A stretch of DNA of 64,000 bases from Aequorivita capsosiphonis DSM 23843 (GTDB lineage: Bacteria; Bacteroidota; Bacteroidia; Flavobacteriales; Flavobacteriaceae): the NCBI RefSeq assembly GCF_000429125.1, contig NZ_AUBG01000001.1:310001-374000 (forward strand), in the 5' to 3' direction. Positions 1 through 64,000 of the stretch are shown here, piece by piece. The translations under genes and the position numbers were made by a program. Numbering within the stretch: the stretch's first letter is position 1; each line of letters begins with the position of its first letter. The notes below the pieces were generated by a model, which saw nothing but the letters and a program-made list of their open reading frames with translations, did no database searches and had not been told where the DNA came from.

Positions 1-872
1 GGACTCACAGCGAACTGCACGTTACACCCTCCAGCGAAATCTCCAATACTACGCATCATCAATATTGCCATATCGCGCATTTTTTGATACGTGCGGTCAT
101 TCAGTGTCATTGCCGGAGCGACGGTTATCGAATCTCCTGTATGAATCCCCATTGGATCCATGTTTTCGATAGAACAGATAATTACAACATTATCATTTTT
201 ATCGCGAAGCAATTCAAGTTCAAATTCCTTCCAACCCATCATCGCCTTGTCTATCATCACCTCATGTATAGGTGAGACTTCCAAGCCATAAGATAGCAAT
301 TCATCAAAGTCTTCTTCCTTATAAACAATGGAGGCTCCAGCGCCACCCAAAGTAAAAGAAGCTCTAATAACTAATGGAAAACCAAATTCCTGTGCAATTT
401 CCTTTCCTTGAAGGAAAGAATTGGCTGTAGCTTGAGGCGCCATAGGCACTCCAATTTTTTCCATCAACTCCCTAAATTCTTCCCGGTCTTCTGTAATATT
501 GATGGCGTTTATATCAACTCCTATTAATTTAACCCCAAAATCTTTCCAAATACCTTTCTCATCTGCCTCTATACATAAGTTAAGCGCAGTTTGACCTCCC
601 ATAGTTGGAAGAACAGCATCAATTTGCGGATGTTCTTTCAAAATTTTTACCAAGGATTTTGTAGTCAACGGCAACAAATAAACATGATCCGCCATAGACG
701 GGTCCGTCATAATAGTAGCGGGATTGCTATTGATCAAAATGGTTTCAATTCCGTCTTCACGCAGGGAGCGCAAGGATTGGGAACCGGCATAGTCAAATTC
801 ACAGGCCTGCCCTATAACGATAGGACCAGAACCAATTAGAAGTACAGATTTTATTGAAGGATTTTTAGGCAT
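1..872 (-). CDS. carB: Carbamoyl-phosphate synthase large subunit, N-terminal part (cut by window edge)
   Basis: Makes carbamoyl phosphate from glutamine-derived ammonia, bicarbonate and two ATP, feeding pyrimidine and arginine synthesis in the cytoplasm. The protein starts MPKNPSIKSVLLIGSGPIV and continues with the family's conserved GQACEFDYAGSQ and MGGQTALN segments, then enters the first ATP-grasp domain (GGAGASIVY; MDPMGIHTGDS). About 290 residues of a family of roughly 950 are present; the rest lies left of the window. The ATG at 872 gives the standard N-terminus. It is separated from rpmH upstream by a strong terminator, so it should have its own promoter in the A-rich gap at 873-925. 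Confidence 0.96.
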   Translation of the reverse strand, partial: MPKNPSIKSVLLIGSGPIVIGQACEFDYAGSQSLRSLREDGIETILINSNPATIMTDPSMADHVYLLPLTTKSLVKILKEHPQIDAVLPTMGGQTALNLCIEADEKGIWKDFGVKLIGVDINAINITEDREEFRELMEKIGVPMAPQATANSFLQGKEIAQEFGFPLVIRASFTLGGAGASIVYKEEDFDELLSYGLEVSPIHEVMIDKAMMGWKEFELELLRDKNDNVVIICSIENMDPMGIHTGDSITVAPAMTLNDRTYQKMRDMAILMMRSIGDFAGGCNVQFAVS

Positions 873-925
873 TTTTTTTACTTTTTCTCAGCCGCAAAAT
901 TACGACACGTTTGGGTATAAAAAAA

Positions 926-954
926 AGGTGTTGCTTAGGAAACAACACCTTTTT
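926..954 (-). terminator. Intrinsic terminator after rpmH
   Basis: An 8-bp perfect stem, AGGTGTTG (926-933) with CAACACCT (943-950), is flanked by A and T runs on both sides. It lies between rpmH and carB, both leftward, and would end the rpmH transcript. The A-run at 919-925 supplies the U-tract on the minus strand. Confidence 0.85.
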
Positions 955-972
955 ATATAGAATTTATCAACA

Positions 973-1134
973 TTATTTTTTGTGACGCATTTCAGAAGAT
1001 ACAGAAAGTTTTTTTCTGCCTTTTGCTCTACGGGCAGCCAAAACTTTTCTACCGCTTACAGAAGCCATACGCTCTCTAAAACCGTGTTTGTTTTTTCTTT
1101 TTCTTTTTGATGGCTGAAATGTTCTTTTGCTCAT
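973..1134 (-). CDS. rpmH: 50S ribosomal protein L34
   Basis: A 53-residue very basic protein beginning [19 protein letters not shown], the canonical L34 signature, followed by [22 protein letters not shown]34 is a small protein of the large ribosomal subunit. An upstream in-frame ATG at 1170 would add 12 residues not found in the family, so the ATG at 1134 is preferred. The gene is a single-gene transcript: consensus promoter at 1239-1269, roughly 100-nt leader, and terminator at 926-954. Confidence 0.97.
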
Positions 1135-1238
1135 TTTCTTATACTTTAACTTCTGAAATATCTTGTTCAATTGCCCCTAAAGGCGCTAACCTTAAACTGG
1201 AGTCTGATTACCTTAGCTTTTCTTTGCGTAGGCGGGTG

Positions 1239-1269
1239 CAAAAATACAACAAGTTTTCACTTAGGCAAA
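1239..1269 (-). promoter_or_regulatory. Bacteroidota housekeeping promoter for rpmH
   Basis: Read on the minus strand, TTTG (1269-1266), a 19-nt spacer and TATTTTTG (1246-1239) match the -33/-7 consensus of Bacteroidota sigma-ABfr exactly. Predicted start is near 1232, giving a leader of about 100 nt before rpmH. I see nothing else in the 312-base gap between rpmH and the next gene apart from a weaker -7 box at 1417-1424 on the plus strand. Confidence 0.8.
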
Positions 1270-1416
1270 CCTTTTTTAAAAAATATCTCTATTTTTTTTT
1301 ACACTTTCTTTTGCGCGACAATTTACAACAGATAATTTCTAATACATATAGAGGGCTATTTCGAAATTAAATGTTTTCTTAAACTACAAAGTCTTCAAAA
1401 TAGTATTTAGTTTTTA

Positions 1417-1424
1417 TACCTTTG
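1417..1424 (+). promoter_or_regulatory. Probable -7 box for the TPR membrane protein gene
   Basis: TACCTTTG matches TAnnTTTG and lies 22 nt before the ATG at 1447. The -33 region 19 nt upstream reads TTCA, only half of TTTG, so the call is moderate. Confidence 0.45.
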
Positions 1425-1446
1425 CAGCCCATTTTAAAGATGATTC

Positions 1447-2019
1447 ATGTTTAATAAAAATATAAAATTGGTTTTGGCCGCTCTCGTATTGGGAACGGCG
1501 GTTTGGCAGTTTACAGAAACAAATATCGGCAATGGTATTATGCTGATCATTCTTGCCTTGATGTTTGTTTTTCTTTATTTCAAAAATGAAATAATCCTGC
1601 TTGCATTTCTTCGTCTAAGAAAACAGGATTTTCCAGGCGCTAAAAAATGGCTGGACAAAATTAAGGATCCACATGCTTCCTTAGTTCCAAAACAGGAGGG
1701 TTACTACAACTATCTAAATGGTTTAATGCTTTCACAAACCAATATGGTTGAAGCTGAAAAATACTTTAAAAAAGCAGAAAAGCTTGGGTTGAATATGACT
1801 GCAGATATGGCAATGACAAAATTGAACCTTGCCGGAATTGCAATGACCAAAAACCGCAAGCGAGAAGCAGAAAAACTTATGGCTGAAGCAAAAAGCCTGG
1901 ACAAACACAATATGTTGGACGATCAGATAAAAATGATGAAGCAGCAGATGAAAAAAATGGGACAGCCTCGTCAACAATTCGGTCGAAGTGGTCGTGGCGG
2001 TGGCGGAAGAAGATTCTAA
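1447..2019 (+). CDS. Membrane-anchored TPR-like protein with Arg/Gly-rich tail
   Basis: 190 residues. Two hydrophobic segments occupy about residues 7-50 (LVLAALVLGTAVW and GIMLIILALMFVFLYF), followed by a helical region (about 55-165) with TPR-like spacing: GYYNYLNGLMLSQ...AEKYFKKAEKLG and LNLAGIAMTKNRKREAEKLM. The C-terminus is Gln/Arg/Gly-rich (GRSGRGGGGRRF), which could bind nucleic acid or be disordered. Such proteins are common in Flavobacteriia and usually annotated as TPR-repeat proteins; no biochemical role is known to me. A terminator shared with the convergent transglycosylase gene follows. Confidence 0.75.
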   Translation: MFNKNIKLVLAALVLGTAVWQFTETNIGNGIMLIILALMFVFLYFKNEIILLAFLRLRKQDFPGAKKWLDKIKDPHASLVPKQEGYYNYLNGLMLSQTNMVEAEKYFKKAEKLGLNMTADMAMTKLNLAGIAMTKNRKREAEKLMAEAKSLDKHNMLDDQIKMMKQQMKKMGQPRQQFGRSGRGGGGRRF

Positions 2020-2093
2020 TCTTATTAGATCTTTAGCCTTTTACCGTCTAACGATTTCATTTCATGGGACGCTAAATAAATCATTAAAAAATA

Positions 2094-2131
2094 AAACCCG
2101 TAACCTTAGAACAGTTACGGGTTTATTTTTT
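2094..2131. terminator. Bidirectional terminator between convergent genes
   Basis: AAACCCGTAAC (2094-2104) pairs perfectly with GTTACGGGTTT (2113-2123), with T-rich sequence after it and A-rich sequence before it. It can end transcripts of both the TPR gene (rightward) and the transglycosylase gene (leftward). Confidence 0.88.
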
Positions 2132-2145
2132 GTGCTATTAAGGAT

Positions 2146-3066
2146 TTATTGATAATAGCCTTTCTCAGGTATTTCTATAAAATATTCCTTTCCTGAAGCG
2201 TTCTTTAAGTAGGTATCTCGAAGCCACGGATTGTGAATCTTAAGAATTTTATAATTAATTCCATATTGCTTAACCCATTCCGCCCAGTCTTCAACAGGAT
2301 AATCAACTTTCACCTTAAATGTTGGTATAGCACCATATAGGTCCTTTGGCCTAAAATTGAACCCATATTGCTCCGGATGGGTCATTATTTCCTTTATAGC
2401 AAGTATTCTAAATACATAACGGCTTGTTTCGCCATTGAGCAATAAATCGTAATAATTGGTTTCCTTCTGTCGGTTTATTTGCTTATTCATTCCTGCCACA
2501 CCAGCATTATAAGATGCTGCAGCCATAGTCCAACTACCAAATTTAGCTTTAGATTTTTTAAGATACTCAGCCGCTACCATAGTAGCTTTTTCAAGATCGT
2601 AACGTTCATCTACATAGTCGTTAATTTCTAAGCCGTATTCCACGCCAGTTCCCTTCATAAAATGCCAGATACCGCTTGCACCCACAGGTGAACTTTTATA
2701 CTCCAATGCACTTTCTGCTACCGCCAAATACTTAAAATCGTCCGGCAAACCGTATTTTTTTAACAGAGGTTCAATCTGTGGAAAATATTTATTTGCCCTT
2801 TTAAAAAGCAAAAGACCATTGGACTGCCAATAGGCATTCACAAGCAATTCTCGGTCTATTCGTTCTCGAATATCAGGATTATAAAGCGGCACATCTTCTC
2901 CTGCAAAATCCAATTGGGCAGGTATGGGCAAGGCGTAAATATTGTAGTCATTTACTATTTTTTTCTCTAAAACCTCATCGGTTTGCGTATCCTGAACCGC
3001 GTTAATGCTTATAGCACTTACAGCCAAAACTGCAAACCCCAGGCCTATTTTATTGATCAATTTCAT
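2146..3066 (-). CDS. Lytic murein transglycosylase (SLT/MltD-like)
   Basis: 306 residues. Predicted to cleave the glycan strand of peptidoglycan in the periplasm. The N-terminus (MKLINKIGLGFAVLAVSA) is a signal peptide. The SLT fold follows: KYLAVAESALE with the likely catalytic Glu at about residue 118, SPVGASGIWHFM, then AAASYNAGVAGMNK and SRYVFRILAIKEI. Domain order matches the MltD core, but there are no C-terminal LysM repeats, so it is a short form. A TTG nine bases upstream (3075) is a possible alternative start; the ATG at 3066 gives the better signal peptide. Confidence 0.9.
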   Translation of the reverse strand: MKLINKIGLGFAVLAVSAISINAVQDTQTDEVLEKKIVNDYNIYALPIPAQLDFAGEDVPLYNPDIRERIDRELLVNAYWQSNGLLLFKRANKYFPQIEPLLKKYGLPDDFKYLAVAESALEYKSSPVGASGIWHFMKGTGVEYGLEINDYVDERYDLEKATMVAAEYLKKSKAKFGSWTMAAASYNAGVAGMNKQINRQKETNYYDLLLNGETSRYVFRILAIKEIMTHPEQYGFNFRPKDLYGAIPTFKVKVDYPVEDWAEWVKQYGINYKILKIHNPWLRDTYLKNASGKEYFIEIPEKGYYQ

Positions 3067-3126
3067 AATATCCAAAATTTTAAATAATGATACCTAATTA
3101 AGCGATTTTTTATGAGATAGAAAAAT

Positions 3127-3786
3127 CTATTCTTCAAAAATCTCTAATAATTTTTTCGATATCTCGCGACCTTTATTTAAGATCATAATGTGTGTTCCGT
3201 TTTTTATAACTGTGCAATCTTTAATATATTTTATTGGAAACACAGGATCTTTATCGCCGTGAATATGCACTACTCCTTTTAACTCTTGCTCCCTGCCCCA
3301 GGTTACCATTTTTTCTAAGGCCCAATCCAAATATTGTTTGTTGCGAACATGAAGATAGTCTTGATAAAGCGACAAACGTTTTTTAGATTTTGGACCAACC
3401 GAAAATTTAGTTAAATCTTCGGCACTTAGTACTAAGCTTGTAGGAATTAGCTTATACGCTTTTGTAATACTGGCTATTTTCATTCTTCTAGGAAGCTCAC
3501 TCCTAGTTTTTACGCTGGAAATAATTATTAACTTTTTTAGATTTAAGAAACGGCTCATTTCCTGAACCACCACTCCCCCAAATGAAACCCCAATTAAAAT
3601 GGAATTTTCATTTTTCACCTGAAGAGTCATTCTTTTTGAATAATCTTCCAGACTTTCTCTTTTCTCTGGAATTAGCCATTCGATGATATGGATTTTATAA
3701 TTCTCAGGAAACTTAATATTTCGGAAGATTTCTCGTCCGGCAGCCATTCCTGGCACAAAATATATGTGGGTTTTTTCAGAATTCAT
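3127..3786 (-). CDS. Alpha/beta hydrolase
   Basis: 219 residues with the alpha/beta hydrolase layout: HIYFVPGMAAG (oxyanion-loop region), nucleophile elbow GVSFGG with Ser68, acid region HGDKDPVFP, and the C-terminal His in NGTHIMILN. No signal peptide, so cytoplasmic. Substrate cannot be read from sequence. It stands alone, divergent from the GNAT gene. A TATCTTTG -7 box is present on the minus strand at 3850-3843 without a clear -33 element. Confidence 0.85.
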   Translation of the reverse strand: MNSEKTHIYFVPGMAAGREIFRNIKFPENYKIHIIEWLIPEKRESLEDYSKRMTLQVKNENSILIGVSFGGVVVQEMSRFLNLKKLIIISSVKTRSELPRRMKIASITKAYKLIPTSLVLSAEDLTKFSVGPKSKKRLSLYQDYLHVRNKQYLDWALEKMVTWGREQELKGVVHIHGDKDPVFPIKYIKDCTVIKNGTHIMILNKGREISKKLLEIFEE

Positions 3787-4034
3787 AAGTCTTTTGGGAA
3801 GAAAATGGCATAGACCAAAGATTATTCGTAAATTTACGTAAACAAAGATAGAATTATAAAAACAGTTTTTATTTGTGCTAAAAGTTTCTTTTGAAAATTT
3901 ATTACAAAACCCCCAAAACCTAATTTTAACTTATAGAGAAATGATTTTTTAAACTACACGATCCGTATTTTAAAAAGTTTGGCTCTTGCTGCTACATTTA
4001 TAACATCCCCTTGTAAAAATATAAAACAGCTCCC

Positions 4035-4334
4035 ATGATTGAAGATGTAGAAATTACTGATAATGAATTTTTAAGGCAATTTGAACTTGAAATTGGCGAT
4101 AACAAAGCTAGAATAGAATACGCACTCCAAGAACGCAAAATTTTTCTCACAAAATATGAAATGCCCGAAGACATGGAAGAACAGGGATTTCGCGATATTT
4201 TTATAAGAGCTGTTTTTGAAGAAGTAAAAGATCGCGGCATTAGTCTCGTGCCTACAAGTCCTGAAATTGCAGGATTTATGCGCAAAAACCGCAGAAAATA
4301 TAAAGATCTATTGCCCGTGGGGATTAATATCTAA
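4035..4334 (+). CDS. Small GNAT-like acetyltransferase (YjdJ/COG2388 type)
   Basis: 99 residues matching the short GNAT family with the N-terminal strand pattern FELEIGDNKARIEYALQ, KIFLTKYEMPEDMEEQG and the acetyl-CoA-binding helix followed by LVPTSPEIAGFMRKN. Members are single-domain proteins of about 90-100 residues with unknown acceptor. ATG at 4035 is the only sensible start. Independent transcription unit; the 248-base gap upstream holds no other gene. Confidence 0.85.
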   Translation: MIEDVEITDNEFLRQFELEIGDNKARIEYALQERKIFLTKYEMPEDMEEQGFRDIFIRAVFEEVKDRGISLVPTSPEIAGFMRKNRRKYKDLLPVGINI

Positions 4335-4391
4335 TACAATAACAGCGATTAAAGTAGAGTTTCTCTCCATTTTTTAAACAGCTACAAGGTT

Positions 4392-5744
4392 TTATGAACC
4401 TTGTAAGATGGCTTCAGCATCTTTGGAAGAAACACTATCAAACCGCACCAAACCGTCTTCATCTATTTCAGTGAGCCTGATATCTTTTAAGGTATTCACC
4501 AAAGCTGGATTCCAAGGTGCTTTCACTTTTACATAGTTTTCAGTAAACCCGTGAATATAACCATGTTTATTTTCTCCTTCAAAGAGAACTGTATGAGTAG
4601 AACCAAGCTGACTTTCATAAAAAGACCTTCTCTTTTTAGCTGAAAGACCACGAAGCATTTTGCTTCTTTTACTTCGAACTTTCTTAGAAACGACTCCTTC
4701 CATTTCGGCGGCAGGAGTATTATCCCTTTCAGAATAAGTAAAAACGTGGAGATATGAAATATCCAATTCATTTAAAAAATGATAGGTTTCCAGAAAACGC
4801 TCATCCGTTTCGCCGGGAAAACCTACAATTACATCAACACCGATGCAAGCATCTGGCATTACTTCACGGATTTTAGTAACCCGCTCCGTGTAAAGTTCGC
4901 TCATATATCGACGACGCATTAATTTAAGGATTTCATTACTTCCACTTTGCAATGGAATATGGAAGTGCGGCACAAAAGTTCTCGATTTGGAAACGAAATC
5001 AATTGTTTCATTTTTTAAAAGATTGGGCTCTATGGAAGAAATGCGAAGTCTTTCAATTCCCTCAACTTCATCCAAAGCTTTTACCAGATCAAGAAAAGTA
5101 TGCTCATGTTTTTTATTGCCAAATTCCCCTTTTCCATAGTCACCAATATTTACACCTGTTAAAACTATTTCCTTGATTCCTTGTTGTGATATATCAAAAG
5201 CATTTTTTAACACATTTTCCAAAGTATCACTTCGCGAAATCCCTCTTGCAAGCGGAATAGTACAATAGGTACATTTATAATCACAACCGTCCTGAACCTT
5301 TAAAAATGCGCGTGTTCTGTCGCCAATGGAATAAGAGCCCACATAAAAATCTGCTTCTTCAATTTCGCAGGAGTGCACTTCCCCGAAGTCGTTCTTCGAA
5401 AGATCATTAAGATAATCGGTGATTTTAAATTTCTCCGTCGCTCCTAAAACTAAATCCACTCCATCTACATCTGCCAATTCGTGAGGTTTCAGTTGTGCAT
5501 AACAACCAACAGCAGCAACAAAGGCTTCTGGATTGGCTTTCTGCGCCTCTTTTACGATAGTTTTAAAACGTTTATCGGCATTTTCAGTAACACTACAAGT
5601 ATTTATCACGTAGATATCAGCCTTTTCAGAAAATTCCACACGCTCAAACCCCTCCCCTTCAAATCCTCTGGCAATTGTAGAAGTTTCGCTGAAGTTCAGT
5701 TTACAGCCCAAGGTATAAAAGGCGACTTTTTTTGAAGAATTCAT
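4392..5744 (-). CDS. mtaB: tRNA (N6-threonylcarbamoyladenosine(37)-C2)-methylthiotransferase MtaB
   Basis: 450-residue radical-SAM methylthiotransferase that converts t6A37 to ms2t6A in ANN-decoding tRNAs. N-terminal UPF0004 domain carries three cluster cysteines (Cys14 in TLGCKLN, Cys50 in INTCSV, Cys81 in VGCYAQ). The radical-SAM motif CDYKCTYC holds Cys154, Cys158 and Cys161, followed by the expected PHFHIPLQSGS and IGVDVIVGFPGET segments. A C-terminal TRAM-like domain ends the protein. The TLGCKLN motif separates MtaB from MiaB and RimO. Single gene. Confidence 0.95.
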   Translation of the reverse strand: MNSSKKVAFYTLGCKLNFSETSTIARGFEGEGFERVEFSEKADIYVINTCSVTENADKRFKTIVKEAQKANPEAFVAAVGCYAQLKPHELADVDGVDLVLGATEKFKITDYLNDLSKNDFGEVHSCEIEEADFYVGSYSIGDRTRAFLKVQDGCDYKCTYCTIPLARGISRSDTLENVLKNAFDISQQGIKEIVLTGVNIGDYGKGEFGNKKHEHTFLDLVKALDEVEGIERLRISSIEPNLLKNETIDFVSKSRTFVPHFHIPLQSGSNEILKLMRRRYMSELYTERVTKIREVMPDACIGVDVIVGFPGETDERFLETYHFLNELDISYLHVFTYSERDNTPAAEMEGVVSKKVRSKRSKMLRGLSAKKRRSFYESQLGSTHTVLFEGENKHGYIHGFTENYVKVKAPWNPALVNTLKDIRLTEIDEDGLVRFDSVSSKDAEAILQGS

Positions 5745-6225
5745 TATTTTTGTTTTGGCAATTCAGTCTGCAAAAGTACAAACTCTTAACCACGAATACA
5801 CGAATATTTTTGCCTAGTAGCAATCACATCATCTTAAGACAAATTCCGCGAGTTTCAGCTAAATCCTATTAACTTTGTATGCTTTTCAATAAAACCACTT
5901 AAAAACCCAATTCTATTTAAAACTCTTGATTGGAAATTAAACTTAATCTCTGGTATTTTTTAATGCAACCGTTTGTTGTCATAAGAGAAAAAAGTCTGCG
6001 ATATCTGCGAAATCAGCGGAAACAAAAATCTGAGACTGCGAAAGATATCCCGCGAATCACGCGGATTAACGCAGAATAAAAGGAAATATTTGCTATTAGA
6101 GTTCATATAAAAGCTACTATAATCTCACTATTCATAGCTTTATGGCATTTTGCGGACAATCAGATTTTTTATATTTCATTCTTAAAAAAATCAATAAACA
6201 CCTATATTCGTGGTGAACTTTCAAA
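5745..6225. repeat. Non-coding gap with degenerate flavobacterial intergenic repeats
   Basis: No gene is supported in these 481 bases. Near the left side lies CCACGAATACACGAAT (about 5789-5805), and near the right side its approximate complement TATTCGTGGT (about 6204-6213), so the gap is bounded by a short inverted repeat. Between them (about 5995-6080) are several copies of a TCTGCG/CGCGGATTAACGCAGA-type motif. Such Cac-gaat and Gcagatt tracts recur between flavobacterial genes; I regard this as repeat debris plus the promoter region of the next gene. Confidence 0.45.
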
Positions 6226-7845
6226 ATGATTAGATTCCTTATAATTTCTATAATAGTACTTGGCTTTGTTTCCTGTGGAAAAAACACCGAAACAGAACGC
6301 GATCACCTCGTTTTTCGGTATAACGAGCACGGCAATATTCCAACCCTAGATCCTGCATTCGCCAGAAATCCACAAGCAATCTGGCCAGACAACCAACTTT
6401 ATAACGGTTTGGTACAACTTGACGATTCCTTGAATATTATACCAGATATCGCAAAAAGCTGGAGCATTAATGATTCTACCTATACCTATACTTTTTTTCT
6501 TCGGAATGATGTGTTTTTTCACCAAAACAAAGCCTTCGCTCAAAAAGGACTTCACGCTCCAACCCGATATACCCGAAAAGTGGTGGCTCAAGATTTTGTG
6601 TACAGCTTTGATCGTTTGACTGATGAAAAAGTAGCCTCGTCCGGAAGTTGGGTTATGAACTATGTAAAAAGCTATAAGGCGATTGACGAATCTACACTAG
6701 TAATCCAGCTGAAACAACCCTTTCCCGCTTTTTTAGGATTGCTATCCATGCGCTATTGCTCTGTTGTGCCAAAAGAAGCAATAGATTTTTATGGGAATGA
6801 ATTCCGAAGAAATCCTGTTGGTACGGGGCCGTTTCAGTTTAAAATGTGGGAAGAAAACATCAAATTGGTCTTTAGAAAAAACCCGTTGTATTTTGAAAGA
6901 GATAAAGACGGAAATAGACTCCCCTATTTAGAAGCTGTAGCCATTACGTTTTTACCTGATAAACAAAGTGAGTTTCTACAATTTGCCCAAGGAAAGCTCG
7001 ATTTTATTTCAGGTTTGGACGGAAGTTATAAAGATGAATTGTTGACCAGTCAAGGAGAACTGCAACAAAAATATAAGGATTTGGCTTATATGATTACAGG
7101 GCCTTATTTGAACACAGAATACTTCGGGTTTTTCTTGGAAGCAAATACTCCCGAAATAAAAAGTAAAGTTTTCCGACAAGCGATAAACTACGGTTTCGAC
7201 CGCGAAAAAATGGTGAAGTATTTACGAAACGGTATCGGAATTCCAGCCATTCACGGTTTTATCCCCAAAGGTTTACCCGGTTATGAAGAAATTGATGGTT
7301 ATACCTATCAGCCTGAAAAGGCAAAAGCCTTGCTCGAGCAATACAAAGCAGAAACTGGCGATCTAAAGCCCGAAATTTCCATAGGAACCAATAGTCAATA
7401 TTTGGATTTATGTGAATATGTGCAACGTGAACTTGAAAAAATCGGAATCGCCGTAACCATAGATGTTATGCCACCTTCAACGCTCAGACAGATGAAAAGC
7501 AGTGGAGAATTGGACATATTTAGAGCCAGCTGGATTGCAGATTATCCCGATGCTGAAAATTATCTATCTCTTTTTTACAGTCCGAATTTTGCGCCAAACG
7601 GCCCCAATTATATGCACTTTAAAAACGCTGTTTACGATAGCTTGTACTTGAAATCACTATCAATTTCAAATATTGAAAAAAGGAAAGTGCTTTATACAAA
7701 AATGGATTCCATAATAGTTGAAGAAGCGCCTGTAGTTCCTTTGTTTTATGACATGGCAGTTCGTTTTGTAAATAAAAAGGTAAGCGGACTAGGTATTAAT
7801 CCACAGAACTTTTTAGTTTTAAAGCATGTGAAAAAATCAAAATAA
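6226..7845 (+). CDS. ABC transporter substrate-binding lipoprotein (family 5, peptide/nickel type)
   Basis: 539 residues. Signal peptide with a lipobox ending GFVSC (lipidated Cys17) places it in a membrane-anchored periplasmic location. Family-5 features follow: EHGNIPTLDPAFARN, QLYNGLVQLDDS, RNPVGTGPFQF, DREKMVKYLRNG and the C-terminal DYPDAENYLSLFYS. Such proteins bind oligopeptides or similar solutes and hand them to a Dpp/Opp permease; no permease gene is adjacent, so the partner is elsewhere. The ATG at 6226 gives the lipoprotein signal directly. Followed closely by a small membrane protein gene. Confidence 0.92.
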   Translation: MIRFLIISIIVLGFVSCGKNTETERDHLVFRYNEHGNIPTLDPAFARNPQAIWPDNQLYNGLVQLDDSLNIIPDIAKSWSINDSTYTYTFFLRNDVFFHQNKAFAQKGLHAPTRYTRKVVAQDFVYSFDRLTDEKVASSGSWVMNYVKSYKAIDESTLVIQLKQPFPAFLGLLSMRYCSVVPKEAIDFYGNEFRRNPVGTGPFQFKMWEENIKLVFRKNPLYFERDKDGNRLPYLEAVAITFLPDKQSEFLQFAQGKLDFISGLDGSYKDELLTSQGELQQKYKDLAYMITGPYLNTEYFGFFLEANTPEIKSKVFRQAINYGFDREKMVKYLRNGIGIPAIHGFIPKGLPGYEEIDGYTYQPEKAKALLEQYKAETGDLKPEISIGTNSQYLDLCEYVQRELEKIGIAVTIDVMPPSTLRQMKSSGELDIFRASWIADYPDAENYLSLFYSPNFAPNGPNYMHFKNAVYDSLYLKSLSISNIEKRKVLYTKMDSIIVEEAPVVPLFYDMAVRFVNKKVSGLGINPQNFLVLKHVKKSK

Positions 7846-7882
7846 TTTTATTCTGAAGTTTTAAACTTGAAAAACATTTTCT

Positions 7883-8158
7883 ATGAGTGGCGGTGCAGGA
7901 CATATTTTTTCAATGATAGCATCCTTGAAAAACAACAAAAGGAATCGAAAAAACCTATTTGACAAGAATGTTCACGAGCAAAATGAAGCTTACGGAAAGA
8001 TAACAGACTACAAAAAAATGTCACCTGCCCAATTCGAAGCTTTTAAACAAAAACTGAAAGAAAACGAGTTACGCCGCCAAAAAAACTTAACGATTGTTTT
8101 TGGCGGCATAATGATTGTAATTATTGGAGTATTAATTTACTTTTTATTCTTTCATTAA
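7883..8158 (+). CDS. Small tail-anchored membrane protein of unknown function
   Basis: 91 residues. Charged N-terminal two-thirds rich in Lys/Asn/Glu with a helical segment (MSPAQFEAFKQKLKENELRRQ) followed by one C-terminal transmembrane helix (about residues 68-88, TIVFGGIMIVIIGVLIYFLF). It begins 37 nt after the binding-protein gene on the same strand and is probably cotranscribed with it. A long imperfect hairpin follows. I do not recognise a named family. Confidence 0.7.
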   Translation: MSGGAGHIFSMIASLKNNKRNRKNLFDKNVHEQNEAYGKITDYKKMSPAQFEAFKQKLKENELRRQKNLTIVFGGIMIVIIGVLIYFLFFH

Positions 8159-8173
8159 AATTTGTGTCTTATT

Positions 8174-8251
8174 CCCTAACCCCGAAGGGAGGAGAACAGC
8201 AATCGTGAGAGTTCCCCCTTCGGGCTTGCCTGCCGCAGAAAGGGGTTAGGG
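8174..8251. terminator. Long nested inverted repeat between convergent genes
   Basis: CCCTAACCCC (8174-8183) pairs perfectly with GGGGTTAGGG (8242-8251). Inside, CCCGAAGGGA (8181-8190) pairs nearly perfectly with CCCCTTCGGG (8215-8224). The right arm includes the stop codon of the leftward GlmU-like gene. It sits at the meeting point of two convergent genes and likely stops or protects both transcripts. CCCTTCGGG-GGTTAGGGG hairpins of this type recur in flavobacterial intergenic regions, so it may also be a dispersed palindromic repeat. Confidence 0.6.
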
Positions 8252-9427
8252 GGCTTCCCTTCTGTGTTTCTTTGTTTCCTCAAAAACGTGTTCTAAAATC
8301 TTGATATCAGTTTCCGAAAGTTCGATACTTCTTCTACTCATGACTACTTTTGCAACTTCAAAGGCCTTATCGGTTTTATAAGTTGTAGAACCACTACTCC
8401 CACCCCAACTAAAGCTAGAAATAAAGTTTCTAGGAAAACCGCTTCCAAAAATATTTGCGCTCACACCTACCACAGTTCCCGTGTTGAACATCGTGTTTAT
8501 TCCACATTTACTGTGATCCCCCATCATTAATCCGCAAAATTGCAATCCTGTCCTGGTAAAGCCTTCGGTTTCGTAATCCCAAAGACGAACTTCTGCGTAA
8601 TTATTCTTTAGGTTTGAATTGTTCGTGTCGGCACCTAAATTACACCATTCCCCTATAACAGAATTCCCTAAAAACCCATCGTGACCTTTGTTTGAATACC
8701 CGAAAAGTACCGAGTTGTTAACTTCTCCTCCAACCTTGCAATGCGGGCCAATGGTTGTGTTTGAATAGATTTTCACACCCATCTTCAAAGTGGAATGATC
8801 GCACAGCGCAAAAGGTCCACGCACCATAGAACCTTCCATAATTTCAGTGTCTTTCCCTATATAAATTGGACCTTCGGAAGCATTTAAGGTGCAAAACTCA
8901 ATATTCGCGCCTTCTTCAATAAATATGTTTTCTGGGTTTTTTGTCCAAACACCTTGTGGAATAGGTTGTGATGTTCGCTCCTTCGTAAGCATGGCAAAGT
9001 CTCGTTTTATTGCTTCGCCATTTTTTGAAAAGATGTCCCAAGAATGTTCAATTCTTAAAACGTCGTCGTGTTCATATTGAATTATATCAAAGGTTTCAAA
9101 ATCTACTTCCTGTTCTTCTGTTGTAAAAAAAGCAATAGGTTCATCATCAAAAAAAACAGCTTGGTTTTCTTCTAAGCTTTTAATGATATTCACTAAGTTT
9201 TCCGAAGGAAGAAAAGAAGCGTTTATCAAAATATTCTTTTCCAATTCCAAAAAAGGATGTTTTTCCGAAAGATAGTCTTCGGTTACGGTTGTAGTCGTAA
9301 AACCCAAATGATGTTCCCATTTTTCGCGAATGGTTAAAATCCCAACACGAATATCTGCCACTGGCCGTGTAAATGTGAAAGGTAACAATTGATTACGGAC
9401 GTTTCCGTCAAAAAGGATGTAGTTCAT
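8246..9427 (-). CDS. GlmU-like sugar nucleotidyltransferase/left-handed beta-helix protein
   Basis: About 393 residues. The N-terminus (NYILFDGNVRNQLLPFTFTRPVADIR) is a reduced nucleotidyltransferase-like domain. The C-terminal half has hexapeptide-repeat features (IYIGKDTEIMEGSMVRGP, NTTIGPHCKVGGEV, NSVIGEWCNLGADT, INTMFNTGTVVGVSANIFG) typical of a left-handed beta helix. It corresponds to the Bacteroidota 'GlmU family protein', a paralogue of GlmU with uncertain substrate, probably in nucleotide-sugar metabolism. The ATG at 9427 is preferred over a GTG two codons upstream (9433). Confidence 0.85.
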   Translation of the reverse strand: MNYILFDGNVRNQLLPFTFTRPVADIRVGILTIREKWEHHLGFTTTTVTEDYLSEKHPFLELEKNILINASFLPSENLVNIIKSLEENQAVFFDDEPIAFFTTEEQEVDFETFDIIQYEHDDVLRIEHSWDIFSKNGEAIKRDFAMLTKERTSQPIPQGVWTKNPENIFIEEGANIEFCTLNASEGPIYIGKDTEIMEGSMVRGPFALCDHSTLKMGVKIYSNTTIGPHCKVGGEVNNSVLFGYSNKGHDGFLGNSVIGEWCNLGADTNNSNLKNNYAEVRLWDYETEGFTRTGLQFCGLMMGDHSKCGINTMFNTGTVVGVSANIFGSGFPRNFISSFSWGGSSGSTTYKTDKAFEVAKVVMSRRSIELSETDIKILEHVFEETKKHRREAP

Positions 9428-9450
9428 CGACACTGTTAAATTTGGTTATT

Positions 9451-9768
9451 TTATAATTTCATAAAAAATAGAATCAGAAACAAAAATATCGACACCAATG
9501 ATCCTACGATACCGATAATTGCTAATCTATAAGTGCTTTCCACTCTTTTTATTATCGTTAGATTCTGTTGTGCTAGTTGCTTAATGAGATTTGCCTGTTT
9601 TAATTCGCTACTTTCAAGAACCTCAATACGTTTTAATAAAACTTCCGGATCAAAACTATCAGCATTTTTTCTTTTTAAATTTTCCTTTTTATTAGAAGAA
9701 AGTACGCTACCGGCCATTTCGACTAAAGAGATCGCGGTTGGCACCAATTTTACCCAGGGTATCAACAT
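9451..9768 (-). CDS. Small coiled-coil protein with C-terminal membrane helix
   Basis: 105 residues. An N-terminal amphipathic/hydrophobic segment (MLIPWVKLVPTAISLVEMAGSV), a charged coiled-coil stretch (PEVLLKRIEVLESSELKQAN...), and a strongly hydrophobic C-terminus (about 80-103, LAIIGIVGSLVSIFLFLILFF). Lies 23 nt upstream of the GlmU-like gene on the same strand, so probably cotranscribed. Family not recognised; possibly a septum- or envelope-associated small membrane protein, but that is a guess. Confidence 0.65.
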   Translation of the reverse strand: MLIPWVKLVPTAISLVEMAGSVLSSNKKENLKRKNADSFDPEVLLKRIEVLESSELKQANLIKQLAQQNLTIIKRVESTYRLAIIGIVGSLVSIFLFLILFFMKL

Positions 9769-9825
9769 CTTTTCTATTTATGGATTTAATTAATAAAGAT
9801 AATAAAGGTGGGAACTTACACAAAA

Positions 9826-9856
9826 AAAAGCCCTCGATTTCTCGAAGGCTTTTGTA
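9826..9856 (-). terminator. Terminator after rpmE2
   Basis: AAAGCC-CTCGA (9827-9837) pairs with TCGA-AGGCTTT (9842-9852) around a short loop, with an A-run at 9822-9829 that becomes the U-tract on the minus strand. It separates rpmE2 from the downstream small membrane gene. Confidence 0.75.
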
Positions 9857-9876
9857 TGTTTTGCTTTAACCGAGGA

Positions 9877-10158
9877 CTAGTCTTCAGTTTTAACTTCTTT
9901 TTTTGCAGGTTTCTTGAACTTGTCATACTTGTTCTTGAATTTGTCAATACGTCCTGCAGTATCGATAAGTTTTGCTTTTCCAGTATAAAAAGGATGTGAA
10001 GTACGTGAAATCTCCATCTTTACCAAAGGATATTCAACGCCATCAACTTCAAGGGTCTCTCTAGTATCAGCAGTGGACTTCGTAAGGAACACTTCTTCGT
10101 TACTCATATCCTTAAATGCAACTATTCTATAATTTTCTGGGTGGATACCTTTTCTCAT
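9877..10158 (-). CDS. rpmE2: 50S ribosomal protein L31 type B
   Basis: 93 residues beginning [20 protein letters not shown] and containing [24 protein letters not shown], the diagnostic type-B L31 pattern. It lacks the CxxC zinc motif, as expected of the zinc-independent B form. The C-terminus has an extra Lys/Glu-rich tail ([11 protein letters not shown]). Its leader carries a perfect 6-bp hairpin (10189-10204) immediately after the predicted transcription start, a possible autoregulatory element. Confidence 0.97.
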
Positions 10159-10188
10159 CTCTGTAATGTTTGTATTTAAAATGTGCTT

Positions 10189-10204
10189 TTCCGACCTTTC
10201 GGAA
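10189..10204 (-). promoter_or_regulatory. Hairpin in the rpmE2 leader
   Basis: TTCCGA-CCTT-TCGGAA forms a perfect 6-bp stem with 4-nt loop at the very 5' end of the predicted rpmE2 mRNA, about 30 nt before the start codon. There is no U-tract, so it is not a terminator. Ribosomal protein leaders are often autoregulated; this is inference from position only. Confidence 0.45.
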
Positions 10205-10213
10205 TTCAGTTTG

Positions 10214-10244
10214 CAAATTTAAGTATTAATTGGAAATTAGCAAC
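10214..10244 (-). promoter_or_regulatory. Promoter for rpmE2
   Basis: On the minus strand GTTG (10244-10241), a 19-nt spacer and TAAATTTG (10221-10214) fit the Bacteroidota consensus with one mismatch in the -33 box. Predicted start near 10207. Confidence 0.7.
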
Positions 10245-10366
10245 TAAATATTGCATTTTTTTAATTCATTTCAAAATAGACTGCAAATGTAACGTTTTAC
10301 TATCTTTGTTTACTAACAACTAAAACCTGCCTACCGTACTTTTGTAGGCCAAAAAACTATCAAAAA

Positions 10367-10897
10367 ATGGATACCCAAAAAGCTTCAATTAAAAAGATAG
10401 CACTTAATTATGGTGTGCTATTGGCCCTTCTTTCTATTGTTCTCCAAGTTATATCCTATGTCTTGGATGCGCATATCGATCGCCCTTGGTGGCTTACCGT
10501 AGTACAACTGGCAATTTCAATAGGTGTTATTGTGTATGGTATTAAAGCCTTTAAAACTGGAAATGAAGGTTTTCTTACTTTGGGCCAGGCATTAAAAACG
10601 GGGGTAGCAATTAGTTTGATTGCTGGAGTAATCGCTGTTATTTTCAACTATATCTTTATGAATTATATCGATCCAGACTTTATTGAAAAAGCAATGGCAT
10701 TTTCACGCGAACAGATGATTGAGCAAAATCCTAACATGTCACAAGAACAATTGGAGAATGCTATGGAGATTTCGTCTAAATTTATGTCGCCCGGAATAAT
10801 GTCTGCATTTGCTATTATTTCAACATTATTCTTTGGATTCCTTATTTCATTGGTCGCTGGTTTGATTATGAAAAGAAATCCACCGCAACCATTTTAA
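10367..10897 (+). CDS. DUF4199 family membrane protein
   Basis: 176 residues with four predicted membrane helices (about 12-30, 42-60, 75-100 and 140-165). The region between helices 3 and 4 is acidic and outside the hydrophobic segments (FIEKAMAFSREQMIEQNPNMSQEQLENAM), matching the DUF4199 pattern common in Bacteroidota. In this phylum it is often followed by a dolichol-phosphate-mannose-type glycosyltransferase, as here (8-nt gap), so the two are probably an operon. Function unknown. A TATCTTTG -7 box lies at 10301-10308. Confidence 0.85.
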   Translation: MDTQKASIKKIALNYGVLLALLSIVLQVISYVLDAHIDRPWWLTVVQLAISIGVIVYGIKAFKTGNEGFLTLGQALKTGVAISLIAGVIAVIFNYIFMNYIDPDFIEKAMAFSREQMIEQNPNMSQEQLENAMEISSKFMSPGIMSAFAIISTLFFGFLISLVAGLIMKRNPPQPF

Positions 10898-10905
10898 TCT
10901 ACTGA

Positions 10906-11850
10906 ATGAATATTTCCATTGTCATCCCACTTCTAAACGAGGAAGAATCTTTAAATGAACTTTACCGTTGGATTGCTACTGTTATGCAATCCAATGGTTT
11001 TTCATACGAACTTATATTTATTGACGATGGCAGTACAGACGATTCATGGAAGATAATTGAAAAACTTTCCGAAGAACATGCAGAAGTAAAAGGAATCCGC
11101 TTTCAGAAGAATTACGGAAAATCACAAGCCCTACACGCCGGTTTTGCGATGGTAGCTGGAGACGTCATAATCACCATGGATGCGGATCTTCAGGACAACC
11201 CGGAGGAAATCCCAGAACTTTACAAGATGATAACCGATGAAGGTTTTGACCTTGTTTCGGGCTGGAAAAAGAAGCGGTATGATTCTGTTATCAGTAAAAA
11301 CTTACCTTCAAAATTGTTTAATTATGCCGCAAGAAAAACTTCGGGCGTAAAATTACACGACTTTAATTGTGGTTTAAAAGCATATAAAAAGGAGGTTGTA
11401 AAAACAATTGAAGTAACTGGCGAGATGCATAGATATATTCCTGTTCTAGCTAAAAACGCGGGCTTTAGTAATATTTCAGAAAAACCCGTACTTCATCAAG
11501 CTCGAAAATTTGGAACTACTAAATTTGGCGCGGAACGCTTTATTCGCGGTTTTTTAGATTTAATAACTATTTGGTTTTTATCAACCTTCGGGAAACGGCC
11601 CATGCATCTTTTTGGCGCTTGGGGAGCGTTCATGCTGTTTATAGGCTTTTGTTTTGCTTTATATTTGGGTATTGACAAACTATTTATTAATCCTTCTGCT
11701 AGACTAATTACCGATCGCCCGGAATTTTTTATTGCTCTTACAGCCATGATTTTGGGAACACAGCTTTTCCTTGCAGGCTTTTTAGGCGAATTGATTCTTC
11801 GTAGTAAAAAAGATTCTCAGAATTATATAATTAAGGAAACGATTAATTAG
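10906..11850 (+). CDS. Family 2 glycosyltransferase, DPM1/GtrB type
   Basis: 314 residues. N-terminal GT-A domain with ISIVIPLLNEEESLNELY, FIDDGSTDDSW and the metal/nucleotide motif MDADLQDNPEEIP (about residues 89-101), then two C-terminal membrane helices (about 232-255 and 270-298). This architecture transfers a sugar from a nucleotide donor to a polyprenyl phosphate at the inner membrane face. Acceptor and sugar cannot be told. Second gene of a pair with the DUF4199 gene; two hairpins follow. Confidence 0.9.
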   Translation: MNISIVIPLLNEEESLNELYRWIATVMQSNGFSYELIFIDDGSTDDSWKIIEKLSEEHAEVKGIRFQKNYGKSQALHAGFAMVAGDVIITMDADLQDNPEEIPELYKMITDEGFDLVSGWKKKRYDSVISKNLPSKLFNYAARKTSGVKLHDFNCGLKAYKKEVVKTIEVTGEMHRYIPVLAKNAGFSNISEKPVLHQARKFGTTKFGAERFIRGFLDLITIWFLSTFGKRPMHLFGAWGAFMLFIGFCFALYLGIDKLFINPSARLITDRPEFFIALTAMILGTQLFLAGFLGELILRSKKDSQNYIIKETIN

Positions 11851-11912
11851 AAATTTTTTATACGGCGAGTGGATTAAATATTTATATATCCAGATATTAT
11901 CGATTTTTTGTA

Positions 11913-11938
11913 CGACCCCAATGGGGTCGAATCTTTTT
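11913..11938 (+). terminator. Terminator after the glycosyltransferase operon
   Basis: CGACCCC (11913-11919), 3-nt loop, GGGGTCG (11923-11929), then AATCTTTTT. A compact intrinsic terminator 63 nt after the glycosyltransferase stop. Confidence 0.75.
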
Positions 11939-11963
11939 GAATCTTATTTAATCTATAAATATA

Positions 11964-11991
11964 TGAACCCTTCGGGTTCATCATTTTTTAT
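11964..11991 (+). terminator. Second hairpin before the phosphomutase gene
   Basis: TGAACCC-TTC-GGGTTCA followed by TCATTTTTT. Terminator-like, 30 nt before the phosphomutase start. It may be a back-up terminator or a leader element. GGGGTCG and TTCGGGTT hairpins in tandem are common small repeats in flavobacteria. Confidence 0.6.
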
Positions 11992-12020
11992 ACCTATTTT
12001 TGCATCTTTAAATAAAGCAA

Positions 12021-13736
12021 ATGATTTACGTAGACCCAAAAGTTTTAGCCCGCGTCAACCAATGGCTCACTCCCTTTTTCGACGAAAAAACCCAACACGA
12101 TATTAAAGAAATGATCGCCAACGACCCCGAAGGTCTGGAAGAGAGTTTTTATAAAAACCTAGAATTCGGAACCGGCGGAATGCGTGGTATTATGGGTCTC
12201 GGCGATAATCGCATCAATAAGTATACGTTAGGAAAGAATACGCAAGGTCTTTCGAATTACTTAAACGCACAGTTTCCGAAGAAGGAAATTAAAGTTGCCA
12301 TTGCGTACGATTGCCGTCACAACAGTAAAAAATTCGCAAAAATAGTAGCCGATGTTTTTACAGCAAACGGAATAAAAGTTTTTCTCTTTTCAGATTTAAG
12401 AGCTACGCCAGAGCTTTCTTTCGCAGTAAAACATTTGGACTGTCAAGCGGGAATTGTTTTAACAGCTTCGCACAATCCACCAGAATACAACGGCTATAAG
12501 GTTTATTGGGAAGATGGCGGACAATTGGTTCCACCTCAGGATAATGAAATTATTACAGAAATAAACTCCCTCAAATACGAAGACATTAAGTTTGAAGCGA
12601 ATGAAAATCTAATTGAATTAATTGATAATGAAGTTGATAATGCTTTTGCAGATGCTTCAGTTAAAAACGGAACATTTAATACTTCAGCTAAAGCCCGAGA
12701 GAACCTGAAAATTGTTTTTACTTCACTTCACGGCACATCAATCACGATGATTCCAAAGGTTTTGGAACAAGCTGGTTATAATAATGTGGCTATAGTTAAA
12801 GAACAAGCGGAACCCGATGGTGATTTCCCAACGGTGAAATCTCCAAATCCGGAAGAGCCAGCAGCCCTTGAGATGGCCCTGGATCTTGCAGATAAGGAAA
12901 GTGCTGATATCGTTATCGGTACCGATCCAGATTGCGATCGTCTAGGAGTTGCCGTTCGAAATAACGAAAACGAAATGGTGCTTCTAAACGGCAATCAAAC
13001 CATGGTTTTAATGACTTACTTCCTCTTGAAACAATGGAAGAAAGCAGGAAAACTGAACGGGAAACAGTTTGTAGCTTCTACTATCGTTTCCACACCTATG
13101 GTTGAAAAAGTAGCAGATCATTTCAACGTAAAATACATTGAAGGACTTACCGGTTTTAAGTGGATTGCAAAAATGATCAAGGATTTTCCGGAACTTGAAT
13201 TTATTGGTGGTGGAGAAGAAAGTTTTGGATATTTGGTGGGCGATTTTGTCCGTGATAAAGACGCCGTTACCGCTACCCTACTCGCTTGCGAAATTGCTGC
13301 ACAGAAGAAAAATGAAGGCAGTAGCATGTTTCAATATATGGAGGATATATATAATGAGTTTGGAAATTATAGAGAGCATCTTATTTCAGTTACCAAGAAA
13401 GGCAAACAAGGCGCAGAAGAAATTGCCGCGATGATGAAAGAACTTCGGGAGAACCCATATAAAGAAATAGCTGGAAGCAAAGTAGTACGAATAGATGATG
13501 TTTCAAAAAATGAGACTACAGATTTAACAAAGAAACAAACTTCAACATTAAATCTGCCAAAATCCAACGTTTTGATTTACTACACCGAAGATGGTAGCAA
13601 AATTGCTGCACGACCAAGCGGTACGGAACCCAAAATAAAGTTCTACATTAGCGTAAACACAAAGGAAAAAGAAAATTTTGAGGAAATACTTCAGAAAAAA
13701 ATTGATACTATTGCGGCACAAATAAACATTAGTTAA
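12021..13736 (+). CDS. Phospho-sugar mutase (phosphoglucomutase/phosphomannomutase)
   Basis: 571 residues of the alpha-D-phosphohexomutase family, which interconverts hexose 1- and 6-phosphates. Active-site loop [13 protein letters not shown] with phosphoserine Ser150; metal loop [10 protein letters not shown] (near residue 305); sugar loop [13 protein letters not shown]; phosphate-binding [13 protein letters not shown] at the C-terminus. Length and the TGGMRGIMG start match the long PGM/PMM type found in Bacteroidota. ATG at 12021. Its stop overlaps the start of the ABC exporter gene by one base (TAATG), so they are translationally coupled. Confidence 0.94.
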
Positions 13737-15562
13737 TGAATTATTTCAAAAAAATACTGCGTTACGCAATACCGTATAAAAAATATGCCTACTTAAATAT
13801 ATTTTTTAACATTCTGTATGCATTATTTAGTACACTTTCATTTTTGGCATTGATTCCTGTACTTCAGGTGATTTTTAGCGATCAACGTACCGTTGGAAAA
13901 ATTCCTGTGTACCAAGGAATTACTGAAGTAACTTCATATATTCAAGATTCCATGAGTTATTATTTAGTTACCTATATCAACAAATATGGGGACTTTAAGG
14001 TGCTTATGTTTATGATTGGCTTAATTGTAGCTATTTTTCTTCTTAAAAACTTGAGCAACTATTTGGCTATGTATTACTCCACATTTCTTAGAAATGGAGT
14101 GTTAAAAGATCTTCGGAATGCACTTTATAGTAAGGTTATTCAGTTTCCGTTAGCATTTTATTCTGAAAAAAGAAAAGGAGACACCATCTCTCGCTTAAGC
14201 GGCGATGTTGATGAAGTAAAAAACTCAGTGCTTTCCGTTTTGGAAATGATTGTTCGAGAGCCATTAACAATCATTTTCTCATTGGCGACCATGCTTTTTA
14301 TAAGTCCGAAACTGACGTTATTTGTATTTCTATTTTTACCAATTTCAGGATTTCTTATTTCGAAAGTAGGGAAATCATTAAAAAAAGGTTCGTTAAAAGT
14401 TCAGCAAGAGCAAGGTGTTTTTCTTTCTATTTTGGAAGAAACTATGGGTGGATTGCGCATTATTAAAGCCTTTCACGCTGAAAACCTTTTTCAGAAAAAA
14501 TTTGAAGATAGCAACGAACGCTTTTATAAACATTCCAACAAGGTGATGAACCGTCAAAATGTTGCTTCGCCATTAAGCGAGCTTCTGGGAATCATTACTA
14601 TTGGAGTTTTATTGGTTTATGGAGGTTATCTCGTATTCGTGGATCGCACCTTAGACGCCAGTTTTTTCCTAGGTTATATAATGTTAGCATACAACATCCT
14701 CACTCCAGCAAAAGCCATTGCTAAGGCTAGCTATTCCATAAAACGTGCCGATGGTTCTGCGCATCGAATTTTAGAATTATTGGAAGCCAAAAACACGATT
14801 GTTGACATTGAAAGCCCTATTCAAAAAGAAAGTTTCGACCATGCTATATCTATAAAGAATATTTCGTTTAAATATGAAGACCAATATGTTTTAAAAGATT
14901 TCACTTTAGACATTCCGAAAGGAAAAACCGTCGCCCTAGTTGGACAATCTGGAAGTGGGAAAAGTACGATTGCTAATTTATTGACACGTTTTTACGATGT
15001 AAATCAAGGCAGCATCGAAATTGATGGAGTGGATATAAAAAATATTTCCAAAAGATCTCTTCGTGGGTTAATGGGAATTGTTTCACAGGATTCTATTCTT
15101 TTTAATGATTCTGTGGCAGACAATTTAAAACTCGGAAAGCCACATGCTTCAGATGCCGAATTACTTGAAGCCGCAGAAATTAGCAACTCTTATGAGTTTA
15201 TAAAAGACCTTCCGGAAGGTTTTGAGACCAATATTGGCGATAGCGGTAACAAACTGAGCGGTGGTCAGAAACAACGTCTAAGCATTGCTCGTGCCGTATT
15301 AAAGAATCCACCAATTATGATTTTGGACGAGGCCACTTCTGCCCTTGATACCGAAAGCGAGCGATTGGTTCAGGATGCTCTGGAAAATATGATGAAGAAC
15401 AGAACTTCCATCGTTATTGCCCACAGACTTTCTACTATTCAGAATGCCGATAATATCGTAGTTCTTTCCAAAGGAAAAATTGTGGAACAAGGCAAACACC
15501 AAGAACTTCTAGCCTTGAAAGGTGTTTATTACAGTTTGGTTGAAATGCAATCACTTTCCTAA
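13736..15562 (+). CDS. ABC exporter, MsbA-like fused permease/ATPase
   Basis: 608 residues. Six-helix transmembrane domain (about 1-330) followed by an ATPase domain with Walker A GQSGSGKST (about 403-411), Q-loop, signature LSGGQKQR (about 506-513), Walker B IMILDEATSALD (about 525-536) and H-loop IVIAHRLS. Homodimeric exporters of this type flip lipids (including lipid A) or drugs across the inner membrane. Coupled to the phosphosugar mutase upstream, which hints at an envelope role but does not prove it. Confidence 0.92.
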   Translation: MNYFKKILRYAIPYKKYAYLNIFFNILYALFSTLSFLALIPVLQVIFSDQRTVGKIPVYQGITEVTSYIQDSMSYYLVTYINKYGDFKVLMFMIGLIVAIFLLKNLSNYLAMYYSTFLRNGVLKDLRNALYSKVIQFPLAFYSEKRKGDTISRLSGDVDEVKNSVLSVLEMIVREPLTIIFSLATMLFISPKLTLFVFLFLPISGFLISKVGKSLKKGSLKVQQEQGVFLSILEETMGGLRIIKAFHAENLFQKKFEDSNERFYKHSNKVMNRQNVASPLSELLGIITIGVLLVYGGYLVFVDRTLDASFFLGYIMLAYNILTPAKAIAKASYSIKRADGSAHRILELLEAKNTIVDIESPIQKESFDHAISIKNISFKYEDQYVLKDFTLDIPKGKTVALVGQSGSGKSTIANLLTRFYDVNQGSIEIDGVDIKNISKRSLRGLMGIVSQDSILFNDSVADNLKLGKPHASDAELLEAAEISNSYEFIKDLPEGFETNIGDSGNKLSGGQKQRLSIARAVLKNPPIMILDEATSALDTESERLVQDALENMMKNRTSIVIAHRLSTIQNADNIVVLSKGKIVEQGKHQELLALKGVYYSLVEMQSLS

Positions 15563-15592
15563 TTCAAAATTTGAATATTCAAAATTAAACCT
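15562..15592. repeat. A+T-rich self-complementary intergenic repeat
   Basis: ATTCAAAATTTGAATATTCAAAATT contains ATTCAA and TTGAAT arms in tandem. It resembles the larger hairpins at 50546-50594 and 51923-52077, all built from TTCAAA/TTTGAA or TTCCAAA/TTTGGAA words. Confidence 0.4.
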
Positions 15593-15630
15593 TTTCATTT
15601 ACCTTTAGTCTTAAGTACAATTACACAAAA

Positions 15631-16182
15631 GTGGTTGAAGAAAAAGAATTGGTAACGGCTTTACAAACTGAAGCCGCAAAAGAAGCGGCCTTTAGGGAAC
15701 TTGTTACGCAATATAAGGAACGACTTTACTGGCAGATCAGGAATATGGTCTTGGACCACGACGATGCCGATGATGTACTTCAAAATACATTTATAAAAAT
15801 TTTCAGAAACATCAATTCCTTTAAAGGCGACAGCAAACTCCATACGTGGATGTACCGAATAGCCGCCAATGAATCCATCACTTTTCTTAATAAAAAAGCA
15901 AAGCGCAACAATGTTTCTATTGAAAATGTAAAGGACAATGCAATGCGTAAACTTGAAAGCGATGTTTATTTTGAAGGAGACGCTATTCAACTACAATTTC
16001 AAAAGGCGATTGCAACACTACCCGAAAGACAGCGATTAATTTTTACGATGAAGTATTTTGAAGATCACACCTATGAAGAACTTTCGGAAATACTAGATAC
16101 ATCGGTTGGCGGACTTAAAAGCAGCTATCACATTGCAGTCAAAAAAATTACGGAGTTTATAAAAACGAATGAAACCTTATAA
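15631..16182 (+). CDS. ECF-type RNA polymerase sigma factor
   Basis: 183 residues. Region 2 (LVTQYKERLYWQIRNMVLDHDDADDVLQNTFIKIF and TWMYRIAANESI) and region 4 (LPERQRLIFTMKYFEDHTYEELSEIL) are clear, with no region 1 or 3, as in ECF factors. Start is GTG at 15631; no in-frame ATG lies nearby. Followed by a gene for a short protein with one membrane helix (likely anti-sigma) and a CpxP-like periplasmic protein, suggesting an envelope-stress regulon. Confidence 0.92.
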   Translation: MVEEKELVTALQTEAAKEAAFRELVTQYKERLYWQIRNMVLDHDDADDVLQNTFIKIFRNINSFKGDSKLHTWMYRIAANESITFLNKKAKRNNVSIENVKDNAMRKLESDVYFEGDAIQLQFQKAIATLPERQRLIFTMKYFEDHTYEELSEILDTSVGGLKSSYHIAVKKITEFIKTNETL

Positions 16183-16205
16183 GGTATTAGAAGTCAAAGA
16201 TTAAA

Positions 16206-16706
16206 GTGAAAAAAGAACACAACATATCGAAATTTAACGTTCCCGAAGGTTATTTTAAAACCTTCGAAGAACAGCTTTTTAGTAAAATTTCAGAAGAAAA
16301 ATTTCCAAAAACAAATGGTTTCACCGTTCCACCGGCTTATTTTGAAAATATAGAGGAGCGTGTTTTGAAGACTGTAGAAAGTTCAGAACAATCGAAAAAA
16401 GTAATTCCGTTATTTCCGAAAAAATATTTTGGCTACGCAGCCGCAATTGCTGCTTGCTTCCTAATTGGCTTCTCACTTTACACCAATACTCAAAATGATC
16501 AAAACTTGGATTCGCTACAATGGTCAAGTATTGACAGCTATATTGAGGGCGGAAACTTGAATTTAGATTTATACGATTTAACATCAATCATAGATGATTC
16601 GGATATTTCAGGTGTTGAAGTTCAAAAGTGGGAGCTTGCCGAAAGTGATGTAAAGGATTATCTTTTTGAAAATATAGATACAGAAAACTTAACGAACGAA
16701 CGATGA
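16206..16706 (+). CDS. Probable anti-sigma factor, single membrane helix
   Basis: 166 residues. N-terminal cytosolic part with two repeats of a motif (FNVPEGYFKTFEEQLFSKI and FTVPPAYFENIEERVLKTV), then one membrane helix (about 76-92, FGYAAAIAACFLIGFSLY) and an acidic periplasmic tail. This shape and its position directly after the sigma gene indicate an anti-sigma partner, although no zinc-binding motif is present. GTG start at 16206. Its end overlaps the next gene by four bases (ATGA). Confidence 0.75.
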   Translation: MKKEHNISKFNVPEGYFKTFEEQLFSKISEEKFPKTNGFTVPPAYFENIEERVLKTVESSEQSKKVIPLFPKKYFGYAAAIAACFLIGFSLYTNTQNDQNLDSLQWSSIDSYIEGGNLNLDLYDLTSIIDDSDISGVEVQKWELAESDVKDYLFENIDTENLTNER

Positions 16707-17143
16707 AAAATTTACTATTTATATTTCTTTTCTCAATTGCAGGTCTGCAAGCGCAAGAAGGGAAGCACGAAAAAATCAAAGCACTTAAAACCGCTTATAT
16801 TACTGAGAAATTGGCACTAACTTCTTCCGAAGCTGAAAAATTCTGGCCTGTTTACAACAGTTATGGCGAAAAATTTTACGCATTAAGATTCAAAGAACAC
16901 CGAGATATTTATAAAAAACTACGTGACGGTTTAGATAAATTGACTGATGCCGAAGCGAATGAACTAATTGATAAAAACCTCTCGATAGAAGCTAGCAAAT
17001 TAGAACTTCGAAAGCAGATGACTGAGGCTTTGAGAAAAGTTATCTCTCCAAAGAAAATCATTCTTCTTAAAAAAACCGAGAACGATTTTAAACACGAGTT
17101 ACTGGACAGATACAAGCACGGAAGAGAAAAAGAAAAACCATAA
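16703..17143 (+). CDS. CpxP/Spy-like periplasmic sensor or chaperone
   Basis: 146 residues. Signal peptide (MKNLLFIFLFSIAGLQAQ), then an all-helical Lys/Glu-rich domain with SEAEKFWPVYNSYGEKF and LRKQMTEALRKVISPKKIILLKKTE, the pattern of LTxxQ/Spy-like proteins. Overlaps the anti-sigma gene by four bases, so translation is coupled. Likely the periplasmic arm of the ECF stress module, sensing or buffering misfolded proteins or metals; the signal cannot be read. Confidence 0.75.
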   Translation: MKNLLFIFLFSIAGLQAQEGKHEKIKALKTAYITEKLALTSSEAEKFWPVYNSYGEKFYALRFKEHRDIYKKLRDGLDKLTDAEANELIDKNLSIEASKLELRKQMTEALRKVISPKKIILLKKTENDFKHELLDRYKHGREKEKP

Positions 17144-17145
17144 AA

Positions 17146-17172
17146 AAAGCCCCGAAATTCGGGGCTTTAATA
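17146..17172. terminator. Bidirectional terminator
   Basis: AAAGCCCCGAA (17146-17156) and TTCGGGGCTTT (17158-17168) are fully complementary, with A/T runs on both sides. Serves the CpxP-like gene (rightward) and the DUF2911 gene (leftward). Confidence 0.9.
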
Positions 17173-17190
17173 TATTTAATAGGCTTCCAT

Positions 17191-18036
17191 TTACATGGCT
17201 CCCCATTCTTTCAAAGACTTTTCGTTTAGTGCGATATAGTCATTATTCTTAGCTTCTTTTGCAAGTTTCAAAGATTCTTTCGCCGCTTCAATAGCCCCTT
17301 TTTTATCCCCTGATTTCGCATAGATCAAAGATTTTTGACGCAATTGGTAATACATCGGATCTTTTGTAAGCTCCATTGCTTTATCCATCCAAAGCTTAGC
17401 TTGGTTAATGTCTTTTCCTGCTTCAAAATAATACATAGCCGCTGCATAATATTCATTGGCACCAGGACCATTCATCACTTTTTTGATATTTGAAGTTACA
17501 GCCTCATCCGTATTAAACTTTATTGGCACTCCAACATAGGTTTTATCCCAAAGGATCCCTAAGGTAGCAGCGTCATAGGTTAAATCATCAAAGCTCATCG
17601 TAAAGGTTTCAAAACTTTTAGTCAATGGAGTTGGCTTAACTGAAACTGTTGCAGCAATTTTGCTGTTATCTAATTTTTCTGGGGCACCCCAGTTATTTAC
17701 ATCATTATAAAAATAAACTTCCCAGTTGGAAGCTCCTGGCTTTGTGAAAATAGCATACGAACCAGCCGCTAACTTTTTTCCTCCAATTTCTACATCATTA
17801 CTAAATGTTATGGTTGTGTTTGTGTTTGCACCTGTACGCCAAATCGCGCCATAAGGAACAAGTTCTCCATAGATAGTTCTACCTTTCATAGAAGGTCTAG
17901 AATACTCAAGCGTAACATCAGTAAGTCCAACTTTCTGTTCAATTTTTTGGAACGGACTTGGTTGTGGAGTTTTTATCTGCGCCTGTGAACCTACGGTCAG
18001 TAGTACGGCAGAAAAAAGTAAAATAATCTTTTTCAT
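17191..18036 (-). CDS. DUF2911 domain protein, exported
   Basis: 281 residues. Signal peptide (MKKIILLFSAVLLTVGSQAQ), DUF2911 domain (about 30-165) with SPFQKIEQKVGLTDVTLEYSR, KGRTIYGELVPYG.IWRTGANTNTTI and GSYAIFTKPG, then a C-terminal helical TPR-like region (about 185-275: AAAMYYFEAG, AKLWMDKAMELT, IYAKSGDKKGAIEAAKESL). Common in Bacteroidota with unknown function, probably periplasmic or outer-membrane associated. Single gene, terminator downstream. Confidence 0.88.
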   Translation of the reverse strand: MKKIILLFSAVLLTVGSQAQIKTPQPSPFQKIEQKVGLTDVTLEYSRPSMKGRTIYGELVPYGAIWRTGANTNTTITFSNDVEIGGKKLAAGSYAIFTKPGASNWEVYFYNDVNNWGAPEKLDNSKIAATVSVKPTPLTKSFETFTMSFDDLTYDAATLGILWDKTYVGVPIKFNTDEAVTSNIKKVMNGPGANEYYAAAMYYFEAGKDINQAKLWMDKAMELTKDPMYYQLRQKSLIYAKSGDKKGAIEAAKESLKLAKEAKNNDYIALNEKSLKEWGAM

Positions 18037-18249
18037 AGTAATGGTTTTTAAGTAATTATAATTTCTACGAAGGTAGTGTTTGAATTAATTTTAATTTGTT
18101 AATTAAAACTTAAAATAGTGTGTAACTGACAGCATAATAACATTCGAGACTTCCTGTTATACTTATCATTCCGAAGAATTGTTAATTTTTTGTTTAAACT
18201 TTTTTTAATTTTGTAAAACAAAGTAACTTTAATCAAAAATTTTGAAAAC

Positions 18250-18366
18250 ATGATTAAGGCAATAAAAAAAATATTTAAGGGACAATTTGGAAGCAAAGTA
18301 GTAAATAATGATACTTATAGACTTTTGCGGATGAATAGAAAACTTTCAATTAAGCGGAAGAAATAG
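18250..18366 (+). CDS. Possible 38-residue basic protein
   Basis: A short frame MIKAIKKIFKGQFGSKVVNN... ending RKLSIKRKK, 38 residues with about 13 Lys/Arg. It precedes the SRPBCC gene by nine bases on the same strand, so it could be the first gene of that operon. The N-terminus is amphipathic and the C-terminus strongly basic, compatible with a nucleic-acid- or membrane-binding peptide. Support is coding-like composition and position only; I cannot confirm conservation. Confidence 0.45.
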   Translation: MIKAIKKIFKGQFGSKVVNNDTYRLLRMNRKLSIKRKK

Positions 18367-18375
18367 AGCCGCTTT

Positions 18376-18849
18376 ATGAAAATCTATACACTACACGCCA
18401 AACAGAGCCTACCCATTTCCATCGACGAGGCTTGGAACTTTTTATCCAACCCAGCAAACCTGAAAGTCATTACTCCCGAATATATGGGCTTCCATATTCA
18501 ATCTGGTGCGGATAGACCTATGTTCGCCGGACAAATAATTGAATATATCGTTACTCCTATTTTAGGTATAAAAACCAAATGGGTTACAGAAATAACACAT
18601 TCCGTTGACAAAGAATACTTTGTTGACGAGCAGCGTTTTGGTCCCTACTCGCTTTGGCACCACAAACATTTTATCAAGAAAATTGAAGGAGGTATAGAAA
18701 TGGAAGACTTACTTCATTATAAACTACCATTTGGTGTTTTGGGGCAAATGGTACATCCATTTTTAGTAAAACCAAAGTTGGATGAAATATTTGAATATCG
18801 AAAAAACAAACTTATCGAGCTTTTCGGCACTATTAAATCTAAAAAATAA
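18376..18849 (+). CDS. SRPBCC (START/Bet v1-like) family protein
   Basis: 157 residues with the SRPBCC pattern: LHAKQSLPISIDEAWNFLSNPANL at the N-terminus, then TEITHSVDKEYFVDEQRFGPYSLWHHKHFI and DLLHYKLPFGVLGQMVHPF. Related to the 'cell division inhibitor'/ligand-binding SRPBCC group often found beside SDR and photolyase genes. Ligand unknown. First clear gene of a three-gene operon (4-nt gap to the SDR gene). Confidence 0.85.
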   Translation: MKIYTLHAKQSLPISIDEAWNFLSNPANLKVITPEYMGFHIQSGADRPMFAGQIIEYIVTPILGIKTKWVTEITHSVDKEYFVDEQRFGPYSLWHHKHFIKKIEGGIEMEDLLHYKLPFGVLGQMVHPFLVKPKLDEIFEYRKNKLIELFGTIKSKK

Positions 18850-18852
18850 TTT

Positions 18853-19548
18853 ATGAAAAAAAATATATTATTAATTGGAGGATCCTACGGAATTGGCGCT
18901 GCTATTGCCGATATTCTTCAAGAGGACCATCAAGTTATTATAGCTTCAAGAACCAACGAGCATATATCTGAAAAAATAATTCATCACACCTTCGACGTTT
19001 TAAAAGATAATATTGAAACACTAGATTTACCCGATAGAATTGACGGTCTAGTCTATTGCCCTGGTAGCATCAATTTAAAACCTTTTAAAATGATGAGTCC
19101 AGAAACTTTTAAGGAAGATATGGAGATCAATTTTTATTCTTTGGTTAGAATTGTTCACGGACTCCTGCCAAAACTGAAAAATTCAGAACAAGCGAGTCTC
19201 ATATTCTTTAGCACGGTAGCTGTAAAAGTTGGCATGCCTTTTCACACCAGCGTAGCTGCAGCCAAAGGAGCCATTGAAGGTTTTGCAAAGGCATTAGCGG
19301 CAGAATATGCTCCCAATTTTAGAATAAATGTGATAGCTCCATCTTTAACCGATTCGCCTTTAGCCTCAAAACTTTTGAACAGCGATTCCAAAAAGGAAAA
19401 AATGGCCAATAAACATCCACTAAAAAAAGTTGGTTCTACTGAGGATATTGCTGCTATGGCCGCCTTTCTACTCCAGGATGAATCCAAATGGATCACTGGA
19501 CAAGTATTTGGCGTTGACGGAGGGCTTTCAACCTTAAACATCCATTAA
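18853..19548 (+). CDS. Short-chain dehydrogenase/reductase
   Basis: 231 residues. Rossmann start NILLIGGSYGIGAAIADIL (variant GxxxGxG) and LVYCPG (NNAG equivalent). Catalytic Ser sits in FFSTVAVKVG. The usual YxxxK reads HTSVAAAKGA: the Lys is retained but the Tyr position is not Tyr, so classic SDR catalysis is doubtful. C-terminus GQVFGVDGGLSTL is typical. Between the SRPBCC and photolyase genes with gaps of 3 and 2 nt. Confidence 0.88.
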   Translation: MKKNILLIGGSYGIGAAIADILQEDHQVIIASRTNEHISEKIIHHTFDVLKDNIETLDLPDRIDGLVYCPGSINLKPFKMMSPETFKEDMEINFYSLVRIVHGLLPKLKNSEQASLIFFSTVAVKVGMPFHTSVAAAKGAIEGFAKALAAEYAPNFRINVIAPSLTDSPLASKLLNSDSKKEKMANKHPLKKVGSTEDIAAMAAFLLQDESKWITGQVFGVDGGLSTLNIH

Positions 19549-19550
19549 AT

Positions 19551-20855
19551 TTGGCAAAAAAAGTAAATATATTTTGGTTCCGAAGAGATTTACGTCTCGA
19601 TGACAATGTGGGTTTTTACAAGGCGCTACATGGAAAATTTCCCGTTCTTCCAATCTTCATATTTGATTCAGAAATTATAAACGAGCTCCCCAAGAACGAT
19701 GCTCGGGTTAGCTTTATTTTTGAAACGCTTCAAAAAATGCGGAAGAAATTACAGGAAAACGGCAGCAGTATCGCAATTTACCACGGAAAACCAGAAACTG
19801 TTTTAAATACTATTATTTCAGAATTTGAGGTTCAAAACGTAATCACAAATCGCGACTATGAACCCTACGCCAAAAAAAGAGACAAAGAAGTAGAAGCATT
19901 ACTTTCGAAAAAAGATATCGGTTTCTACACGTTTAAAGATCAAGTGATTTTCGAAAAAGATGAAGTCGTAAAAAAAGATGGCGATCCATATATTGTTTAC
20001 ACGCCTTATATGAAAGTCTGGAAAGAAAACTTCAGAACGAATTATAAAGAAAAAATCTATTACACCGCCGAGGTTTTAAAAAACCTGTATCAGAATTCCA
20101 GATTACCTAATCTTTCCTTAGAGGATATTGGCTTTAAAAAATCCTCAATAGCAATTCCAGATTATGATGTTACCCCTACCACCATTCAGGAATACGAAAA
20201 AACACGGAATTTTCCCGCGCAAGATGCAACTTCACACTTGGGACCTCATTTGCGTTTCGGCACGGTAAGTATTCGAAAAATGATTAAAAAGGCTATTTCC
20301 GAAAAGAATGAAGTCTTTTGGCAGGAGCTTATTTGGAGAGAATTCTTTATGCAAATCCTGTGGCATTTTCCTGAAACGTTTGAAAATTCGTTTAAAAAGA
20401 AATACGACAGAATTGAATGGCGAAATAACGAAGTTGAGTTTGAAAAGTGGAAAGAAGGAAAAACTGGCTATCCCATGGTTGATGCCGGAATGCGTCAACT
20501 CAATAAAACCGGTTATATGCACAATCGCGTGCGGATGGTTGTTGCTAGTTTTTTATGTAAACATCTTTTGATAGATTGGCGTTGGGGCGAAGCTTATTTT
20601 GCCGAAAAATTATTGGATTATGAAATGTCCAGCAATGTTGGAAATTGGCAATGGGCTTCAGGCAGCGGCGTTGATGCAGCTCCTTACTTCCGGATTTTTA
20701 ACCCCACAACACAAATTGAAAAATTTGACAAGGATTACAACTATATAAAAGAATGGGTTTCTGAATTTGGAACCGATACATATCCTGAAAAAATAGTAGA
20801 CCACAAAGAAGCAAGAGCGCGCTGTTTGAACGTTTACAAAGCTGCAGTTTCATAG
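19551..20855 (+). CDS. phr: Deoxyribodipyrimidine photolyase/cryptochrome
   Basis: 434 residues. N-terminal alpha/beta antenna domain (VNIFWFRRDLRLDDNVGF) and C-terminal FAD domain with HLGPHLRFGTVSIR, WRWGEAYFAEKLLDYEMSSNVGNWQW and GSGVDAAPYFRIFNP, all hallmarks of the CPD photolyase/cryptochrome family, which repairs UV dimers with light. Start is TTG at 19551; the protein begins MAKKVNIFW and no ATG fits. Co-operonic with SRPBCC and SDR genes, a recurrent light/UV gene group in flavobacteria. Confidence 0.94.
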   Translation: MAKKVNIFWFRRDLRLDDNVGFYKALHGKFPVLPIFIFDSEIINELPKNDARVSFIFETLQKMRKKLQENGSSIAIYHGKPETVLNTIISEFEVQNVITNRDYEPYAKKRDKEVEALLSKKDIGFYTFKDQVIFEKDEVVKKDGDPYIVYTPYMKVWKENFRTNYKEKIYYTAEVLKNLYQNSRLPNLSLEDIGFKKSSIAIPDYDVTPTTIQEYEKTRNFPAQDATSHLGPHLRFGTVSIRKMIKKAISEKNEVFWQELIWREFFMQILWHFPETFENSFKKKYDRIEWRNNEVEFEKWKEGKTGYPMVDAGMRQLNKTGYMHNRVRMVVASFLCKHLLIDWRWGEAYFAEKLLDYEMSSNVGNWQWASGSGVDAAPYFRIFNPTTQIEKFDKDYNYIKEWVSEFGTDTYPEKIVDHKEARARCLNVYKAAVS

Positions 20856-20982
20856 TATTAAAACTTGCTTTCAAAATATGGGTTGTTAAAAAAAATGTAA
20901 ATAGATGGTAAATTTATGCCATTCAGCACAATTTTGCTACTCTTGCACAGTTAAGTAAAGCAATCCAACAAACCTGAAAGCG

Positions 20983-21570
20983 ATGAAGAAGATCATACTA
21001 TTAACCCTCCCCCTATTTTTGTTTGCGCTGCAAGTTTCAGCTCAAGACTCTATTGAAGTACGAAAAAACACCCTGAATGATCAGATGACTCAAGCATTTG
21101 ACAAAAGCAATAGTTATCAGGAATACAAAGTAATCAAAAAGACGCAGCTCGCTACTTTAAAACGAAACATCCTTGATTCTGTTTCTGGTTTCGACAAAAG
21201 AATAAATGCACAAGAACGCGAATTGGCCTTGCAAAAAAGTGAAATTGATTCTCTTGGTCAAAACTTAAAGAGCACGCAACAAAATCTTTCGGATTCAAAA
21301 GAAAAAGAAGATGGCATCGAAATCTTGGGTATTTTAACTTCAAAAGCAACCTACAATTCCATAATGTGGACCATTATCCTGGTTTTATTGCTGATAAGTG
21401 GTTTTCTTTTCTACCGATTCTTAAACAGCCATAAAATAACCAATGCCGCACAGCTTAAAATGGCGGAGATGGAAATTGAATTGGAAGATTACCGAAGAAA
21501 CAGTCTAGAACGCGAACAAAAGTTACGCAGAAAACTGCAGGACGAAATCAATAAAAACAGGAAGGCATAA
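20983..21570 (+). CDS. Exported coiled-coil protein with one membrane helix
   Basis: 195 residues. Signal peptide (MKKIILLTLPLFLFALQVSAQ), helical/coiled-coil segment (about 35-115), one membrane helix (about 128-147, WTIILVLLLISGFLFYRF), then a second charged helix (KMAEMEIELEDYRRNSLEREQKLRRKLQDE). Homologues in flavobacteria are sometimes labelled tRNA methyltransferase, which this sequence does not support. Function unknown. Its stop lies 2 nt from the stop of the convergent murA gene. Confidence 0.75.
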   Translation: MKKIILLTLPLFLFALQVSAQDSIEVRKNTLNDQMTQAFDKSNSYQEYKVIKKTQLATLKRNILDSVSGFDKRINAQERELALQKSEIDSLGQNLKSTQQNLSDSKEKEDGIEILGILTSKATYNSIMWTIILVLLLISGFLFYRFLNSHKITNAAQLKMAEMEIELEDYRRNSLEREQKLRRKLQDEINKNRKA

Positions 21571-21572
21571 TC

Positions 21573-22886
21573 TTAGGGTTCAGATCTAGTGATTTTAGCT
21601 CCAATTGCACGGAGTCTTTCATCAATGTTTTCGTAACCTCTATCAATTTGCTCAATATTGTGGATTATGCTGGTTCCTTTGGCAGAAAGCGCTGCAATCA
21701 ACAGTGAAATTCCTGCCCTAATATCTGGCGAAACCATGGTGGTAGCTTTAAGGCTGGACTGAAAGTTATGACCAATAACTGTAGCGCGGTGCGGATCACA
21801 AAGGATAATCTTCGCGCCCATATCTATCAATTTATCTACAAAAAACAATCGGCTTTCAAACATTTTTTGATGAATCAATACGCTGCCTTTTGCTTGCGTA
21901 CACATTACAAGAACGATACTTAGCAAATCTGGAGTAAACCCTGGCCACGGGGCATCTGAAACAGTAAGAATAGAACCGTCAATATAACTCTGAATTTCAT
22001 ATTCATTTTGCGCAGGAATGTGAATATCATCACCCTTTTTTTCGAGCGTTAGACCGAGTTTCCGGAAGGTCTGAGGAATTAATCCTAAGTTTTCCCAGCT
22101 TACATCTTTAATGGTAATTTCGCTTTGGGTCATTGCAGCCAGACCAATCCAGCTACCTATTTCAATCATATCCGGCAAAACGCGGTGTTCACATCCACCC
22201 AATTCCTTTACGCCTTCAATAACCAATAAGTTAGAGCCAACTCCATTGATTTTAGCACCCATGGAATTTAACATTTTGCACAGTTGTTGAATATAAGGTT
22301 CACAAGCAGCATTATAAATTGTTGTAGTTCCTTTGGCCATTACAGCTGCCATAACGATGTTTGCCGTTCCAGTAACCGAGGCTTGATCCAAAAGCATATA
22401 GGTACCTTTTAGACCTTTGGGCGCTTCTACTCCGTAAAACCGCTCTTCTTTATTATATCTGAATTTTGCACCAAGTTTTATAAAGCCTTCAAAATGGGTA
22501 TCAAGTCTGCGTCTACCAATTTTATCACCACCCGGTCTAGGAATATAACCTTTTCCAAACCTTGCTAAAAGTGGCCCAACAATCATTATAGAACCTCGTA
22601 GCGAGCTTCCCTCCTGCTTAAAAAGTTCAGATTCTAAATACTCTAAATTAATTTCATCTGCGATAAAGGCATATTTACCTTTACCCAATTTCTGGATTTT
22701 TACGCCGAGGTTCTCTAAAATTTTTATCAGTTTATTGACGTCAAGAATATCAGGAATATTCTCAATAATCACTTTTTCCGGTGTTAATAATACTGCACAA
22801 AGAATTTGTAAGGCTTCGTTTTTGGCTCCCTGAGGGGTGATTTCACCCTTCAGTTTATGCCCGCCTTCTATTTGGAAAGTTCCCAT
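21573..22886 (-). CDS. murA: UDP-N-acetylglucosamine 1-carboxyvinyltransferase
   Basis: 437 residues. Transfers enolpyruvate from PEP to UDP-GlcNAc, the first committed step of peptidoglycan synthesis. The EPSP-synthase-like double barrel shows GGHKLKGEITPQGAKNEALQ (Lys/Asn substrate site) and RPGGDKIGRRRLDTHFEGF. The loop that holds the catalytic Cys (Cys115 in E. coli) here reads GKGYIPRPGGDKIG, where Asp replaces Cys; this is the naturally fosfomycin-resistant form known from some phyla. Downstream of DUF4290 with an 18-nt gap, the usual Bacteroidota pairing. Confidence 0.95.
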   Translation of the reverse strand: MGTFQIEGGHKLKGEITPQGAKNEALQILCAVLLTPEKVIIENIPDILDVNKLIKILENLGVKIQKLGKGKYAFIADEINLEYLESELFKQEGSSLRGSIMIVGPLLARFGKGYIPRPGGDKIGRRRLDTHFEGFIKLGAKFRYNKEERFYGVEAPKGLKGTYMLLDQASVTGTANIVMAAVMAKGTTTIYNAACEPYIQQLCKMLNSMGAKINGVGSNLLVIEGVKELGGCEHRVLPDMIEIGSWIGLAAMTQSEITIKDVSWENLGLIPQTFRKLGLTLEKKGDDIHIPAQNEYEIQSYIDGSILTVSDAPWPGFTPDLLSIVLVMCTQAKGSVLIHQKMFESRLFFVDKLIDMGAKIILCDPHRATVIGHNFQSSLKATTMVSPDIRAGISLLIAALSAKGTSIIHNIEQIDRGYENIDERLRAIGAKITRSEP

Positions 22887-22904
22887 AAATAAAGCTTGAA
22901 AATT

Positions 22905-23570
22905 TTAATGACGTTTGCGACTGCGATTGTTGCTGGATTTGTAGTTTTTCTTTCCAGAATTAGAGCTTGAACTAGAGCTATATCGCTTTTTGTTTTTTAA
23001 TAAGTTAGAGGCATCACTCAAATCCTCATCACTATTCTTTAAGTTAATTTTACCTTCAGAAAGTTCAAATAAGTGTGCGAAAATCACATCATCCTCCACC
23101 GTATCTTTATTCCAGTTTAGAAAACATTTTTTCATGTGATTGGCAATAGTGAGGATAAGCCCTTCTTTTTTATCACCATCTTCCCAACTGATGGCAACGT
23201 CAATCATTCTTTTGATGTTGTTGCCGTAAAAGCGGTACTTAGGATGGTTTTGTGGATACCCAAGAGGTTCTGGATGCTCCATAAGCTCCTCTCTGGTAGG
23301 AATGGGATAGGGCGAATCAACGTCCAGTTTAAAATCTGAGATAATAAACAATTGATCCCATAACATGGGTTGAAAGTCTGGCACATCACGAAGGTGCGGG
23401 TTTAGGTTGCCCATAACATTAATAATGCTCTTGGCCACCTTATTGCGCTCTTGCTTATCTTCTATATCAATAGCGTGATCGACCATTTTTTGAATATGGC
23501 GGCCATATTCTGGGATAATCAATTTTGGACGTTCGGTATTATATTCTATTTGGGCTACTTCTTGTATCAA
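22905..23570 (-). CDS. DUF4290 family protein
   Basis: 221 residues. Folded N-terminal part (EYNTERPKLIIPEYGRHIQKMVDHA; MGNLNPHLRDVPDFQPMLWDQLF) followed by a Ser/Lys/Asn/Arg-rich disordered tail (about 190-221). Bacteroidota-specific, almost always directly upstream of murA. Start appears to be TTG at 23570; no ATG precedes the conserved region in frame. Function unknown, possibly linked to cell-wall synthesis by context. Confidence 0.88.
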   Translation of the reverse strand: MIQEVAQIEYNTERPKLIIPEYGRHIQKMVDHAIDIEDKQERNKVAKSIINVMGNLNPHLRDVPDFQPMLWDQLFIISDFKLDVDSPYPIPTREELMEHPEPLGYPQNHPKYRFYGNNIKRMIDVAISWEDGDKKEGLILTIANHMKKCFLNWNKDTVEDDVIFAHLFELSEGKINLKNSDEDLSDASNLLKNKKRYSSSSSSNSGKKNYKSSNNRSRKRH

Positions 23571-23643
23571 AATGTTGTAGTTAAGGGAAGGATTAATTTA
23601 TTCGGAAAGATTGAAAATCATTTCAATTGCAAAATACTAAAAA

Positions 23644-23934
23644 TTATAGTGAAATAACACCTTCAACCTTAGAAACTTCAAGATATTTTTCAACCACCGC
23701 ATCGGGAGATTCCATCGTTACTTTTATGGAAACACTGGTGTACGTACCTTTAGAAGAATCACGCGTATTTATCTCAGCATCAGTAGCGTCAAAGATAGAA
23801 TCTATTTCCGCTATTTTTTCAAGATCGGCTGGAACAATAAATTTGAAGAGATAAGGCGATGGCCAAGTTGTAGTCTCTTCAAGTTGTTTTTTTAAACGTT
23901 CGTAAAATTCCGCAGTGTTTTTTTCTTGATTCAT
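23644..23934 (-). CDS. DUF493 (YbeD-like) family protein
   Basis: 96 residues with the DUF493 pattern (FYERLKKQLEETTTWPSPYLFKFIVP; YTSVSIKVTMESPDAVVEKYLEV). Small ACT-like fold proteins of this family are proposed regulators. Divergent from the downstream ATPase/RecQ operon; a TATCTTTG -7 box on the minus strand at 23965-23958 probably serves it. Confidence 0.88.
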   Translation of the reverse strand: MNQEKNTAEFYERLKKQLEETTTWPSPYLFKFIVPADLEKIAEIDSIFDATDAEINTRDSSKGTYTSVSIKVTMESPDAVVEKYLEVSKVEGVISL

Positions 23935-24013
23935 TCAAATATTTGCTGTGTGAGCTACAAAGATACACTTTCATCACAAATATATATTTACTTACTTTGT
24001 ATAAAATTGAAAC

Positions 24014-24562
24014 TTGTTGAAAACAGAACGAATTGTAATAACCGGTGGCCCCGGCTCGGGAAAGACTGCATTGATAAAACATTTGGAAGATCAAGGGCAT
24101 CAAGTAATGCACGAAATTTCAAGAGAAGTTACATTACAGGCCCAAAAGGAAGGAATTGAACAATTGTTTTTGGAAAACCCAATGCTCTTTAGTGAAAAAT
24201 TGCTGGAAGGTAGACTGAAACAATTTCGGGAAGGAGAAAACCGCCACGCCGAAACTCTTTTTTACGATCGCGGAATGCCAGACGTTACGGCTTATATGGA
24301 TTTTATGAACATCCATTATCCTGAAAATTTTTCAGAAACCTGTAATACGTATAGGTACGATAAGGTTTTTGTACTTCCACCTTGGAAGGAGATTTATGAA
24401 CAAGACAACGAGCGATACGAATCTTTTGAGCAGGCCGAAGAGCTATTTAACTTCTTAAAAAATAGCTACGAATACTATGGCTATAACACGTATGAAGTAC
24501 CGGTAGGTTCCATTAAAGAACGCGCCGAATATATTTTAGAAAAAGTTAAAGATACCTTTTGA
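24014..24562 (+). CDS. AAA-type ATPase/NTP-binding protein
   Basis: 182 residues. Walker A GGPGSGKTALI near the N-terminus (about residues 11-20), then LFYDRGMPDVTAYMDF and a kinase-like C-terminus. Belongs to the small 'AAA family ATPase' group resembling nucleoside/polynucleotide kinases; substrate unknown. Start TTG at 24014. Its stop overlaps the recQ start by four bases (TTGA), indicating coupling with recQ and then fmt. Confidence 0.8.
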   Translation: MLKTERIVITGGPGSGKTALIKHLEDQGHQVMHEISREVTLQAQKEGIEQLFLENPMLFSEKLLEGRLKQFREGENRHAETLFYDRGMPDVTAYMDFMNIHYPENFSETCNTYRYDKVFVLPPWKEIYEQDNERYESFEQAEELFNFLKNSYEYYGYNTYEVPVGSIKERAEYILEKVKDTF

Positions 24563-26457
24563 TAAGTGTACAAACCATCTTGACCAAATACTGGGGTTAT
24601 ACTTCCTTCAAACCCATGCAGGAAGCTATAATCACTTCTGTATTGAATGGAAAAGATACGGTATCTCTTTTACCCACAGGCGGGGGAAAATCAATATGTT
24701 TTCAAGTTCCCGCATTGGCAATGGATGGAATTTGCATTGTAGTTTCACCATTGGTAGCATTGATGAGCGACCAAGTGAATGCCTTAAAAGATCGTGGCAT
24801 AAAGGCCTTAAAAATAACGGGTGGCATTTCCTTCAATGACCTGAACACCTTACTGGATAATGCGCTTTACGGAAATTACAAATTCCTTTATCTCTCCCCT
24901 GAAAGACTTCAACAGGAAATTGTTCAAAATTATATTCGGCAAATGAATGTCAACTTGATTGCAGTTGATGAGGCGCACTGTATTTCGCAATGGGGAAATG
25001 ATTTTAGACCCGCTTACAAAAACATCACCATACTTCGGGAGCTTCATCCCTTAGTTCCTGTTATTGCTTTAACTGCCACAGCAACCACCGAAGTTTTGGA
25101 AGACACCATTTCAGAATTGAAAATGGAACTTCCCGCAGTTTTCAAGGATTCATTTGTTAGGGAAAATCTTTCGTACCAAGTTTTTAAGGAAGATGATAAA
25201 CTCTATAGAACAGAACAATTGCTAAAAACCAATAAAGGCTCCGCAATTGTATATGTAAGAAGTAGAAAGGGTAGCATTGAAATAAGCAACCAGCTAAACA
25301 GTTTGGGAATTTCTTCCACTTTTTATCACGGTGGAGTTTCAGCAAAAGAGAAAGCTCAAAAACTCGATTCTTGGAAGCGTGGAGCAGTTTCGACTATGGT
25401 GGCTACCAATGCCTTTGGAATGGGCATTGACCACCCAAACGTGCGTTTTGTTATACATTTACAAATACCAGAGAGTGTTGAAAGTTATTTTCAGGAAGCA
25501 GGTCGCGCAGGAAGGGACGGCCAATTTGCCACGGCGGTATTATTGTTTAATGAATATGACAAAATTTACGTAAAAAAACAGTTTATTGAGTCATTGCCAA
25601 GCACGTCAGATTTAAAGGCTATATACAGAACTCTCAACAATTATTTTCAAATTCCTTATGGCGAAGGAGAATTCACAAAACACAATTTTGGTTTTTCTGA
25701 TTTCTGCAAAATATATAGTCTAAACTCCATGTTAGCCTACAACGCGCTTAATAGCTTGGATCGTTTGGGAATTATTCAGCTTTCTCAGGAGTTTGGACGA
25801 AAATCCATCCTTCAGTTTTTAATTTCGTCTCAGAAAGTCTTGACATATTTTGGGAAGGACGCCGCAACATCTGTAATAGGAAAAACAATTCTTAGAATTT
25901 ACGGTGGAATCTTTGAAATGTCAACAGCCGTAAATTTAGACTTGATCGCAACCAAAACCGGCCAATCCATAGAAACCATCATAGGTATTTTAAGGAAAAT
26001 GGAACGTGACCAGGTGATTGAAATGAAATTGCAAATAACCGATGCCACGCTTACTTTCCTTGTTCCGCGCGAGGACGACAAAACTATAAATGTTATTTCA
26101 AGGGAAGTGGAAGCCTTAAACCAGAAAAAAAAGGCTCAAGTAAATGCAGTACTTCGATACTTGGAAAACACAGAAACCTGCCGAAGCGCTCAACTAGTTT
26201 CCTATTTTGGGGAGACCACTGCAAGTGCTTGCGGCGTTTGTTCGGTTTGTAATTCGCAACATCCATCATCGTCTAAAAAGGAGCTACAGGAAATTGCCAA
26301 GAACATATTAATATTGCTGGAAGCCGACGATTTAACTTCTAGAGAAATTTCAGAAAAACTTACATTTGCTGAAACCAACATATTAAAGGTGCTTCGGCTA
26401 CTGATGGATGCCGAAAAAATAAAAGTGAATTTGAAGAACCAATATTATTTATACTGA
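24559..26457 (+). CDS. recQ: ATP-dependent DNA helicase RecQ
   Basis: 632 residues. SF2 helicase, 3'-5' unwinding in recombination repair. Walker A LLPTGGGKSICFQ (about 36-48), DEAH box VDEAHCISQWG, motif VI QEAGRAGRDG. RecQ-Ct zinc site is represented by CRSAQLVSYFGE and ACGVCSVC. C-terminus ends in a winged-helix-like segment; no clear HRDC domain. TTG start at 24559 overlaps the previous gene. Part of an ATPase-recQ-fmt operon. Confidence 0.95.
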   Translation: MISVQTILTKYWGYTSFKPMQEAIITSVLNGKDTVSLLPTGGGKSICFQVPALAMDGICIVVSPLVALMSDQVNALKDRGIKALKITGGISFNDLNTLLDNALYGNYKFLYLSPERLQQEIVQNYIRQMNVNLIAVDEAHCISQWGNDFRPAYKNITILRELHPLVPVIALTATATTEVLEDTISELKMELPAVFKDSFVRENLSYQVFKEDDKLYRTEQLLKTNKGSAIVYVRSRKGSIEISNQLNSLGISSTFYHGGVSAKEKAQKLDSWKRGAVSTMVATNAFGMGIDHPNVRFVIHLQIPESVESYFQEAGRAGRDGQFATAVLLFNEYDKIYVKKQFIESLPSTSDLKAIYRTLNNYFQIPYGEGEFTKHNFGFSDFCKIYSLNSMLAYNALNSLDRLGIIQLSQEFGRKSILQFLISSQKVLTYFGKDAATSVIGKTILRIYGGIFEMSTAVNLDLIATKTGQSIETIIGILRKMERDQVIEMKLQITDATLTFLVPREDDKTINVISREVEALNQKKKAQVNAVLRYLENTETCRSAQLVSYFGETTASACGVCSVCNSQHPSSSKKELQEIAKNILILLEADDLTSREISEKLTFAETNILKVLRLLMDAEKIKVNLKNQYYLY

Positions 26458-26461
26458 AATA

Positions 26462-27412
26462 ATGCAGAAAGATTTAAGAATAGTGTTTATGGGAACTCCC
26501 GATTTTGCAGTAGGGGTTTTAAAAAAAATTGTCGAATCCGGTAAAAATGTTGTTGGGGTCATAACCGCACCAGACCGACCAGCAGGTCGCGGCAGAAAGT
26601 TGATGGGATCAGCAGTTAAGGAATATGCACTATCACAAAACCTAACGATACTTCAGCCGCTTAACTTAAAAGACAAAAATTTTCTAAAGGATTTAAAAGA
26701 ATTAAACCCCAATCTTCAAGTGGTTGTTGCTTTTAGAATGCTTCCAAAAGTTGTTTGGCAAATGCCCGAATATGGCACTTTTAATCTTCACGCGTCGCTT
26801 CTTCCACAATATAGAGGGGCGGCACCTATAAACTGGGCTATTATTAATGGGGAAGAAAAAACTGGGGTTACGACTTTCTTTATCGATGAAAAAATCGATA
26901 CCGGTGAAATTATCGCAAACAGAGAAATACAGATTGAAAAATATGAAAATGCAGAAACGCTTCACGATAAATTGATGAAAGCAGGAAGCCAATTAGTCTT
27001 GAGCACACTTGAACTAATAGAAAAAGGAACCGCTACTCCAAAACCGCAACAAAAGAACAGTGATTTACGAGACGCACCGAAACTTACTCCCGAAAACACG
27101 CGGATAGATTGGCAAAAACCAGGAGCAGATATTGAAGCATTTATTAGAGGACTTTCCCCCTACCCCGTTGCTTGGTCCATTTTGATTAATGAAAATAAAG
27201 AGTTAAAGGCTAAAATTTACAATGCGGTCTTTGAAAAAGCAGAACATACTTCTGAACTAGGAAAGATTGAGACAACTAAAAAAGAATTAATAATTGCTTG
27301 TCTGGATGGCTACATGCAAATAAAAGAAATACAACTTCCGGGAAAACGAAAAATGGAAGTTTCATCGCTATTAAACGGTTATTCATTCTCGGAAGATTCT
27401 AAACTATTGTAA
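26462..27412 (+). CDS. fmt: Methionyl-tRNA formyltransferase
   Basis: 316 residues. Formylates initiator Met-tRNA using 10-formyl-THF. Contains RIVFMGTPDFAVGVL, the folate/catalytic segment NLHASLLPQYRGAAPINWAI (Asn and His of the active site) and the expected D in TTFFIDEKIDTGEI. C-terminal OB-like domain present, so full length. Four nt after recQ. Confidence 0.96.
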   Translation: MQKDLRIVFMGTPDFAVGVLKKIVESGKNVVGVITAPDRPAGRGRKLMGSAVKEYALSQNLTILQPLNLKDKNFLKDLKELNPNLQVVVAFRMLPKVVWQMPEYGTFNLHASLLPQYRGAAPINWAIINGEEKTGVTTFFIDEKIDTGEIIANREIQIEKYENAETLHDKLMKAGSQLVLSTLELIEKGTATPKPQQKNSDLRDAPKLTPENTRIDWQKPGADIEAFIRGLSPYPVAWSILINENKELKAKIYNAVFEKAEHTSELGKIETTKKELIIACLDGYMQIKEIQLPGKRKMEVSSLLNGYSFSEDSKLL

Positions 27413-27516
27413 ACCCTTGCCAGCACTGATTCCGTTTGAAATAGCAAAAAATCATTCATAATTGTTAACAAACTGCCAAAGTTATTAACAATATAACGGA
27501 TTTAGTGCGTGGTTAC

Positions 27517-27546
27517 TTGGTTGGCCGGATAATCCTGCTAAATTTG
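27517..27546 (+). promoter_or_regulatory. Promoter for the HU gene
   Basis: TTGG (27517-27520), an 18-nt spacer and TAAATTTG (27539-27546) match the Bacteroidota consensus well; predicted start near 27553, giving a leader of about 42 nt. Confidence 0.65.
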
Positions 27547-27594
27547 TAGAGCAATTAATCGAAGTTTAACCAACAATTTAATTTAAAAAAAATT

Positions 27595-27867
27595 ATGAAC
27601 AAATCAGATTTAATCGATGCAATGGCAGCTGATGCCGGAATTACAAAAGCTGCTGCTAAGAAATCATTAGAATCTTTCTTAGGCAACGTAGAAAAATCCC
27701 TTAAAAAAGGAGATAGAGTATCACTTGTAGGTTTTGGATCTTGGTCAGTTTCTAAAAGAGCTGCTAGAGAAGGAAGAAATCCACAAACGGGTAAAACCAT
27801 TCAAATCGCTGCAAAGAATGTAGTGAAGTTCAAAGCAGGTTCAGAATTACAGAGTAGCGTAAATTAA
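27595..27867 (+). CDS. hup: HU family nucleoid DNA-binding protein
   Basis: 90 residues, MNKSDLIDAMAADAGITKAAAK and the DNA-contacting arm GRNPQTGKTIQIAAKNVVKFKAG with conserved RNPxTG. HU dimers bend DNA and organise the nucleoid. Single gene with a consensus promoter and a terminator at 27894-27932. Confidence 0.97.
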   Translation: MNKSDLIDAMAADAGITKAAAKKSLESFLGNVEKSLKKGDRVSLVGFGSWSVSKRAAREGRNPQTGKTIQIAAKNVVKFKAGSELQSSVN

Positions 27868-27893
27868 TTTGTAAATTATTTTACAAATCAAAT

Positions 27894-27932
27894 AGTCCTT
27901 CTTACCATTAAATTGGATAGAGGGACTTTTTT
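27894..27932 (+). terminator. Terminator after the HU gene
   Basis: AGTCCTTCT (27894-27902) pairs with AGAGGGACT (27919-27927) with one G-T pair, followed by TTTTT. Confidence 0.75.
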
Positions 27933-28071
27933 AGTTAATTGATATTGAGTTATTTATAATTATGCAATAATTTTACACTTTTACTCGATTAAATTTAAAC
28001 TACACATACATTTACTAAGTTTTTGGTAATCTAGAAATAAATACTTAGATTTAAATTATCAAAACCAATTT

Positions 28072-28632
28072 ATGACAACCTTAAAACCAGCCAAAGGTCT
28101 TTTATTGGTTGCTGAACCCTCCATTATTGGGGATGTTTCATTTAACCGATCTGTAGTACTTCTGGCGGAATATAACCAAAGTGGCTCAGTAGGATTTATC
28201 CTTAACAAGCCCTTGCATTATAAGCTGAGAGATTTTGTTCCTGAGATAAATTCGAAACTTCCGGTCTATAATGGAGGGCCTGTGGAACAAGATAATCTTT
28301 ATTTTATCCATTGCATCCCAGATATTATTCCAGACAGCATAGAAATATCGAACGGTATTTATTGGGGTGGTGATTTTAGTGCAATTATCGATTTATTGAA
28401 AAATGATCAATTGAAAAAAGATCAGATAAGATTTTTCTTGGGATATTCAGGTTGGGAAGGCGATCAGTTGGAACATGAGCTTGATTTAAACAGTTGGGTT
28501 GTCGCACCCAATACTTATAACGACACTATCATTGGCAAGAGCAATATTAACTTCTGGAAAGAAAAAATGATTGAATTTGGAGGGGACTATCTTTTATGGT
28601 CTAACGCTCCAGAGAATCCATCTTTCAATTAA
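28072..28632 (+). CDS. YqgE/AlgH family protein
   Basis: 186 residues with GLLLVAEPSIIGDVSFNRSVVLL, GFILNKPL, YNGGPVEQDNLYFIH and FLGYSGWEGDQLEHEL, all diagnostic of YqgE/AlgH. Widespread, cytoplasmic, function unresolved. ATG at 28072; its stop overlaps the stop region of the convergent aminotransferase gene by four bases. Confidence 0.94.
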   Translation: MTTLKPAKGLLLVAEPSIIGDVSFNRSVVLLAEYNQSGSVGFILNKPLHYKLRDFVPEINSKLPVYNGGPVEQDNLYFIHCIPDIIPDSIEISNGIYWGGDFSAIIDLLKNDQLKKDQIRFFLGYSGWEGDQLEHELDLNSWVVAPNTYNDTIIGKSNINFWKEKMIEFGGDYLLWSNAPENPSFN

Positions 28633-29474
28633 CCCATCCTCGCTTTTAAATTCAACTTGGGCAATAATTCTTTTGCTAAAGTATTTTCATATTCCTTTTT
28701 GCGATATTTTGTTATAGAGACAATTCCCTGAATCACGTTCGTTATAAAGAGTTCATCTGCTTTCTGTAGTTCGAAGGGGGAAATTGAAGCCTCTTCCAAT
28801 GTATAGTCCGGTATTCTTTTTAAAATTGAAATCACTTGTTTACGTAAAATCCCGTTGAGACATCCATCAGTTAAAGGTGGCGTTTTAATTTTGTTACCCG
28901 CAACTAAAAATAAATTTCCATTAAGCGCTTCTATCACTTGCTTATTTTGATTCAACAGCAAACAGTTTTGATAGTCATTCTCTTTCGCATAAATCCCGCC
29001 AACTATATTTATAAGCTTATTTGTTGTCTTTAGTGTAGAAATCAAACTAGTGGTGATATAGTGGTCCTTAAAAAGCTCAACTTCATAGTTCCCTTCACTT
29101 AAAAGATAAAACGGAGTGCTAAGTTCTTCAACAGAAATAACATATTCTACCTCGTTTGTTTCAGGTGTATATTTTCCTCCGGACTTTCTCCAAACCAATA
29201 CTTTGGCTCTTACTGCGGTACCTTCAAATGAATTAAAACTAAGAGTCTTCAAAATTTCTTCTTCAAGAAATTCCATGGTAAAATTCATGGGAATTTCCAT
29301 TCGTAGAATTCGCATGGAAGCCATTAGGCGAAAATAATGGTCTTCCCAAAAGTAAATTTTATCGCCCGAAATACGCAGCGTCTCAAAGACTGCGTCGCCA
29401 TAATTGAGACCTCTATTATCAGTCAAAATAGTTGTATCCACTTTCTGCGCTAATCTTCCGTTTAAGTTTATCAT
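28629..29474 (-). CDS. Aminotransferase class IV (PabC/branched-chain type)
   Basis: 281 residues. PLP fold-type IV enzyme; begins MINLNGRLAQ with DNRGLNYGDAVFETLRI (class IV N-terminal motif), KTTNKLINIVGGIYAKEN (catalytic Lys region), ALNGNLFLVAGNKIKTPPLTDGCLNGILR near the C-terminus. Likely 4-amino-4-deoxychorismate lyase (folate pathway) or a D-/branched-chain amino acid transaminase; the sequence alone does not decide. The start codon abuts the T-run of the upstream terminator. Confidence 0.88.
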   Translation of the reverse strand: MINLNGRLAQKVDTTILTDNRGLNYGDAVFETLRISGDKIYFWEDHYFRLMASMRILRMEIPMNFTMEFLEEEILKTLSFNSFEGTAVRAKVLVWRKSGGKYTPETNEVEYVISVEELSTPFYLLSEGNYEVELFKDHYITTSLISTLKTTNKLINIVGGIYAKENDYQNCLLLNQNKQVIEALNGNLFLVAGNKIKTPPLTDGCLNGILRKQVISILKRIPDYTLEEASISPFELQKADELFITNVIQGIVSITKYRKKEYENTLAKELLPKLNLKARMG

Positions 29475-29503
29475 AAAAAAACCGCCCTTTTTTTAAGGCG
29501 GTT
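29474..29503 (-). terminator. Terminator after the START-like gene, abutting the next start codon
   Basis: On the minus strand AACCGCC, A-rich loop, GGGCGGTT and then TTTTTT running directly into the ATG of the aminotransferase gene. Any read-through transcript places this stem immediately before that start codon, so it may also limit translation. Confidence 0.7.
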
Positions 29504-29528
29504 CAAAGATATTATTTTTATTAGATAT

Positions 29529-29915
29529 TTAAGACGATCCTAAGATCTGCTTTAGGTTGGAAACCATATTTTCCCACAACATTTTCCCTTCATCCACCTC
29601 GTCTTCTTCGGCAAAATCTGTAATCATCAATGAGACATCCTTGGTAATTTCATCTACTTGAATGCGAAGTTCAAAAAAGAAATCCTCCCCTTCATCTTCT
29701 ATCCATCTAAATTTAATTCGCTCTGGGCTCTTCTTACTCAACAACTTGGCCTTTTCTTCACTTTCGGACCAAATAAAGTTGTAGAACTCCCCACGGGAAT
29801 TTACGTTGTCTGCATACCACTCAGATAATCCTGAAGGCGTTGATATATACTGATATAACAATGAAGGGGAAACCTGAATAGGGAATTCCATTTCATATTT
29901 AATTTTATTTTCCAT
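29529..29915 (-). CDS. START-like SRPBCC domain protein
   Basis: 128 residues: EFPIQVSPSLLYQYISTPSGLSEWYADNVN, then KRIKFRWIEDEGEDFFFELR-like strands and an acidic segment (FAEEDEVDEGKMLWENMVSNL). Matches the Bacteroidota 'START-like domain' family (related to AHSA1). Ligand unknown. Terminator downstream, so it is a separate unit from the aminotransferase. Confidence 0.88.
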   Translation of the reverse strand: MENKIKYEMEFPIQVSPSLLYQYISTPSGLSEWYADNVNSRGEFYNFIWSESEEKAKLLSKKSPERIKFRWIEDEGEDFFFELRIQVDEITKDVSLMITDFAEEDEVDEGKMLWENMVSNLKQILGSS

Positions 29916-30041
29916 AGCATTTCATTAGTTGATGCCCAATATATATATATTAATCTTAAACTCAAATTAAAGATTGAAAATTTTTCAATTTATGTCCGCG
30001 AATAATTTTTATAATTATTTCGTGAAAAAGAGAACTTAAAA

Positions 30042-30072
30042 TTTGCGTCAGATAATTTTGTTTTTATCTTTG
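30042..30072 (+). promoter_or_regulatory. Promoter of the tRNA-Met gene
   Basis: TTTG (30042-30045), exactly 19 nt, TATCTTTG (30065-30072): a perfect match to the Bacteroidota consensus. Start predicted near 30079, about 38 nt before the tRNA. Confidence 0.8.
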
Positions 30073-30116
30073 CACCCGCCTAGACAAAATGCCGCTATAG
30101 GTATAGGTTCAAATAT

Positions 30117-30190
30117 GGCGAGGTAGCTCAGCTGGTTAGAGCGTCGGATTCATAACCCGGAGGTCGCGAGTTCAAGTCTCGCTCTCGCTA
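30117..30190 (+). tRNA. tRNA-Met (CAT anticodon), integration site of the island
   Basis: 74 nt folding into a full cloverleaf. D-arm GCTC/GAGC; anticodon loop TTCATAA; T-arm GCGAG-TTCAAGT-CTCGC; acceptor GGCGAGG with TCTCGCT (terminal G-T wobbles); A73; CCA is not encoded. The CAT anticodon with this D-arm fits elongator Met rather than initiator. A diverged copy of the 3' half lies at 48661-48703. The gene is therefore the left junction (attL) of the island, and its 3' half was probably supplied by the element. Confidence 0.93.
30149..30163 (+). other. Left attachment core (attL)
   Basis: Fifteen bases from the anticodon loop into the variable region, identical to 48661-48675. Tyrosine recombinases that target tRNAs often cross over in the anticodon loop. 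Right of the core the two copies differ at several positions. Confidence 0.75.
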
Positions 30191-30200
30191 CTTGATAATC

Positions 30201-30234
30201 AGACAGTTACATTCATTTGTAGCTGTCTTTTTTA
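30201..30234 (+). terminator. Terminator after tRNA-Met (inside the island)
   Basis: AGACAGTTAC (30201-30210) pairs with GTAGCTGTCT (30219-30228), one G-T pair, then TTTTTT. It lies in element DNA, so the element provides the tRNA with a new terminator. Confidence 0.75.
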
Positions 30235-30236
30235 TG

Positions 30237-30259
30237 TTAGGTACAACATAGGTAAAACA
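30237..30259 (+). repeat. Left arm-type direct repeat of the island
   Basis: Two tandem units, AGGTACAACAT and AGGTAAAACA, preceded by TT. A copy differing at one base lies at 48533-48555 next to the integrase start. Candidate integrase arm-binding sites at both ends of the island. Confidence 0.7.
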
Positions 30260-30349
30260 TTAACATTTTTTAACGTTTTAAATACTCAAACGTCCCTAAT
30301 CCAGTACAAAATTAACTATATGTTTTCCTAGCAATCTCTTTTTCAAGAA

Positions 30350-31015
30350 CTACAACGGAATCCCATAGTCTTTGTCTCTTTGATCATACTTTCGCAAATT
30401 ATCTTGCTGGCCAGAATTTGGCCTAGTGACTTCCTCTTTTATTTTGATGCCTTTCTCGACAAATTTACTGGCTGCTGTCTTCCAGTTTTTTATTTTAAGC
30501 CCTCTGCTAAGCCCCCAATCTCTGGCTTCGTAATATGCATAGAATTTTTTTCCTTCCATAGCAGGCCAATTATTTTCTTTAAAAAAATTTAAAACAACCA
30601 GTTCATTTTTTGGCCTTGCCAGTTTATTTAAGTTTTCTATTGTTTTATGTTTATAATAAGGTACCAGATTTTGGCCTGGTTCTGGAACGCTGTTGGCCAA
30701 TTTTTGACCATCTGAACTAAAAAAAATGGACATCTGAACTTTTGAACCTTTTGCCGGATGATAAGAGGGGCAGTATCGTAAATAGTTCCAATCATTGAGG
30801 TCTTTGAGATAACTGTGATAGGTTGTTTTTGATTTGAATTTTGCCTTTTCCATAATCCATTCCCTATTTATGGTTATCGTCTTTTTAAAAAATTCCCGGT
30901 TCCACTTCTGAAAGAATGCCAGATATAAAGTAATATGACCTTGTTTGATCCTGTGGTCTTTATTGAAACGGTCAAACGCTTCGTTGAGCTGGATGATGTA
31001 GTTTACTTTTTCCAT
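30350..31015 (-). CDS. Helix-turn-helix-like protein of mobilizable elements
   Basis: 221 residues. N-terminal half looks like a winged-helix replication/transcription factor: HITLYLAFFQKWNREFFKKTITI, then EKAKFKSKTTYHSYLKDLNDWNYLRY. The C-terminal half ends with a segment common to such proteins (VVLNFFKENNWPAMEGKKFYAYYEARDW... NWKTAASKFVEK). Its start overlaps the 3' end of the BfmA-like gene by 13 bases, so they form an operon. Proteins of this kind accompany BfmA/BtgA in flavobacterial mobilizable elements; exact role unknown. Confidence 0.7.
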   Translation of the reverse strand: MEKVNYIIQLNEAFDRFNKDHRIKQGHITLYLAFFQKWNREFFKKTITINREWIMEKAKFKSKTTYHSYLKDLNDWNYLRYCPSYHPAKGSKVQMSIFFSSDGQKLANSVPEPGQNLVPYYKHKTIENLNKLARPKNELVVLNFFKENNWPAMEGKKFYAYYEARDWGLSRGLKIKNWKTAASKFVEKGIKIKEEVTRPNSGQQDNLRKYDQRDKDYGIPL

Positions 31016-31389
31016 TGCTCATTATCATTGGTTTTCGTATATTTTTTTTCTACAATCAATTTTTTCTTGGGCGGTTCGGTTTGCTCGAAAAGCGCTTGCA
31101 TCATCGCCACGGTTGGTTTGGTCTGTGACTTTTCAATATCTTTCATAATAGCGATCATTCCGTTCATTCGCTTTTTTATCAGAACGGAAATTCTGTTTTC
31201 CAGCGTTTCCATTCGAGGACCTAAACGCTCTGTTGGGGAAATTCCGTTTTCATTAAAAAAGTCTATCATTAAAAGCAATGTCATCGATTGAGATTTAGAG
31301 AGCATTTTACAAAATTTTCTAAATTCAATAGCCACAGACCTCTTTATCTTCAAAGTCTCAAATTCTTCTTTTTCATATCCTTTATCCAT
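31003..31389 (-). CDS. BfmA/BtgA family mobilization accessory protein
   Basis: 128 residues. N-terminal ribbon-helix-helix-like segment (FETLKIKRSVAIEFRKFCKMLSKSQ), central LLMIDFFNENGISPTERLGPRMETLENRI and a basic C-terminus; this matches the BfmA/BtgA mobilization family of Bacteroidota. Such proteins bind oriT and help the relaxase. No relaxase is present in the island. The non-coding region just upstream holds nested palindromes that fit an oriT. Confidence 0.75.
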   Translation of the reverse strand: MDKGYEKEEFETLKIKRSVAIEFRKFCKMLSKSQSMTLLLMIDFFNENGISPTERLGPRMETLENRISVLIKKRMNGMIAIMKDIEKSQTKPTVAMMQALFEQTEPPKKKLIVEKKYTKTNDNEQWKK

Positions 31390-31520
31390 AGCTTTTAGTA
31401 AAAAAAATACCTGTTTACGGCGGTTGACAAATGTTTTTAGTAAAAAATAGCATTAATAGTCAAACTCTGGAAAAATAAAAAATTATGTAAACCCCTATAA
31501 ATGCTGAGTTTATAGTGAAA

Positions 31521-31569
31521 ATCGAATAACCGTAACGTCGCGTAGCGCGTTACCCTCTTGCTATTCGAT
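31521..31569. other. Nested inverted repeats, candidate oriT
   Basis: Outer arms ATCGAATA (31521-31528) and TATTCGAT (31562-31569) are perfectly complementary. Inner arms GTAACG (31532-31537) and CGTTAC (31548-31553) are also perfect, around a CG-rich centre. Located 132-180 nt upstream of the BfmA-like gene, the usual place for the nick region it serves. Confidence 0.55.
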
Positions 31570-31921
31570 TCCTTCATTTCATTTCAGGATCTTCATACTT
31601 TTTAACCAAGGCTGAAAAGCTATTTGAGATACTTTTAACACCGTTATTTTTTTAGTAATAAAGTGAAGATAATTATTTACAAACAACTGGCAATCATTTA
31701 AATAAACTAATTTTTATATTCATTTTGGATGGTTTTATTTGATGGAATTTAGTATACTTTTTCCTTTTAAAATCACATACTTATTATATCTTGAGCGTTT
31801 TCCTTTTTATTTAATGTGAAATTCTATGTTGCCTTGTAATTATCGATTTTATTTTTGGTAAAATGATACAGATTAAGGTTCTATCCAATTTCATTCACTT
31901 ACTTCCCATAGCGCTCTCGCC

Positions 31922-32112
31922 GTTACCTTTTCGGTAACTGTAACAAAAATTCTGAACGAGTAAGGACTTATAAATAAGGAGGGACGACTGGTTTATGCAG
32001 TTCGTCTCGGGCATAATTTTAAACTTTGTGTAGAAAAAGGTTGGGGTGATCTTTTTGCTGAGCGAACGCAGTCACTTTTTCTGCGACTGGGTTCAAGATA
32101 ATGTAGTGAACC
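31922..32112. other. Cluster of hairpins
   Basis: GTTACC-TTTTC-GGTAAC (31922-31938); GACGACTG/CAGTTCGTC (about 31983-32006, one bulge); GGTTCA/TGAACC (32090-32095/32107-32112). The first repeats the GTTAC word of the palindrome at 31532-31553. Could be an untranslated RNA, a second origin element or part of the mobilization region. Confidence 0.45.
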
Positions 32113-32381
32113 GCTTTTCCCGGAATGAAGCCCTTCGCGAAATGTAGAGGAATGGGGTGGAACGTTGTTGATATTAGTAAACAAATTATTTCATGAAGCG
32201 ATCAATGATGTCATTCGGCTCATATTTAAGCATATTTTGAGCTGATTTGATTACTCAATTTAACTCATAATTCTTACAATTAATTCCCGAATCTTAATGA
32301 AGTAATAGGGTTGAAGATGACATAACGAACTTATATCTTAGTAAGAACTAATTACAAACATTAATTCGAGAGTCGTTTTGT

Positions 32382-33422
32382 TTAGAATTCCTTCTTGTAT
32401 AAAATGATTAAATCTCTGTAAGCTTTTATAATTACTTCTTTTTGAGAATTTAATTCTGAAGCAGCTTTATCCATACGTTTGTGGCAATCAGTCCAAGTTT
32501 CACTCGGGTAAGGTTCCTTCATTATAAAATATCTTTCGCTTTGAAGAGCATCGATTCTTAATTCTTCTGTAATTGTAACACCACTTTGCTCTAAATCAAA
32601 TATCGATGGACTTGAGCCTATATTATTTGGAACGTTAATATGAGCGTAACACATGCTTGTAAATGAATCTAATTCTTTTACCAATTCTTGCATTTTTTCA
32701 TTTAAATTTTCGTTTATGAAATGATTCATGGAATCTTTGTAAAAGTTGATTAATTCTAACCATCTACTGTGCATGTAATTATTATAATACAAGTTTGTAA
32801 CAACAGTATTTAAATTATCTATTATTCGCTGTTCTGAGAGGATTTCATCAATTTTATTAAAAATAACTCTGTCCTTCTGTTTTAACTCGTCTAAATTTTG
32901 CCTTTCCAATATACTGTCATAATCCTCTATAATTGTTCTTATACCAAACTCTAAAGTATTTACTATAACTGTTTTATAATTACCATCCTTTTTGTTGAAA
33001 CTAGTAATTCTGTGGGCTCTAATGTCAAATGGCAACATTTCATTTGTCCCAAACTCAGTATTATTAACACAAATAATTCTTTCCCAACCAAGACAATTAA
33101 TTGCATAGCCCAATTCAACTAGTACATTTGGATTTGAAGTAATTCTTCTTTTAAGTTTACGGTTTAAATATGAATTATTTATTAAACTCACATCACATAT
33201 GAAAATATCACACTGAGAAATTTTATCAAATATTGTTTGTGCAATTTGAGGGCTTCCACTTCTATTTCTTGTATCTCTATCAAAGTTTATTTCTAAAGAG
33301 ATATCCTCTGATGATTTTCTTTTAATAATCTTTATAGCCTTCTCAATTGAGCTCGAAATGAAATTGCTACTCTTTCTTTTATCAGATTGCCAAGAATAAA
33401 ATACGGAATAGTGCTTACTCAT
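32382..33422 (-). CDS. TIR-like domain protein, candidate effector of the defence operon
   Basis: 346 residues. N-terminal Rossmann/TIR-like domain (about 1-150): HYSVFYSWQSDKR, LEINFDRDTRNRSGSPQIAQTIFDKI, CDIFICDVSLI, and NPNVLVELGYAINCLGWERIICV with a conserved Glu. This 'FYSWQSD' group is often annotated as TIR-like or nucleotide-binding and recurs beside defence genes. The C-terminal 190 residues are helical with no known domain. It is the last gene of the operon, 23 nt after drmB, in the position where DISARM usually has drmC. NADase or nucleotide-binding activity is inference. Confidence 0.7.
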   Translation of the reverse strand: MSKHYSVFYSWQSDKRKSSNFISSSIEKAIKIIKRKSSEDISLEINFDRDTRNRSGSPQIAQTIFDKISQCDIFICDVSLINNSYLNRKLKRRITSNPNVLVELGYAINCLGWERIICVNNTEFGTNEMLPFDIRAHRITSFNKKDGNYKTVIVNTLEFGIRTIIEDYDSILERQNLDELKQKDRVIFNKIDEILSEQRIIDNLNTVVTNLYYNNYMHSRWLELINFYKDSMNHFINENLNEKMQELVKELDSFTSMCYAHINVPNNIGSSPSIFDLEQSGVTITEELRIDALQSERYFIMKEPYPSETWTDCHKRMDKAASELNSQKEVIIKAYRDLIILYKKEF

Positions 33423-33445
33423 TTAGTGATAATTTTATATTCATA

Positions 33446-35548
33446 TTATGAAAAAAGACCAATTTCAGGATTAGTTAATGTTCCAATTAGCATTCCTCTA
33501 TCTAAAAATTTATTCATATTGCAACAACTTGTTTCTGGTAATAAACAACAAGAATGACAAGCACCTAAATTAACTCCCATAAAACCCTTCCCACTGGTAT
33601 TGTCTAAGCATAACGGGTCTGAACTACACCAAGATGCTTTTCCAATAGCTTTTTCAAATACATTACTTAAAAATGTGGGTTCTCCTTTTTCTACTAATCC
33701 ACCGAGTGTCCCTTCAGAATCAGAAGTACTTGTGTATATTAATATTCCATTCATATTAGGTTCTTCATTATTTCCAGAATAGATAATTTCCGATAAAGAA
33801 GAACTACCGTACCCGCATTCTATAGATAGCTCATTTATTAAAATATGACTTAATGTATGGAGTAATACATACCGAGCAGTTAATACCTCATCAGGCTCTA
33901 AACCATAAGATGCTCTATAATTATCATTGTTTTCTTGAATGATTTTGAATCTTTTCTTTACTTCAGTTTTATTTTCCCACTCATTAAGAATCAAATCATT
34001 AAATTTAATAAAAATCCCTTCCCCTCTAACTTCTGTACAGGGTAATGTATTGGTTGACAATTCACTTCTAGGGTCCTGAATTCTTTCTAATTCTGCTTTA
34101 CGTCTACCTGTTACTTTTTCTGGGCTATCAAAAATTAAATCTTCAAACATTAGCGGTTTAATTCTTGTAAACCCTCTGAAAATTTTTAATTCTTTTATTT
34201 TATCAAGTAATACTACATTCTCTATTAGATTAGACAAGCCTAATTTATAATTAGCACCATTCATAATTCTTGAATCATACCATTCATTTTTTTTGGATAT
34301 TACGTTCTCGTTCAAAAAACAATCGAATTCTTGCTTTCTGAGTTGTTGAGTTGTGAATTGGACTTTTTCTTCATTCGAGCTTAGAAAATACTTTTCAGCA
34401 TAATCTATAGCCTCATCAATATCATATGGAAGGTCGTGAAATCGTTTGTTAAAAGTCCTTTTTAATAAAAAAATATATTCTTCTACATCTTGTTTATTAT
34501 CAATGAAATCTTCCCAGCTATCAATAGCTTTTTTAAATCTTAAAACGAAATCTTCTGGAAGATTTGGAGAGTAACCATTCTTGGGAAGACTTATACCCTT
34601 ATATACTATTGGGAAATAAAGATTTCCAGCACCTCTAAGAAGCGTTCGAGGATATTTCGCTAATTGCCTTTTTTTCTCTTCATCACTATCTTCGATGGAA
34701 TAAGGTGGGTAGTTAAGATTTTCAATTTTAAAATTTCTAAAATTTTTAATCCCTTTGCCGGAAGTTGAAGTAATTTTAGAATTTCGGCCATACCAAGGCT
34801 TTGGCAACCTATTCTTCGCATAAATCATATAATCTTCATGCGGTTCTTTTAAGCTAACAAATGTATCTTCTTGGTCAAATATTCTTTCCAAAGTTACAGA
34901 ACCAAGAATTTCATCCGTCTTCCTATGTCTACTTTCCAGACTTATATTTTTTAATGTTGCTGAACTCCCAGAGCTTTTCAGGTAGAGCTTGTTTCCTTTT
35001 CCAATTTCATCATATAACTTAAGTCTTGTGTGAATATACCAATCAAATGGAAAATCATCAAGATGACCGCCTTCGGTTGCAATAATAAACCTTACAGGTA
35101 TGAGTTTTCTACTGTTAAAATTTGGAGAATCAAAACCAGTAAAAGTCTCATCCACATTTTTACCAGCCCGATTTCTTCTATCCACATAATTTTCTTCATT
35201 TTGCTCTAATTCTCTGACATCAAATAATTGTCCTGTAGCTGGACATTGTAAAATTGAAGGAAAACGAATTGATTGAACCTTGGCCTTATTAACAGAATCT
35301 GACGTAGGGGCACTAACAAAGCATTCTACATTAAAAGCAATTGCAAGTCTATCATCTTCTATTCTGTTTGCTGGAAATTCGAAATCTTCTCCCCAATAAA
35401 CTGCATTATTATAGTGCCCATCTCCGCCTATTATTCCTTTTTGGGGTATATCATGAGATAAAATTAATACAGATAATTCAGGAAAATCGGCTATAGCTCC
35501 CGGACCATAGGTATGTATTGTTTGTGATGTTCTTATTTCCTGTTCCAT
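33446..35548 (-). CDS. drmB: DISARM protein DrmB (DUF1998)
   Basis: 700 residues. N-terminus SQTIHTYGPGAIADFPELSVL matches the DrmB opening (S-Q-x-x-x-x-GPGA-x-x-D). The C-terminal DUF1998 part (about 540-690) has RYVLLHTLSHILINELSIECGYGSSSL, ILIYTSTSDSEGTLGGLV and a Cys-rich stretch WCSSDPLC...GACHSCCLLPETSCC that probably binds metal. DrmB pairs with DrmA in an ATPase complex acting on incoming phage DNA. Its first base overlaps the drmA stop by one nt. About 10 Cys residues fall in the last 70 residues. Confidence 0.88.
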   Translation of the reverse strand: MEQEIRTSQTIHTYGPGAIADFPELSVLILSHDIPQKGIIGGDGHYNNAVYWGEDFEFPANRIEDDRLAIAFNVECFVSAPTSDSVNKAKVQSIRFPSILQCPATGQLFDVRELEQNEENYVDRRNRAGKNVDETFTGFDSPNFNSRKLIPVRFIIATEGGHLDDFPFDWYIHTRLKLYDEIGKGNKLYLKSSGSSATLKNISLESRHRKTDEILGSVTLERIFDQEDTFVSLKEPHEDYMIYAKNRLPKPWYGRNSKITSTSGKGIKNFRNFKIENLNYPPYSIEDSDEEKKRQLAKYPRTLLRGAGNLYFPIVYKGISLPKNGYSPNLPEDFVLRFKKAIDSWEDFIDNKQDVEEYIFLLKRTFNKRFHDLPYDIDEAIDYAEKYFLSSNEEKVQFTTQQLRKQEFDCFLNENVISKKNEWYDSRIMNGANYKLGLSNLIENVVLLDKIKELKIFRGFTRIKPLMFEDLIFDSPEKVTGRRKAELERIQDPRSELSTNTLPCTEVRGEGIFIKFNDLILNEWENKTEVKKRFKIIQENNDNYRASYGLEPDEVLTARYVLLHTLSHILINELSIECGYGSSSLSEIIYSGNNEEPNMNGILIYTSTSDSEGTLGGLVEKGEPTFLSNVFEKAIGKASWCSSDPLCLDNTSGKGFMGVNLGACHSCCLLPETSCCNMNKFLDRGMLIGTLTNPEIGLFS

Positions 35549-38500
35549 TAATCTATGTAGCTTTTAATTTTTATTTTGGCTGAAGTATCAACATCTCTCA
35601 GTGATGTCATCGCAAATAACATTTTACCTCTTGTCATATGATGGTCACGATATTTTGCATCAAGAAAAAGTCTATTAGTCAAATTTTCTTCTGATAAAGA
35701 ATTATTCATTATGTCCCTAAATTCAGTGAAATTTACAGAACCTAAATTTCTCCATCGCTCTTTAAGCTCATCAAATAATGTTTCAATTTCATTGACTTTT
35801 TTAATTGATAATTTTTCGTTTTTGATATTTAAAACCGTGGTGATATTCATATATCTTTCAATTAATTTTTGCTTAATCTGATTGAAACTTAGTTCTGCCT
35901 TTGAGTCAAAATAAGCATTAGTTTCCTCTTTGAAATACATTCCCCTCATTAAAGCAATGACGACTGAGTCTAAGGTCTTTTCAAGAGCTGGCAAAGAAAA
36001 TGGTGTAACACTTGTAGCTTCTACGTATTTGTAATACGCTTGATGATAATCCTTGAAATTTTCGTAATGTGACCTATCACGATTTTTAGCTTGATTATAT
36101 AATGTTAGTACAATTCCTGGGGATTGTCTTCCAACCCGTGAACTTGCTTGAATATATTCAGCTGATGTTTTAGGCTGACCTGATATGGACATAACATTAA
36201 GTCGAGGTATATCTACGCCAACTGCTATCATATTTGTAGCTAGAGCAACTTTAACAGGGTCATTCTCGTCTCGGCTCTTACTCTTTATTGATTTTTCAAA
36301 AATAGGATAGCATTTGTCATAGACAACATCTAATTTATCTTCTTCGTAAGGATAGGGTCCTATTTTTTTATCATCTGATAAGTCTGCTATAACTTTAATA
36401 GTATCCCAGTGATCATTGAATATAGAAATCCATTTCCATTTATATTTAACTTCTTGCAAATCTTTTTCAGTATTTACACCTATTTCACTCAAGAACTTTA
36501 CAACCCCATCACTCAAATCGGTATATTGCAAACGTGTATTTTCCAATCTATCTAAACCAATATTAATTTCATCGGAAGTCATTTGACTTGATAACTCAAC
36601 AATTCTACTAGGATTATATTGTAGATGTATATTTTTAAAATGTTTACTTAAGAACTTTCTGTAGGCGTTCATATCGTCTTCTAATAGTGTCCGATATTTA
36701 CCTAATTCTTTTACCGTATTAAAATAAGCGAGTAAAGTGTAATAATTGTCTAGCTCACTATTTTTAGCATTTCTCATTAAATTTACTCCTTCGTACAAGA
36801 GACTGTCAAGTCTTAGTTTGGCGGTAGTAGAAGTATTCCCACTTGCCATAATTCCTAAATAAAGTCTTCCGCTGTCATCCTCACTCTTTTTTCTGGAATA
36901 GAAAGAATCATCAATACGGACTCCAACAGGTGGAAATTGCGAATAATACTTTCTGTCATAGATTTTAATACATTGTTGCCTAGCATTTCTAACGGTTGCA
37001 GTTGCACCTATTATCTTGGGCTTTGAACCTTTGTGGTTGGTTAGTTCATCAATAGCAAACTCAAAGAGACTATAAATAGTTCCCAAGGAGGAACTAATAA
37101 GATGAAGTTCATCTTGAACAATTAATGATGGAGGTGGGCAAAATCTTGAAAAATCATCATTGAAATTAAATAAACGAAAAACTTCTTTTTTCCAAGATAG
37201 CTGAGCATATTTATCCACAGTTGAAAATAAAAGAGTTGGTCTATGTCTATAAACGTCCTCATCAACATAATATATTGGTAGTGAATAACTATCTATTTTT
37301 GGAGAATCTAGTTTATTTAATAAAAAATCTGCTTCTGAAAGATAAAAATGACATTTGGAATTTGTACAATGTGTTATAAATGGGTTATAGCTATCTTTAT
37401 TATGAGTAAAAGGTTTTCTTTTTAATCTATTTCTTTTTTGATTATAGCCCCATTTTCCTTTAGTCTCTTGTTTCTTACCGTCATTAGAATGAATCTCTTT
37501 TACTAATTTATTTCCACAACATGGACAGTTAAATACTGGAGGGGCATAATCATGGGTGAAATTATCATTCCTGTTGTCAATATTTGTTCTATAAGCTTCG
37601 AGCAATTCATTATTTCCTGGAAACTCTCTAGTACCAGAGTGTTTGTTTGGGAAAAAAGAACCTCCTACCCATAAACCATTTGAGACTCTTTCCTTACCGT
37701 ATAAATCAGGATTTTTATATCTAATAAGCTCACAAGCACAAATTAAAATGTTAGCTCTGTCAAACTGTTGCTTATTCAGCATACGAAGGGTATAACGCAT
37801 CATTACGCTAACACCACTAACTTTAGTATCAGACTTAAGGCGTCCATAAAAAATAGTAAAAGATATCAGTCCTAAATAAGCTTCTGTTTTCCCACCTCCT
37901 GTAGGAAACCATAACAAATCAATAGTTTCTCTGTCATCAGATTTTTTATCAACGACACCTTCTATTTGAGATAAAATGAAAGCTAATTGAAAAGGTCTCC
38001 ATTTAGCTAGAAACCTATTATTGGAAGGTTTCACTTTAGGTATGGATAGGTTCCCATTTTTCCATATTGAATTAGAAATTGAGTCATAAGGTATTTTTTT
38101 ACAGTCTGGAAGGCAGTCATCTAACTCATCTGAATTCTCAGAAGGAAAGGTCCTTTTTTCTATTGTTCTATGTTTAGCAAAATCAGACATAACCCTTTGA
38201 TTAAACATTGCCTTATTTGCATCTAGGAACGCTCTTAAAACATCTTCATCGTTCAAGAGCTCAATCCCTCTATTCATACGAGATAACAATTTGCGACACT
38301 TCTCAATAATGGATGATGAGGTTTTTAAATACTCTTTATTAAATACTTCTCCTTTAAGAGAATCTTCTTGCTCAGCAATCCATGTCTCATAGATTTTCGT
38401 GAAACTCCTAAGTCCACTTATTAAATCATTAGTTTTAAATGTAGGGTCTAAATCTGATAGGTTCTTCATGAACAATATATCATCAGAGCCTTCTAATTCG

Positions 38501-39447
38501 TGTGGATTAAAGTCTACACCATTAATTTTTTCCTTCGGAATGATTGAACTTTCAACTCTATGTACTAGGGTATCATCATAGATCCAATTACTCCCACATC
38601 CGTGACCTAAGCAATAATTTTTATAGTTTCTATATAAAAATTTGAGTTCTATTTCCTCTTCACTTAAAAACTCTAGTTTTGTGTTATCTGGGAAGGAAAC
38701 AAATTCAATTGAAGAGTCTATAGTTATTTTTGGTTGAAATATGCAACCTTCTCTAGATTTAACTGAACCATCAATAACTTTTTTGTTATTTATTAATGAT
38801 ACAGTTATTATGGTTTGATTTTCTTTAAGCCCGTGTTGTTTTCGCTTTATAATTTTAATACACGAATTATTTTCTTCATTTAAAATACTCAATATATTTC
38901 CCTGACTACTAGTCTCCCAAGAATTTTCTGAATTAATCTCTCCAATAATCTTAAAATCAGAGACCCTAACATCCAATAAAATAGTAATTGGTTTCCGAGT
39001 ATATTTGGAATCTGATTTCAATTTCATTTCATTTGTACTTGTGTAATATTTTCCAAAATCGACTTGTACTTTTAGTATCGATTTTTCATCTATTATCGAA
39101 GATATAGCTATTGAGGATGGGTAAAATTCAGTTGTTAATCTTAAATCTTCTTCTTTGTCATCTTCGATAACCTTTTTGTTTCTCCAGCTATTTGTCTCAT
39201 TAGAATCATTAATTTCATCTTCTTTAATCCCACTCAACTCTCCATCAACTTCATTAGGAGTAAATAAAGAAGTTTCCTCTCTTGATTGGGGAAATAGAAT
39301 TCCTGTAGAATACATATCTAGAGGTGAGAAAGATATATTTTCGTTTTTATCTGCTTCTCCGTTTTCGTCTAAATGAAAGGGACCTAAATAAGTTCTGTTA
39401 ACCCATTCAGATATTTCATCTCGTATTTCTAAATTCGTTTTATTCAT
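35548..39447 (-). CDS. drmA: DISARM helicase DrmA
   Basis: 1299 residues, the size expected for DrmA. SF2 helicase core: Walker A WFPTGGGKTEAYLG (near residue 515), a Cys4-type insert (PPVFNCPCCGNKL ... THCTNSKC), DExH-like box IVQDELHLISSSLG (near 778), and C-terminal motifs VALATNMIAVGVDIPRLNV and QASSRVGRQSPG (near 1100). DISARM DrmA helps block phage DNA and its self-discrimination involves the methylase. N-terminal 450 residues are beta-rich and unassigned. Two nt after the NERD-helicase gene. Confidence 0.9.
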   Translation of the reverse strand: MNKTNLEIRDEISEWVNRTYLGPFHLDENGEADKNENISFSPLDMYSTGILFPQSREETSLFTPNEVDGELSGIKEDEINDSNETNSWRNKKVIEDDKEEDLRLTTEFYPSSIAISSIIDEKSILKVQVDFGKYYTSTNEMKLKSDSKYTRKPITILLDVRVSDFKIIGEINSENSWETSSQGNILSILNEENNSCIKIIKRKQHGLKENQTIITVSLINNKKVIDGSVKSREGCIFQPKITIDSSIEFVSFPDNTKLEFLSEEEIELKFLYRNYKNYCLGHGCGSNWIYDDTLVHRVESSIIPKEKINGVDFNPHELEGSDDILFMKNLSDLDPTFKTNDLISGLRSFTKIYETWIAEQEDSLKGEVFNKEYLKTSSSIIEKCRKLLSRMNRGIELLNDEDVLRAFLDANKAMFNQRVMSDFAKHRTIEKRTFPSENSDELDDCLPDCKKIPYDSISNSIWKNGNLSIPKVKPSNNRFLAKWRPFQLAFILSQIEGVVDKKSDDRETIDLLWFPTGGGKTEAYLGLISFTIFYGRLKSDTKVSGVSVMMRYTLRMLNKQQFDRANILICACELIRYKNPDLYGKERVSNGLWVGGSFFPNKHSGTREFPGNNELLEAYRTNIDNRNDNFTHDYAPPVFNCPCCGNKLVKEIHSNDGKKQETKGKWGYNQKRNRLKRKPFTHNKDSYNPFITHCTNSKCHFYLSEADFLLNKLDSPKIDSYSLPIYYVDEDVYRHRPTLLFSTVDKYAQLSWKKEVFRLFNFNDDFSRFCPPPSLIVQDELHLISSSLGTIYSLFEFAIDELTNHKGSKPKIIGATATVRNARQQCIKIYDRKYYSQFPPVGVRIDDSFYSRKKSEDDSGRLYLGIMASGNTSTTAKLRLDSLLYEGVNLMRNAKNSELDNYYTLLAYFNTVKELGKYRTLLEDDMNAYRKFLSKHFKNIHLQYNPSRIVELSSQMTSDEINIGLDRLENTRLQYTDLSDGVVKFLSEIGVNTEKDLQEVKYKWKWISIFNDHWDTIKVIADLSDDKKIGPYPYEEDKLDVVYDKCYPIFEKSIKSKSRDENDPVKVALATNMIAVGVDIPRLNVMSISGQPKTSAEYIQASSRVGRQSPGIVLTLYNQAKNRDRSHYENFKDYHQAYYKYVEATSVTPFSLPALEKTLDSVVIALMRGMYFKEETNAYFDSKAELSFNQIKQKLIERYMNITTVLNIKNEKLSIKKVNEIETLFDELKERWRNLGSVNFTEFRDIMNNSLSEENLTNRLFLDAKYRDHHMTRGKMLFAMTSLRDVDTSAKIKIKSYID

Positions 39448-39449
39448 AA

Positions 39450-41216
39450 TTAGTTCATCGCTTGTATAGCAAGTTTTGTTTTATTTTCTTCTTGAAAAAA
39501 TATTGTTAATCCTAATTTAGCCCTAGTATAACCAACATATAATAATGACATATTCTCCATGATTTCTGGTGAATAATTAAGTACTCCAGCAACTATTATG
39601 AAATCATTCTCTAAACCTTTATAACTATGTATTGTAGAGATTGAAACCTTATCTTTGACTTTGTGATTATCTTCATTTACTTTATTGTAGCTTAATTTTG
39701 AAAGTTCAATTATTTTTCTCAAAATAGTATTATCAGTAGTTAAGACTGTAATATTTGAAAAGCCTATACCATCACTTTTTTGTTTATTAATCAATGAATC
39801 TAGCTCGGTTACTAAATTTTCAGTAGACTGATAAAATATCGTTCTTGTTTTAAATGGAATATCTTTCCTCCTGCAAGGAATAATATCCAAACCACTATGT
39901 CTAGATGCAACATTAATTATGTCTTCATGATTTCGGCAATTGAGAGGCAAAGCATTTACAGTTGTAGGGTATTGAGACACAAAAAGTTTGAAAAACTCTT
40001 CATCAAAACTTTCATAAAAACCTTGAAATTTGTAGTCAATAAAAATGCTCCAATTCCCAGACTCAACACCTCCGATTAGACTTAAAAAAATAGAATCTAA
40101 AATGTTCTCTCTAAAGACATCCTGACCTTCATCAATAATAAGGAAATCATACATAGATACGTTAAGAGAGTTGAACCAATATTTAAATTGGTTTGGTAAA
40201 AGTTCCGTCCAATATTTTGTAATTGAACGATCACCTTGTGGAAGTAACGATGCTTTGCTCAAATACTCAAAGAGATATTTATGAACGTTGAAAACTTCTA
40301 TTTCTAGATCCTCAAAAGAATCAAAATATTTTTTTATTTCAGATGATAAGTTTTTGTTAAAACAGAAGAAAGCAACTTTCTTATTTTGATTTGCTTTTCT
40401 TAAGATAAGCTCTTTCGCTAAAAGTGTTTTCCCAGTTCCAGGTCCACCCGAGACAATAAACCCTCTATTTGAGAAAAAATCTACAGAATCTAAAATTTGA
40501 TATTGTTCTTCTGTGTATTCTATTATTTTATTGTTCTGATCATCGAGAATCTTATTTAATGGAATTTCGAATATTAAATCCTTTCGAAACATCTTTCTTA
40601 TGTTGTCAACACCTTTAAGTCCAATCCCAGTGTAAGTTTTATTCTCATATTTATCGTGAGATTTCCAATACTCCTTAAGTCTTTCTATGTATTTTATAAA
40701 AGTAATCGGGGTACTATGATCTGCCGAGGTATATATGATTTCTGGGTCATATTCTATGGTTTCATAATTGAAATTATCTGACTTGCCTGTTTTTTTATTG
40801 AGATTAAAGCTTTTAACATCTGGAAACATAACACCATAACCAAATATCAATTTAGACCTATAGTTTTCAGATGGATAAAATTTATTAATCAAATTATCTC
40901 TAAAATGGAACAAATAGTCTGTTACTTGTTTAAAGGGCTCCCCTCTTTTCGTACCTCCTAAAACCCACCATTCATCATTTACACAATCATACCTTACAGG
41001 TCCTCCCTTGGATTCCAAAAATAAAATAAAGTTTTCATCTAAATATACAAAGTCTACTTCTCCTACTAATTTTCTTTTCACATTGTGACTTCTTAATGAA
41101 TGAAATAGATACCTTTTTAAGTTATTCTCAAAATAACCAGACTTGTTTGCAAGAGTATATATTTCTCTTTCACCGTTATTAGTAAACTCGGTTCTATATT
41201 TTGGTAATATTGGCAT
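39450..41216 (-). CDS. NERD nuclease-UvrD/SF1 helicase fusion
   Basis: 588 residues. N-terminal NERD-type nuclease-related domain (about 10-130) with GEREIYTLA, GEVDFVYLDENFILFLESKGG (acidic/Lys residues Asp55, Glu68, Lys70 in a PD-(D/E)xK-like arrangement). Then a UvrD/Rep-type helicase: Walker A GGPGTGKT (257-264), motif II IDEGQD (361-366), motif V HSYKGLENDFIIVAG and motif VI YVGYTRAKLGL. Such fusions occur in defence loci and DNA repair. It sits inside the operon, touching both neighbours (0 and 2 nt), so it is an integral part of this system, though not one of the canonical DISARM genes. Confidence 0.85.
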   Translation of the reverse strand: MPILPKYRTEFTNNGEREIYTLANKSGYFENNLKRYLFHSLRSHNVKRKLVGEVDFVYLDENFILFLESKGGPVRYDCVNDEWWVLGGTKRGEPFKQVTDYLFHFRDNLINKFYPSENYRSKLIFGYGVMFPDVKSFNLNKKTGKSDNFNYETIEYDPEIIYTSADHSTPITFIKYIERLKEYWKSHDKYENKTYTGIGLKGVDNIRKMFRKDLIFEIPLNKILDDQNNKIIEYTEEQYQILDSVDFFSNRGFIVSGGPGTGKTLLAKELILRKANQNKKVAFFCFNKNLSSEIKKYFDSFEDLEIEVFNVHKYLFEYLSKASLLPQGDRSITKYWTELLPNQFKYWFNSLNVSMYDFLIIDEGQDVFRENILDSIFLSLIGGVESGNWSIFIDYKFQGFYESFDEEFFKLFVSQYPTTVNALPLNCRNHEDIINVASRHSGLDIIPCRRKDIPFKTRTIFYQSTENLVTELDSLINKQKSDGIGFSNITVLTTDNTILRKIIELSKLSYNKVNEDNHKVKDKVSISTIHSYKGLENDFIIVAGVLNYSPEIMENMSLLYVGYTRAKLGLTIFFQEENKTKLAIQAMN

Positions 41217-43967
41217 CTATCCTTGTTGTATCATTAATATTTCTTTGACCTCCACAACTTCATTTAATTTTTCAATAATATTCTTTAATTCCAATTCTTG
41301 TATTTGATGAGTCATTCCATAATTTTTATATACTTGATATAAATATATTTGTTTATGAAGTTTTGTTCTAAACTTGGCAACCCATTCTGTTGCTTCCAGT
41401 ATTTCTTCCTTTCTAAATTCACTTGTTTTTGAAGATTCATCTTTACTGAATAAGTCTATTAGTTGGTCTAAACAATCTGGATAGATTGTTAAACCTGTTA
41501 CCCATCTATCAACAGTAGGGTTTGTAACATATATATCATTTGATTCAAGAAACCTATTCAGTATACTGATATAGCCTCCAAGCTCTTCATACTTATTTAT
41601 TAGGTCAACTCTCCAAGAATAAGAAGCCTCATAATACTTTTTCAATTTTATGTACTTATTCTTAAGATAATTAAGTAGCTCGTTAAAATCATCATTAAAA
41701 CCACTCATAACAAATATTTTGTCATTAAGTTTTAATTCTGAAGCTCGTTTCTTTATTTCTGTACTTCCGTCGCTAGCGTCATTGAGTAAATAAAAGAATT
41801 TTGTTTGAGGGACTCTTAAGTATCCATCTTCAAAGAGTAATAAAGTATTGTCGGAATTTTCAGAAGTTGTTAAAGTGCCTGTAGCCTTAAAATTGTTTTT
41901 TCGAATTATTTTATTTATTACGAATGAGAAGTCAAATTCATTACTGTCAATCGATTCAATATCATCAACATTTTCTGATTCAATAATTTCGTCCTGAATA
42001 TCTGGCAAGTCATTTTGGGTAATAAAAATATCATACCCATAATCAACATAGTCTTCTAATCTAAACTCAATCTTATTGGTGTCTACTAGATATTCTTGAT
42101 TTTCTAAATTCAATAATAATAGCTTATTGTCGAAGTCAGATAAATTTGATATAATAGGAGTAAACTTCACAAAACAATGTTTAAAATAACCCAATTCCAT
42201 TTTAGAATTAAGAATGACAAACTGTTTTTTGCAAAAATTAGTTAAAAATAAAGATTTAGTAATTTTCCCTGAATAAGTTAGAAAAAAAGCATATTTGAAT
42301 TGTCGAGTATTCATATATTCAGCATCATCAAGATGTAGGAAAACACTATTTAAACCTGTAGCTTTTAAAATAGTATTTTTAGCTTTTTCGATATCAAGCT
42401 GATTTTTGTTTTTACTAATAACTAAAACCTCTCCCTGTAAATATAACTCTTGAATCACTTTAACAATCACCGAAATTTTACTCTCATAAAAACATTCATC
42501 ATCAATTAATTGAGACAGAACTCCAACCTTATGGCTGTATGAACTAGAGTTAATCTCGCCACTTAATTTAGATAGCTTTTCGATATAATCGAAATAATCT
42601 TTTTTAATAATATCAGCATCAAAAAAGCTATTTAGTCTATCATATATCTGATAACCAATCTTTATAACGTTTAAAAGTTCACTGCTATAATTTATATCAA
42701 CTGCAGAACTTATTTCTTCTGTCAGTTGTCTAGATAACATTTTAAATGTCGACCAGTAATTATGATGACAAATATTTGTTACAGATAGAACTTTAAAATT
42801 TGATTTTTCAATCGCCCCTTTTGAATTTAAGCTGACTCTTTCTTTATGATTTATTAACCATGGGTAGGTATTTAGACCGAATCTCTCTAAAATTTCATTA
42901 TAATCAAAAAAATAATCTTTTTGAAGGAAATAAACATCTTTAATAGATGAAATCGATTGCGCCTCTTTCAGTTCCTCTGCAAAATTTTTGAAATTAGCAA
43001 AATCATTTCTTGATTCCTTTTTAATAATAAAATCAAAATCGTCAAAAATTAGTGTATTAACATGTGTAAGGTTTAATTCTTCTAAAATACCTTCCCAACC
43101 TAAATAATATTCTGATGAACAATAATAGATTATAGGCTCAACATTTTCAAGACCTTCAGAATTAATACAGCACTCATTATCTCTAGATATTTTAATTTCT
43201 GCAATCGGGAATTGCTCAATTATTGCCAAATTATCTATTTGAATATCTTTCAGTAACTGTCGATATTTAGCCTTACTCGTAAATAATAACACACCGGAAG
43301 AGGGCTTTACATTTAAATTAGTCCCAAGTTTAACTATATCTTTTATATCAACTTCAGAATTTGCATCGCCCTTAATTTTATTTAACTCAAAGAACTTTGT
43401 ATTAGAACTGATAAACTCATTTAAATAAAGCTGAAGTGATTCTGTTTTTGAAGAAATAATATGAGTTTCGACTTCTTTTGACCTAGATAAGGTACTCAAT
43501 AAATCTTGTAGTCTAGGAGCTCTTTCAATTGGTCTTTTTTCAACAGATTTAATAGCAAAGTATATTTTATTATTAACCCCTAACTTTACTTTTAAGCCTT
43601 TAAAAATCCATTGTTTCTTTAGATATTCAAATTTTTCAGGAAACATACTTTCAACTTCCGAAAGCATTGAGTTTAATTCAGTCGTATCAATAGAATCTTC
43701 AGAATAATCATTTTTTATTTCATTGTAAACCTTGTAATAATTTGATATACCTATATAAAATGGTAAAAGCTTTTGTTGCTTACTCCCTTCTCTAGTGTAA
43801 AAAGAAATAATTCTATTATGGGTGTCCAAAGTATTCGTAAAAGCCAAAAATGGAGTAAGAAGATTATACAATGTTCCTTTTAAAGGTTTACCATCTATAG
43901 ACACTCTTAAACTATCAATTTCCTTATATCTATTTCTTATGAATGATATTAACTCTTTATTAAACAT
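41217..43967 (-). CDS. Large unassigned protein, probable DrmE
   Basis: 916 residues with no motif I can name: no Walker A, no nuclease signature. Position between the C5 methyltransferase and the helicases, size, and class 2 DISARM context suggest DrmE, whose family is poorly conserved. The central region (NTLIFDDFDFIIK, VLVISKNKNQLDIEKAKN) has alternating strand/helix spacing that could be a degenerate helicase-like fold; an acidic stretch (DIQDEIIESENVDDIESIDSNEFDF) lies near residue 660. Overlaps the methylase gene by eight bases. Confidence 0.55.
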   Translation of the reverse strand: MFNKELISFIRNRYKEIDSLRVSIDGKPLKGTLYNLLTPFLAFTNTLDTHNRIISFYTREGSKQQKLLPFYIGISNYYKVYNEIKNDYSEDSIDTTELNSMLSEVESMFPEKFEYLKKQWIFKGLKVKLGVNNKIYFAIKSVEKRPIERAPRLQDLLSTLSRSKEVETHIISSKTESLQLYLNEFISSNTKFFELNKIKGDANSEVDIKDIVKLGTNLNVKPSSGVLLFTSKAKYRQLLKDIQIDNLAIIEQFPIAEIKISRDNECCINSEGLENVEPIIYYCSSEYYLGWEGILEELNLTHVNTLIFDDFDFIIKKESRNDFANFKNFAEELKEAQSISSIKDVYFLQKDYFFDYNEILERFGLNTYPWLINHKERVSLNSKGAIEKSNFKVLSVTNICHHNYWSTFKMLSRQLTEEISSAVDINYSSELLNVIKIGYQIYDRLNSFFDADIIKKDYFDYIEKLSKLSGEINSSSYSHKVGVLSQLIDDECFYESKISVIVKVIQELYLQGEVLVISKNKNQLDIEKAKNTILKATGLNSVFLHLDDAEYMNTRQFKYAFFLTYSGKITKSLFLTNFCKKQFVILNSKMELGYFKHCFVKFTPIISNLSDFDNKLLLLNLENQEYLVDTNKIEFRLEDYVDYGYDIFITQNDLPDIQDEIIESENVDDIESIDSNEFDFSFVINKIIRKNNFKATGTLTTSENSDNTLLLFEDGYLRVPQTKFFYLLNDASDGSTEIKKRASELKLNDKIFVMSGFNDDFNELLNYLKNKYIKLKKYYEASYSWRVDLINKYEELGGYISILNRFLESNDIYVTNPTVDRWVTGLTIYPDCLDQLIDLFSKDESSKTSEFRKEEILEATEWVAKFRTKLHKQIYLYQVYKNYGMTHQIQELELKNIIEKLNEVVEVKEILMIQQG

Positions 43968-45519
43968 CTAAAATTTTTAGTACTATTTTTCCAATTTGAT
44001 AAGCTAAATATGGAGGAACTGCATTCCCTACTTGATGAAATTGCATTGTCCTGCTCCCTCTAAAAAGATAATTGTCTGGGAATGTTTGTATTCGGGCAGC
44101 TTCTCGTACGGTTAAACTCCTCACTTGCGATTTATCATAATGAATAAAATAATGACCATCCTTTGATATGTGACTGGTGATTGTGGTAGCAGGCACTCCT
44201 TTCTTCTGAACTCTAAACCTATCTGCAAAGTTTCCAGATTCAGCACTAATATGGTCTGGTAATAGTTTATCTCCATATTCCTTAAAATCCCTCATTCTAG
44301 GGAATTTTTTATATTTATCAGTAAACATCGTAGAAAACATATACCTTTTTAAATCTTCAGTCAGATGGCTTCTTGATTGATGATTTAACACGCCATTGAG
44401 CTTATCATCCATATACCAAAATTGATGGGTTATCTTTTTCTTTTCTTTTCTCTTGTATTTTAAATACTCACTACCTGTTCCATAATCTGATTCATTTATT
44501 TCGAAATCATCTTCGTCTTCATTAAAACCATTTAGCTTTATAAGTTGATTTAGATTATCATTCATAAGAACCTGCCAGTTATCTTTGGAATCTTCGACTT
44601 TCTTATATTTTCTTACTCGTTTTCCTTTTTCATTAAATTCATATCTATCAAAACTTCTATTTAAACCACTTCTAATTTTCGGTAGGTCATCAATCACATC
44701 TTCAATATTTATTTTAGAAACATTCCTTTTTAAAATAGATGGTTTAGCCTCAATGTCTTCTCTAATACCGAGCAGAATTACTCTGTGTCTTTTTTGAGGG
44801 ACACCATAATCTTCAGAGTTTATTATGTATTCTTTAGGTTGCTTTACATTTTCTTCAACTAAAGAGTAGATTTTATAATTATTAATTTTCGTTCCATTAA
44901 TTATTTTATGCGGAGCGGATAGGTCTTCAAGAATCATTTCGAAAACACTATTTCCATCTACTTTGGCAGATATTAATCCTTTAACATTCTCCATTACAAA
45001 TATAGATGGTGAATGTTTCGCAATAACCTTCAAGTATTCTTTATATAAATATACTCTGTGATCATCACTTGAAATCCCACCTACTCGTGACCTTCCCGCC
45101 ATAGAATAAGCTTGACAAGGTGGCCCCCCTATAAGAACCCATTTGTCATCATTTCCAATAATGCTTTTGATTTTTGAATCGAGAAACTTTTCTGAATCTT
45201 TACCTAATTCGAATTTTATAGCTTCCTCTGAAGCAATCTGAAATTCAACAGGATAAGACTTAAATAGTTCTTCAATATTTTTTTCTCTATCTTCAATATT
45301 ATCCGTAGAAATTGCATTGTAATATTCTGTAGGAAGATTATTCTTTTGAAATTGTCGGCAGAAACTTCTTAATAAAAGGGTTTTATGCGCTGATTCATCT
45401 TTCTCAATTGACAAGCCAATCGAAAACCTTCTTTTATTATTCTTGATTATCGATGAGAATCCTTCAGCCAAGCCTCCAGGGCCTGCGAATAAATCTATAA
45501 CTTTTATACTTTTACTCAT
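43960..45519 (-). CDS. drmMII: DNA (cytosine-5)-methyltransferase, DISARM DrmMII
   Basis: 519 residues. All C5-MTase motifs are present in order: I (IDLFAGPGGLAEGF), IV with catalytic Cys135 (GGPPCQAYSMAGRSR), VI (VMENVKG, Glu177), VIII (QKRHRVILLG), IX/X (PATTITSHISKDGHYF, REAARIQTFPDNY, QVGNAVPPYLA). It marks host DNA as self in class 2 DISARM. A long target-recognition region lies between motifs VIII and IX. First gene of the defence operon proper; eight-base overlap with the next gene. Confidence 0.9.
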   Translation of the reverse strand: MSKSIKVIDLFAGPGGLAEGFSSIIKNNKRRFSIGLSIEKDESAHKTLLLRSFCRQFQKNNLPTEYYNAISTDNIEDREKNIEELFKSYPVEFQIASEEAIKFELGKDSEKFLDSKIKSIIGNDDKWVLIGGPPCQAYSMAGRSRVGGISSDDHRVYLYKEYLKVIAKHSPSIFVMENVKGLISAKVDGNSVFEMILEDLSAPHKIINGTKINNYKIYSLVEENVKQPKEYIINSEDYGVPQKRHRVILLGIREDIEAKPSILKRNVSKINIEDVIDDLPKIRSGLNRSFDRYEFNEKGKRVRKYKKVEDSKDNWQVLMNDNLNQLIKLNGFNEDEDDFEINESDYGTGSEYLKYKRKEKKKITHQFWYMDDKLNGVLNHQSRSHLTEDLKRYMFSTMFTDKYKKFPRMRDFKEYGDKLLPDHISAESGNFADRFRVQKKGVPATTITSHISKDGHYFIHYDKSQVRSLTVREAARIQTFPDNYLFRGSRTMQFHQVGNAVPPYLAYQIGKIVLKILDV

Positions 45520-45584
45520 TTACTATCTGTTACCTTTATAAAATCTTCGAAAATCATCAGCATATTTTAAATTCGATTTTCATT

Positions 45585-46376
45585 CTATTTAAGCTTCTCA
45601 ATAAGCTCACTTTTCAGCCATTCAAATGCTGCATTCTGGTCATATTTAATTTCAGGTCTTAACAAGGCTTCCATATCGCCTGTAAAATCAGGATTGTTTT
45701 CCTTTTCTTCCACATTGATTAAAAACTCTTTTTTAATGGGTGGTTTTCCAACTGAAACGCTCATATATTTATAGAAACAATCAATAATTGTAGGAATGTC
45801 CAACTTGTTGTTCAATCTTGAATAATCCAAATCAAATAAATCCCGTCCTTTGCTTCTTTGATACAATGCCCTTAATTTTGTACCCAACAATTCATTGATA
45901 TCATAGGTTCGGATATTGGCTTTACCTTCAAACCAATTGCTTTTTACTTCAAAAGGAAATTCAACCCAAGGCAACACGTTAAAATGTTCTTTACAATTGA
46001 TTTCCAATTTTAATCGTAGTCGGATATTTTCATATTCCGATGTAAATCGATACATCGCCTTTGCACCGTGGCCACCGATTTTAGTGCTTCTTTTTTCTTC
46101 GAAGAAAGTAACTACTTCAGCGATGCGTTGTATTATTGGTTTTATCGGTCCTGGTTTAACTTGAACCAAATCGATATCTTCGGAATAACGTGGCGCAGGG
46201 TTTAGATACAATTTATGAAGTGCCGTACCACCTCTGAATGCCAGATTTTCGTTTAAAAATTCATCCGAAAATATATCGACAAGGGCACGACTGATGACCA
46301 AATCTTGTTCTACCTGTGAAAAATCTCTCCAAGGTGCGTTCATCTGCCATTTCGCTATGTCAGGCCTTGGTATCAT
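45585..46376 (-). CDS. AbiEii-like nucleotidyltransferase toxin
   Basis: 263 residues. Nucleotidyltransferase fold with FRGGTALHKLYLNPAPRYSEDIDLV: the GG...(D)xD pattern of AbiEii/AbiGii toxins. A Lys/Arg-rich middle and KGRDLFDLDYS (about residues 185-195) follow the family. AbiE toxins act as NTP-dependent tRNA-modifying or bacteriostatic enzymes upon phage infection. Overlaps the antitoxin gene upstream by four bases. Ends 66 nt before the methylase, so possibly cotranscribed. Confidence 0.88.
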   Translation of the reverse strand: MIPRPDIAKWQMNAPWRDFSQVEQDLVISRALVDIFSDEFLNENLAFRGGTALHKLYLNPAPRYSEDIDLVQVKPGPIKPIIQRIAEVVTFFEEKRSTKIGGHGAKAMYRFTSEYENIRLRLKLEINCKEHFNVLPWVEFPFEVKSNWFEGKANIRTYDINELLGTKLRALYQRSKGRDLFDLDYSRLNNKLDIPTIIDCFYKYMSVSVGKPPIKKEFLINVEEKENNPDFTGDMEALLRPEIKYDQNAAFEWLKSELIEKLK

Positions 46377-47167
46377 AAATCGCTTTCCATTTTTATATTC
46401 ACATCAACTTTCCATCTATTTTCAACCGCACCTGCCTTTTCATTTGACCTTGGACTCAATAAAACTGGATAGAATTTTTTAAGTTTTAGGTGTTCGTATA
46501 TAAGATTCGCTACGTCAGAATCGGGATTGATTTCGTCCAATAAAAAACCCAAACGTTGTAATACGCTTTTTTGTGAATACCAAGACAACAAATCTTTTGC
46601 ATCAGCCATTTTCATTTCTTCTGTCAATTCTTCTAAAACGGAAAGCATTCTATTTAATCCGCCTATTTTAGTTTGATGGTAAATCAAGTCCACAGCTGTT
46701 AGGCAAGGACTGGATATTTTGTACATTCCTGCATCTCCTTTTTTTGATACTATATTTTTAGTTGGCCAATTAGACACGGTAAAAAAGTCAAGATTGATGG
46801 AATTTTTAGAGATGGATAGCAAAGGTGCTTTGTCGTGAAAGACATATTCCTTTTGGATTTGCTGATGTCCAGCACCATAAGATTTTGCTGCCGAGTATAA
46901 TCCTATATAGTAATTGCGGTCTAAAAACTCAAACAGGCTATTAACGTATAGCTCGATGGGTAATTTCCCGAATTTTGAATATCGTGGCGGAATAATCAAA
47001 TAAAAGTGATGCCGCAAAGGAATGATATCGCCCTTTTGTATAGCGTAAGATAATTGACTCTGTATTGAAGTTTCAGACTTATCTGCTTTAGCAATAAGAA
47101 GTTCGTCCCAATTGAAAGCATAACTTTCAAATGATAATCGTTCTTTTATGAAGTCGGACAGATTCAA
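46373..47167 (-). CDS. AbiEi-like antitoxin/transcriptional regulator
   Basis: 264 residues. N-terminal winged-helix (FNWDELLIAKADKSETSIQSQLSYAIQKGDIIPLRHHFYLIIPPRYS) and C-terminal AbiEi domain (YIGLYSAAKSYGAGHQQIQKEYVF; MYKISSPCLTAVDLIYH). AbiEi represses its own promoter and neutralises AbiEii, without direct contact (type IV TA). An inverted repeat just upstream (47170-47226) fits an operator. Coupled to the toxin gene (ATGA overlap). Confidence 0.88.
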   Translation of the reverse strand: MNLSDFIKERLSFESYAFNWDELLIAKADKSETSIQSQLSYAIQKGDIIPLRHHFYLIIPPRYSKFGKLPIELYVNSLFEFLDRNYYIGLYSAAKSYGAGHQQIQKEYVFHDKAPLLSISKNSINLDFFTVSNWPTKNIVSKKGDAGMYKISSPCLTAVDLIYHQTKIGGLNRMLSVLEELTEEMKMADAKDLLSWYSQKSVLQRLGFLLDEINPDSDVANLIYEHLKLKKFYPVLLSPRSNEKAGAVENRWKVDVNIKMESDL

Positions 47168-47169
47168 TT

Positions 47170-47226
47170 GTAGTAAATTTTCGAGAAATATAGTGAATAT
47201 TAGTTGTTTTCTTGAAAGTTTACTAC
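47170..47226. promoter_or_regulatory. Inverted repeat upstream of the AbiE pair, candidate operator
   Basis: GTAGTAAA (47170-47177) is perfectly complementary to TTTACTAC (47219-47226), beginning 3 nt before the antitoxin start codon. A separate perfect palindrome AAAGATTATAATCTTT (47243-47258) follows. AbiEi proteins are known to bind inverted repeats in their promoters. Confidence 0.55.
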
Positions 47227-47242
47227 ACTTTTTTTGAAATTT

Positions 47243-47258
47243 AAAGATTATAATCTTT
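47243..47258. promoter_or_regulatory. 16-bp perfect palindrome between integrase and AbiE genes
   Basis: AAAGATTATAATCTTT, a perfect dyad 76 nt upstream of the AbiEi start and 39 nt after the integrase stop (leftward). May be a regulator site; no U-tract, so not a terminator. Confidence 0.4.
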
Positions 47259-47296
47259 TAATAACAGATTAAAAATTGATTTACTTTCTGCTTTTC

Positions 47297-48505
47297 TTAA
47301 AAATCTACCACCCTATCCAACGCATCATCCACCTCATCTTGCATAAAATTGGACTGATAAATAATGGTTGTTGTTACCGATGAATGTCTATAAAGCTTCT
47401 GTAACATCTGAATAGGAATCTTACTGCCTGAGATATTTCCAAACGTGTGACGTGCAATGTGCATGCTCAGGTTTTTGGAAATCCCCAACTCTGTAGCTAT
47501 TTTCTTCAAGTGTCTATTACAGGTTCTAGTAACTGTCTTTATTCTGGTACGGAGCGTTTTTGCATCTTTAGGATCAACCATTCTCAACTCTTCAAATACA
47601 AAATCGTCCTGCGCCATTTCTTTGTAAACTTTAAGAATTGGCTTAACCTTTTCTGGAATTTTCAACGAAACCAATTTTTGATTCTTCCCCATACGATAGC
47701 GCAATCTATTATCAATAAAATCTGACCACTTTAACTGCATAACATCACCAATTCTTATTCCTGCAAAATAGAAACTGACTAACCAGATGTTTAAAGCATG
47801 CTGCTGCGCAGGAGTAAGAATTTCTGTACTTTCTAGCAGCTTCACTTCTTCAACGGTTAAGCCAATTTTTTGCGATTCCAAAAATTTTATAGTGTAACCA
47901 CCTCGCCCAAAAGGATAATAATTACGTTCCGCCCATTTCTCCCCTATAGCAATATTAAAAATCGTTCTAATAGCAATCATATAATTTACAGTTGTTCGGT
48001 GTGCCAATCCTCTTTCATTTTTTAAATAAGCTTCAAAACGTTTCAAGAGGTCAAAAGTTATTTCATTAAAATGCAGTTTATCAGCTTTGGCAAAAGCTTT
48101 AAACTTTTCCATTCTTCGTTTAACAACATCACGTTGATGAAACTGTCCCCGATCTTCTAAGCGTCTCAACTGAATTTTTACGGCACTAAAGAAATCAAAA
48201 CGTTCCTTTTTGACAATATTTGTTTTTATAGAAGCTACAGATTGATATTCTCGCTCGGATTCCGCATTTAAAAGCCGTTTATTAGTCTCGCTTAATTTTG
48301 AGAAAATGAGTTGATTAATGGAAATTGCGTCTGGATGTGATTTTCTTACCAGACCCTTCTCCTCATTCCACTCCTTTTTATCGATGTATTGACCTATAAA
48401 AATGTAGGATGACTTTCGATCTTTAGTAATTCTGATAGCGATTGGGTACAACAATCTAGCATTTGGTTTGTTCCTAAGTACGGTTTGAATAGATGCCATA
48501 ATCAA
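47297..48505 (-). CDS. int: Tyrosine recombinase/integrase of the island
   Basis: 402 residues. N-terminal arm-binding (RNKPNARLLYPIAIRITKDRKSSYIFIG), SAM-like core-binding domain (about 100-195), catalytic domain with Arg251 (FAGIRIGD), His349/Arg352 (HIARH), His374 (LYRHSS) and nucleophile Tyr383 (IIYQSNF): complete, so probably active. Type found in Bacteroidota integrative elements. A second ATG two codons in (48499) is an equally likely start. It reads away from the right attachment site, 155 nt from it, with the arm repeat (48533-48555) in between. Confidence 0.93.
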   Translation of the reverse strand: MIMASIQTVLRNKPNARLLYPIAIRITKDRKSSYIFIGQYIDKKEWNEEKGLVRKSHPDAISINQLIFSKLSETNKRLLNAESEREYQSVASIKTNIVKKERFDFFSAVKIQLRRLEDRGQFHQRDVVKRRMEKFKAFAKADKLHFNEITFDLLKRFEAYLKNERGLAHRTTVNYMIAIRTIFNIAIGEKWAERNYYPFGRGGYTIKFLESQKIGLTVEEVKLLESTEILTPAQQHALNIWLVSFYFAGIRIGDVMQLKWSDFIDNRLRYRMGKNQKLVSLKIPEKVKPILKVYKEMAQDDFVFEELRMVDPKDAKTLRTRIKTVTRTCNRHLKKIATELGISKNLSMHIARHTFGNISGSKIPIQMLQKLYRHSSVTTTIIYQSNFMQDEVDDALDRVVDF

Positions 48506-48532
48506 AAATTTAGACTAATAAGATACTAAATT

Positions 48533-48555
48533 TTAGGTACAACATAGGTACAACA
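48533..48555 (+). repeat. Right arm-type direct repeat of the island
   Basis: Tandem AGGTACAACAT and AGGTACAACA units; one base differs from the copy at 30237-30259. Sits 28 nt upstream of the integrase start. Confidence 0.7.
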
Positions 48556-48660
48556 AATGGCCATTTTCCTTGATATCAAATGATATTATGTAAAATAGAA
48601 TTTTATGTAACTAATTGATTTTAAGGTCTTTTGATGTATTTTGAAGAACGTTTTTGAATT

Positions 48661-48703
48661 TTCATAACCCGGAGGCCTCGGGTTCAAGTCCCGATCTCGC
48701 TAC
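48661..48703 (+). pseudogene. tRNA 3' half displaced by integration (attR)
   Basis: Begins TTCATAACCCGGAGG, the 15-bp core identical to 30149-30163, and continues with a T-arm TCGGG-TTCAAGT-CCCGA and acceptor strand TCTCGCTA. The T-stem differs from the intact tRNA, but both sides of the stem changed together, so both versions pair. This is probably the original chromosomal 3' half, displaced when the island brought its own. No 5' half is present. Confidence 0.8.
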
Positions 48704-48705
48704 AA

Positions 48706-48740
48706 AAATCCCCAAAGATAGATTCTATGGGGATTTTTTT
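48706..48740 (+). terminator. Original tRNA terminator
   Basis: AAATCCCCA (48706-48714) pairs with TGGGGATTT (48728-48736), then TTTT. Starts directly after the tRNA remnant. The T-run leads straight into the ATG of the GIY-YIG frame. Confidence 0.8.
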
Positions 48741-48975
48741 ATGGATGAATTTGTAACCTATATTCTATTTTCTGAAAAAATACCATAGAATCTATATTGG
48801 GTATTCAGACGCACTCATTAAACGCTTTTACTCACATAATTACATTTCCAGAAAAGGGTATACATTAAGATATAGACCCTGGGTCGTTCTACATGTTGAG
48901 TTCCATAAAACTAAAAAAGAAGCATTACAGAGAGAATTATTTTTAAAATCTGGTAAGGGAAGAGAACTTATTTAG
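48741..48975 (+). pseudogene. GIY-YIG nuclease-like gene, frameshifted
   Basis: ATG at 48741 opens MDEFVTYILFSEK, then the frame breaks in GAAAAAATACC and stops at TAG. Removing one A from the six-A run restores YHRIYIGYSDAL, KKEALQRELFLKSGKGRELI and a stop at 48975, about 77 residues in total. The Tyr-Ile ... Tyr-Ile-Gly arrangement and the C-terminal FLKSGKGRE are standard for small GIY-YIG proteins. The frameshift could be real decay, a phase variant or a homopolymer error. Lies between two copies of a tRNA 3' end plus hairpin. Confidence 0.75.
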
Positions 48976-49030
48976 AATGAAATTTTCCCAAAATACATAA
49001 GCATAGGATTCATTTCGAAATAAAATGATA

Positions 49031-49109
49031 CGGGGTTCAAGTCCTCCGCCTGAGGCGGACTACAAAACAAAAATCCCCAAAGATAGACTCCAAGGGAATT
49101 TTTTTATGA
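49031..49109 (+). repeat. Second decayed tRNA 3' end with terminator, interrupted by a palindrome
   Basis: GGGTTCAAGTCC followed by a 15-bp palindrome TCCGCCTGAGGCGGA (49045-49059), then CTACA and AAAATCCCCAAAGATAGA, matching the sequence at 48683-48722. The following GGGAATTTTTTT ATG parallels the GGGGATTTTTTT ATG of the first copy. This is a second, older copy of the tRNA 3' end plus terminator. No nuclease frame follows. Confidence 0.65.
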
Positions 49110-49145
49110 ATAAAACTGAAAGTATAATTATATATCAATTTACCA

Positions 49146-50513
49146 TTACTTCAAAAACTGCTCTAATTCTGAAAAATTAAGCGCTCGTTGCTCTCCACTT
49201 TTCATATTTTTAAGAGTAAAAGACTCGGCTTCCATTTCTTTGTCACCAGCCAAAATAGTAAAAGGAATATTTCTTTTATCGGCATAGCCCATTTGCTTCC
49301 CCATCTTTGCGGCATCAGGATATAATTCCACTTTAACACCTGATTTCCGAAGGTTTGTAATTGCTTTCATAGCATATAAAGCTTCCCTTTCTCCAAAATT
49401 TATAAAAAGCGCGTCGCTATTTTCTGAAACGGTTTCTGGAAAAAGATTTAAGTCTTCCATAACAAGGTAAATACGATCCAAACCGAAAGAAATGCCCATT
49501 CCACTCATATTCTTTAAGCCGAAAATCCCTGTGAGATCATCATATCTTCCGCCGCCGCCAATGCTTCCCATATTTACTCCTTCAGGAGCGGAAACCTCGA
49601 TTATTGCACCGGTATAATAATTTAAACCACGAGCCAGCGTCACATCAATTTGCAAAGCTGAAGTCTGTAAACCCAAGGTTTTAATGTTTTCAGAAATAAA
49701 TTCAAGCTCCTCAACACCTTTCATTCCCAAAGAAGAAGCATTTAGCATTCCCTTCAATGAGTTTATCTTTTCTTCATTGCTTCCCCTAAACGAAAATAAA
49801 GGTTGTAATTTTTGTAAAGCTTCTTCAGAAATACCCTTTTCGCGCATTTCCTTTTTAACGCCTTCCTCTCCTATCTTGTCCAGTTTATCCAAGGCAACAG
49901 TAAAATCTATCAATTTATCTTCTGCACCAATGGTTTCTGCTATTCCACTTAATATTTTTCGGTTGTTGATTTTGATGCTAACACCTTTTAAACCGAGCTT
50001 ACTAAAAACAGCATCATAAACCTGCACAAATTCCACTTCCTGCCAAGGCGATTTTGATCCTACTACATCGGCATCGCATTGATAAAATTCTCTAAACCTT
50101 CCTTTTTGAGGTCTATCTGCACGCCAAACGGGTTGGATTTGATACCGCTTAAATGGAAAGGTAATTTCATTTTGATGCTGCACAACATAACGGGCAAAAG
50201 GCACGGTAAGATCGTAACGCAATGCTTTTTCAGAAATTTTCGGAGTTACTTTATTACTGTCTTTCTCTGAATATAATGCGTCATCAACTTTTGACAAATA
50301 ATCTCCGCTATTCAAAATCTTAAAAATCAACCGATCTCCTTCTTCGCCATATTTCCCCATCAGGGTATCGCTGTTTTCAAAGGAAGGCGTTTCAATAGGC
50401 TGAAAACCGTACAAGGAAAAAGTTTTCTTTATAGTGTTGAAAATATAATTGCGACGCGAAACTTCTTCTGGACCGAAATCGCGGGTTCCTTTTGGGGTGG
50501 ATGGTTTTTTCAA
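49146..50513 (-). CDS. hisS: Histidyl-tRNA synthetase
   Basis: 455 residues, class II aminoacyl-tRNA synthetase. Motif 1 region [13 protein letters not shown], motif 2 [13 protein letters not shown], histidine-specific [14 protein letters not shown], motif 3 [14 protein letters not shown], plus C-terminal anticodon-binding domain ([22 protein letters not shown]). ATG at 50513. An A+T-rich hairpin repeat lies in its upstream gap. Confidence 0.96.
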
Positions 50514-50545
50514 AATTCCTATAATTCAAGATTTAAAATTCAATA

Positions 50546-50594
50546 TTCAAAGTTGGGTTCAAAAAATTTTGAATTTTGAACCTTGAACTTTGAA
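50546..50594. repeat. A+T-rich hairpin repeat
   Basis: TTCAAAGTT (50546-50554) with AACTTTGAA (50586-50594), and inside it GGTTCAAAA (50556-50564) with TTTTGAACC (50574-50582), all perfect. The stem is too A+T-rich and lacks a U-tract position for a terminator of either divergent neighbour. Same word family as 15562-15592 and 51923-52077. Confidence 0.55.
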
Positions 50595-50673
50595 TTCTTT
50601 AATCAGCAAATATCTTAAATATTAGTAACTTTATCCAACTTTTACAGTCTAATGAGAAACACAAACTAAAAAT

Positions 50674-51915
50674 ATGTTTTCACTGTTTTGGGAAAATGTC
50701 CGCATTGCGCTGGATTCTATAAAAAGTCAGTTGCTTAGAACCATTCTTACCATCGTTATTATTGGGATAGGCATTTGGGCACTAGTAGGTATCCTAAGCG
50801 CTGTAAAGGCACTGGAAACAACCATTTCGGGTAATTTCGCCTCTATGGGAGCAAATACTTTTAATATTCAGCAATACGAATTTGAAGTACAATCCAACCG
50901 AAGTGGCGAAAGGGAAAAAGTGAATCCAATTATCAGTTATAACAATGTTCGGGAGTTCGTAAACAAGTATGAATTCCCCTATACAAAGACCTCGCTCTCC
51001 TTTCAAGGAACTTCTGCAGCCGAGGTAAAATACGGCTCCGAAAAAACGGATCCTGAAGTACAAGTTTTTGGCGTAAATGAAAACTATCTCGACAATACCG
51101 GAACTGAAATTGATCGCGGGAGAAACTTTACCATTTTCGATATCCAAAACAATAACAAAGTTTGCTTACTCGGTTCTGACTTCACGAAAAATCTTTTTAA
51201 AAATGAAGACCCCATCAACAAAACAATAAGTATCCGTGGCGTTAAATTTAAGATTATCGGCTTGCTGAAATCCAAGGGATCCACTTTTGGAAACAATCAG
51301 GATTTAAAAGTTTTGATACCCGTACAAGTGGCGCGTGGAATTTACACACAACCAAATATTAATTACAACATCAGCGTCAAAGTTGACGACAAACAGTTGA
51401 TGGAAGCCGCGCAGGATGAAGCAATAATCACCTTTAGAAATATTAGAGGCCTCAGCCCAGTAGAAGCGAATAACTTTGGGATAGAGCGCAGTGATGATTT
51501 AATAAACAGGATTGCCTCCATTACCCAATACTTAGAAATTGCAGCTTGGATTATCAGCATTATCACCATTTTAGGATCGTCTATTGCTTTGATGAACATT
51601 ATGTTGGTTTCCGTATCGGAACGCACACGCGAAATTGGCGTTCGAAAAGCCTTGGGCGCCAAACGTTCCACCATTTCTACACAGTTTTTTATAGAGACCA
51701 TTGTTATTGGCCAATTCGGGAGTATTCTGGGGATTATTCTCGGAATATTTACCGGTTTTGTTTTTGCTAAAGCCTTCGATTTTGACTTTACACTTCCTTG
51801 GACGGCAATGATTTGGGCCACAATAATAACCTTTATTGTTGCTGTAATAGCGGGATCATATCCAGCGGCAAAGGCGGCGCGACTGGATCCTATTGAAAGT
51901 TTGAGATACGAGTAG
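50674..51915 (+). CDS. MacB/FtsX-type ABC transporter permease
   Basis: 413 residues. N-terminal membrane helix (about 20-42, LTIVIIGIGIWALVGIL), a large periplasmic MacB-PCD domain (about 45-285) and three C-terminal helices (about 288-310, 340-365, 375-400) bearing SERTREIGVRKALGAKR, the conserved FtsX-domain coupling segment. Works with a separate ATPase; none is adjacent. Probable mechanotransmission exporter of lipoprotein, peptide or drug type. Confidence 0.92.
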   Translation: MFSLFWENVRIALDSIKSQLLRTILTIVIIGIGIWALVGILSAVKALETTISGNFASMGANTFNIQQYEFEVQSNRSGEREKVNPIISYNNVREFVNKYEFPYTKTSLSFQGTSAAEVKYGSEKTDPEVQVFGVNENYLDNTGTEIDRGRNFTIFDIQNNNKVCLLGSDFTKNLFKNEDPINKTISIRGVKFKIIGLLKSKGSTFGNNQDLKVLIPVQVARGIYTQPNINYNISVKVDDKQLMEAAQDEAIITFRNIRGLSPVEANNFGIERSDDLINRIASITQYLEIAAWIISIITILGSSIALMNIMLVSVSERTREIGVRKALGAKRSTISTQFFIETIVIGQFGSILGIILGIFTGFVFAKAFDFDFTLPWTAMIWATIITFIVAVIAGSYPAAKAARLDPIESLRYE

Positions 51916-51922
51916 GTAGGGG

Positions 51923-52077
51923 AAATTCCAAAATTCAAATAAGAGATTCCAAATAATAAAAAGCAAATCACAAAAATGTCAATTTCCGAAACAGTTCCAA
52001 GGTTCTAAATCTTTCCGATGCTTTTGGAGTTTGGCTTTTGGAATTTAGAATTTGGCGCTTCTAAAGTTTTGGAATTT
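51923..52077. repeat. TTCCAAA/TTTGGAA inverted repeat region
   Basis: AAATTCCAAAA (51923-51933) is perfectly complementary to TTTTGGAATTT (52067-52077). Within are more imperfect TTCCAAA and TTTGGAATTT words (for example near 51946, 52024-52044). Right arm overlaps the stop codon of the leftward gene. Fits a dispersed flavobacterial intergenic repeat between convergent genes. Confidence 0.55.
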
Positions 52078-52549
52078 ATTCTTTAAGAAGATCACCAAAA
52101 TATGTATAAAGTTCTCCTTTCGTGATAACCGAGCCTTGCCGAATTAGCGCAAAAACATCTTTATTTCGGTCGTCTTTTATAGCTTTTGTGGAAGTGTAAA
52201 GACTCACCAAATCATCGTGCAGATTTTGCTGAAGCCATTTGTAACCATAATCAGTAGTGATATCTAGGTTATCCGATTCAACTTTTATTGCGATTAACTC
52301 CATAAATGCATCCGTAATATGGAAAAGCATCAATTGCTTGGGTGAAATATGTTCCAAATACCTCACTTGGTTTAAAACTCCTTCCCAAATAAGGTCACTA
52401 AAAACGTCTAGTTCCTGTTCGGCCAATTCGGGTTTCTCGGTTTTTAAGGCTGTCCATTCATCCGCAGTGATGGATTGGGTAGCAAGAAAGTTTATAAATT
52501 CTTGGTGTAGTTCTTCAAATTGCTCTTTTGTAAGTCTGGCGTACTTCAT
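52076..52549 (-). CDS. Hypothetical protein (Flavobacteriia family, possibly DUF6495)
   Basis: 157 residues, mostly helical and acidic: MKYARLTKEQFEELHQEFINFLA, ELDVFSDLIWEGVLNQVRYLEHISPKQLMLF, YGYKWLQQNLHDDLVSLY. No signal peptide or membrane helix. Found next to the rpsF-rpsR-rplI operon here, separated by a terminator. I recall this as a flavobacterial domain of unknown function, but the family number is from memory. Confidence 0.7.
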   Translation of the reverse strand: MKYARLTKEQFEELHQEFINFLATQSITADEWTALKTEKPELAEQELDVFSDLIWEGVLNQVRYLEHISPKQLMLFHITDAFMELIAIKVESDNLDITTDYGYKWLQQNLHDDLVSLYTSTKAIKDDRNKDVFALIRQGSVITKGELYTYFGDLLKE

Positions 52550-52594
52550 AGCGGTTTTCGGTTCTGGGTTGTGGGTTATTTAATAAAAACAAAA

Positions 52595-52625
52595 AAACCT
52601 TCCCCGAGAACGGGAAAGGTTTTAA
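52595..52625 (-). terminator. Terminator of the rpsF-rpsR-rplI operon
   Basis: AAACCTTCCC (52595-52604) pairs with GGGAAAGGTTT (52613-52623, one bulged A), flanked by A/T runs. It ends the ribosomal operon. Confidence 0.8.
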
Positions 52626-52643
52626 TACAATTAATCGAGTTAA

Positions 52644-53192
52644 TTAGTTCTCTTCGGCTTTAGCCTCTGAGTTATCTTCAGTTTCTGCTTTAGCTTCGGC
52701 TTTCACCTCAGGCTTAGCCACTGGCTTAGATTTAGATTCTGGTTTCGCTTCCGCAACTACTTCAAAAGTCAAGTTGCTTATCACGTCTCTGTGGAAACGG
52801 ATTGTAGCATCATAAGGACCTGTACGTTTAACGGCACCACCAGCAATTGTGATGAATTTTTTATCAATAGAAACACCCTCTTTTGCAAGTGCTTCAGCAA
52901 GATCTCCCGTTGTAACAGAACCAAATAGTCTATCACCTTCACCTGTTTTGGCTGTGATTTTAATGTCAAGACCGTTTAATTTGTCTGCATGCGTTTTAGC
53001 TTCGTCAACAACTTTCTTTTCTTTGAAAGCACGTTGCTTCAATGTTTCAGCCAATACTTTTTTCGCCGAAGGAGTCGCAAGTACTGCGTGCCCCTGAGGA
53101 ATCAAAAAGTTTCTTCCGTACCCGTTTTTTACGTTTACAAGATCATCTGAAAATCCCAGATTTTCTACGTCTTTTTTTAATATAAGTTCCAT
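52644..53192 (-). CDS. rplI: 50S ribosomal protein L9
   Basis: 182 residues. N-terminal L9 signature MELILKKDVENLGFSDDLVNVKNGYGRNFLIPQG, connecting helix and C-terminal domain. The last 35 residues are an Ala/Glu/Lys/Pro-rich repetitive tail (KPEVKAEAKAETEDNSEAKAEEN) beyond the usual ~150 residues, likely disordered. Last gene of rpsF-rpsR-rplI; 16 nt after rpsR. Confidence 0.96.
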   Translation of the reverse strand: MELILKKDVENLGFSDDLVNVKNGYGRNFLIPQGHAVLATPSAKKVLAETLKQRAFKEKKVVDEAKTHADKLNGLDIKITAKTGEGDRLFGSVTTGDLAEALAKEGVSIDKKFITIAGGAVKRTGPYDATIRFHRDVISNLTFEVVAEAKPESKSKPVAKPEVKAEAKAETEDNSEAKAEEN

Positions 53193-53208
53193 ATTCTTTA
53201 TCTGGTTT

Positions 53209-53505
53209 TTATTTTAATAAATCGGCTACATAAGGCATAAGTGCCAAGTGACGTGCTCTTTTAACGGCAACGGCCACTTTACGCTGATACTTCAATGACG
53301 TTCCAGTAAGTCTTCTTGGAAGAATTTTACCTTGCTCATTTATAAATCTCATTAAGAAATCGGCATCTTTATAATCAACATATTTAATACCAGACCTTTT
53401 GAACATGCAATATTTCTTGGTCTTGCTAGTCTCTATGTTCAGCGGAGTAAGATATCTGATCTCTCCGTCTTTTTTTCCTTTTGCTTGTTGTTGTAGTGTG
53501 GCCAT
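53209..53505 (-). CDS. rpsR: 30S ribosomal protein S18
   Basis: 98 residues with [41 protein letters not shown] and [16 protein letters not shown], typical of S18. Binds S6 and 16S rRNA at the platform. Three nt after rpsF. N-terminal extension of about 15 residues is usual for Bacteroidota. Confidence 0.97.
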
Positions 53506-53508
53506 AAT

Positions 53509-53847
53509 TTAAGCTGATTTTTTATTGCGGTTTCTTCTTTTTTCTGCCCAAGCAATTGCGTGCTTGTCAAGGCTTACTGTAAGGTAACGCATAAAACGCT
53601 CATCCCTTTTAAACTCAGTTTCTAGTTCGTTAACGGCTTCACCTTCAACGGTGTACTCAAACAGGTGATAAAACCCACTTTTTTTGTTTTGGATTGCGTA
53701 GGCAAGTTTTTTCAAGCCCCAATTTTCCTTGGATATCATCTTAGCTCCTTTAGAAATAAGAATATCTTCGTATTTCTTTACTGTCTCCTTTATCTGATCT
53801 TCAGACAAAACGGGATTTAAGATGAAAACAGTTTCGTAATGATTCAT
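53509..53847 (-). CDS. rpsF: 30S ribosomal protein S6
   Basis: 112 residues starting MNHYETVFILNPVLSEDQ, with WGLKKLAYAIQNKKSGFYHLFEY and the C-terminal DERFMRYLTVSLDKHAIAWAEKR. Upstream in-frame codons back to 53931 encode no S6-like residues and lie in the leader, so ATG 53847 is chosen. First gene of the rpsF-rpsR-rplI operon, with a promoter and a 7-bp leader hairpin. Confidence 0.96.
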   Translation of the reverse strand: MNHYETVFILNPVLSEDQIKETVKKYEDILISKGAKMISKENWGLKKLAYAIQNKKSGFYHLFEYTVEGEAVNELETEFKRDERFMRYLTVSLDKHAIAWAEKRRNRNKKSA

Positions 53848-53876
53848 AAAAAATCTATTAAAATTAATAATTAAAT

Positions 53877-53895
53877 CCTTGGCCTTCTGCCAAAG
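53877..53895 (-). promoter_or_regulatory. Leader hairpin before rpsF
   Basis: On the minus strand CTTTGGC (53895-53889), loop AGAAG, GCCAAGG (53883-53877): a 7-bp stem with one G-T pair, located right at the predicted transcript start. An S6:S18-binding leader is known in many phyla; whether this hairpin is one cannot be told here. Confidence 0.5.
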
Positions 53896-53901
53896 AGGGT
53901 G

Positions 53902-53932
53902 CAAAAATAATACTTTATTTATTAGTATCAAA
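53902..53932 (-). promoter_or_regulatory. Promoter of the rpsF operon
   Basis: On the minus strand TTTG (53932-53929), 19-nt spacer, TATTTTTG (53909-53902): exact consensus. Predicted start near 53896. The rest of the 454-base gap to the LytTR gene is A+T-rich and holds no gene I can support. Confidence 0.8.
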
Positions 53933-54301
53933 CCAAAATACGATTATACTTATATTTTAATTCGTCGTGTCCGACTAATATTTAAGACCGCTCAGCTGCT
54001 GCTTATAAAATTTTCATAAAGTAGTTAGATGTTAGACATAAGACTTGCTTCCTAATAAATTGATAAGATTAGATTAGATTGATTCAGCATACTTTTAGTT
54101 ATTAAATCTCAATCGTGTACTTAATAGCAAGGTCTCAACTTAAATAAAAAAGCCTTAAGCAGGTATTGTCTTTAGTTGAACAAAATTTTGTATTATTTTC
54201 ATGTTTTTAGGTAAAGCCTAAATATCCCTCGATAAAGCACAAAAATAGTTGCATTTCATCGATTATTTTCATAGTATTGCTATTAAGCTAATCTACCTGT
54301 C

Positions 54302-55015
54302 GTGGAAAAAATAATACTCAAATGCGCTATTGTAGATGATTCAACACTACAAAGGCTTTCTATTGTAAAATTAATCGAATCTCATTCTTCTCTTGAACTT
54401 GTTGGGGAATACAAAAATGCAATAGACGCAAAAAAAGCTATTGCCACAACGGAAATGGATCTCATCTTTTTAGATGTCGAAATGCCAATACTTTCTGGCT
54501 TCGACCTTTTAGATGACATGCAAGTGAAGCCTCAAGTAATATTTGTTACCGGAAAAACTAAATACGCTTTTAAGGCATTTGATTATGATGCCGTTGATTA
54601 TCTTAGAAAACCGGTTGCTAAAGATCGCTTTTTAAATGCAGTTCATAAAGCGATTAGCAACTTCAAACTTAAGAACGAAGAAGGATTTGATGACGAAGAC
54701 TTCATTTTCGTAAAAAGCAATCTTAAAAAGCGAAAAGTATTCTTAAACGAACTCCGCTATATTGAAGCTTTGGGCGATTATGTGAAACTTGTAACAGAAC
54801 ACGATTCCCTTGTGGTGCTTTCAACAATGAAAGCATTTGAAGCGCTTTTACCAAGCGAGAGGTTTTTAAGAATCCATAAATCTTATATCGTGAACCTGGA
54901 TAAAGTACAGCGCTACAACAGTAAAATGATTGAATTGGAAAAAGATAAACTTCCTCTAAGCCGCAACAGAAAAGCAGCTCTTGTGGAAGCACTAGCCGAC
55001 AAGCCAAGCCCTTAA
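54302..55015 (+). CDS. LytTR-family response regulator
   Basis: 237 residues. Receiver domain with CAIVDDSTLQRLS and phosphoacceptor Asp58 in LIFLDVEMPILSGF, Thr/Lys in FVTGKTKYAF; LytTR DNA-binding domain (about 135-230) with DFIFVKSNLKKRKVFLNELRYIEALGDYVKL and FLRIHKSYIVNLDKV. Start is GTG at 54302 (the nearby ATG is out of frame). No sensor kinase gene is adjacent. Converges with priA; stop codons overlap. Confidence 0.92.
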   Translation: MEKIILKCAIVDDSTLQRLSIVKLIESHSSLELVGEYKNAIDAKKAIATTEMDLIFLDVEMPILSGFDLLDDMQVKPQVIFVTGKTKYAFKAFDYDAVDYLRKPVAKDRFLNAVHKAISNFKLKNEEGFDDEDFIFVKSNLKKRKVFLNELRYIEALGDYVKLVTEHDSLVVLSTMKAFEALLPSERFLRIHKSYIVNLDKVQRYNSKMIELEKDKLPLSRNRKAALVEALADKPSP

Positions 55016-57462
55016 TAATTATCTACATCTATATGTATGCGAACACTTGAAAATTCTTTGATGGAATTGAAACTGCGTTGTACGTTTGCAATATATTGCT
55101 TCGTTTTTTCCAGTGATTGATTCTTCGGAATTTTTAGGAGAAGGTTAATAATGTATTTGTTTTTTATTCTTCCTATTGGCGGCGGTTCCGGACCCAACAC
55201 ATGTTCCTTAAATTTTATTTCCAAAGCTTGTCCAAACCAAGCGGAGGCTTTTTGAACGCGGGTAAGGTTTTTATCTTTAAATACAATTTTTACCGTTCTG
55301 TAAAAAGGTGGGTACTTATAATTGTAGCGTTCTTCCAATTGTTCCTTATACATTCCCTCGTAATCATTTACACTAACCTGCTTCAATATTTGGTGATACG
55401 GATTGTATGTCTGAATTAAAACTTTACCACGTTTTTCGGTACGTCCCGCCCTACCCGAAACTTGCTGAAGCAATTGAAAACTTCTTTCGTGGGCTCTAAA
55501 ATCGGGAAAATTTAAAAGGTTGTCTGCATTCATAACGCCCACCAATCTTATGTTTCTAAAATCCAATCCTTTGGCAAGCATTTGTGTGCCTACCAAAATA
55601 TCAATTTCCTCATTCTCCAAAGCCTCTATAAGTTTTGAATACGAATTTTTCCCTTTCGTGGTATCTTGATCCATCCGGGCAATTTTGTGATCTGGAAACA
55701 AAGATTTCAATTCCGTCTCTATCTGCTCCGTACCGAAACCTTTGGTATCTAAAGTTTCACTTCCGCAGGCTATACAACTATGCATCATAGCTATCTTATA
55801 GCCACAATAATGACATCGCAATTGGTTTTTAAATTGATGGAATGTCAAGCTAACATCGCAGTTAGGGCATTGTGGTGAAACGCCACAGGTAGTACATTCC
55901 ACAACTGGCGAAAAACCCCTTCTATTTTGAAAGAGTATAATTTGCTCTTCATTTTTAAGAACCTCTCTCATTTCTTCCAGTAACCTATCGCTGAAATGGC
56001 CTGTCATTTGCTTCTTTCGGTTCTTTTCCTTAATATCTACCAATTCAATTTCTGGCATCAGTACATTTCCGAAGCGTTTTTTCAACGTAACCAATCCGTA
56101 CTTCCCCGTTTTTGCATTGTGATAGCTCTCTAAAGAAGGCGTTGCAGACCCCATCAATAATTTTGCCTTGTGAAGATTTGCTAAAACAATGGCACTGTCT
56201 CGCGCATTGTAACGAGGTGCGGGGCTGTATTGTTTGAAAGAAGGTTCATGCTCTTCGTCCACAATTATAAAACCTAAATTTTTAAAAGGAAGAAATAAAG
56301 AGGAACGGGCACCTATAACCACTTGTGCCTTTGGTTTTTCCTGAAGCACATTGTTCCAAACCTCAACTCGTTCATTTACTGAAAATTTAGAATGATAAAC
56401 CGATATCTTTTCACCGAAATATTTCTGAAGCCTTGTGATCAATTGGGTGGTTAAGGCAATTTCAGGAAGCATATACAATACTTGTTTTCCCGAATTAATC
56501 ATTTCTTCAATAAGCCGTACGTAAATTTCAGTTTTTCCACTGGAAGTTACTCCGTGCAAGAGAACGACTTCTTTTTCTTGAAAACTCTCTTTAATCTCCT
56601 GATAAGAAAATAATTGTGCTTCATTTAAGGTTTTTATTTCGGAAGAAGCTTCCCCAGAAAATTCTACACGATCGTGCTGAACAAAATATTCTTCTAAAAT
56701 GCCTTTGTCTATAAGTGTCTTTAAGGTTCCCGCCGAGGCATCACTTTTTTTCTGAAGCGCTATGGAGCCAATGGGTTTTTTAGATTGGCTAGTCAACATA
56801 AAAAGATTCATAAGCACCGCCCGTTGTTTTGGCGCTCTACTTAATGAATCCAGTAAGTTTTTTAGATTTTCTTCGGAAGTGTATTCCGTGGCAAGTTTAA
56901 TATAGCGTTTCAGTTTTGGAGTGTATTGTTCATAAACTGTTTCCTCTACTTCCACTATTCCTTTTTCAAACAACTTCTGTATTACTGAAACCACATTCTT
57001 TTTGTCCAAAATGGAGCGCACATCATTAATATGAAGTGAGGACTGATGCTGCAAGGCTTCTAAAACCAAAAACTCTTCATCAGATAATAAATTTTCATCC
57101 CATTCCTTTTCTACAGCTAACTTTATTATCGTTTCACTTTCAAGCAAAAAAGCACTAGGAAGCGCTGCTTTTATCACTTCCCCCAACGAACACATATAAT
57201 ACTTGGCCAGCCATTCCCAGTGCTTTAACTGGAAGCTTGTAATAATGGGCGATTCATCCAAAATATGATCAATAGACTTGGTTTCGTAACCTGTTGGTGC
57301 TTGGTCGTGCACTTGATAGACAATACCCGTGTAAACCTTCGATTTTCCGAAGGGGACGGCAACTCGCATTCCCGGTTTTAAAAAGGCAGCCTCATCCTTG
57401 TTCACGCTATACGTAAAGGTTTGTTTTAATGGAATTGGCAGAATGACGTCTATGAAATACAA
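55012..57462 (-). CDS. priA: Primosomal protein N' (replication restart helicase)
   Basis: 816 residues. 3'-BD start FIDVILPIPLKQTFTYSV, Walker A VTSSGKTEIYVR, DEEH box VDEEHEPSFKQYS, zinc region with paired Cys (CTTCGVSPQCPNCDV ... CHYCGYKIAMMHSCIACG) and QMLAKGLDFRNIRLVGVMNAD. Reloads the replisome at collapsed forks. Full length. Confidence 0.95.
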   Translation of the reverse strand: MYFIDVILPIPLKQTFTYSVNKDEAAFLKPGMRVAVPFGKSKVYTGIVYQVHDQAPTGYETKSIDHILDESPIITSFQLKHWEWLAKYYMCSLGEVIKAALPSAFLLESETIIKLAVEKEWDENLLSDEEFLVLEALQHQSSLHINDVRSILDKKNVVSVIQKLFEKGIVEVEETVYEQYTPKLKRYIKLATEYTSEENLKNLLDSLSRAPKQRAVLMNLFMLTSQSKKPIGSIALQKKSDASAGTLKTLIDKGILEEYFVQHDRVEFSGEASSEIKTLNEAQLFSYQEIKESFQEKEVVLLHGVTSSGKTEIYVRLIEEMINSGKQVLYMLPEIALTTQLITRLQKYFGEKISVYHSKFSVNERVEVWNNVLQEKPKAQVVIGARSSLFLPFKNLGFIIVDEEHEPSFKQYSPAPRYNARDSAIVLANLHKAKLLMGSATPSLESYHNAKTGKYGLVTLKKRFGNVLMPEIELVDIKEKNRKKQMTGHFSDRLLEEMREVLKNEEQIILFQNRRGFSPVVECTTCGVSPQCPNCDVSLTFHQFKNQLRCHYCGYKIAMMHSCIACGSETLDTKGFGTEQIETELKSLFPDHKIARMDQDTTKGKNSYSKLIEALENEEIDILVGTQMLAKGLDFRNIRLVGVMNADNLLNFPDFRAHERSFQLLQQVSGRAGRTEKRGKVLIQTYNPYHQILKQVSVNDYEGMYKEQLEERYNYKYPPFYRTVKIVFKDKNLTRVQKASAWFGQALEIKFKEHVLGPEPPPIGRIKNKYIINLLLKIPKNQSLEKTKQYIANVQRSFNSIKEFSSVRIHIDVDNY

Positions 57463-57572
57463 ATTATGAGTTGTGAGTTATGAGTTAATGAAAATATTAT
57501 TTCATCTATTACTGCTCGGATACCTTTAATGAATTATTTGATTTTGTTAGCTCCCTTCGCTTAGGTCGGAAT

Positions 57573-57600
57573 GCAAAAGACCACCAAAATTGGTGGCCTA
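57573..57600 (-). terminator. Terminator after the DUF2147 gene
   Basis: CCACCAAAATTGGTGG (57581-57596) is a perfect self-complementary stem; on the minus strand it is followed by CTTTTGC. Lies 27 nt past the DUF2147 stop. Confidence 0.65.
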
Positions 57601-57622
57601 AAGATAGTATTTTTAATTTTTT

Positions 57623-58051
57623 TTATTGAACTCGGGTCCAAGTTTGTGTTCTTCCCAAGAGAGAGAAACCAATATAACCACGGACCTTCAATGTATTGGC
57701 ACCATCCAATTCTATATAACTTTTATACACTTTCCCATTATTTGGATCCATAATGGTTCCGCCGTTGTATTCCTTACCATCCTTTTTAAGGTCTTTTATG
57801 ATTATCAACCCCATAATTGGTTTTCCTTTGTCATCATCAGGACATTTAGTACAAGTTGCGTCACGTTTTGAAGGATCTGCAATCTCTACTACTTTTCCGA
57901 AAATTTTTCCATTCTGTTTATAAATTTCTACAACGGATTTTGCTTTACCAGTATCATCGTCAAAGGTTTGCCATTTTCCGGTTACATCTTGTGCCACGGC
58001 TGCCATAACAGACAGAGCGATAAGAGAGAAAGTTAAAAGTATTTTTTTCAT
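57623..58051 (-). CDS. DUF2147 domain protein, exported
   Basis: 142 residues. Signal peptide (MKKILLTFSLIALSVMAAVAQ), then DUF2147: DVTGKWQTFDDDTGKAKSVVEIYK, GKIFGKVVEIADPS, CTKCPDDDKGKPIMGL and IMDPNNGKVYKSYIEL. Calycin-like exported protein of unknown role, usually periplasmic or secreted. Separated by 22 nt from the BrkB-like gene upstream; likely same transcript. Confidence 0.88.
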   Translation of the reverse strand: MKKILLTFSLIALSVMAAVAQDVTGKWQTFDDDTGKAKSVVEIYKQNGKIFGKVVEIADPSKRDATCTKCPDDDKGKPIMGLIIIKDLKKDGKEYNGGTIMDPNNGKVYKSYIELDGANTLKVRGYIGFSLLGRTQTWTRVQ

Positions 58052-58073
58052 AGTTCAAAAAATTTAGGTTGCG

Positions 58074-58985
58074 TTACATTTTTTCTTTGAGCCGCTTTAT
58101 TGAAACGTTTAATTCAAAACCTAGCAGCAAGAGGTTAGAGTTTATCCAAATATATAACATCAAAATCAATAGTGCACCAATGGAACCGTATAACTCATTA
58201 TAATTTGAAAAATTATTGATATAAACTCCAAAAAAGTAAGTTGTTAGCAAGAAAAGAATCGTAGTGGTCAACGCTCCTACAGAAAAAAATCGTGAAGATT
58301 TACCTTCCTTTGTGCCGAAGTAATAAAGGGTGGCAATCACCACATAAATCATTACTACAAAAACAAGAAACTGAAAGAACGATATCCAAAAAAGATTGTT
58401 ATTAATATAGGCTCTTGACTGAAGATCCCGTATAATGTACTCCCCATACAAAATCACTCCTACCATTGTTAACAATAAGAATGCCAAGAAAATAGAAACC
58501 GCTAGTGCTACTAAATACTGTTTAAAAAAAGAACGGTTTATACTTACATGAAATGAGTATTCAAAAGCACTAAAAATTGCATTAACCCCATTTGCAGATA
58601 AGAAAACAGAAAGGAAAAACACAAAGGAAAGTAAGCCTGTTCGGGGGTTTACAGCAATATCTGCAATAACAGGATAAAAAAACTGCGTTGTTTGCGGCGG
58701 TAGTAAGGCCTCAATAAAAATTAAAAATCGGGTTTGAAAACCATCTATCGGTATATATGGAATCAGGTTTAAAAGAAGTAGTAAAAAAGGAAAAAGTGCA
58801 AGAAAAAAACTATAGGCGATGGAACTGGCACGAGGGGAAAATGAACCTTTTATAATACCGGTACCATAGATATCCAGCAAATGATAAAGCGAAAACGCTC
58901 CCAGGCCAGGGAGTTTTATTCTTTTGCTAAGCTTCACCAAATCCCGAATTACCGGAATGTTGATTTCCTTTTCTTCTTCGCTCAT
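58074..58985 (-). CDS. YihY/BrkB family membrane protein
   Basis: 303 residues with six membrane helices. Family signature RASSIAYSFFLALFPFLLLLLNLIPY near residues 52-77 and a second conserved region YGSIGALLILMLYIWINSNLLLLGFELN near the C-terminus. Often named ribonuclease BN/virulence factor BrkB, but it is an integral membrane protein with no proven nuclease activity. Its start overlaps the nadC stop by one base. Confidence 0.9.
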   Translation of the reverse strand: MSEEEKEINIPVIRDLVKLSKRIKLPGLGAFSLYHLLDIYGTGIIKGSFSPRASSIAYSFFLALFPFLLLLLNLIPYIPIDGFQTRFLIFIEALLPPQTTQFFYPVIADIAVNPRTGLLSFVFFLSVFLSANGVNAIFSAFEYSFHVSINRSFFKQYLVALAVSIFLAFLLLTMVGVILYGEYIIRDLQSRAYINNNLFWISFFQFLVFVVMIYVVIATLYYFGTKEGKSSRFFSVGALTTTILFLLTTYFFGVYINNFSNYNELYGSIGALLILMLYIWINSNLLLLGFELNVSIKRLKEKM

Positions 58986-59842
58986 TAAACAGCTTTTAGG
59001 CTCAGGTCCATATTATAAACAGAATGTGTCAAGGCTCCACTGGATATATAATCTACGCCGCATTCTGCATATTTTCTGGCGGTTTCAAGCGTGATTCCAC
59101 CACTGGATTCGGTTAAACTCTTACCGTTGATAAGCTTTACTGCTTTTCTCGTATCTTCATAATTAAAATTGTCAATAAGGATTCTATAAACACCCTCAGT
59201 TTTAAGAATTGCTTCAATTTCTTCAAGATTTCTAGCCTCCACGATAATTTTGAGATCAAGATGATGATCTTTCAAATAGTCCTTTGTTTTTTCAATTGCC
59301 TTGGTTATGCCTCCGCAAAAATCGATGTGATTGTCTTTTAGCATAACCATATCATAAAGTGCGAAACGGTGATTCTCTCCACCTCCAATCTTAACGGCCC
59401 ACTTCTCCAAAGCTCGAATTCCAGGTGTAGTTTTGCGGGTATCTAGAATTTTAGTGCCTGTACCTTCCAAGAGCTTTACGTATTCATTGGTTTTGGTAGC
59501 AATAGCACTCATGCGCTGCATGGCATTCAATACCAGCCGTTCCGATTTTAAGATTGATTGCGAAAGACCCGAAACGTAAAAACATACATCGCCATATTTT
59601 ACTGGACTTCCATCCTTAATTTTAATATCCAACTCCAAACCTGGATCTACATACTCAAAAACTTGACGGGCAAACTCTATCCCTGCAATGATACCTTCAT
59701 CTTTCACCAAAAGTTTTGCCGTACCCATAGCATCCTCTGGAATACAGGCCAGCGAACTGTGATCGCCATCGCCTACATCTTCACGGACGGCATTGGTAAT
59801 AATAATATCTATCTCTCTGTTGAATTGTTTTTCTGAAATCAT
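58985..59842 (-). CDS. nadC: Nicotinate-nucleotide pyrophosphorylase (carboxylating)
   Basis: 285 residues. Converts quinolinate and PRPP to nicotinate mononucleotide in NAD synthesis. Motifs: EDVGDGDHSSLACIPEDA, LNAMQRMSAIATKT, ILDTRKTTPGIRALEKWAVKIGGGENHRFAL and KDNHIDF. Full length. Its last base overlaps the BrkB-like start (TAATG), so nadC-brkB is an operon. Confidence 0.95.
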   Translation of the reverse strand: MISEKQFNREIDIIITNAVREDVGDGDHSSLACIPEDAMGTAKLLVKDEGIIAGIEFARQVFEYVDPGLELDIKIKDGSPVKYGDVCFYVSGLSQSILKSERLVLNAMQRMSAIATKTNEYVKLLEGTGTKILDTRKTTPGIRALEKWAVKIGGGENHRFALYDMVMLKDNHIDFCGGITKAIEKTKDYLKDHHLDLKIIVEARNLEEIEAILKTEGVYRILIDNFNYEDTRKAVKLINGKSLTESSGGITLETARKYAECGVDYISSGALTHSVYNMDLSLKAV

Positions 59843-59967
59843 AACGTGGAAATTTCTGCTAAAATAACAAAAAGAGTTGGCAGTATTCAGTTTCAGTTGT
59901 TAGTTATACAAAAACCCTTATACCTCGGCTTCGCTCGGCAACCAAAAATAGTTAGAAGGGAGCCGTT

Positions 59968-59975
59968 TATCTTTG
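59968..59975 (+). promoter_or_regulatory. Probable -7 box for rlmH
   Basis: TATCTTTG, 26 nt before the rlmH ATG. No matching TTTG 19 nt upstream, so only the -7 half is supported. Confidence 0.45.
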
Positions 59976-60000
59976 TATTTTTAACCCCTAAAAAGTTTTT

Positions 60001-60474
60001 ATGAAAATAACACTACTCGCCATAGGTAAAACAGACAATAAGCAACTGCAAACCTTAATGGACGACTATACCAAACGTTTGGGATTTTATATTTCTTTTG
60101 AAATGGAAATTATTCCCGATATAAAGAATGCAAAAAACTTGTCCGAATTTCTTCAAAAGCAAGCTGAAGGTGAGGAAATACTAAAGCGAACAACCACTGC
60201 CGATATTTTGATTCTCCTTGACGAAAACGGCAAAACCTTCACTTCCGAAGGCTTTTCGGAATTTCTTCAGAAGAAAATGAACAGCGGACTAAAAAACCTC
60301 ATCTTCGTTATTGGTGGTCCTTATGGCTTTAGCGATACTGTTTATAAACGCGCAAACGGGAAGGTTTCGCTTTCTACCATGACTTTTTCACACCAAATGG
60401 TTCGGCTTTTCTTTATTGAACAATTGTATAGAGGATTTACTATTTTGAGGAATGAACCATATCATCATAGATAA
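60001..60474 (+). CDS. rlmH: 23S rRNA (pseudouridine1915-N3)-methyltransferase
   Basis: 157 residues, SPOUT fold. Conserved FVIGGPYGFSDTVYKRAN and LSTMTFSHQMVRLFFIEQLYRGFTILRNEPYHH close the protein, as in all RlmH. Methylates the pseudouridine at 1915 of 23S rRNA on 70S ribosomes. Single gene. Confidence 0.96.
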   Translation: MKITLLAIGKTDNKQLQTLMDDYTKRLGFYISFEMEIIPDIKNAKNLSEFLQKQAEGEEILKRTTTADILILLDENGKTFTSEGFSEFLQKKMNSGLKNLIFVIGGPYGFSDTVYKRANGKVSLSTMTFSHQMVRLFFIEQLYRGFTILRNEPYHHR

Positions 60475-60585
60475 GTTTGAACGACGAGTTACGAGCGACG
60501 AATGATTCAAGCGATAAATTTTCAGGAGCTCGTATGATTAAAACATCTCTCAAGCCACTTATAAAAACTGCTACACCTTACTTTT

Positions 60586-60894
60586 TCAGTTCCATAGGCA
60601 ATCTATATAATCCGTTAACATATGAAATAATAATCCTACCGCGATGATTCTTGTCTTTTTGAAAAATAATAACACAACATATACAGCCATTGCCCAATAA
60701 GTATGCAACGGGTGAAAATTAATGCTACAACGTCCCGGATCGAAAATGGGTATTGCAAAAAGATGATCTACATCTACCAGCATGGTTGCAAGCATAATGA
60801 GCCAAGCTTTTTTCCATTCATTTCTGAACAAGACATAGGCAATTAGCCCAGGAACCAAGAGGTGCAATGTATAATGAACAATGGTTTGAAGCAT
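60586..60894 (-). CDS. Small membrane protein (DUF6122-like)
   Basis: 102 residues, three hydrophobic segments (about 5-23, 30-45 and 68-84) with conserved-looking His/Asp (TMLVDVDHLFAIPIFDPGRC; HPLHTYWAM; HMLTDYIDC). Resembles the metal-dependent hydrolase-like membrane proteins of the DUF6122 group; family assignment is from memory. Eight nt after the DinB-like gene; probable operon. Confidence 0.75.
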   Translation of the reverse strand: MLQTIVHYTLHLLVPGLIAYVLFRNEWKKAWLIMLATMLVDVDHLFAIPIFDPGRCSINFHPLHTYWAMAVYVVLLFFKKTRIIAVGLLFHMLTDYIDCLWN

Positions 60895-60902
60895 TCCTAA
60901 CT

Positions 60903-61367
60903 TTAATGTTTAACCAGTTTTGTCAAAAGCACAATCTGCCCCAAATGATATGCATCGTGCTGAATAATACCGTGAATATGTTGATAATAGGAAAGTTTGT
61001 TTGCCGGATATTCTTTTTTAAAATCAGCTTCGTTAAAAGTATTAAGAAAGTAAAGCCATTCTTTCTGCGTAGTCTCCAATGCTGCAAGCGTATTTTGCCA
61101 AGCCTCGTCGGAAGGATCTTTTATAACTTCAATATAATTATTTGAAGGGATTTCTAGTACTTCGCCTTGGACTCTTTTAAGAACGTTTTCGCGCCATGCA
61201 ATAATATGGTTTACAATTTCCCAAATGGTATTGCCATCCTGAATGGGTCGTTCGAAAGCTTGTTCCGAAGTAATTCTACTCAATGTATCCTGAAGCGTTA
61301 CATCCAGCCAAGGATGGCCGTGGTAAAGGTCGGTAAAAAGGCTTTGGATGCGGTTGGATTCGTTCAT
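60903..61367 (-). CDS. DinB family protein
   Basis: 154 residues, four-helix DinB/YfiT fold with metal His positions in IWEIVNHIIAWREN and IIQHDAYHLGQIVLLTKL. Members include thiol S-transferases and damage-inducible proteins; substrate unknown. ATG at 61367. Confidence 0.88.
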   Translation of the reverse strand: MNESNRIQSLFTDLYHGHPWLDVTLQDTLSRITSEQAFERPIQDGNTIWEIVNHIIAWRENVLKRVQGEVLEIPSNNYIEVIKDPSDEAWQNTLAALETTQKEWLYFLNTFNEADFKKEYPANKLSYYQHIHGIIQHDAYHLGQIVLLTKLVKH

Positions 61368-61427
61368 AGAATAGGTTTTCTTTCAAAGATAGCAACTATT
61401 ATGGAAAGTGTAAATTAGCACAATGAA

Positions 61428-61457
61428 AAAGCCACCCCAATTTTATTGAGATGGCTT
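61428..61457 (-). terminator. Terminator after the type IX-sorted protein gene
   Basis: AAAGCCA-CCCCAA (61428-61440) pairs imperfectly with TTGAGATGGCTTT (61445-61457), flanked by A and T runs. Confidence 0.65.
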
Positions 61458-61481
61458 TGTATATTTAAAAACTATTTTTGC

Positions 61482-62660
61482 TTAGTTCTTAATAAGCTTG
61501 TAAGTTCCCATTTCGCCATTAACTTCTACTTTCATGATATACGCTCCTGTATTTAAAGAAGAAACATCTAATTGAGAATCGGTAGCGTTAATGCGGCTAT
61601 TGATTACCTGTTGACCCAATAGGTTATAAATGCTAACATTTTCTATATTTCTCATGGACTTCAAGTTAAGAACGTTGGTAGCTGGATTTGGATAATAAGA
61701 AAATCCTTCTAAAGAATTTTCCGATACTCCAAGTGCATCACCACTGATAGCCACTAAACCAAGTTCTGCACAACCATTGTTAATGGAGCCCGTATCTGTA
61801 AATGATCCAGTAGTGGTATCAACAGCGTAAAAGCGATTTACACCTCCACCGTGATAACCAGCGGCATACAACATTCCAGTTGCCGGATCAAAATCGGCAT
61901 CTTGCGCGTGAGATAAATTCACTCCTGTAGGACCAACTATGGTAACCGCTGCTGTAGCCAAATCAACAGCGTATAAAAGATCGGTTCCAATATCCATGGT
62001 AAATGCATTACCCTCATTGTCTATTGCCAACCAAATTCCTAATCTACTTCCCATATTGCCTCCTACCTGGGTAATTGTTGCCGTAGCCACATCCACGGTA
62101 AAAAGTCTGTTGTTCGTGCTGTCACCAGTCAATATATACCAAGTTTGATTAATAGTGTTAAATGCTATACCGGTTATTACCTGAGGCACGTCTAAGTTTA
62201 AATTTCCAATTTCTGTTTCCAAACCAGTTTCCGGATCTATTTTAAATAGAAACGCATTTTCATCAAATGTGTCGGAACTAACTGCGTATATATTGCCATC
62301 GTCGTCATGATCACCAGCATAAAATTTTGTTGTGGTGCCAGTTATGTAATTGATATTATGAGGTCCAGCTACTGGGAAAGTTCCAAAGCCACGCTCACAA
62401 CCACCATACACACTAGCCGCGTAAACATCGCCCGCAACTATGGAACCAACGGGATTCTCAGAATTATTTGCATTAAAGTGATTTTGTAACACTAATCTTT
62501 CTGCTGGCGTAAATAGATCTTCTGGTTCAGCACCAAGTGGATTTTCTACCGCATCCATACGATTCAACAAATCAGTAACAGTTGTATTTTGTAGGTCCTG
62601 AGCATTTACAGTACCTAGTGTTGCCACAAGGCAACCCAATAAAAAGGTAATTTTTTTCAT
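61482..62660 (-). CDS. Secreted protein with beta-propeller-like repeats and type IX sorting domain
   Basis: 392 residues. Signal peptide (MKKITFLLGCLVATLGTVNAQ), then repeats of about 40-50 residues of the form YAVDLATAAVTIVGPTG / FTVDVATATITQVGG / YAVDTTTGSFTDTGS / FKIDPETGLETEIGNLN, resembling a beta-propeller. The C-terminal about 75 residues (SLEGFSYYPNPATNVLNLKS ... LDVSSLNTGAYIMKVEV) are a type A T9SS sorting domain, so the protein is exported to the cell surface or medium. Ligand or partner unknown. Confidence 0.88.
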   Translation of the reverse strand: MKKITFLLGCLVATLGTVNAQDLQNTTVTDLLNRMDAVENPLGAEPEDLFTPAERLVLQNHFNANNSENPVGSIVAGDVYAASVYGGCERGFGTFPVAGPHNINYITGTTTKFYAGDHDDDGNIYAVSSDTFDENAFLFKIDPETGLETEIGNLNLDVPQVITGIAFNTINQTWYILTGDSTNNRLFTVDVATATITQVGGNMGSRLGIWLAIDNEGNAFTMDIGTDLLYAVDLATAAVTIVGPTGVNLSHAQDADFDPATGMLYAAGYHGGGVNRFYAVDTTTGSFTDTGSINNGCAELGLVAISGDALGVSENSLEGFSYYPNPATNVLNLKSMRNIENVSIYNLLGQQVINSRINATDSQLDVSSLNTGAYIMKVEVNGEMGTYKLIKN

Positions 62661-63159
62661 TTTAATAAGGGGATTAAATTTAAAGAGTTAAGTTTTTCTA
62701 AGAAGCTGTGAAAGTATAAAATATTTAATAAATAAGGGCTGAAACGAGAGAAAAAATACATATTGAGATCCGTAAAATTCTATAAACCAGATTATTACCA
62801 AAATAATCTTACATAGTTTGAACAAATCTGATTCATTTTTTAATGTAAATTGAACCTTAAAAGAATGTTTCATATTAACCCGTCTGAAACAAACTATAAT
62901 CAACTCCTTATAAATCACATAAACCTTTGCATTCCCATAAAAAAGGAGTTTCTTCAAAAGAGCTTAAAAGTATTATTATTTTACCTTGAACAGATAAACT
63001 CCATAGTTTTTTATGAACGATTTGAACTTTTGGTCTTTTTCTAAAAATCGAAGTTATTTTGCTGTTAACATTTAATGCGAATAAATGAAATTTTGATTTT
63101 GCTAAAAACATTTAAAAGTTTAATTTCAACACTTATATATAGTGGTTTAAGATTTTTAT
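62661..63159. other. 499-base A+T-rich gap between divergent secreted-protein genes
   Basis: No gene is supported on either strand. A near-consensus -7 box (AACCTTTG, 62922-62929) is the only promoter-like word I see on the plus strand; the -33 element is absent. It must hold the promoters of both the T9SS protein gene and the PETase-like gene. Confidence 0.4.
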
Positions 63160-64000
63160 ATGAAAAAAATATACGCTGTAGCACTTTTATTTTTACTGAC
63201 TTCAATAGCACCAAACATGCTGTTGTCACAGTGTGAAGACGTCACCGTTGAGAGTTTAACAAACCCAGGGCCTTTTGACTTTGCTACACTCACTGAAGCA
63301 GATGGGCTTAGAAATGGTCCCGGATATTTTGGTGCCACGGTATATTATCCCACAAATGCTACGCCTCCTTTTGCGAGTATAGCCATTGTTCCTGGATTTA
63401 CGGCGCCGCCTTCAAGCGTTGCCGAATGGGGCCCGTTTTATGCTTCTCACGGAATTGCAACTATCATTATAGGAACCAATTCTATTTTTGATTTTCCAGA
63501 AGCTAGAGCATATGCGCTAATAGATGCCTTAGAAACAATGCGTCAGGAAAATGCCCGAAGCACATCACCTTTAGAAAACAAACTGGATGTTGATAAATTT
63601 GCAGTAAGTGGATGGTCTATGGGTGGCGGTGGAGCACAGCGAGCGGCAGTATTGGACAACTCAATTAAAGGTGTGGTTGCCCTATGCCCTTGGTTAACGA
63701 ATCCATCGCTAGACCACGCAAGTCCTGTGTTAATTTTTAGTGGTCAAAACGATCCAACGGCACCTCCTGCCCAACACGCAGATATTCATTATAATGTTAC
63801 ACCAAATACAACCGACAAACTACTTTTTGAAGTTGAAAACGGAGATCACTCCGTTGCAAATACGCCCAACGGAGGCAATGGAGCCGTAGGAAAAATCGCC
63901 CTTTCTTGGCTTAAATTATACGTTGATAAAAATGATTGTTATTGTCCTTTATTAACAGACGAACTCTTAATTAATCCTCCAGCAGCTTCTAAAGTGGAAT
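63160..64000 (+). CDS. PET hydrolase-like polyesterase/cutinase family enzyme (C-terminus cut by window edge)
   Basis: 280 residues visible. Signal peptide (MKKIYAVALLFLLTSIAP). Alpha/beta hydrolase closely patterned on the polyesterase-lipase-cutinase family: oxyanion segment VPGFTAPPSSVAEWGPFYAS with Phe80 where the Ideonella PETase has Tyr87; nucleophile elbow GWSMGGGG with Ser153, keeping Trp152 and Met154; CPW with Trp178 (PETase Trp185); acid FSGQNDPTAP with Asp198; NGDHSVAN with His230. Cys260 and Cys262 follow near the end of the visible part. A T9SS domain is expected beyond the window, as in Bacteroidota homologues. Likely hydrolyses polyesters such as cutin or PET at the cell surface. 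Confidence 0.88.
   Translation, partial: MKKIYAVALLFLLTSIAPNMLLSQCEDVTVESLTNPGPFDFATLTEADGLRNGPGYFGATVYYPTNATPPFASIAIVPGFTAPPSSVAEWGPFYASHGIATIIIGTNSIFDFPEARAYALIDALETMRQENARSTSPLENKLDVDKFAVSGWSMGGGGAQRAAVLDNSIKGVVALCPWLTNPSLDHASPVLIFSGQNDPTAPPAQHADIHYNVTPNTTDKLLFEVENGDHSVANTPNGGNGAVGKIALSWLKLYVDKNDCYCPLLTDELLINPPAASKVE

Follow-up and report, generated by a model that had tools for sequence, protein, structure and literature searches.

Can a DISARM system be built without DrmC, and which protein would then act as its nuclease? Class 2 (type II) DISARM comprises DrmMII, DrmE, DrmA, DrmB, and DrmC, according to the available portion of PMC9252829, and a figure legend in that paper shows that the published PADLOC definition of type II demands DrmC. 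The question is raised by an operon of Aequorivita capsosiphonis DSM 23843, which was studied in a window, that is, the whole stretch of 64,000 nucleotides (nt) analyzed, at positions 310,001–374,000 of NZ_AUBG01000001.1. Six minus-strand open reading frames (ORFs) occupy positions 32382–45519 of the window, where a sequence-only reading had placed them. That reading described a DISARM-like operon of six tightly packed leftward genes with gaps or overlaps of -8 to +23 nt. Both points hold: the junctions measure -8, 0, +2, -1, and +23 nt from the methyltransferase gene to the TIR-like gene, and DrmA, DrmB, and DrmMII all find matches among PADLOC, NCBIfam, and Pfam models.

The operon begins with a DrmMII-like C5-cytosine methyltransferase of 519 amino acids (aa) (43960–45519; PADLOC DrmMII, 6.4e-93; Pfam DNA_methylase, 8.9e-49). 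It is followed by a 916-aa protein that is probably a remote DrmE (41217–43967) and by a 588-aa fusion of a NERD nuclease domain with a UvrD-like superfamily 1 (SF1) helicase, here termed NERD-SF1 (39450–41216; Pfam UvrD_C, 1.3e-11). Next come the 1299-aa DrmA helicase (35548–39447; PADLOC, 5.1e-187; PDB 7s9v DrmA, 1.5e-113) and the 700-aa DrmB, a DUF1998/MZB zinc-binding protein (33446–35548; Pfam MZB, 2.3e-8; PADLOC DrmB, 1.2e-58). A 346-aa TIR-like protein (32382–33422), accessory to the locus, completes the series. DrmA scores 813 bits against the NCBIfam DrmA equivalog, under its cut-off of 950, and DrmB scores 379 bits against NCBIfam NF038324, for which the cut-off is 240. Profile searches thus find all three parts of the DISARM core, namely DrmA, a separate DUF1998 DrmB, and an operonic DNA methyltransferase. 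No SNF2-like DrmD was found among the operon proteins with Pfam and PADLOC (for the methyltransferase, among the best 25 of 57 PADLOC rows), and none of the ten island proteins scanned has a Pfam match to a TPR-CSD fusion or TBP gene.

The sequence-only reading had also stated that no DrmC of the phospholipase D (PLD) type exists in the operon or the island around it, and this is borne out: no ORF of at least 60 aa between positions 29501 and 49000 of the window matched a DrmC hidden Markov model (HMM). PLDc_2 matches in the same genome fall on contigs C2, C6, and C16 only, with none on the contig of the window (C1). The DrmC HMM, which was built here, is conservative: a protein of locus L193 that is annotated as phospholipase D family escaped it, so that a label of "no PLD" below means no DrmC-like PLD.

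The operon is carried by a mobile island, about 18.5 kb long, at a tRNA-Met gene (30117–30191). A 43-nt direct repeat (88%) resembling an attachment site lies in the 3′ part of this tRNA gene (30149–30191, plus strand), and its second copy lies at the opposite end of the island (48661–48703, plus strand). Between the copies, besides the operon, are a tyrosine integrase (47297–48505, minus strand; Pfam Phage_int_SAM_5, 1e-17; Arm-DNA-bind_5, 3.8e-15; Phage_integrase, 1.1e-14), the AbiEi antitoxin (46373–47167, minus strand; PADLOC, 3.9e-95), the AbiEii nucleotidyltransferase toxin, which is island cargo upstream of the operon (45585–46376, minus strand; PADLOC, 1.7e-115), and a BfmA/BtgA-type mobilization protein (31003–31389, minus strand; NCBIfam NF041200, 2e-29). 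The gene hisS is present in all 19 other genomes of the genus searched. The stretch behind hisS was examined in seven of these. Six have an uninterrupted series of hisS, tRNA-Met, and the two left-hand genes, with no island, and the stretch covered in the seventh showed no tRNA. The stretch is considered a mobile island because of the repeat pair, the island genes, and this uninterrupted arrangement in the six relatives.

The NERD-SF1 protein is the candidate for the nuclease. It matches PADLOC RTasNERD-Hel at 7.5e-32, and its Pfam NERD match (E=0.0011, 19.8 bits) is under the cut-off of 22.1; 19 of 20 aligned members of the family match Pfam NERD at 1e-3 or better. Residues E16, D55, E68, and K70 of the NERD domain, which we take to be the catalytic positions from the PD-(D/E)xK pattern, are invariant in all 29 sequences compared. 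Divergence of NERD-SF1 is correlated with that of DrmA (rho 0.58) and DrmB (0.55), compared with 0.86 for DrmA and DrmB, and none of 999 permutations was as high for either DrmA-NERD or DrmA-DrmB.

The recurrence of this pairing was followed in a further 99 DrmA loci. In the order, 22 of 395 genomes matched the DrmA family at E≤1e-3, and eight matched at E<1e-100; one of these eight is the genome of the window, and the remaining seven were taken. Plasmid searches contributed twelve loci, five of them chosen partly with knowledge of a NERD match. A 16-row DrmA alignment, run against genome contigs, confirmed at least 575 relatives, of which the best 80 matches to the window's DrmA were kept blind to their neighbors, and the sample therefore leans towards that part of the DrmA family to which the window belongs. 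Loci received their labels from HMMs made for this analysis, and a NERD or PLD gene was counted when it lay on the same strand and started less than 9 kb from the DrmA start. The first NERD HMM extended into the helicase part, and labels were therefore set at E<1e-60; the NERD protein of L039 and the second one of L037 are weaker and stay out of the strong count. An HMM of the N-terminal part alone, used as a check, gave 30 matches, none of them in PLD-labelled loci.

Full-length NERD-SF1 occurs in 28 of the 99 loci and a DrmC-type PLD in another 28; no locus has both, and 43 have neither, 15 of these being cut loci. Among the 71 loci with long flanks (more than 6 kb either side of DrmA) the numbers are 23 NERD, 20 PLD, 28 neither, and none with both (Fisher p=1.2e-4, by a test that ignores kinship and with labels concentrated in few clades). 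The 80 scanned loci alone give 19, 26, 35, and none, respectively, and the 58 of them with long flanks give 16, 19, 23, and none. Two loci qualify this exclusion: in L070, which carries NERD, a helicase with a PLD domain also lies downstream on the same strand (DrmC HMM E=0.0014, under the label threshold), and in L124 a PLD protein lies on the opposite strand at a distance of 7.7 kb. NERD loci span nine phyla (Bacteroidota, Bacillota, Pseudomonadota, Actinomycetota, Myxococcota, Planctomycetota, Verrucomicrobiota, Thermodesulfobacteriota, and Deinococcota). NERD-SF1 is therefore recurrent beside drmAB rather than sporadic, yet a large share of the loci carry neither nuclease, and the Bacteroidota, within which a survey of the six-gene order had been proposed, do not bound the branch.

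The two labels also divide the DrmA tree, from which L036 was left off as its DrmA is shorter than 900 aa. On a quick tree of 99 rows, NERD and PLD are separable by one change. All 27 PLD rows fall inside one set of 41 rows without NERD, and the window's half of the midpoint-rooted tree (48 rows) holds 25 NERD, no PLD, 14 neither, and 9 cut loci; four NERD rows (L044, L047, L050, and L127) sit basally on the PLD side. L051 is the sister of the window (support 100). A more careful tree was restricted to the 56 of 99 rows labelled NERD or PLD. Here the branch setting off all 27 PLD rows has support of 99/98, and one NERD/PLD change suffices in 200 of 200 bootstrap trees. It still suffices when 13 rows are added with FastTree, of which seven are labelled (three NERD, four PLD) and six are neither, L154 and L156 having been found through NERD. 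The separation is a property of the unrooted tree and is neutral as to which of NERD and PLD arrived earlier.

Presence or absence of NERD taken alone requires at least 16 changes on the 99-row tree. NERD-SF1 is common in the branch and not obligatory, since 28 of the 71 long-flank loci have neither nuclease, and NERD is absent from 14 of the 34 long-flank loci that the window's 48-row branch holds besides the window. Its position also varies (before DrmA or after DrmB). The order methyltransferase-DrmE-NERD-DrmA-DrmB is found in the window, L051, L119, and L034, where the methyltransferase is cut by the contig start. DrmE-NERD-DrmA-DrmB occurs in six more loci, four of them with a shorter DrmE-like protein of 499–543 aa whose identity as DrmE is weak. 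L032, L038, and L114 have the order methyltransferase-NERD-x-DrmA-DrmB, and NERD lies 3′ of DrmB in twelve loci. L153, with methyltransferase-DrmE-NERD and an inverted DrmA fragment at the contig end, was not counted as sharing the order.

In the converse test, NERD-SF1 matched 13 of 395 genomes of the class Bacteroidia at E≤1e-20 and eight at E<1e-60. An intact DrmA neighbor is present in four of these eight (the window, G053, G955, and G741). In G897 a DrmA fragment sits inverted where the contig stops, the G1072 locus is truncated by its contig's end, and G893 and G781 show no DrmA in the stretch examined. The five weaker matches have no DrmA beside them, three of them being on contigs of 3.4–9.2 kb. 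NERD-SF1 homologues without DrmA nearby include L155 and L158. Among 99 relatives of G459, the NERD-SF1 alignment found strong matches only in G459 and G053, both already in the set, and NERD-SF1 is thus rare there.

The identity of the 916-aa protein rests on distant similarity. It has no PADLOC match, and its Pfam DrmE_C match is only E=0.07. When it was joined with its 53% identical counterpart from L051 and compared with twelve DrmE relatives by profile-profile alignment (hhalign), the probability was 96.8% (E=2.8e-10, 621 columns), which supports its reading as a probable remote DrmE homologue. DrmE_C was found in all three of the twelve relatives scanned (L034, 2.9e-10; L077, 9.1e-8; L119, 6.4e-4, under the cut-off). 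As a single query, the window's DrmE found only itself in plasmids, phages, viral contigs, and 395 genomes of a phylum sample; a later search reached L051 as its sole relative, and the L034 relative found no match in plasmids. Other candidates for DrmE were rejected: an approximately 800-aa protein in a similar place in L032, L038, and L114 (hhalign probability 0.3% against the window pair and 0.2% against the DrmE family), and proteins of L107, L067, and L035 (33% over 111 columns only).

An AlphaFold model of the window's DrmE was poor (pLDDT 60) and was left out of the fold search. The relative in L088 is predicted well (pLDDT 81, pTM 0.61), and the best solved matches to its model are the SF2 helicases LGP2, XPB, MDA5, RIG-I, and Chd1 (best E 1.2e-6), with low TM-scores of 0.1 to 0.4. 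In 15 DrmE members, the helicase-like part contains no Walker A motif, the one match, in L069, lying elsewhere at residue 723. DrmE may thus be an inactive SF2-like protein, possibly a counterpart of DrmD. The DrmE label used for the loci combines three HMMs, and L049, L053, and L109 are labelled only through the one seeded with L049. The L049 protein has no Pfam DrmE_C match, nor do the DrmE-like proteins of about 500–540 aa that were scanned (L040 and L106). None of the 22 long-flank loci with a DrmE label has DrmC (0/19 when the three L049-type proteins are left out). This is at odds with published class 2, and the DrmE-labelled set may therefore lack the founding class 2 kind.

These observations favor, with a probability of about 0.62, a DrmC-less branch of DISARM in which NERD-SF1 often works as the nuclease beside the methyltransferase, DrmAB, and DrmE, a reading drawn from sequence comparison. 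In such a system, the C5-methyltransferase would mark host DNA. The DrmA-DrmB complex would load on phage DNA that is unmodified and has single-stranded 5′ ends, as the available text of PMC9142583 describes for class 1 DrmAB. DrmE, SF2-like and without ATPase motifs, might serve as an adaptor or sensor. NERD-SF1 would be brought to the loaded DrmAB, travel along the DNA by its own motor, and cut through its NERD domain, a role proposed because its presumed catalytic residues are intact and it excludes DrmC.

The nuclease could also have a secondary role. NERD-SF1 would then act as a backup or suicide co-effector, damaging the host's DNA once DrmAB has failed, and the main block would come from helicase action instead of cutting. 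NERD domains of PglW and DndF have been proposed as backup or suicidal effectors (in the available portions of PMC12839542 and PMC10853773), and the 28 long-flank loci with neither nuclease suit this idea. DrmC itself is reported to be dispensable in DISARM (PMC9142583, available text), so the DrmC slot may not be that of the cutter. However, exclusion with DrmC and co-divergence with DrmA suit replacement better than a bolted-on gene, and a backup role seems rather unlikely. It is more doubtful still that NERD-SF1 is an independent defense gene merely sitting in the operon of an ordinary class 2 DISARM minus DrmC. PADLOC does list NERD-helicases from other contexts (RTasNERD-Hel and C3a187), and two of the eight strong Bacteroidia matches lack DrmA in the stretch examined. 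Against this, NERD-SF1 stands beside DrmA in 28 loci of nine phyla, mostly as contiguous genes, diverges in correlation with DrmA, and never accompanies a DrmC-type protein.

The TIR-like gene bears on whether the six genes form one fixed unit with the TIR-like protein as an essential abortive arm. Its product scores 21.0 bits (E=3.6e-4) against CAP12-PCTIR_TIR, under the curated cut-off of 24.7, and its relatives score 27.0 (L131), 24.6 (L169), and 17.5 bits (L132); by kinship, it is a predicted member of the CAP12-PCTIR TIR family. The gene lies on the same strand 23 nt behind DrmB, as a fixed unit would have it. However, it has no match at E≤1e-4 in the stretches of the 99 other DrmA loci, including the sister operon L051. 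Relatives occur in 67 plasmid records, none covering 80% of the query, in four other genomes among 249 of the family, and in no viral contigs; of the four whose surroundings were examined, two on plasmids and two in genomes, none lies near DrmA. A fixed unit is accordingly very improbable, and the gene looks like a local, optional add-on because no match to it turned up in the 99 other loci. It might perhaps provide a NAD-depleting second line. Of the distinct DISARM subtype proposed by the sequence-only reading, the DrmC-less NERD branch is supported; the TIR-like gene as a part of it and the six-gene definition are not.

The preferred reading, a DrmC-less branch with NERD-SF1 as its probable nuclease, has consequences for detection. 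As written in the available legend, the definition that requires DrmC would leave NERD loci unreported as type II DISARM. The branch is also poorly named in annotation: NERD-linked DrmA on five plasmids is called "helicase-related protein" or "DNA helicase". In the literature searched, whose reach stopped short of Ofir 2018 and its supplements, no description of a NERD-helicase in DISARM was found; the available text of PMC12458937 calls DrmC typical for DISARM and places NERD in TALON. The pairing of a nuclease-helicase having an apparently intact active site with the absence of DrmC makes the candidate nuclease role directly testable, and relatives in several phyla suggest a whole DISARM branch built with NERD-SF1 instead of DrmC. 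A bolder version is tentative, at slightly less than even odds: DISARM would have two ancient effector branches, with PLD DrmC or NERD-SF1, and the branch of this operon would be a separate class in which the DNA-degrading step, so long missing, is supplied by NERD-SF1, with a dead SF2 helicase, DrmE, in the place of DrmD.

Several known systems share parts with the operon. ARMADA type II, as the available text of PMC12458937 describes it, has a YprA-type helicase, a methyltransferase, and ArmD, a GajB-like SF1 helicase that bears a nuclease-type domain at its N terminus. However, ArmD has a RelE-like RNase domain in place of NERD, and ARMADA adds a BrxHII-like helicase, whereas the operon's helicase fits DISARM DrmA models and its DrmB is a separate gene. 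TALON likewise combines a YprA-type helicase and a NERD nuclease in an operon, but according to the same available text its helicase is ARMADA-like, it includes TPR-CSD and TBP genes, and it is largely found in Chloroflexota. RTasNERD-Hel matches the window's NERD-SF1 over residues 13–576, although PADLOC files it under DRT (reverse-transcriptase) systems. Class 1 DISARM (DrmD, DrmMI, DrmA, DrmB, and DrmC) has homologous DrmA and DrmB, the window's DrmA matching the solved 7s9v, whereas the operon lacks SNF2 DrmD and DrmC and has a C5 methyltransferase in place of DrmMI. The operon differs from class 2 DISARM in that no DrmC was found and in carrying the NERD-SF1 helicase and the TIR-like gene; it resembles class 2 in having a DrmMII-like methyltransferase, a probable remote DrmE, DrmA, and DrmB in one operon.

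The operon is carried by an integrated island at tRNA-Met (window positions 30149-48703), which features 43-nt repeats, an integrase, an AbiE pair and a BfmA mobilization gene. The arrangement at this tRNA-Met site is uninterrupted in six of the seven same-genus genomes examined. Just within each island end lie near-identical 26-nt repeats (92%; 30234-30259 and 48530-48555), which are perhaps arm sites of the integrase. A 55-nt direct repeat (84%; 48702-48756 and 49067-49121) adjoins the right end. Next to the mobilization gene is a gene (30350-31015) encoding a 221-aa protein with no significant match in Pfam, PADLOC or NCBIfam.

In five comparison loci (L040, L042, L044, L047 and L194), NERD-linked DrmA proteins are annotated as “helicase-related protein” or “DNA helicase” rather than as DrmA, and the NERD-linked branch is therefore easily missed. 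Behind the NERD-SF1 gene of L044, an Azospirillum plasmid DISARM locus, an annotated DarT-type ADP-ribosyltransferase is found (15069-15671).

NERD-SF1 also occurs in a second recurrent cassette (L037, L086, L095, L096 and L116), ordered DrmA, DrmB, an SF1 helicase of 376–417 aa, a 467–552-aa protein and NERD-SF1. In L037, the 479-aa cassette protein gives a weak ADP-ribosyltransferase domain match, below the cut-off (E=0.0021). Between NERD-SF1 and DrmA, the DISARM loci L032 (10439-12928), L038 (10500-12821) and L114 (6249-8603) encode a protein of ~770–830 aa without detectable kinship to DrmE; L154 and L156 have an unlabelled gene of similar size.

In L127, the gene run that lies upstream of DrmA includes an HSP70-like gene (6161-7600; 1.9e-38), and L035 has a prokaryotic Argonaute gene (12434-14506; PADLOC pAgo, 1.4e-248) placed between the methyltransferase and DrmA in one run of genes.
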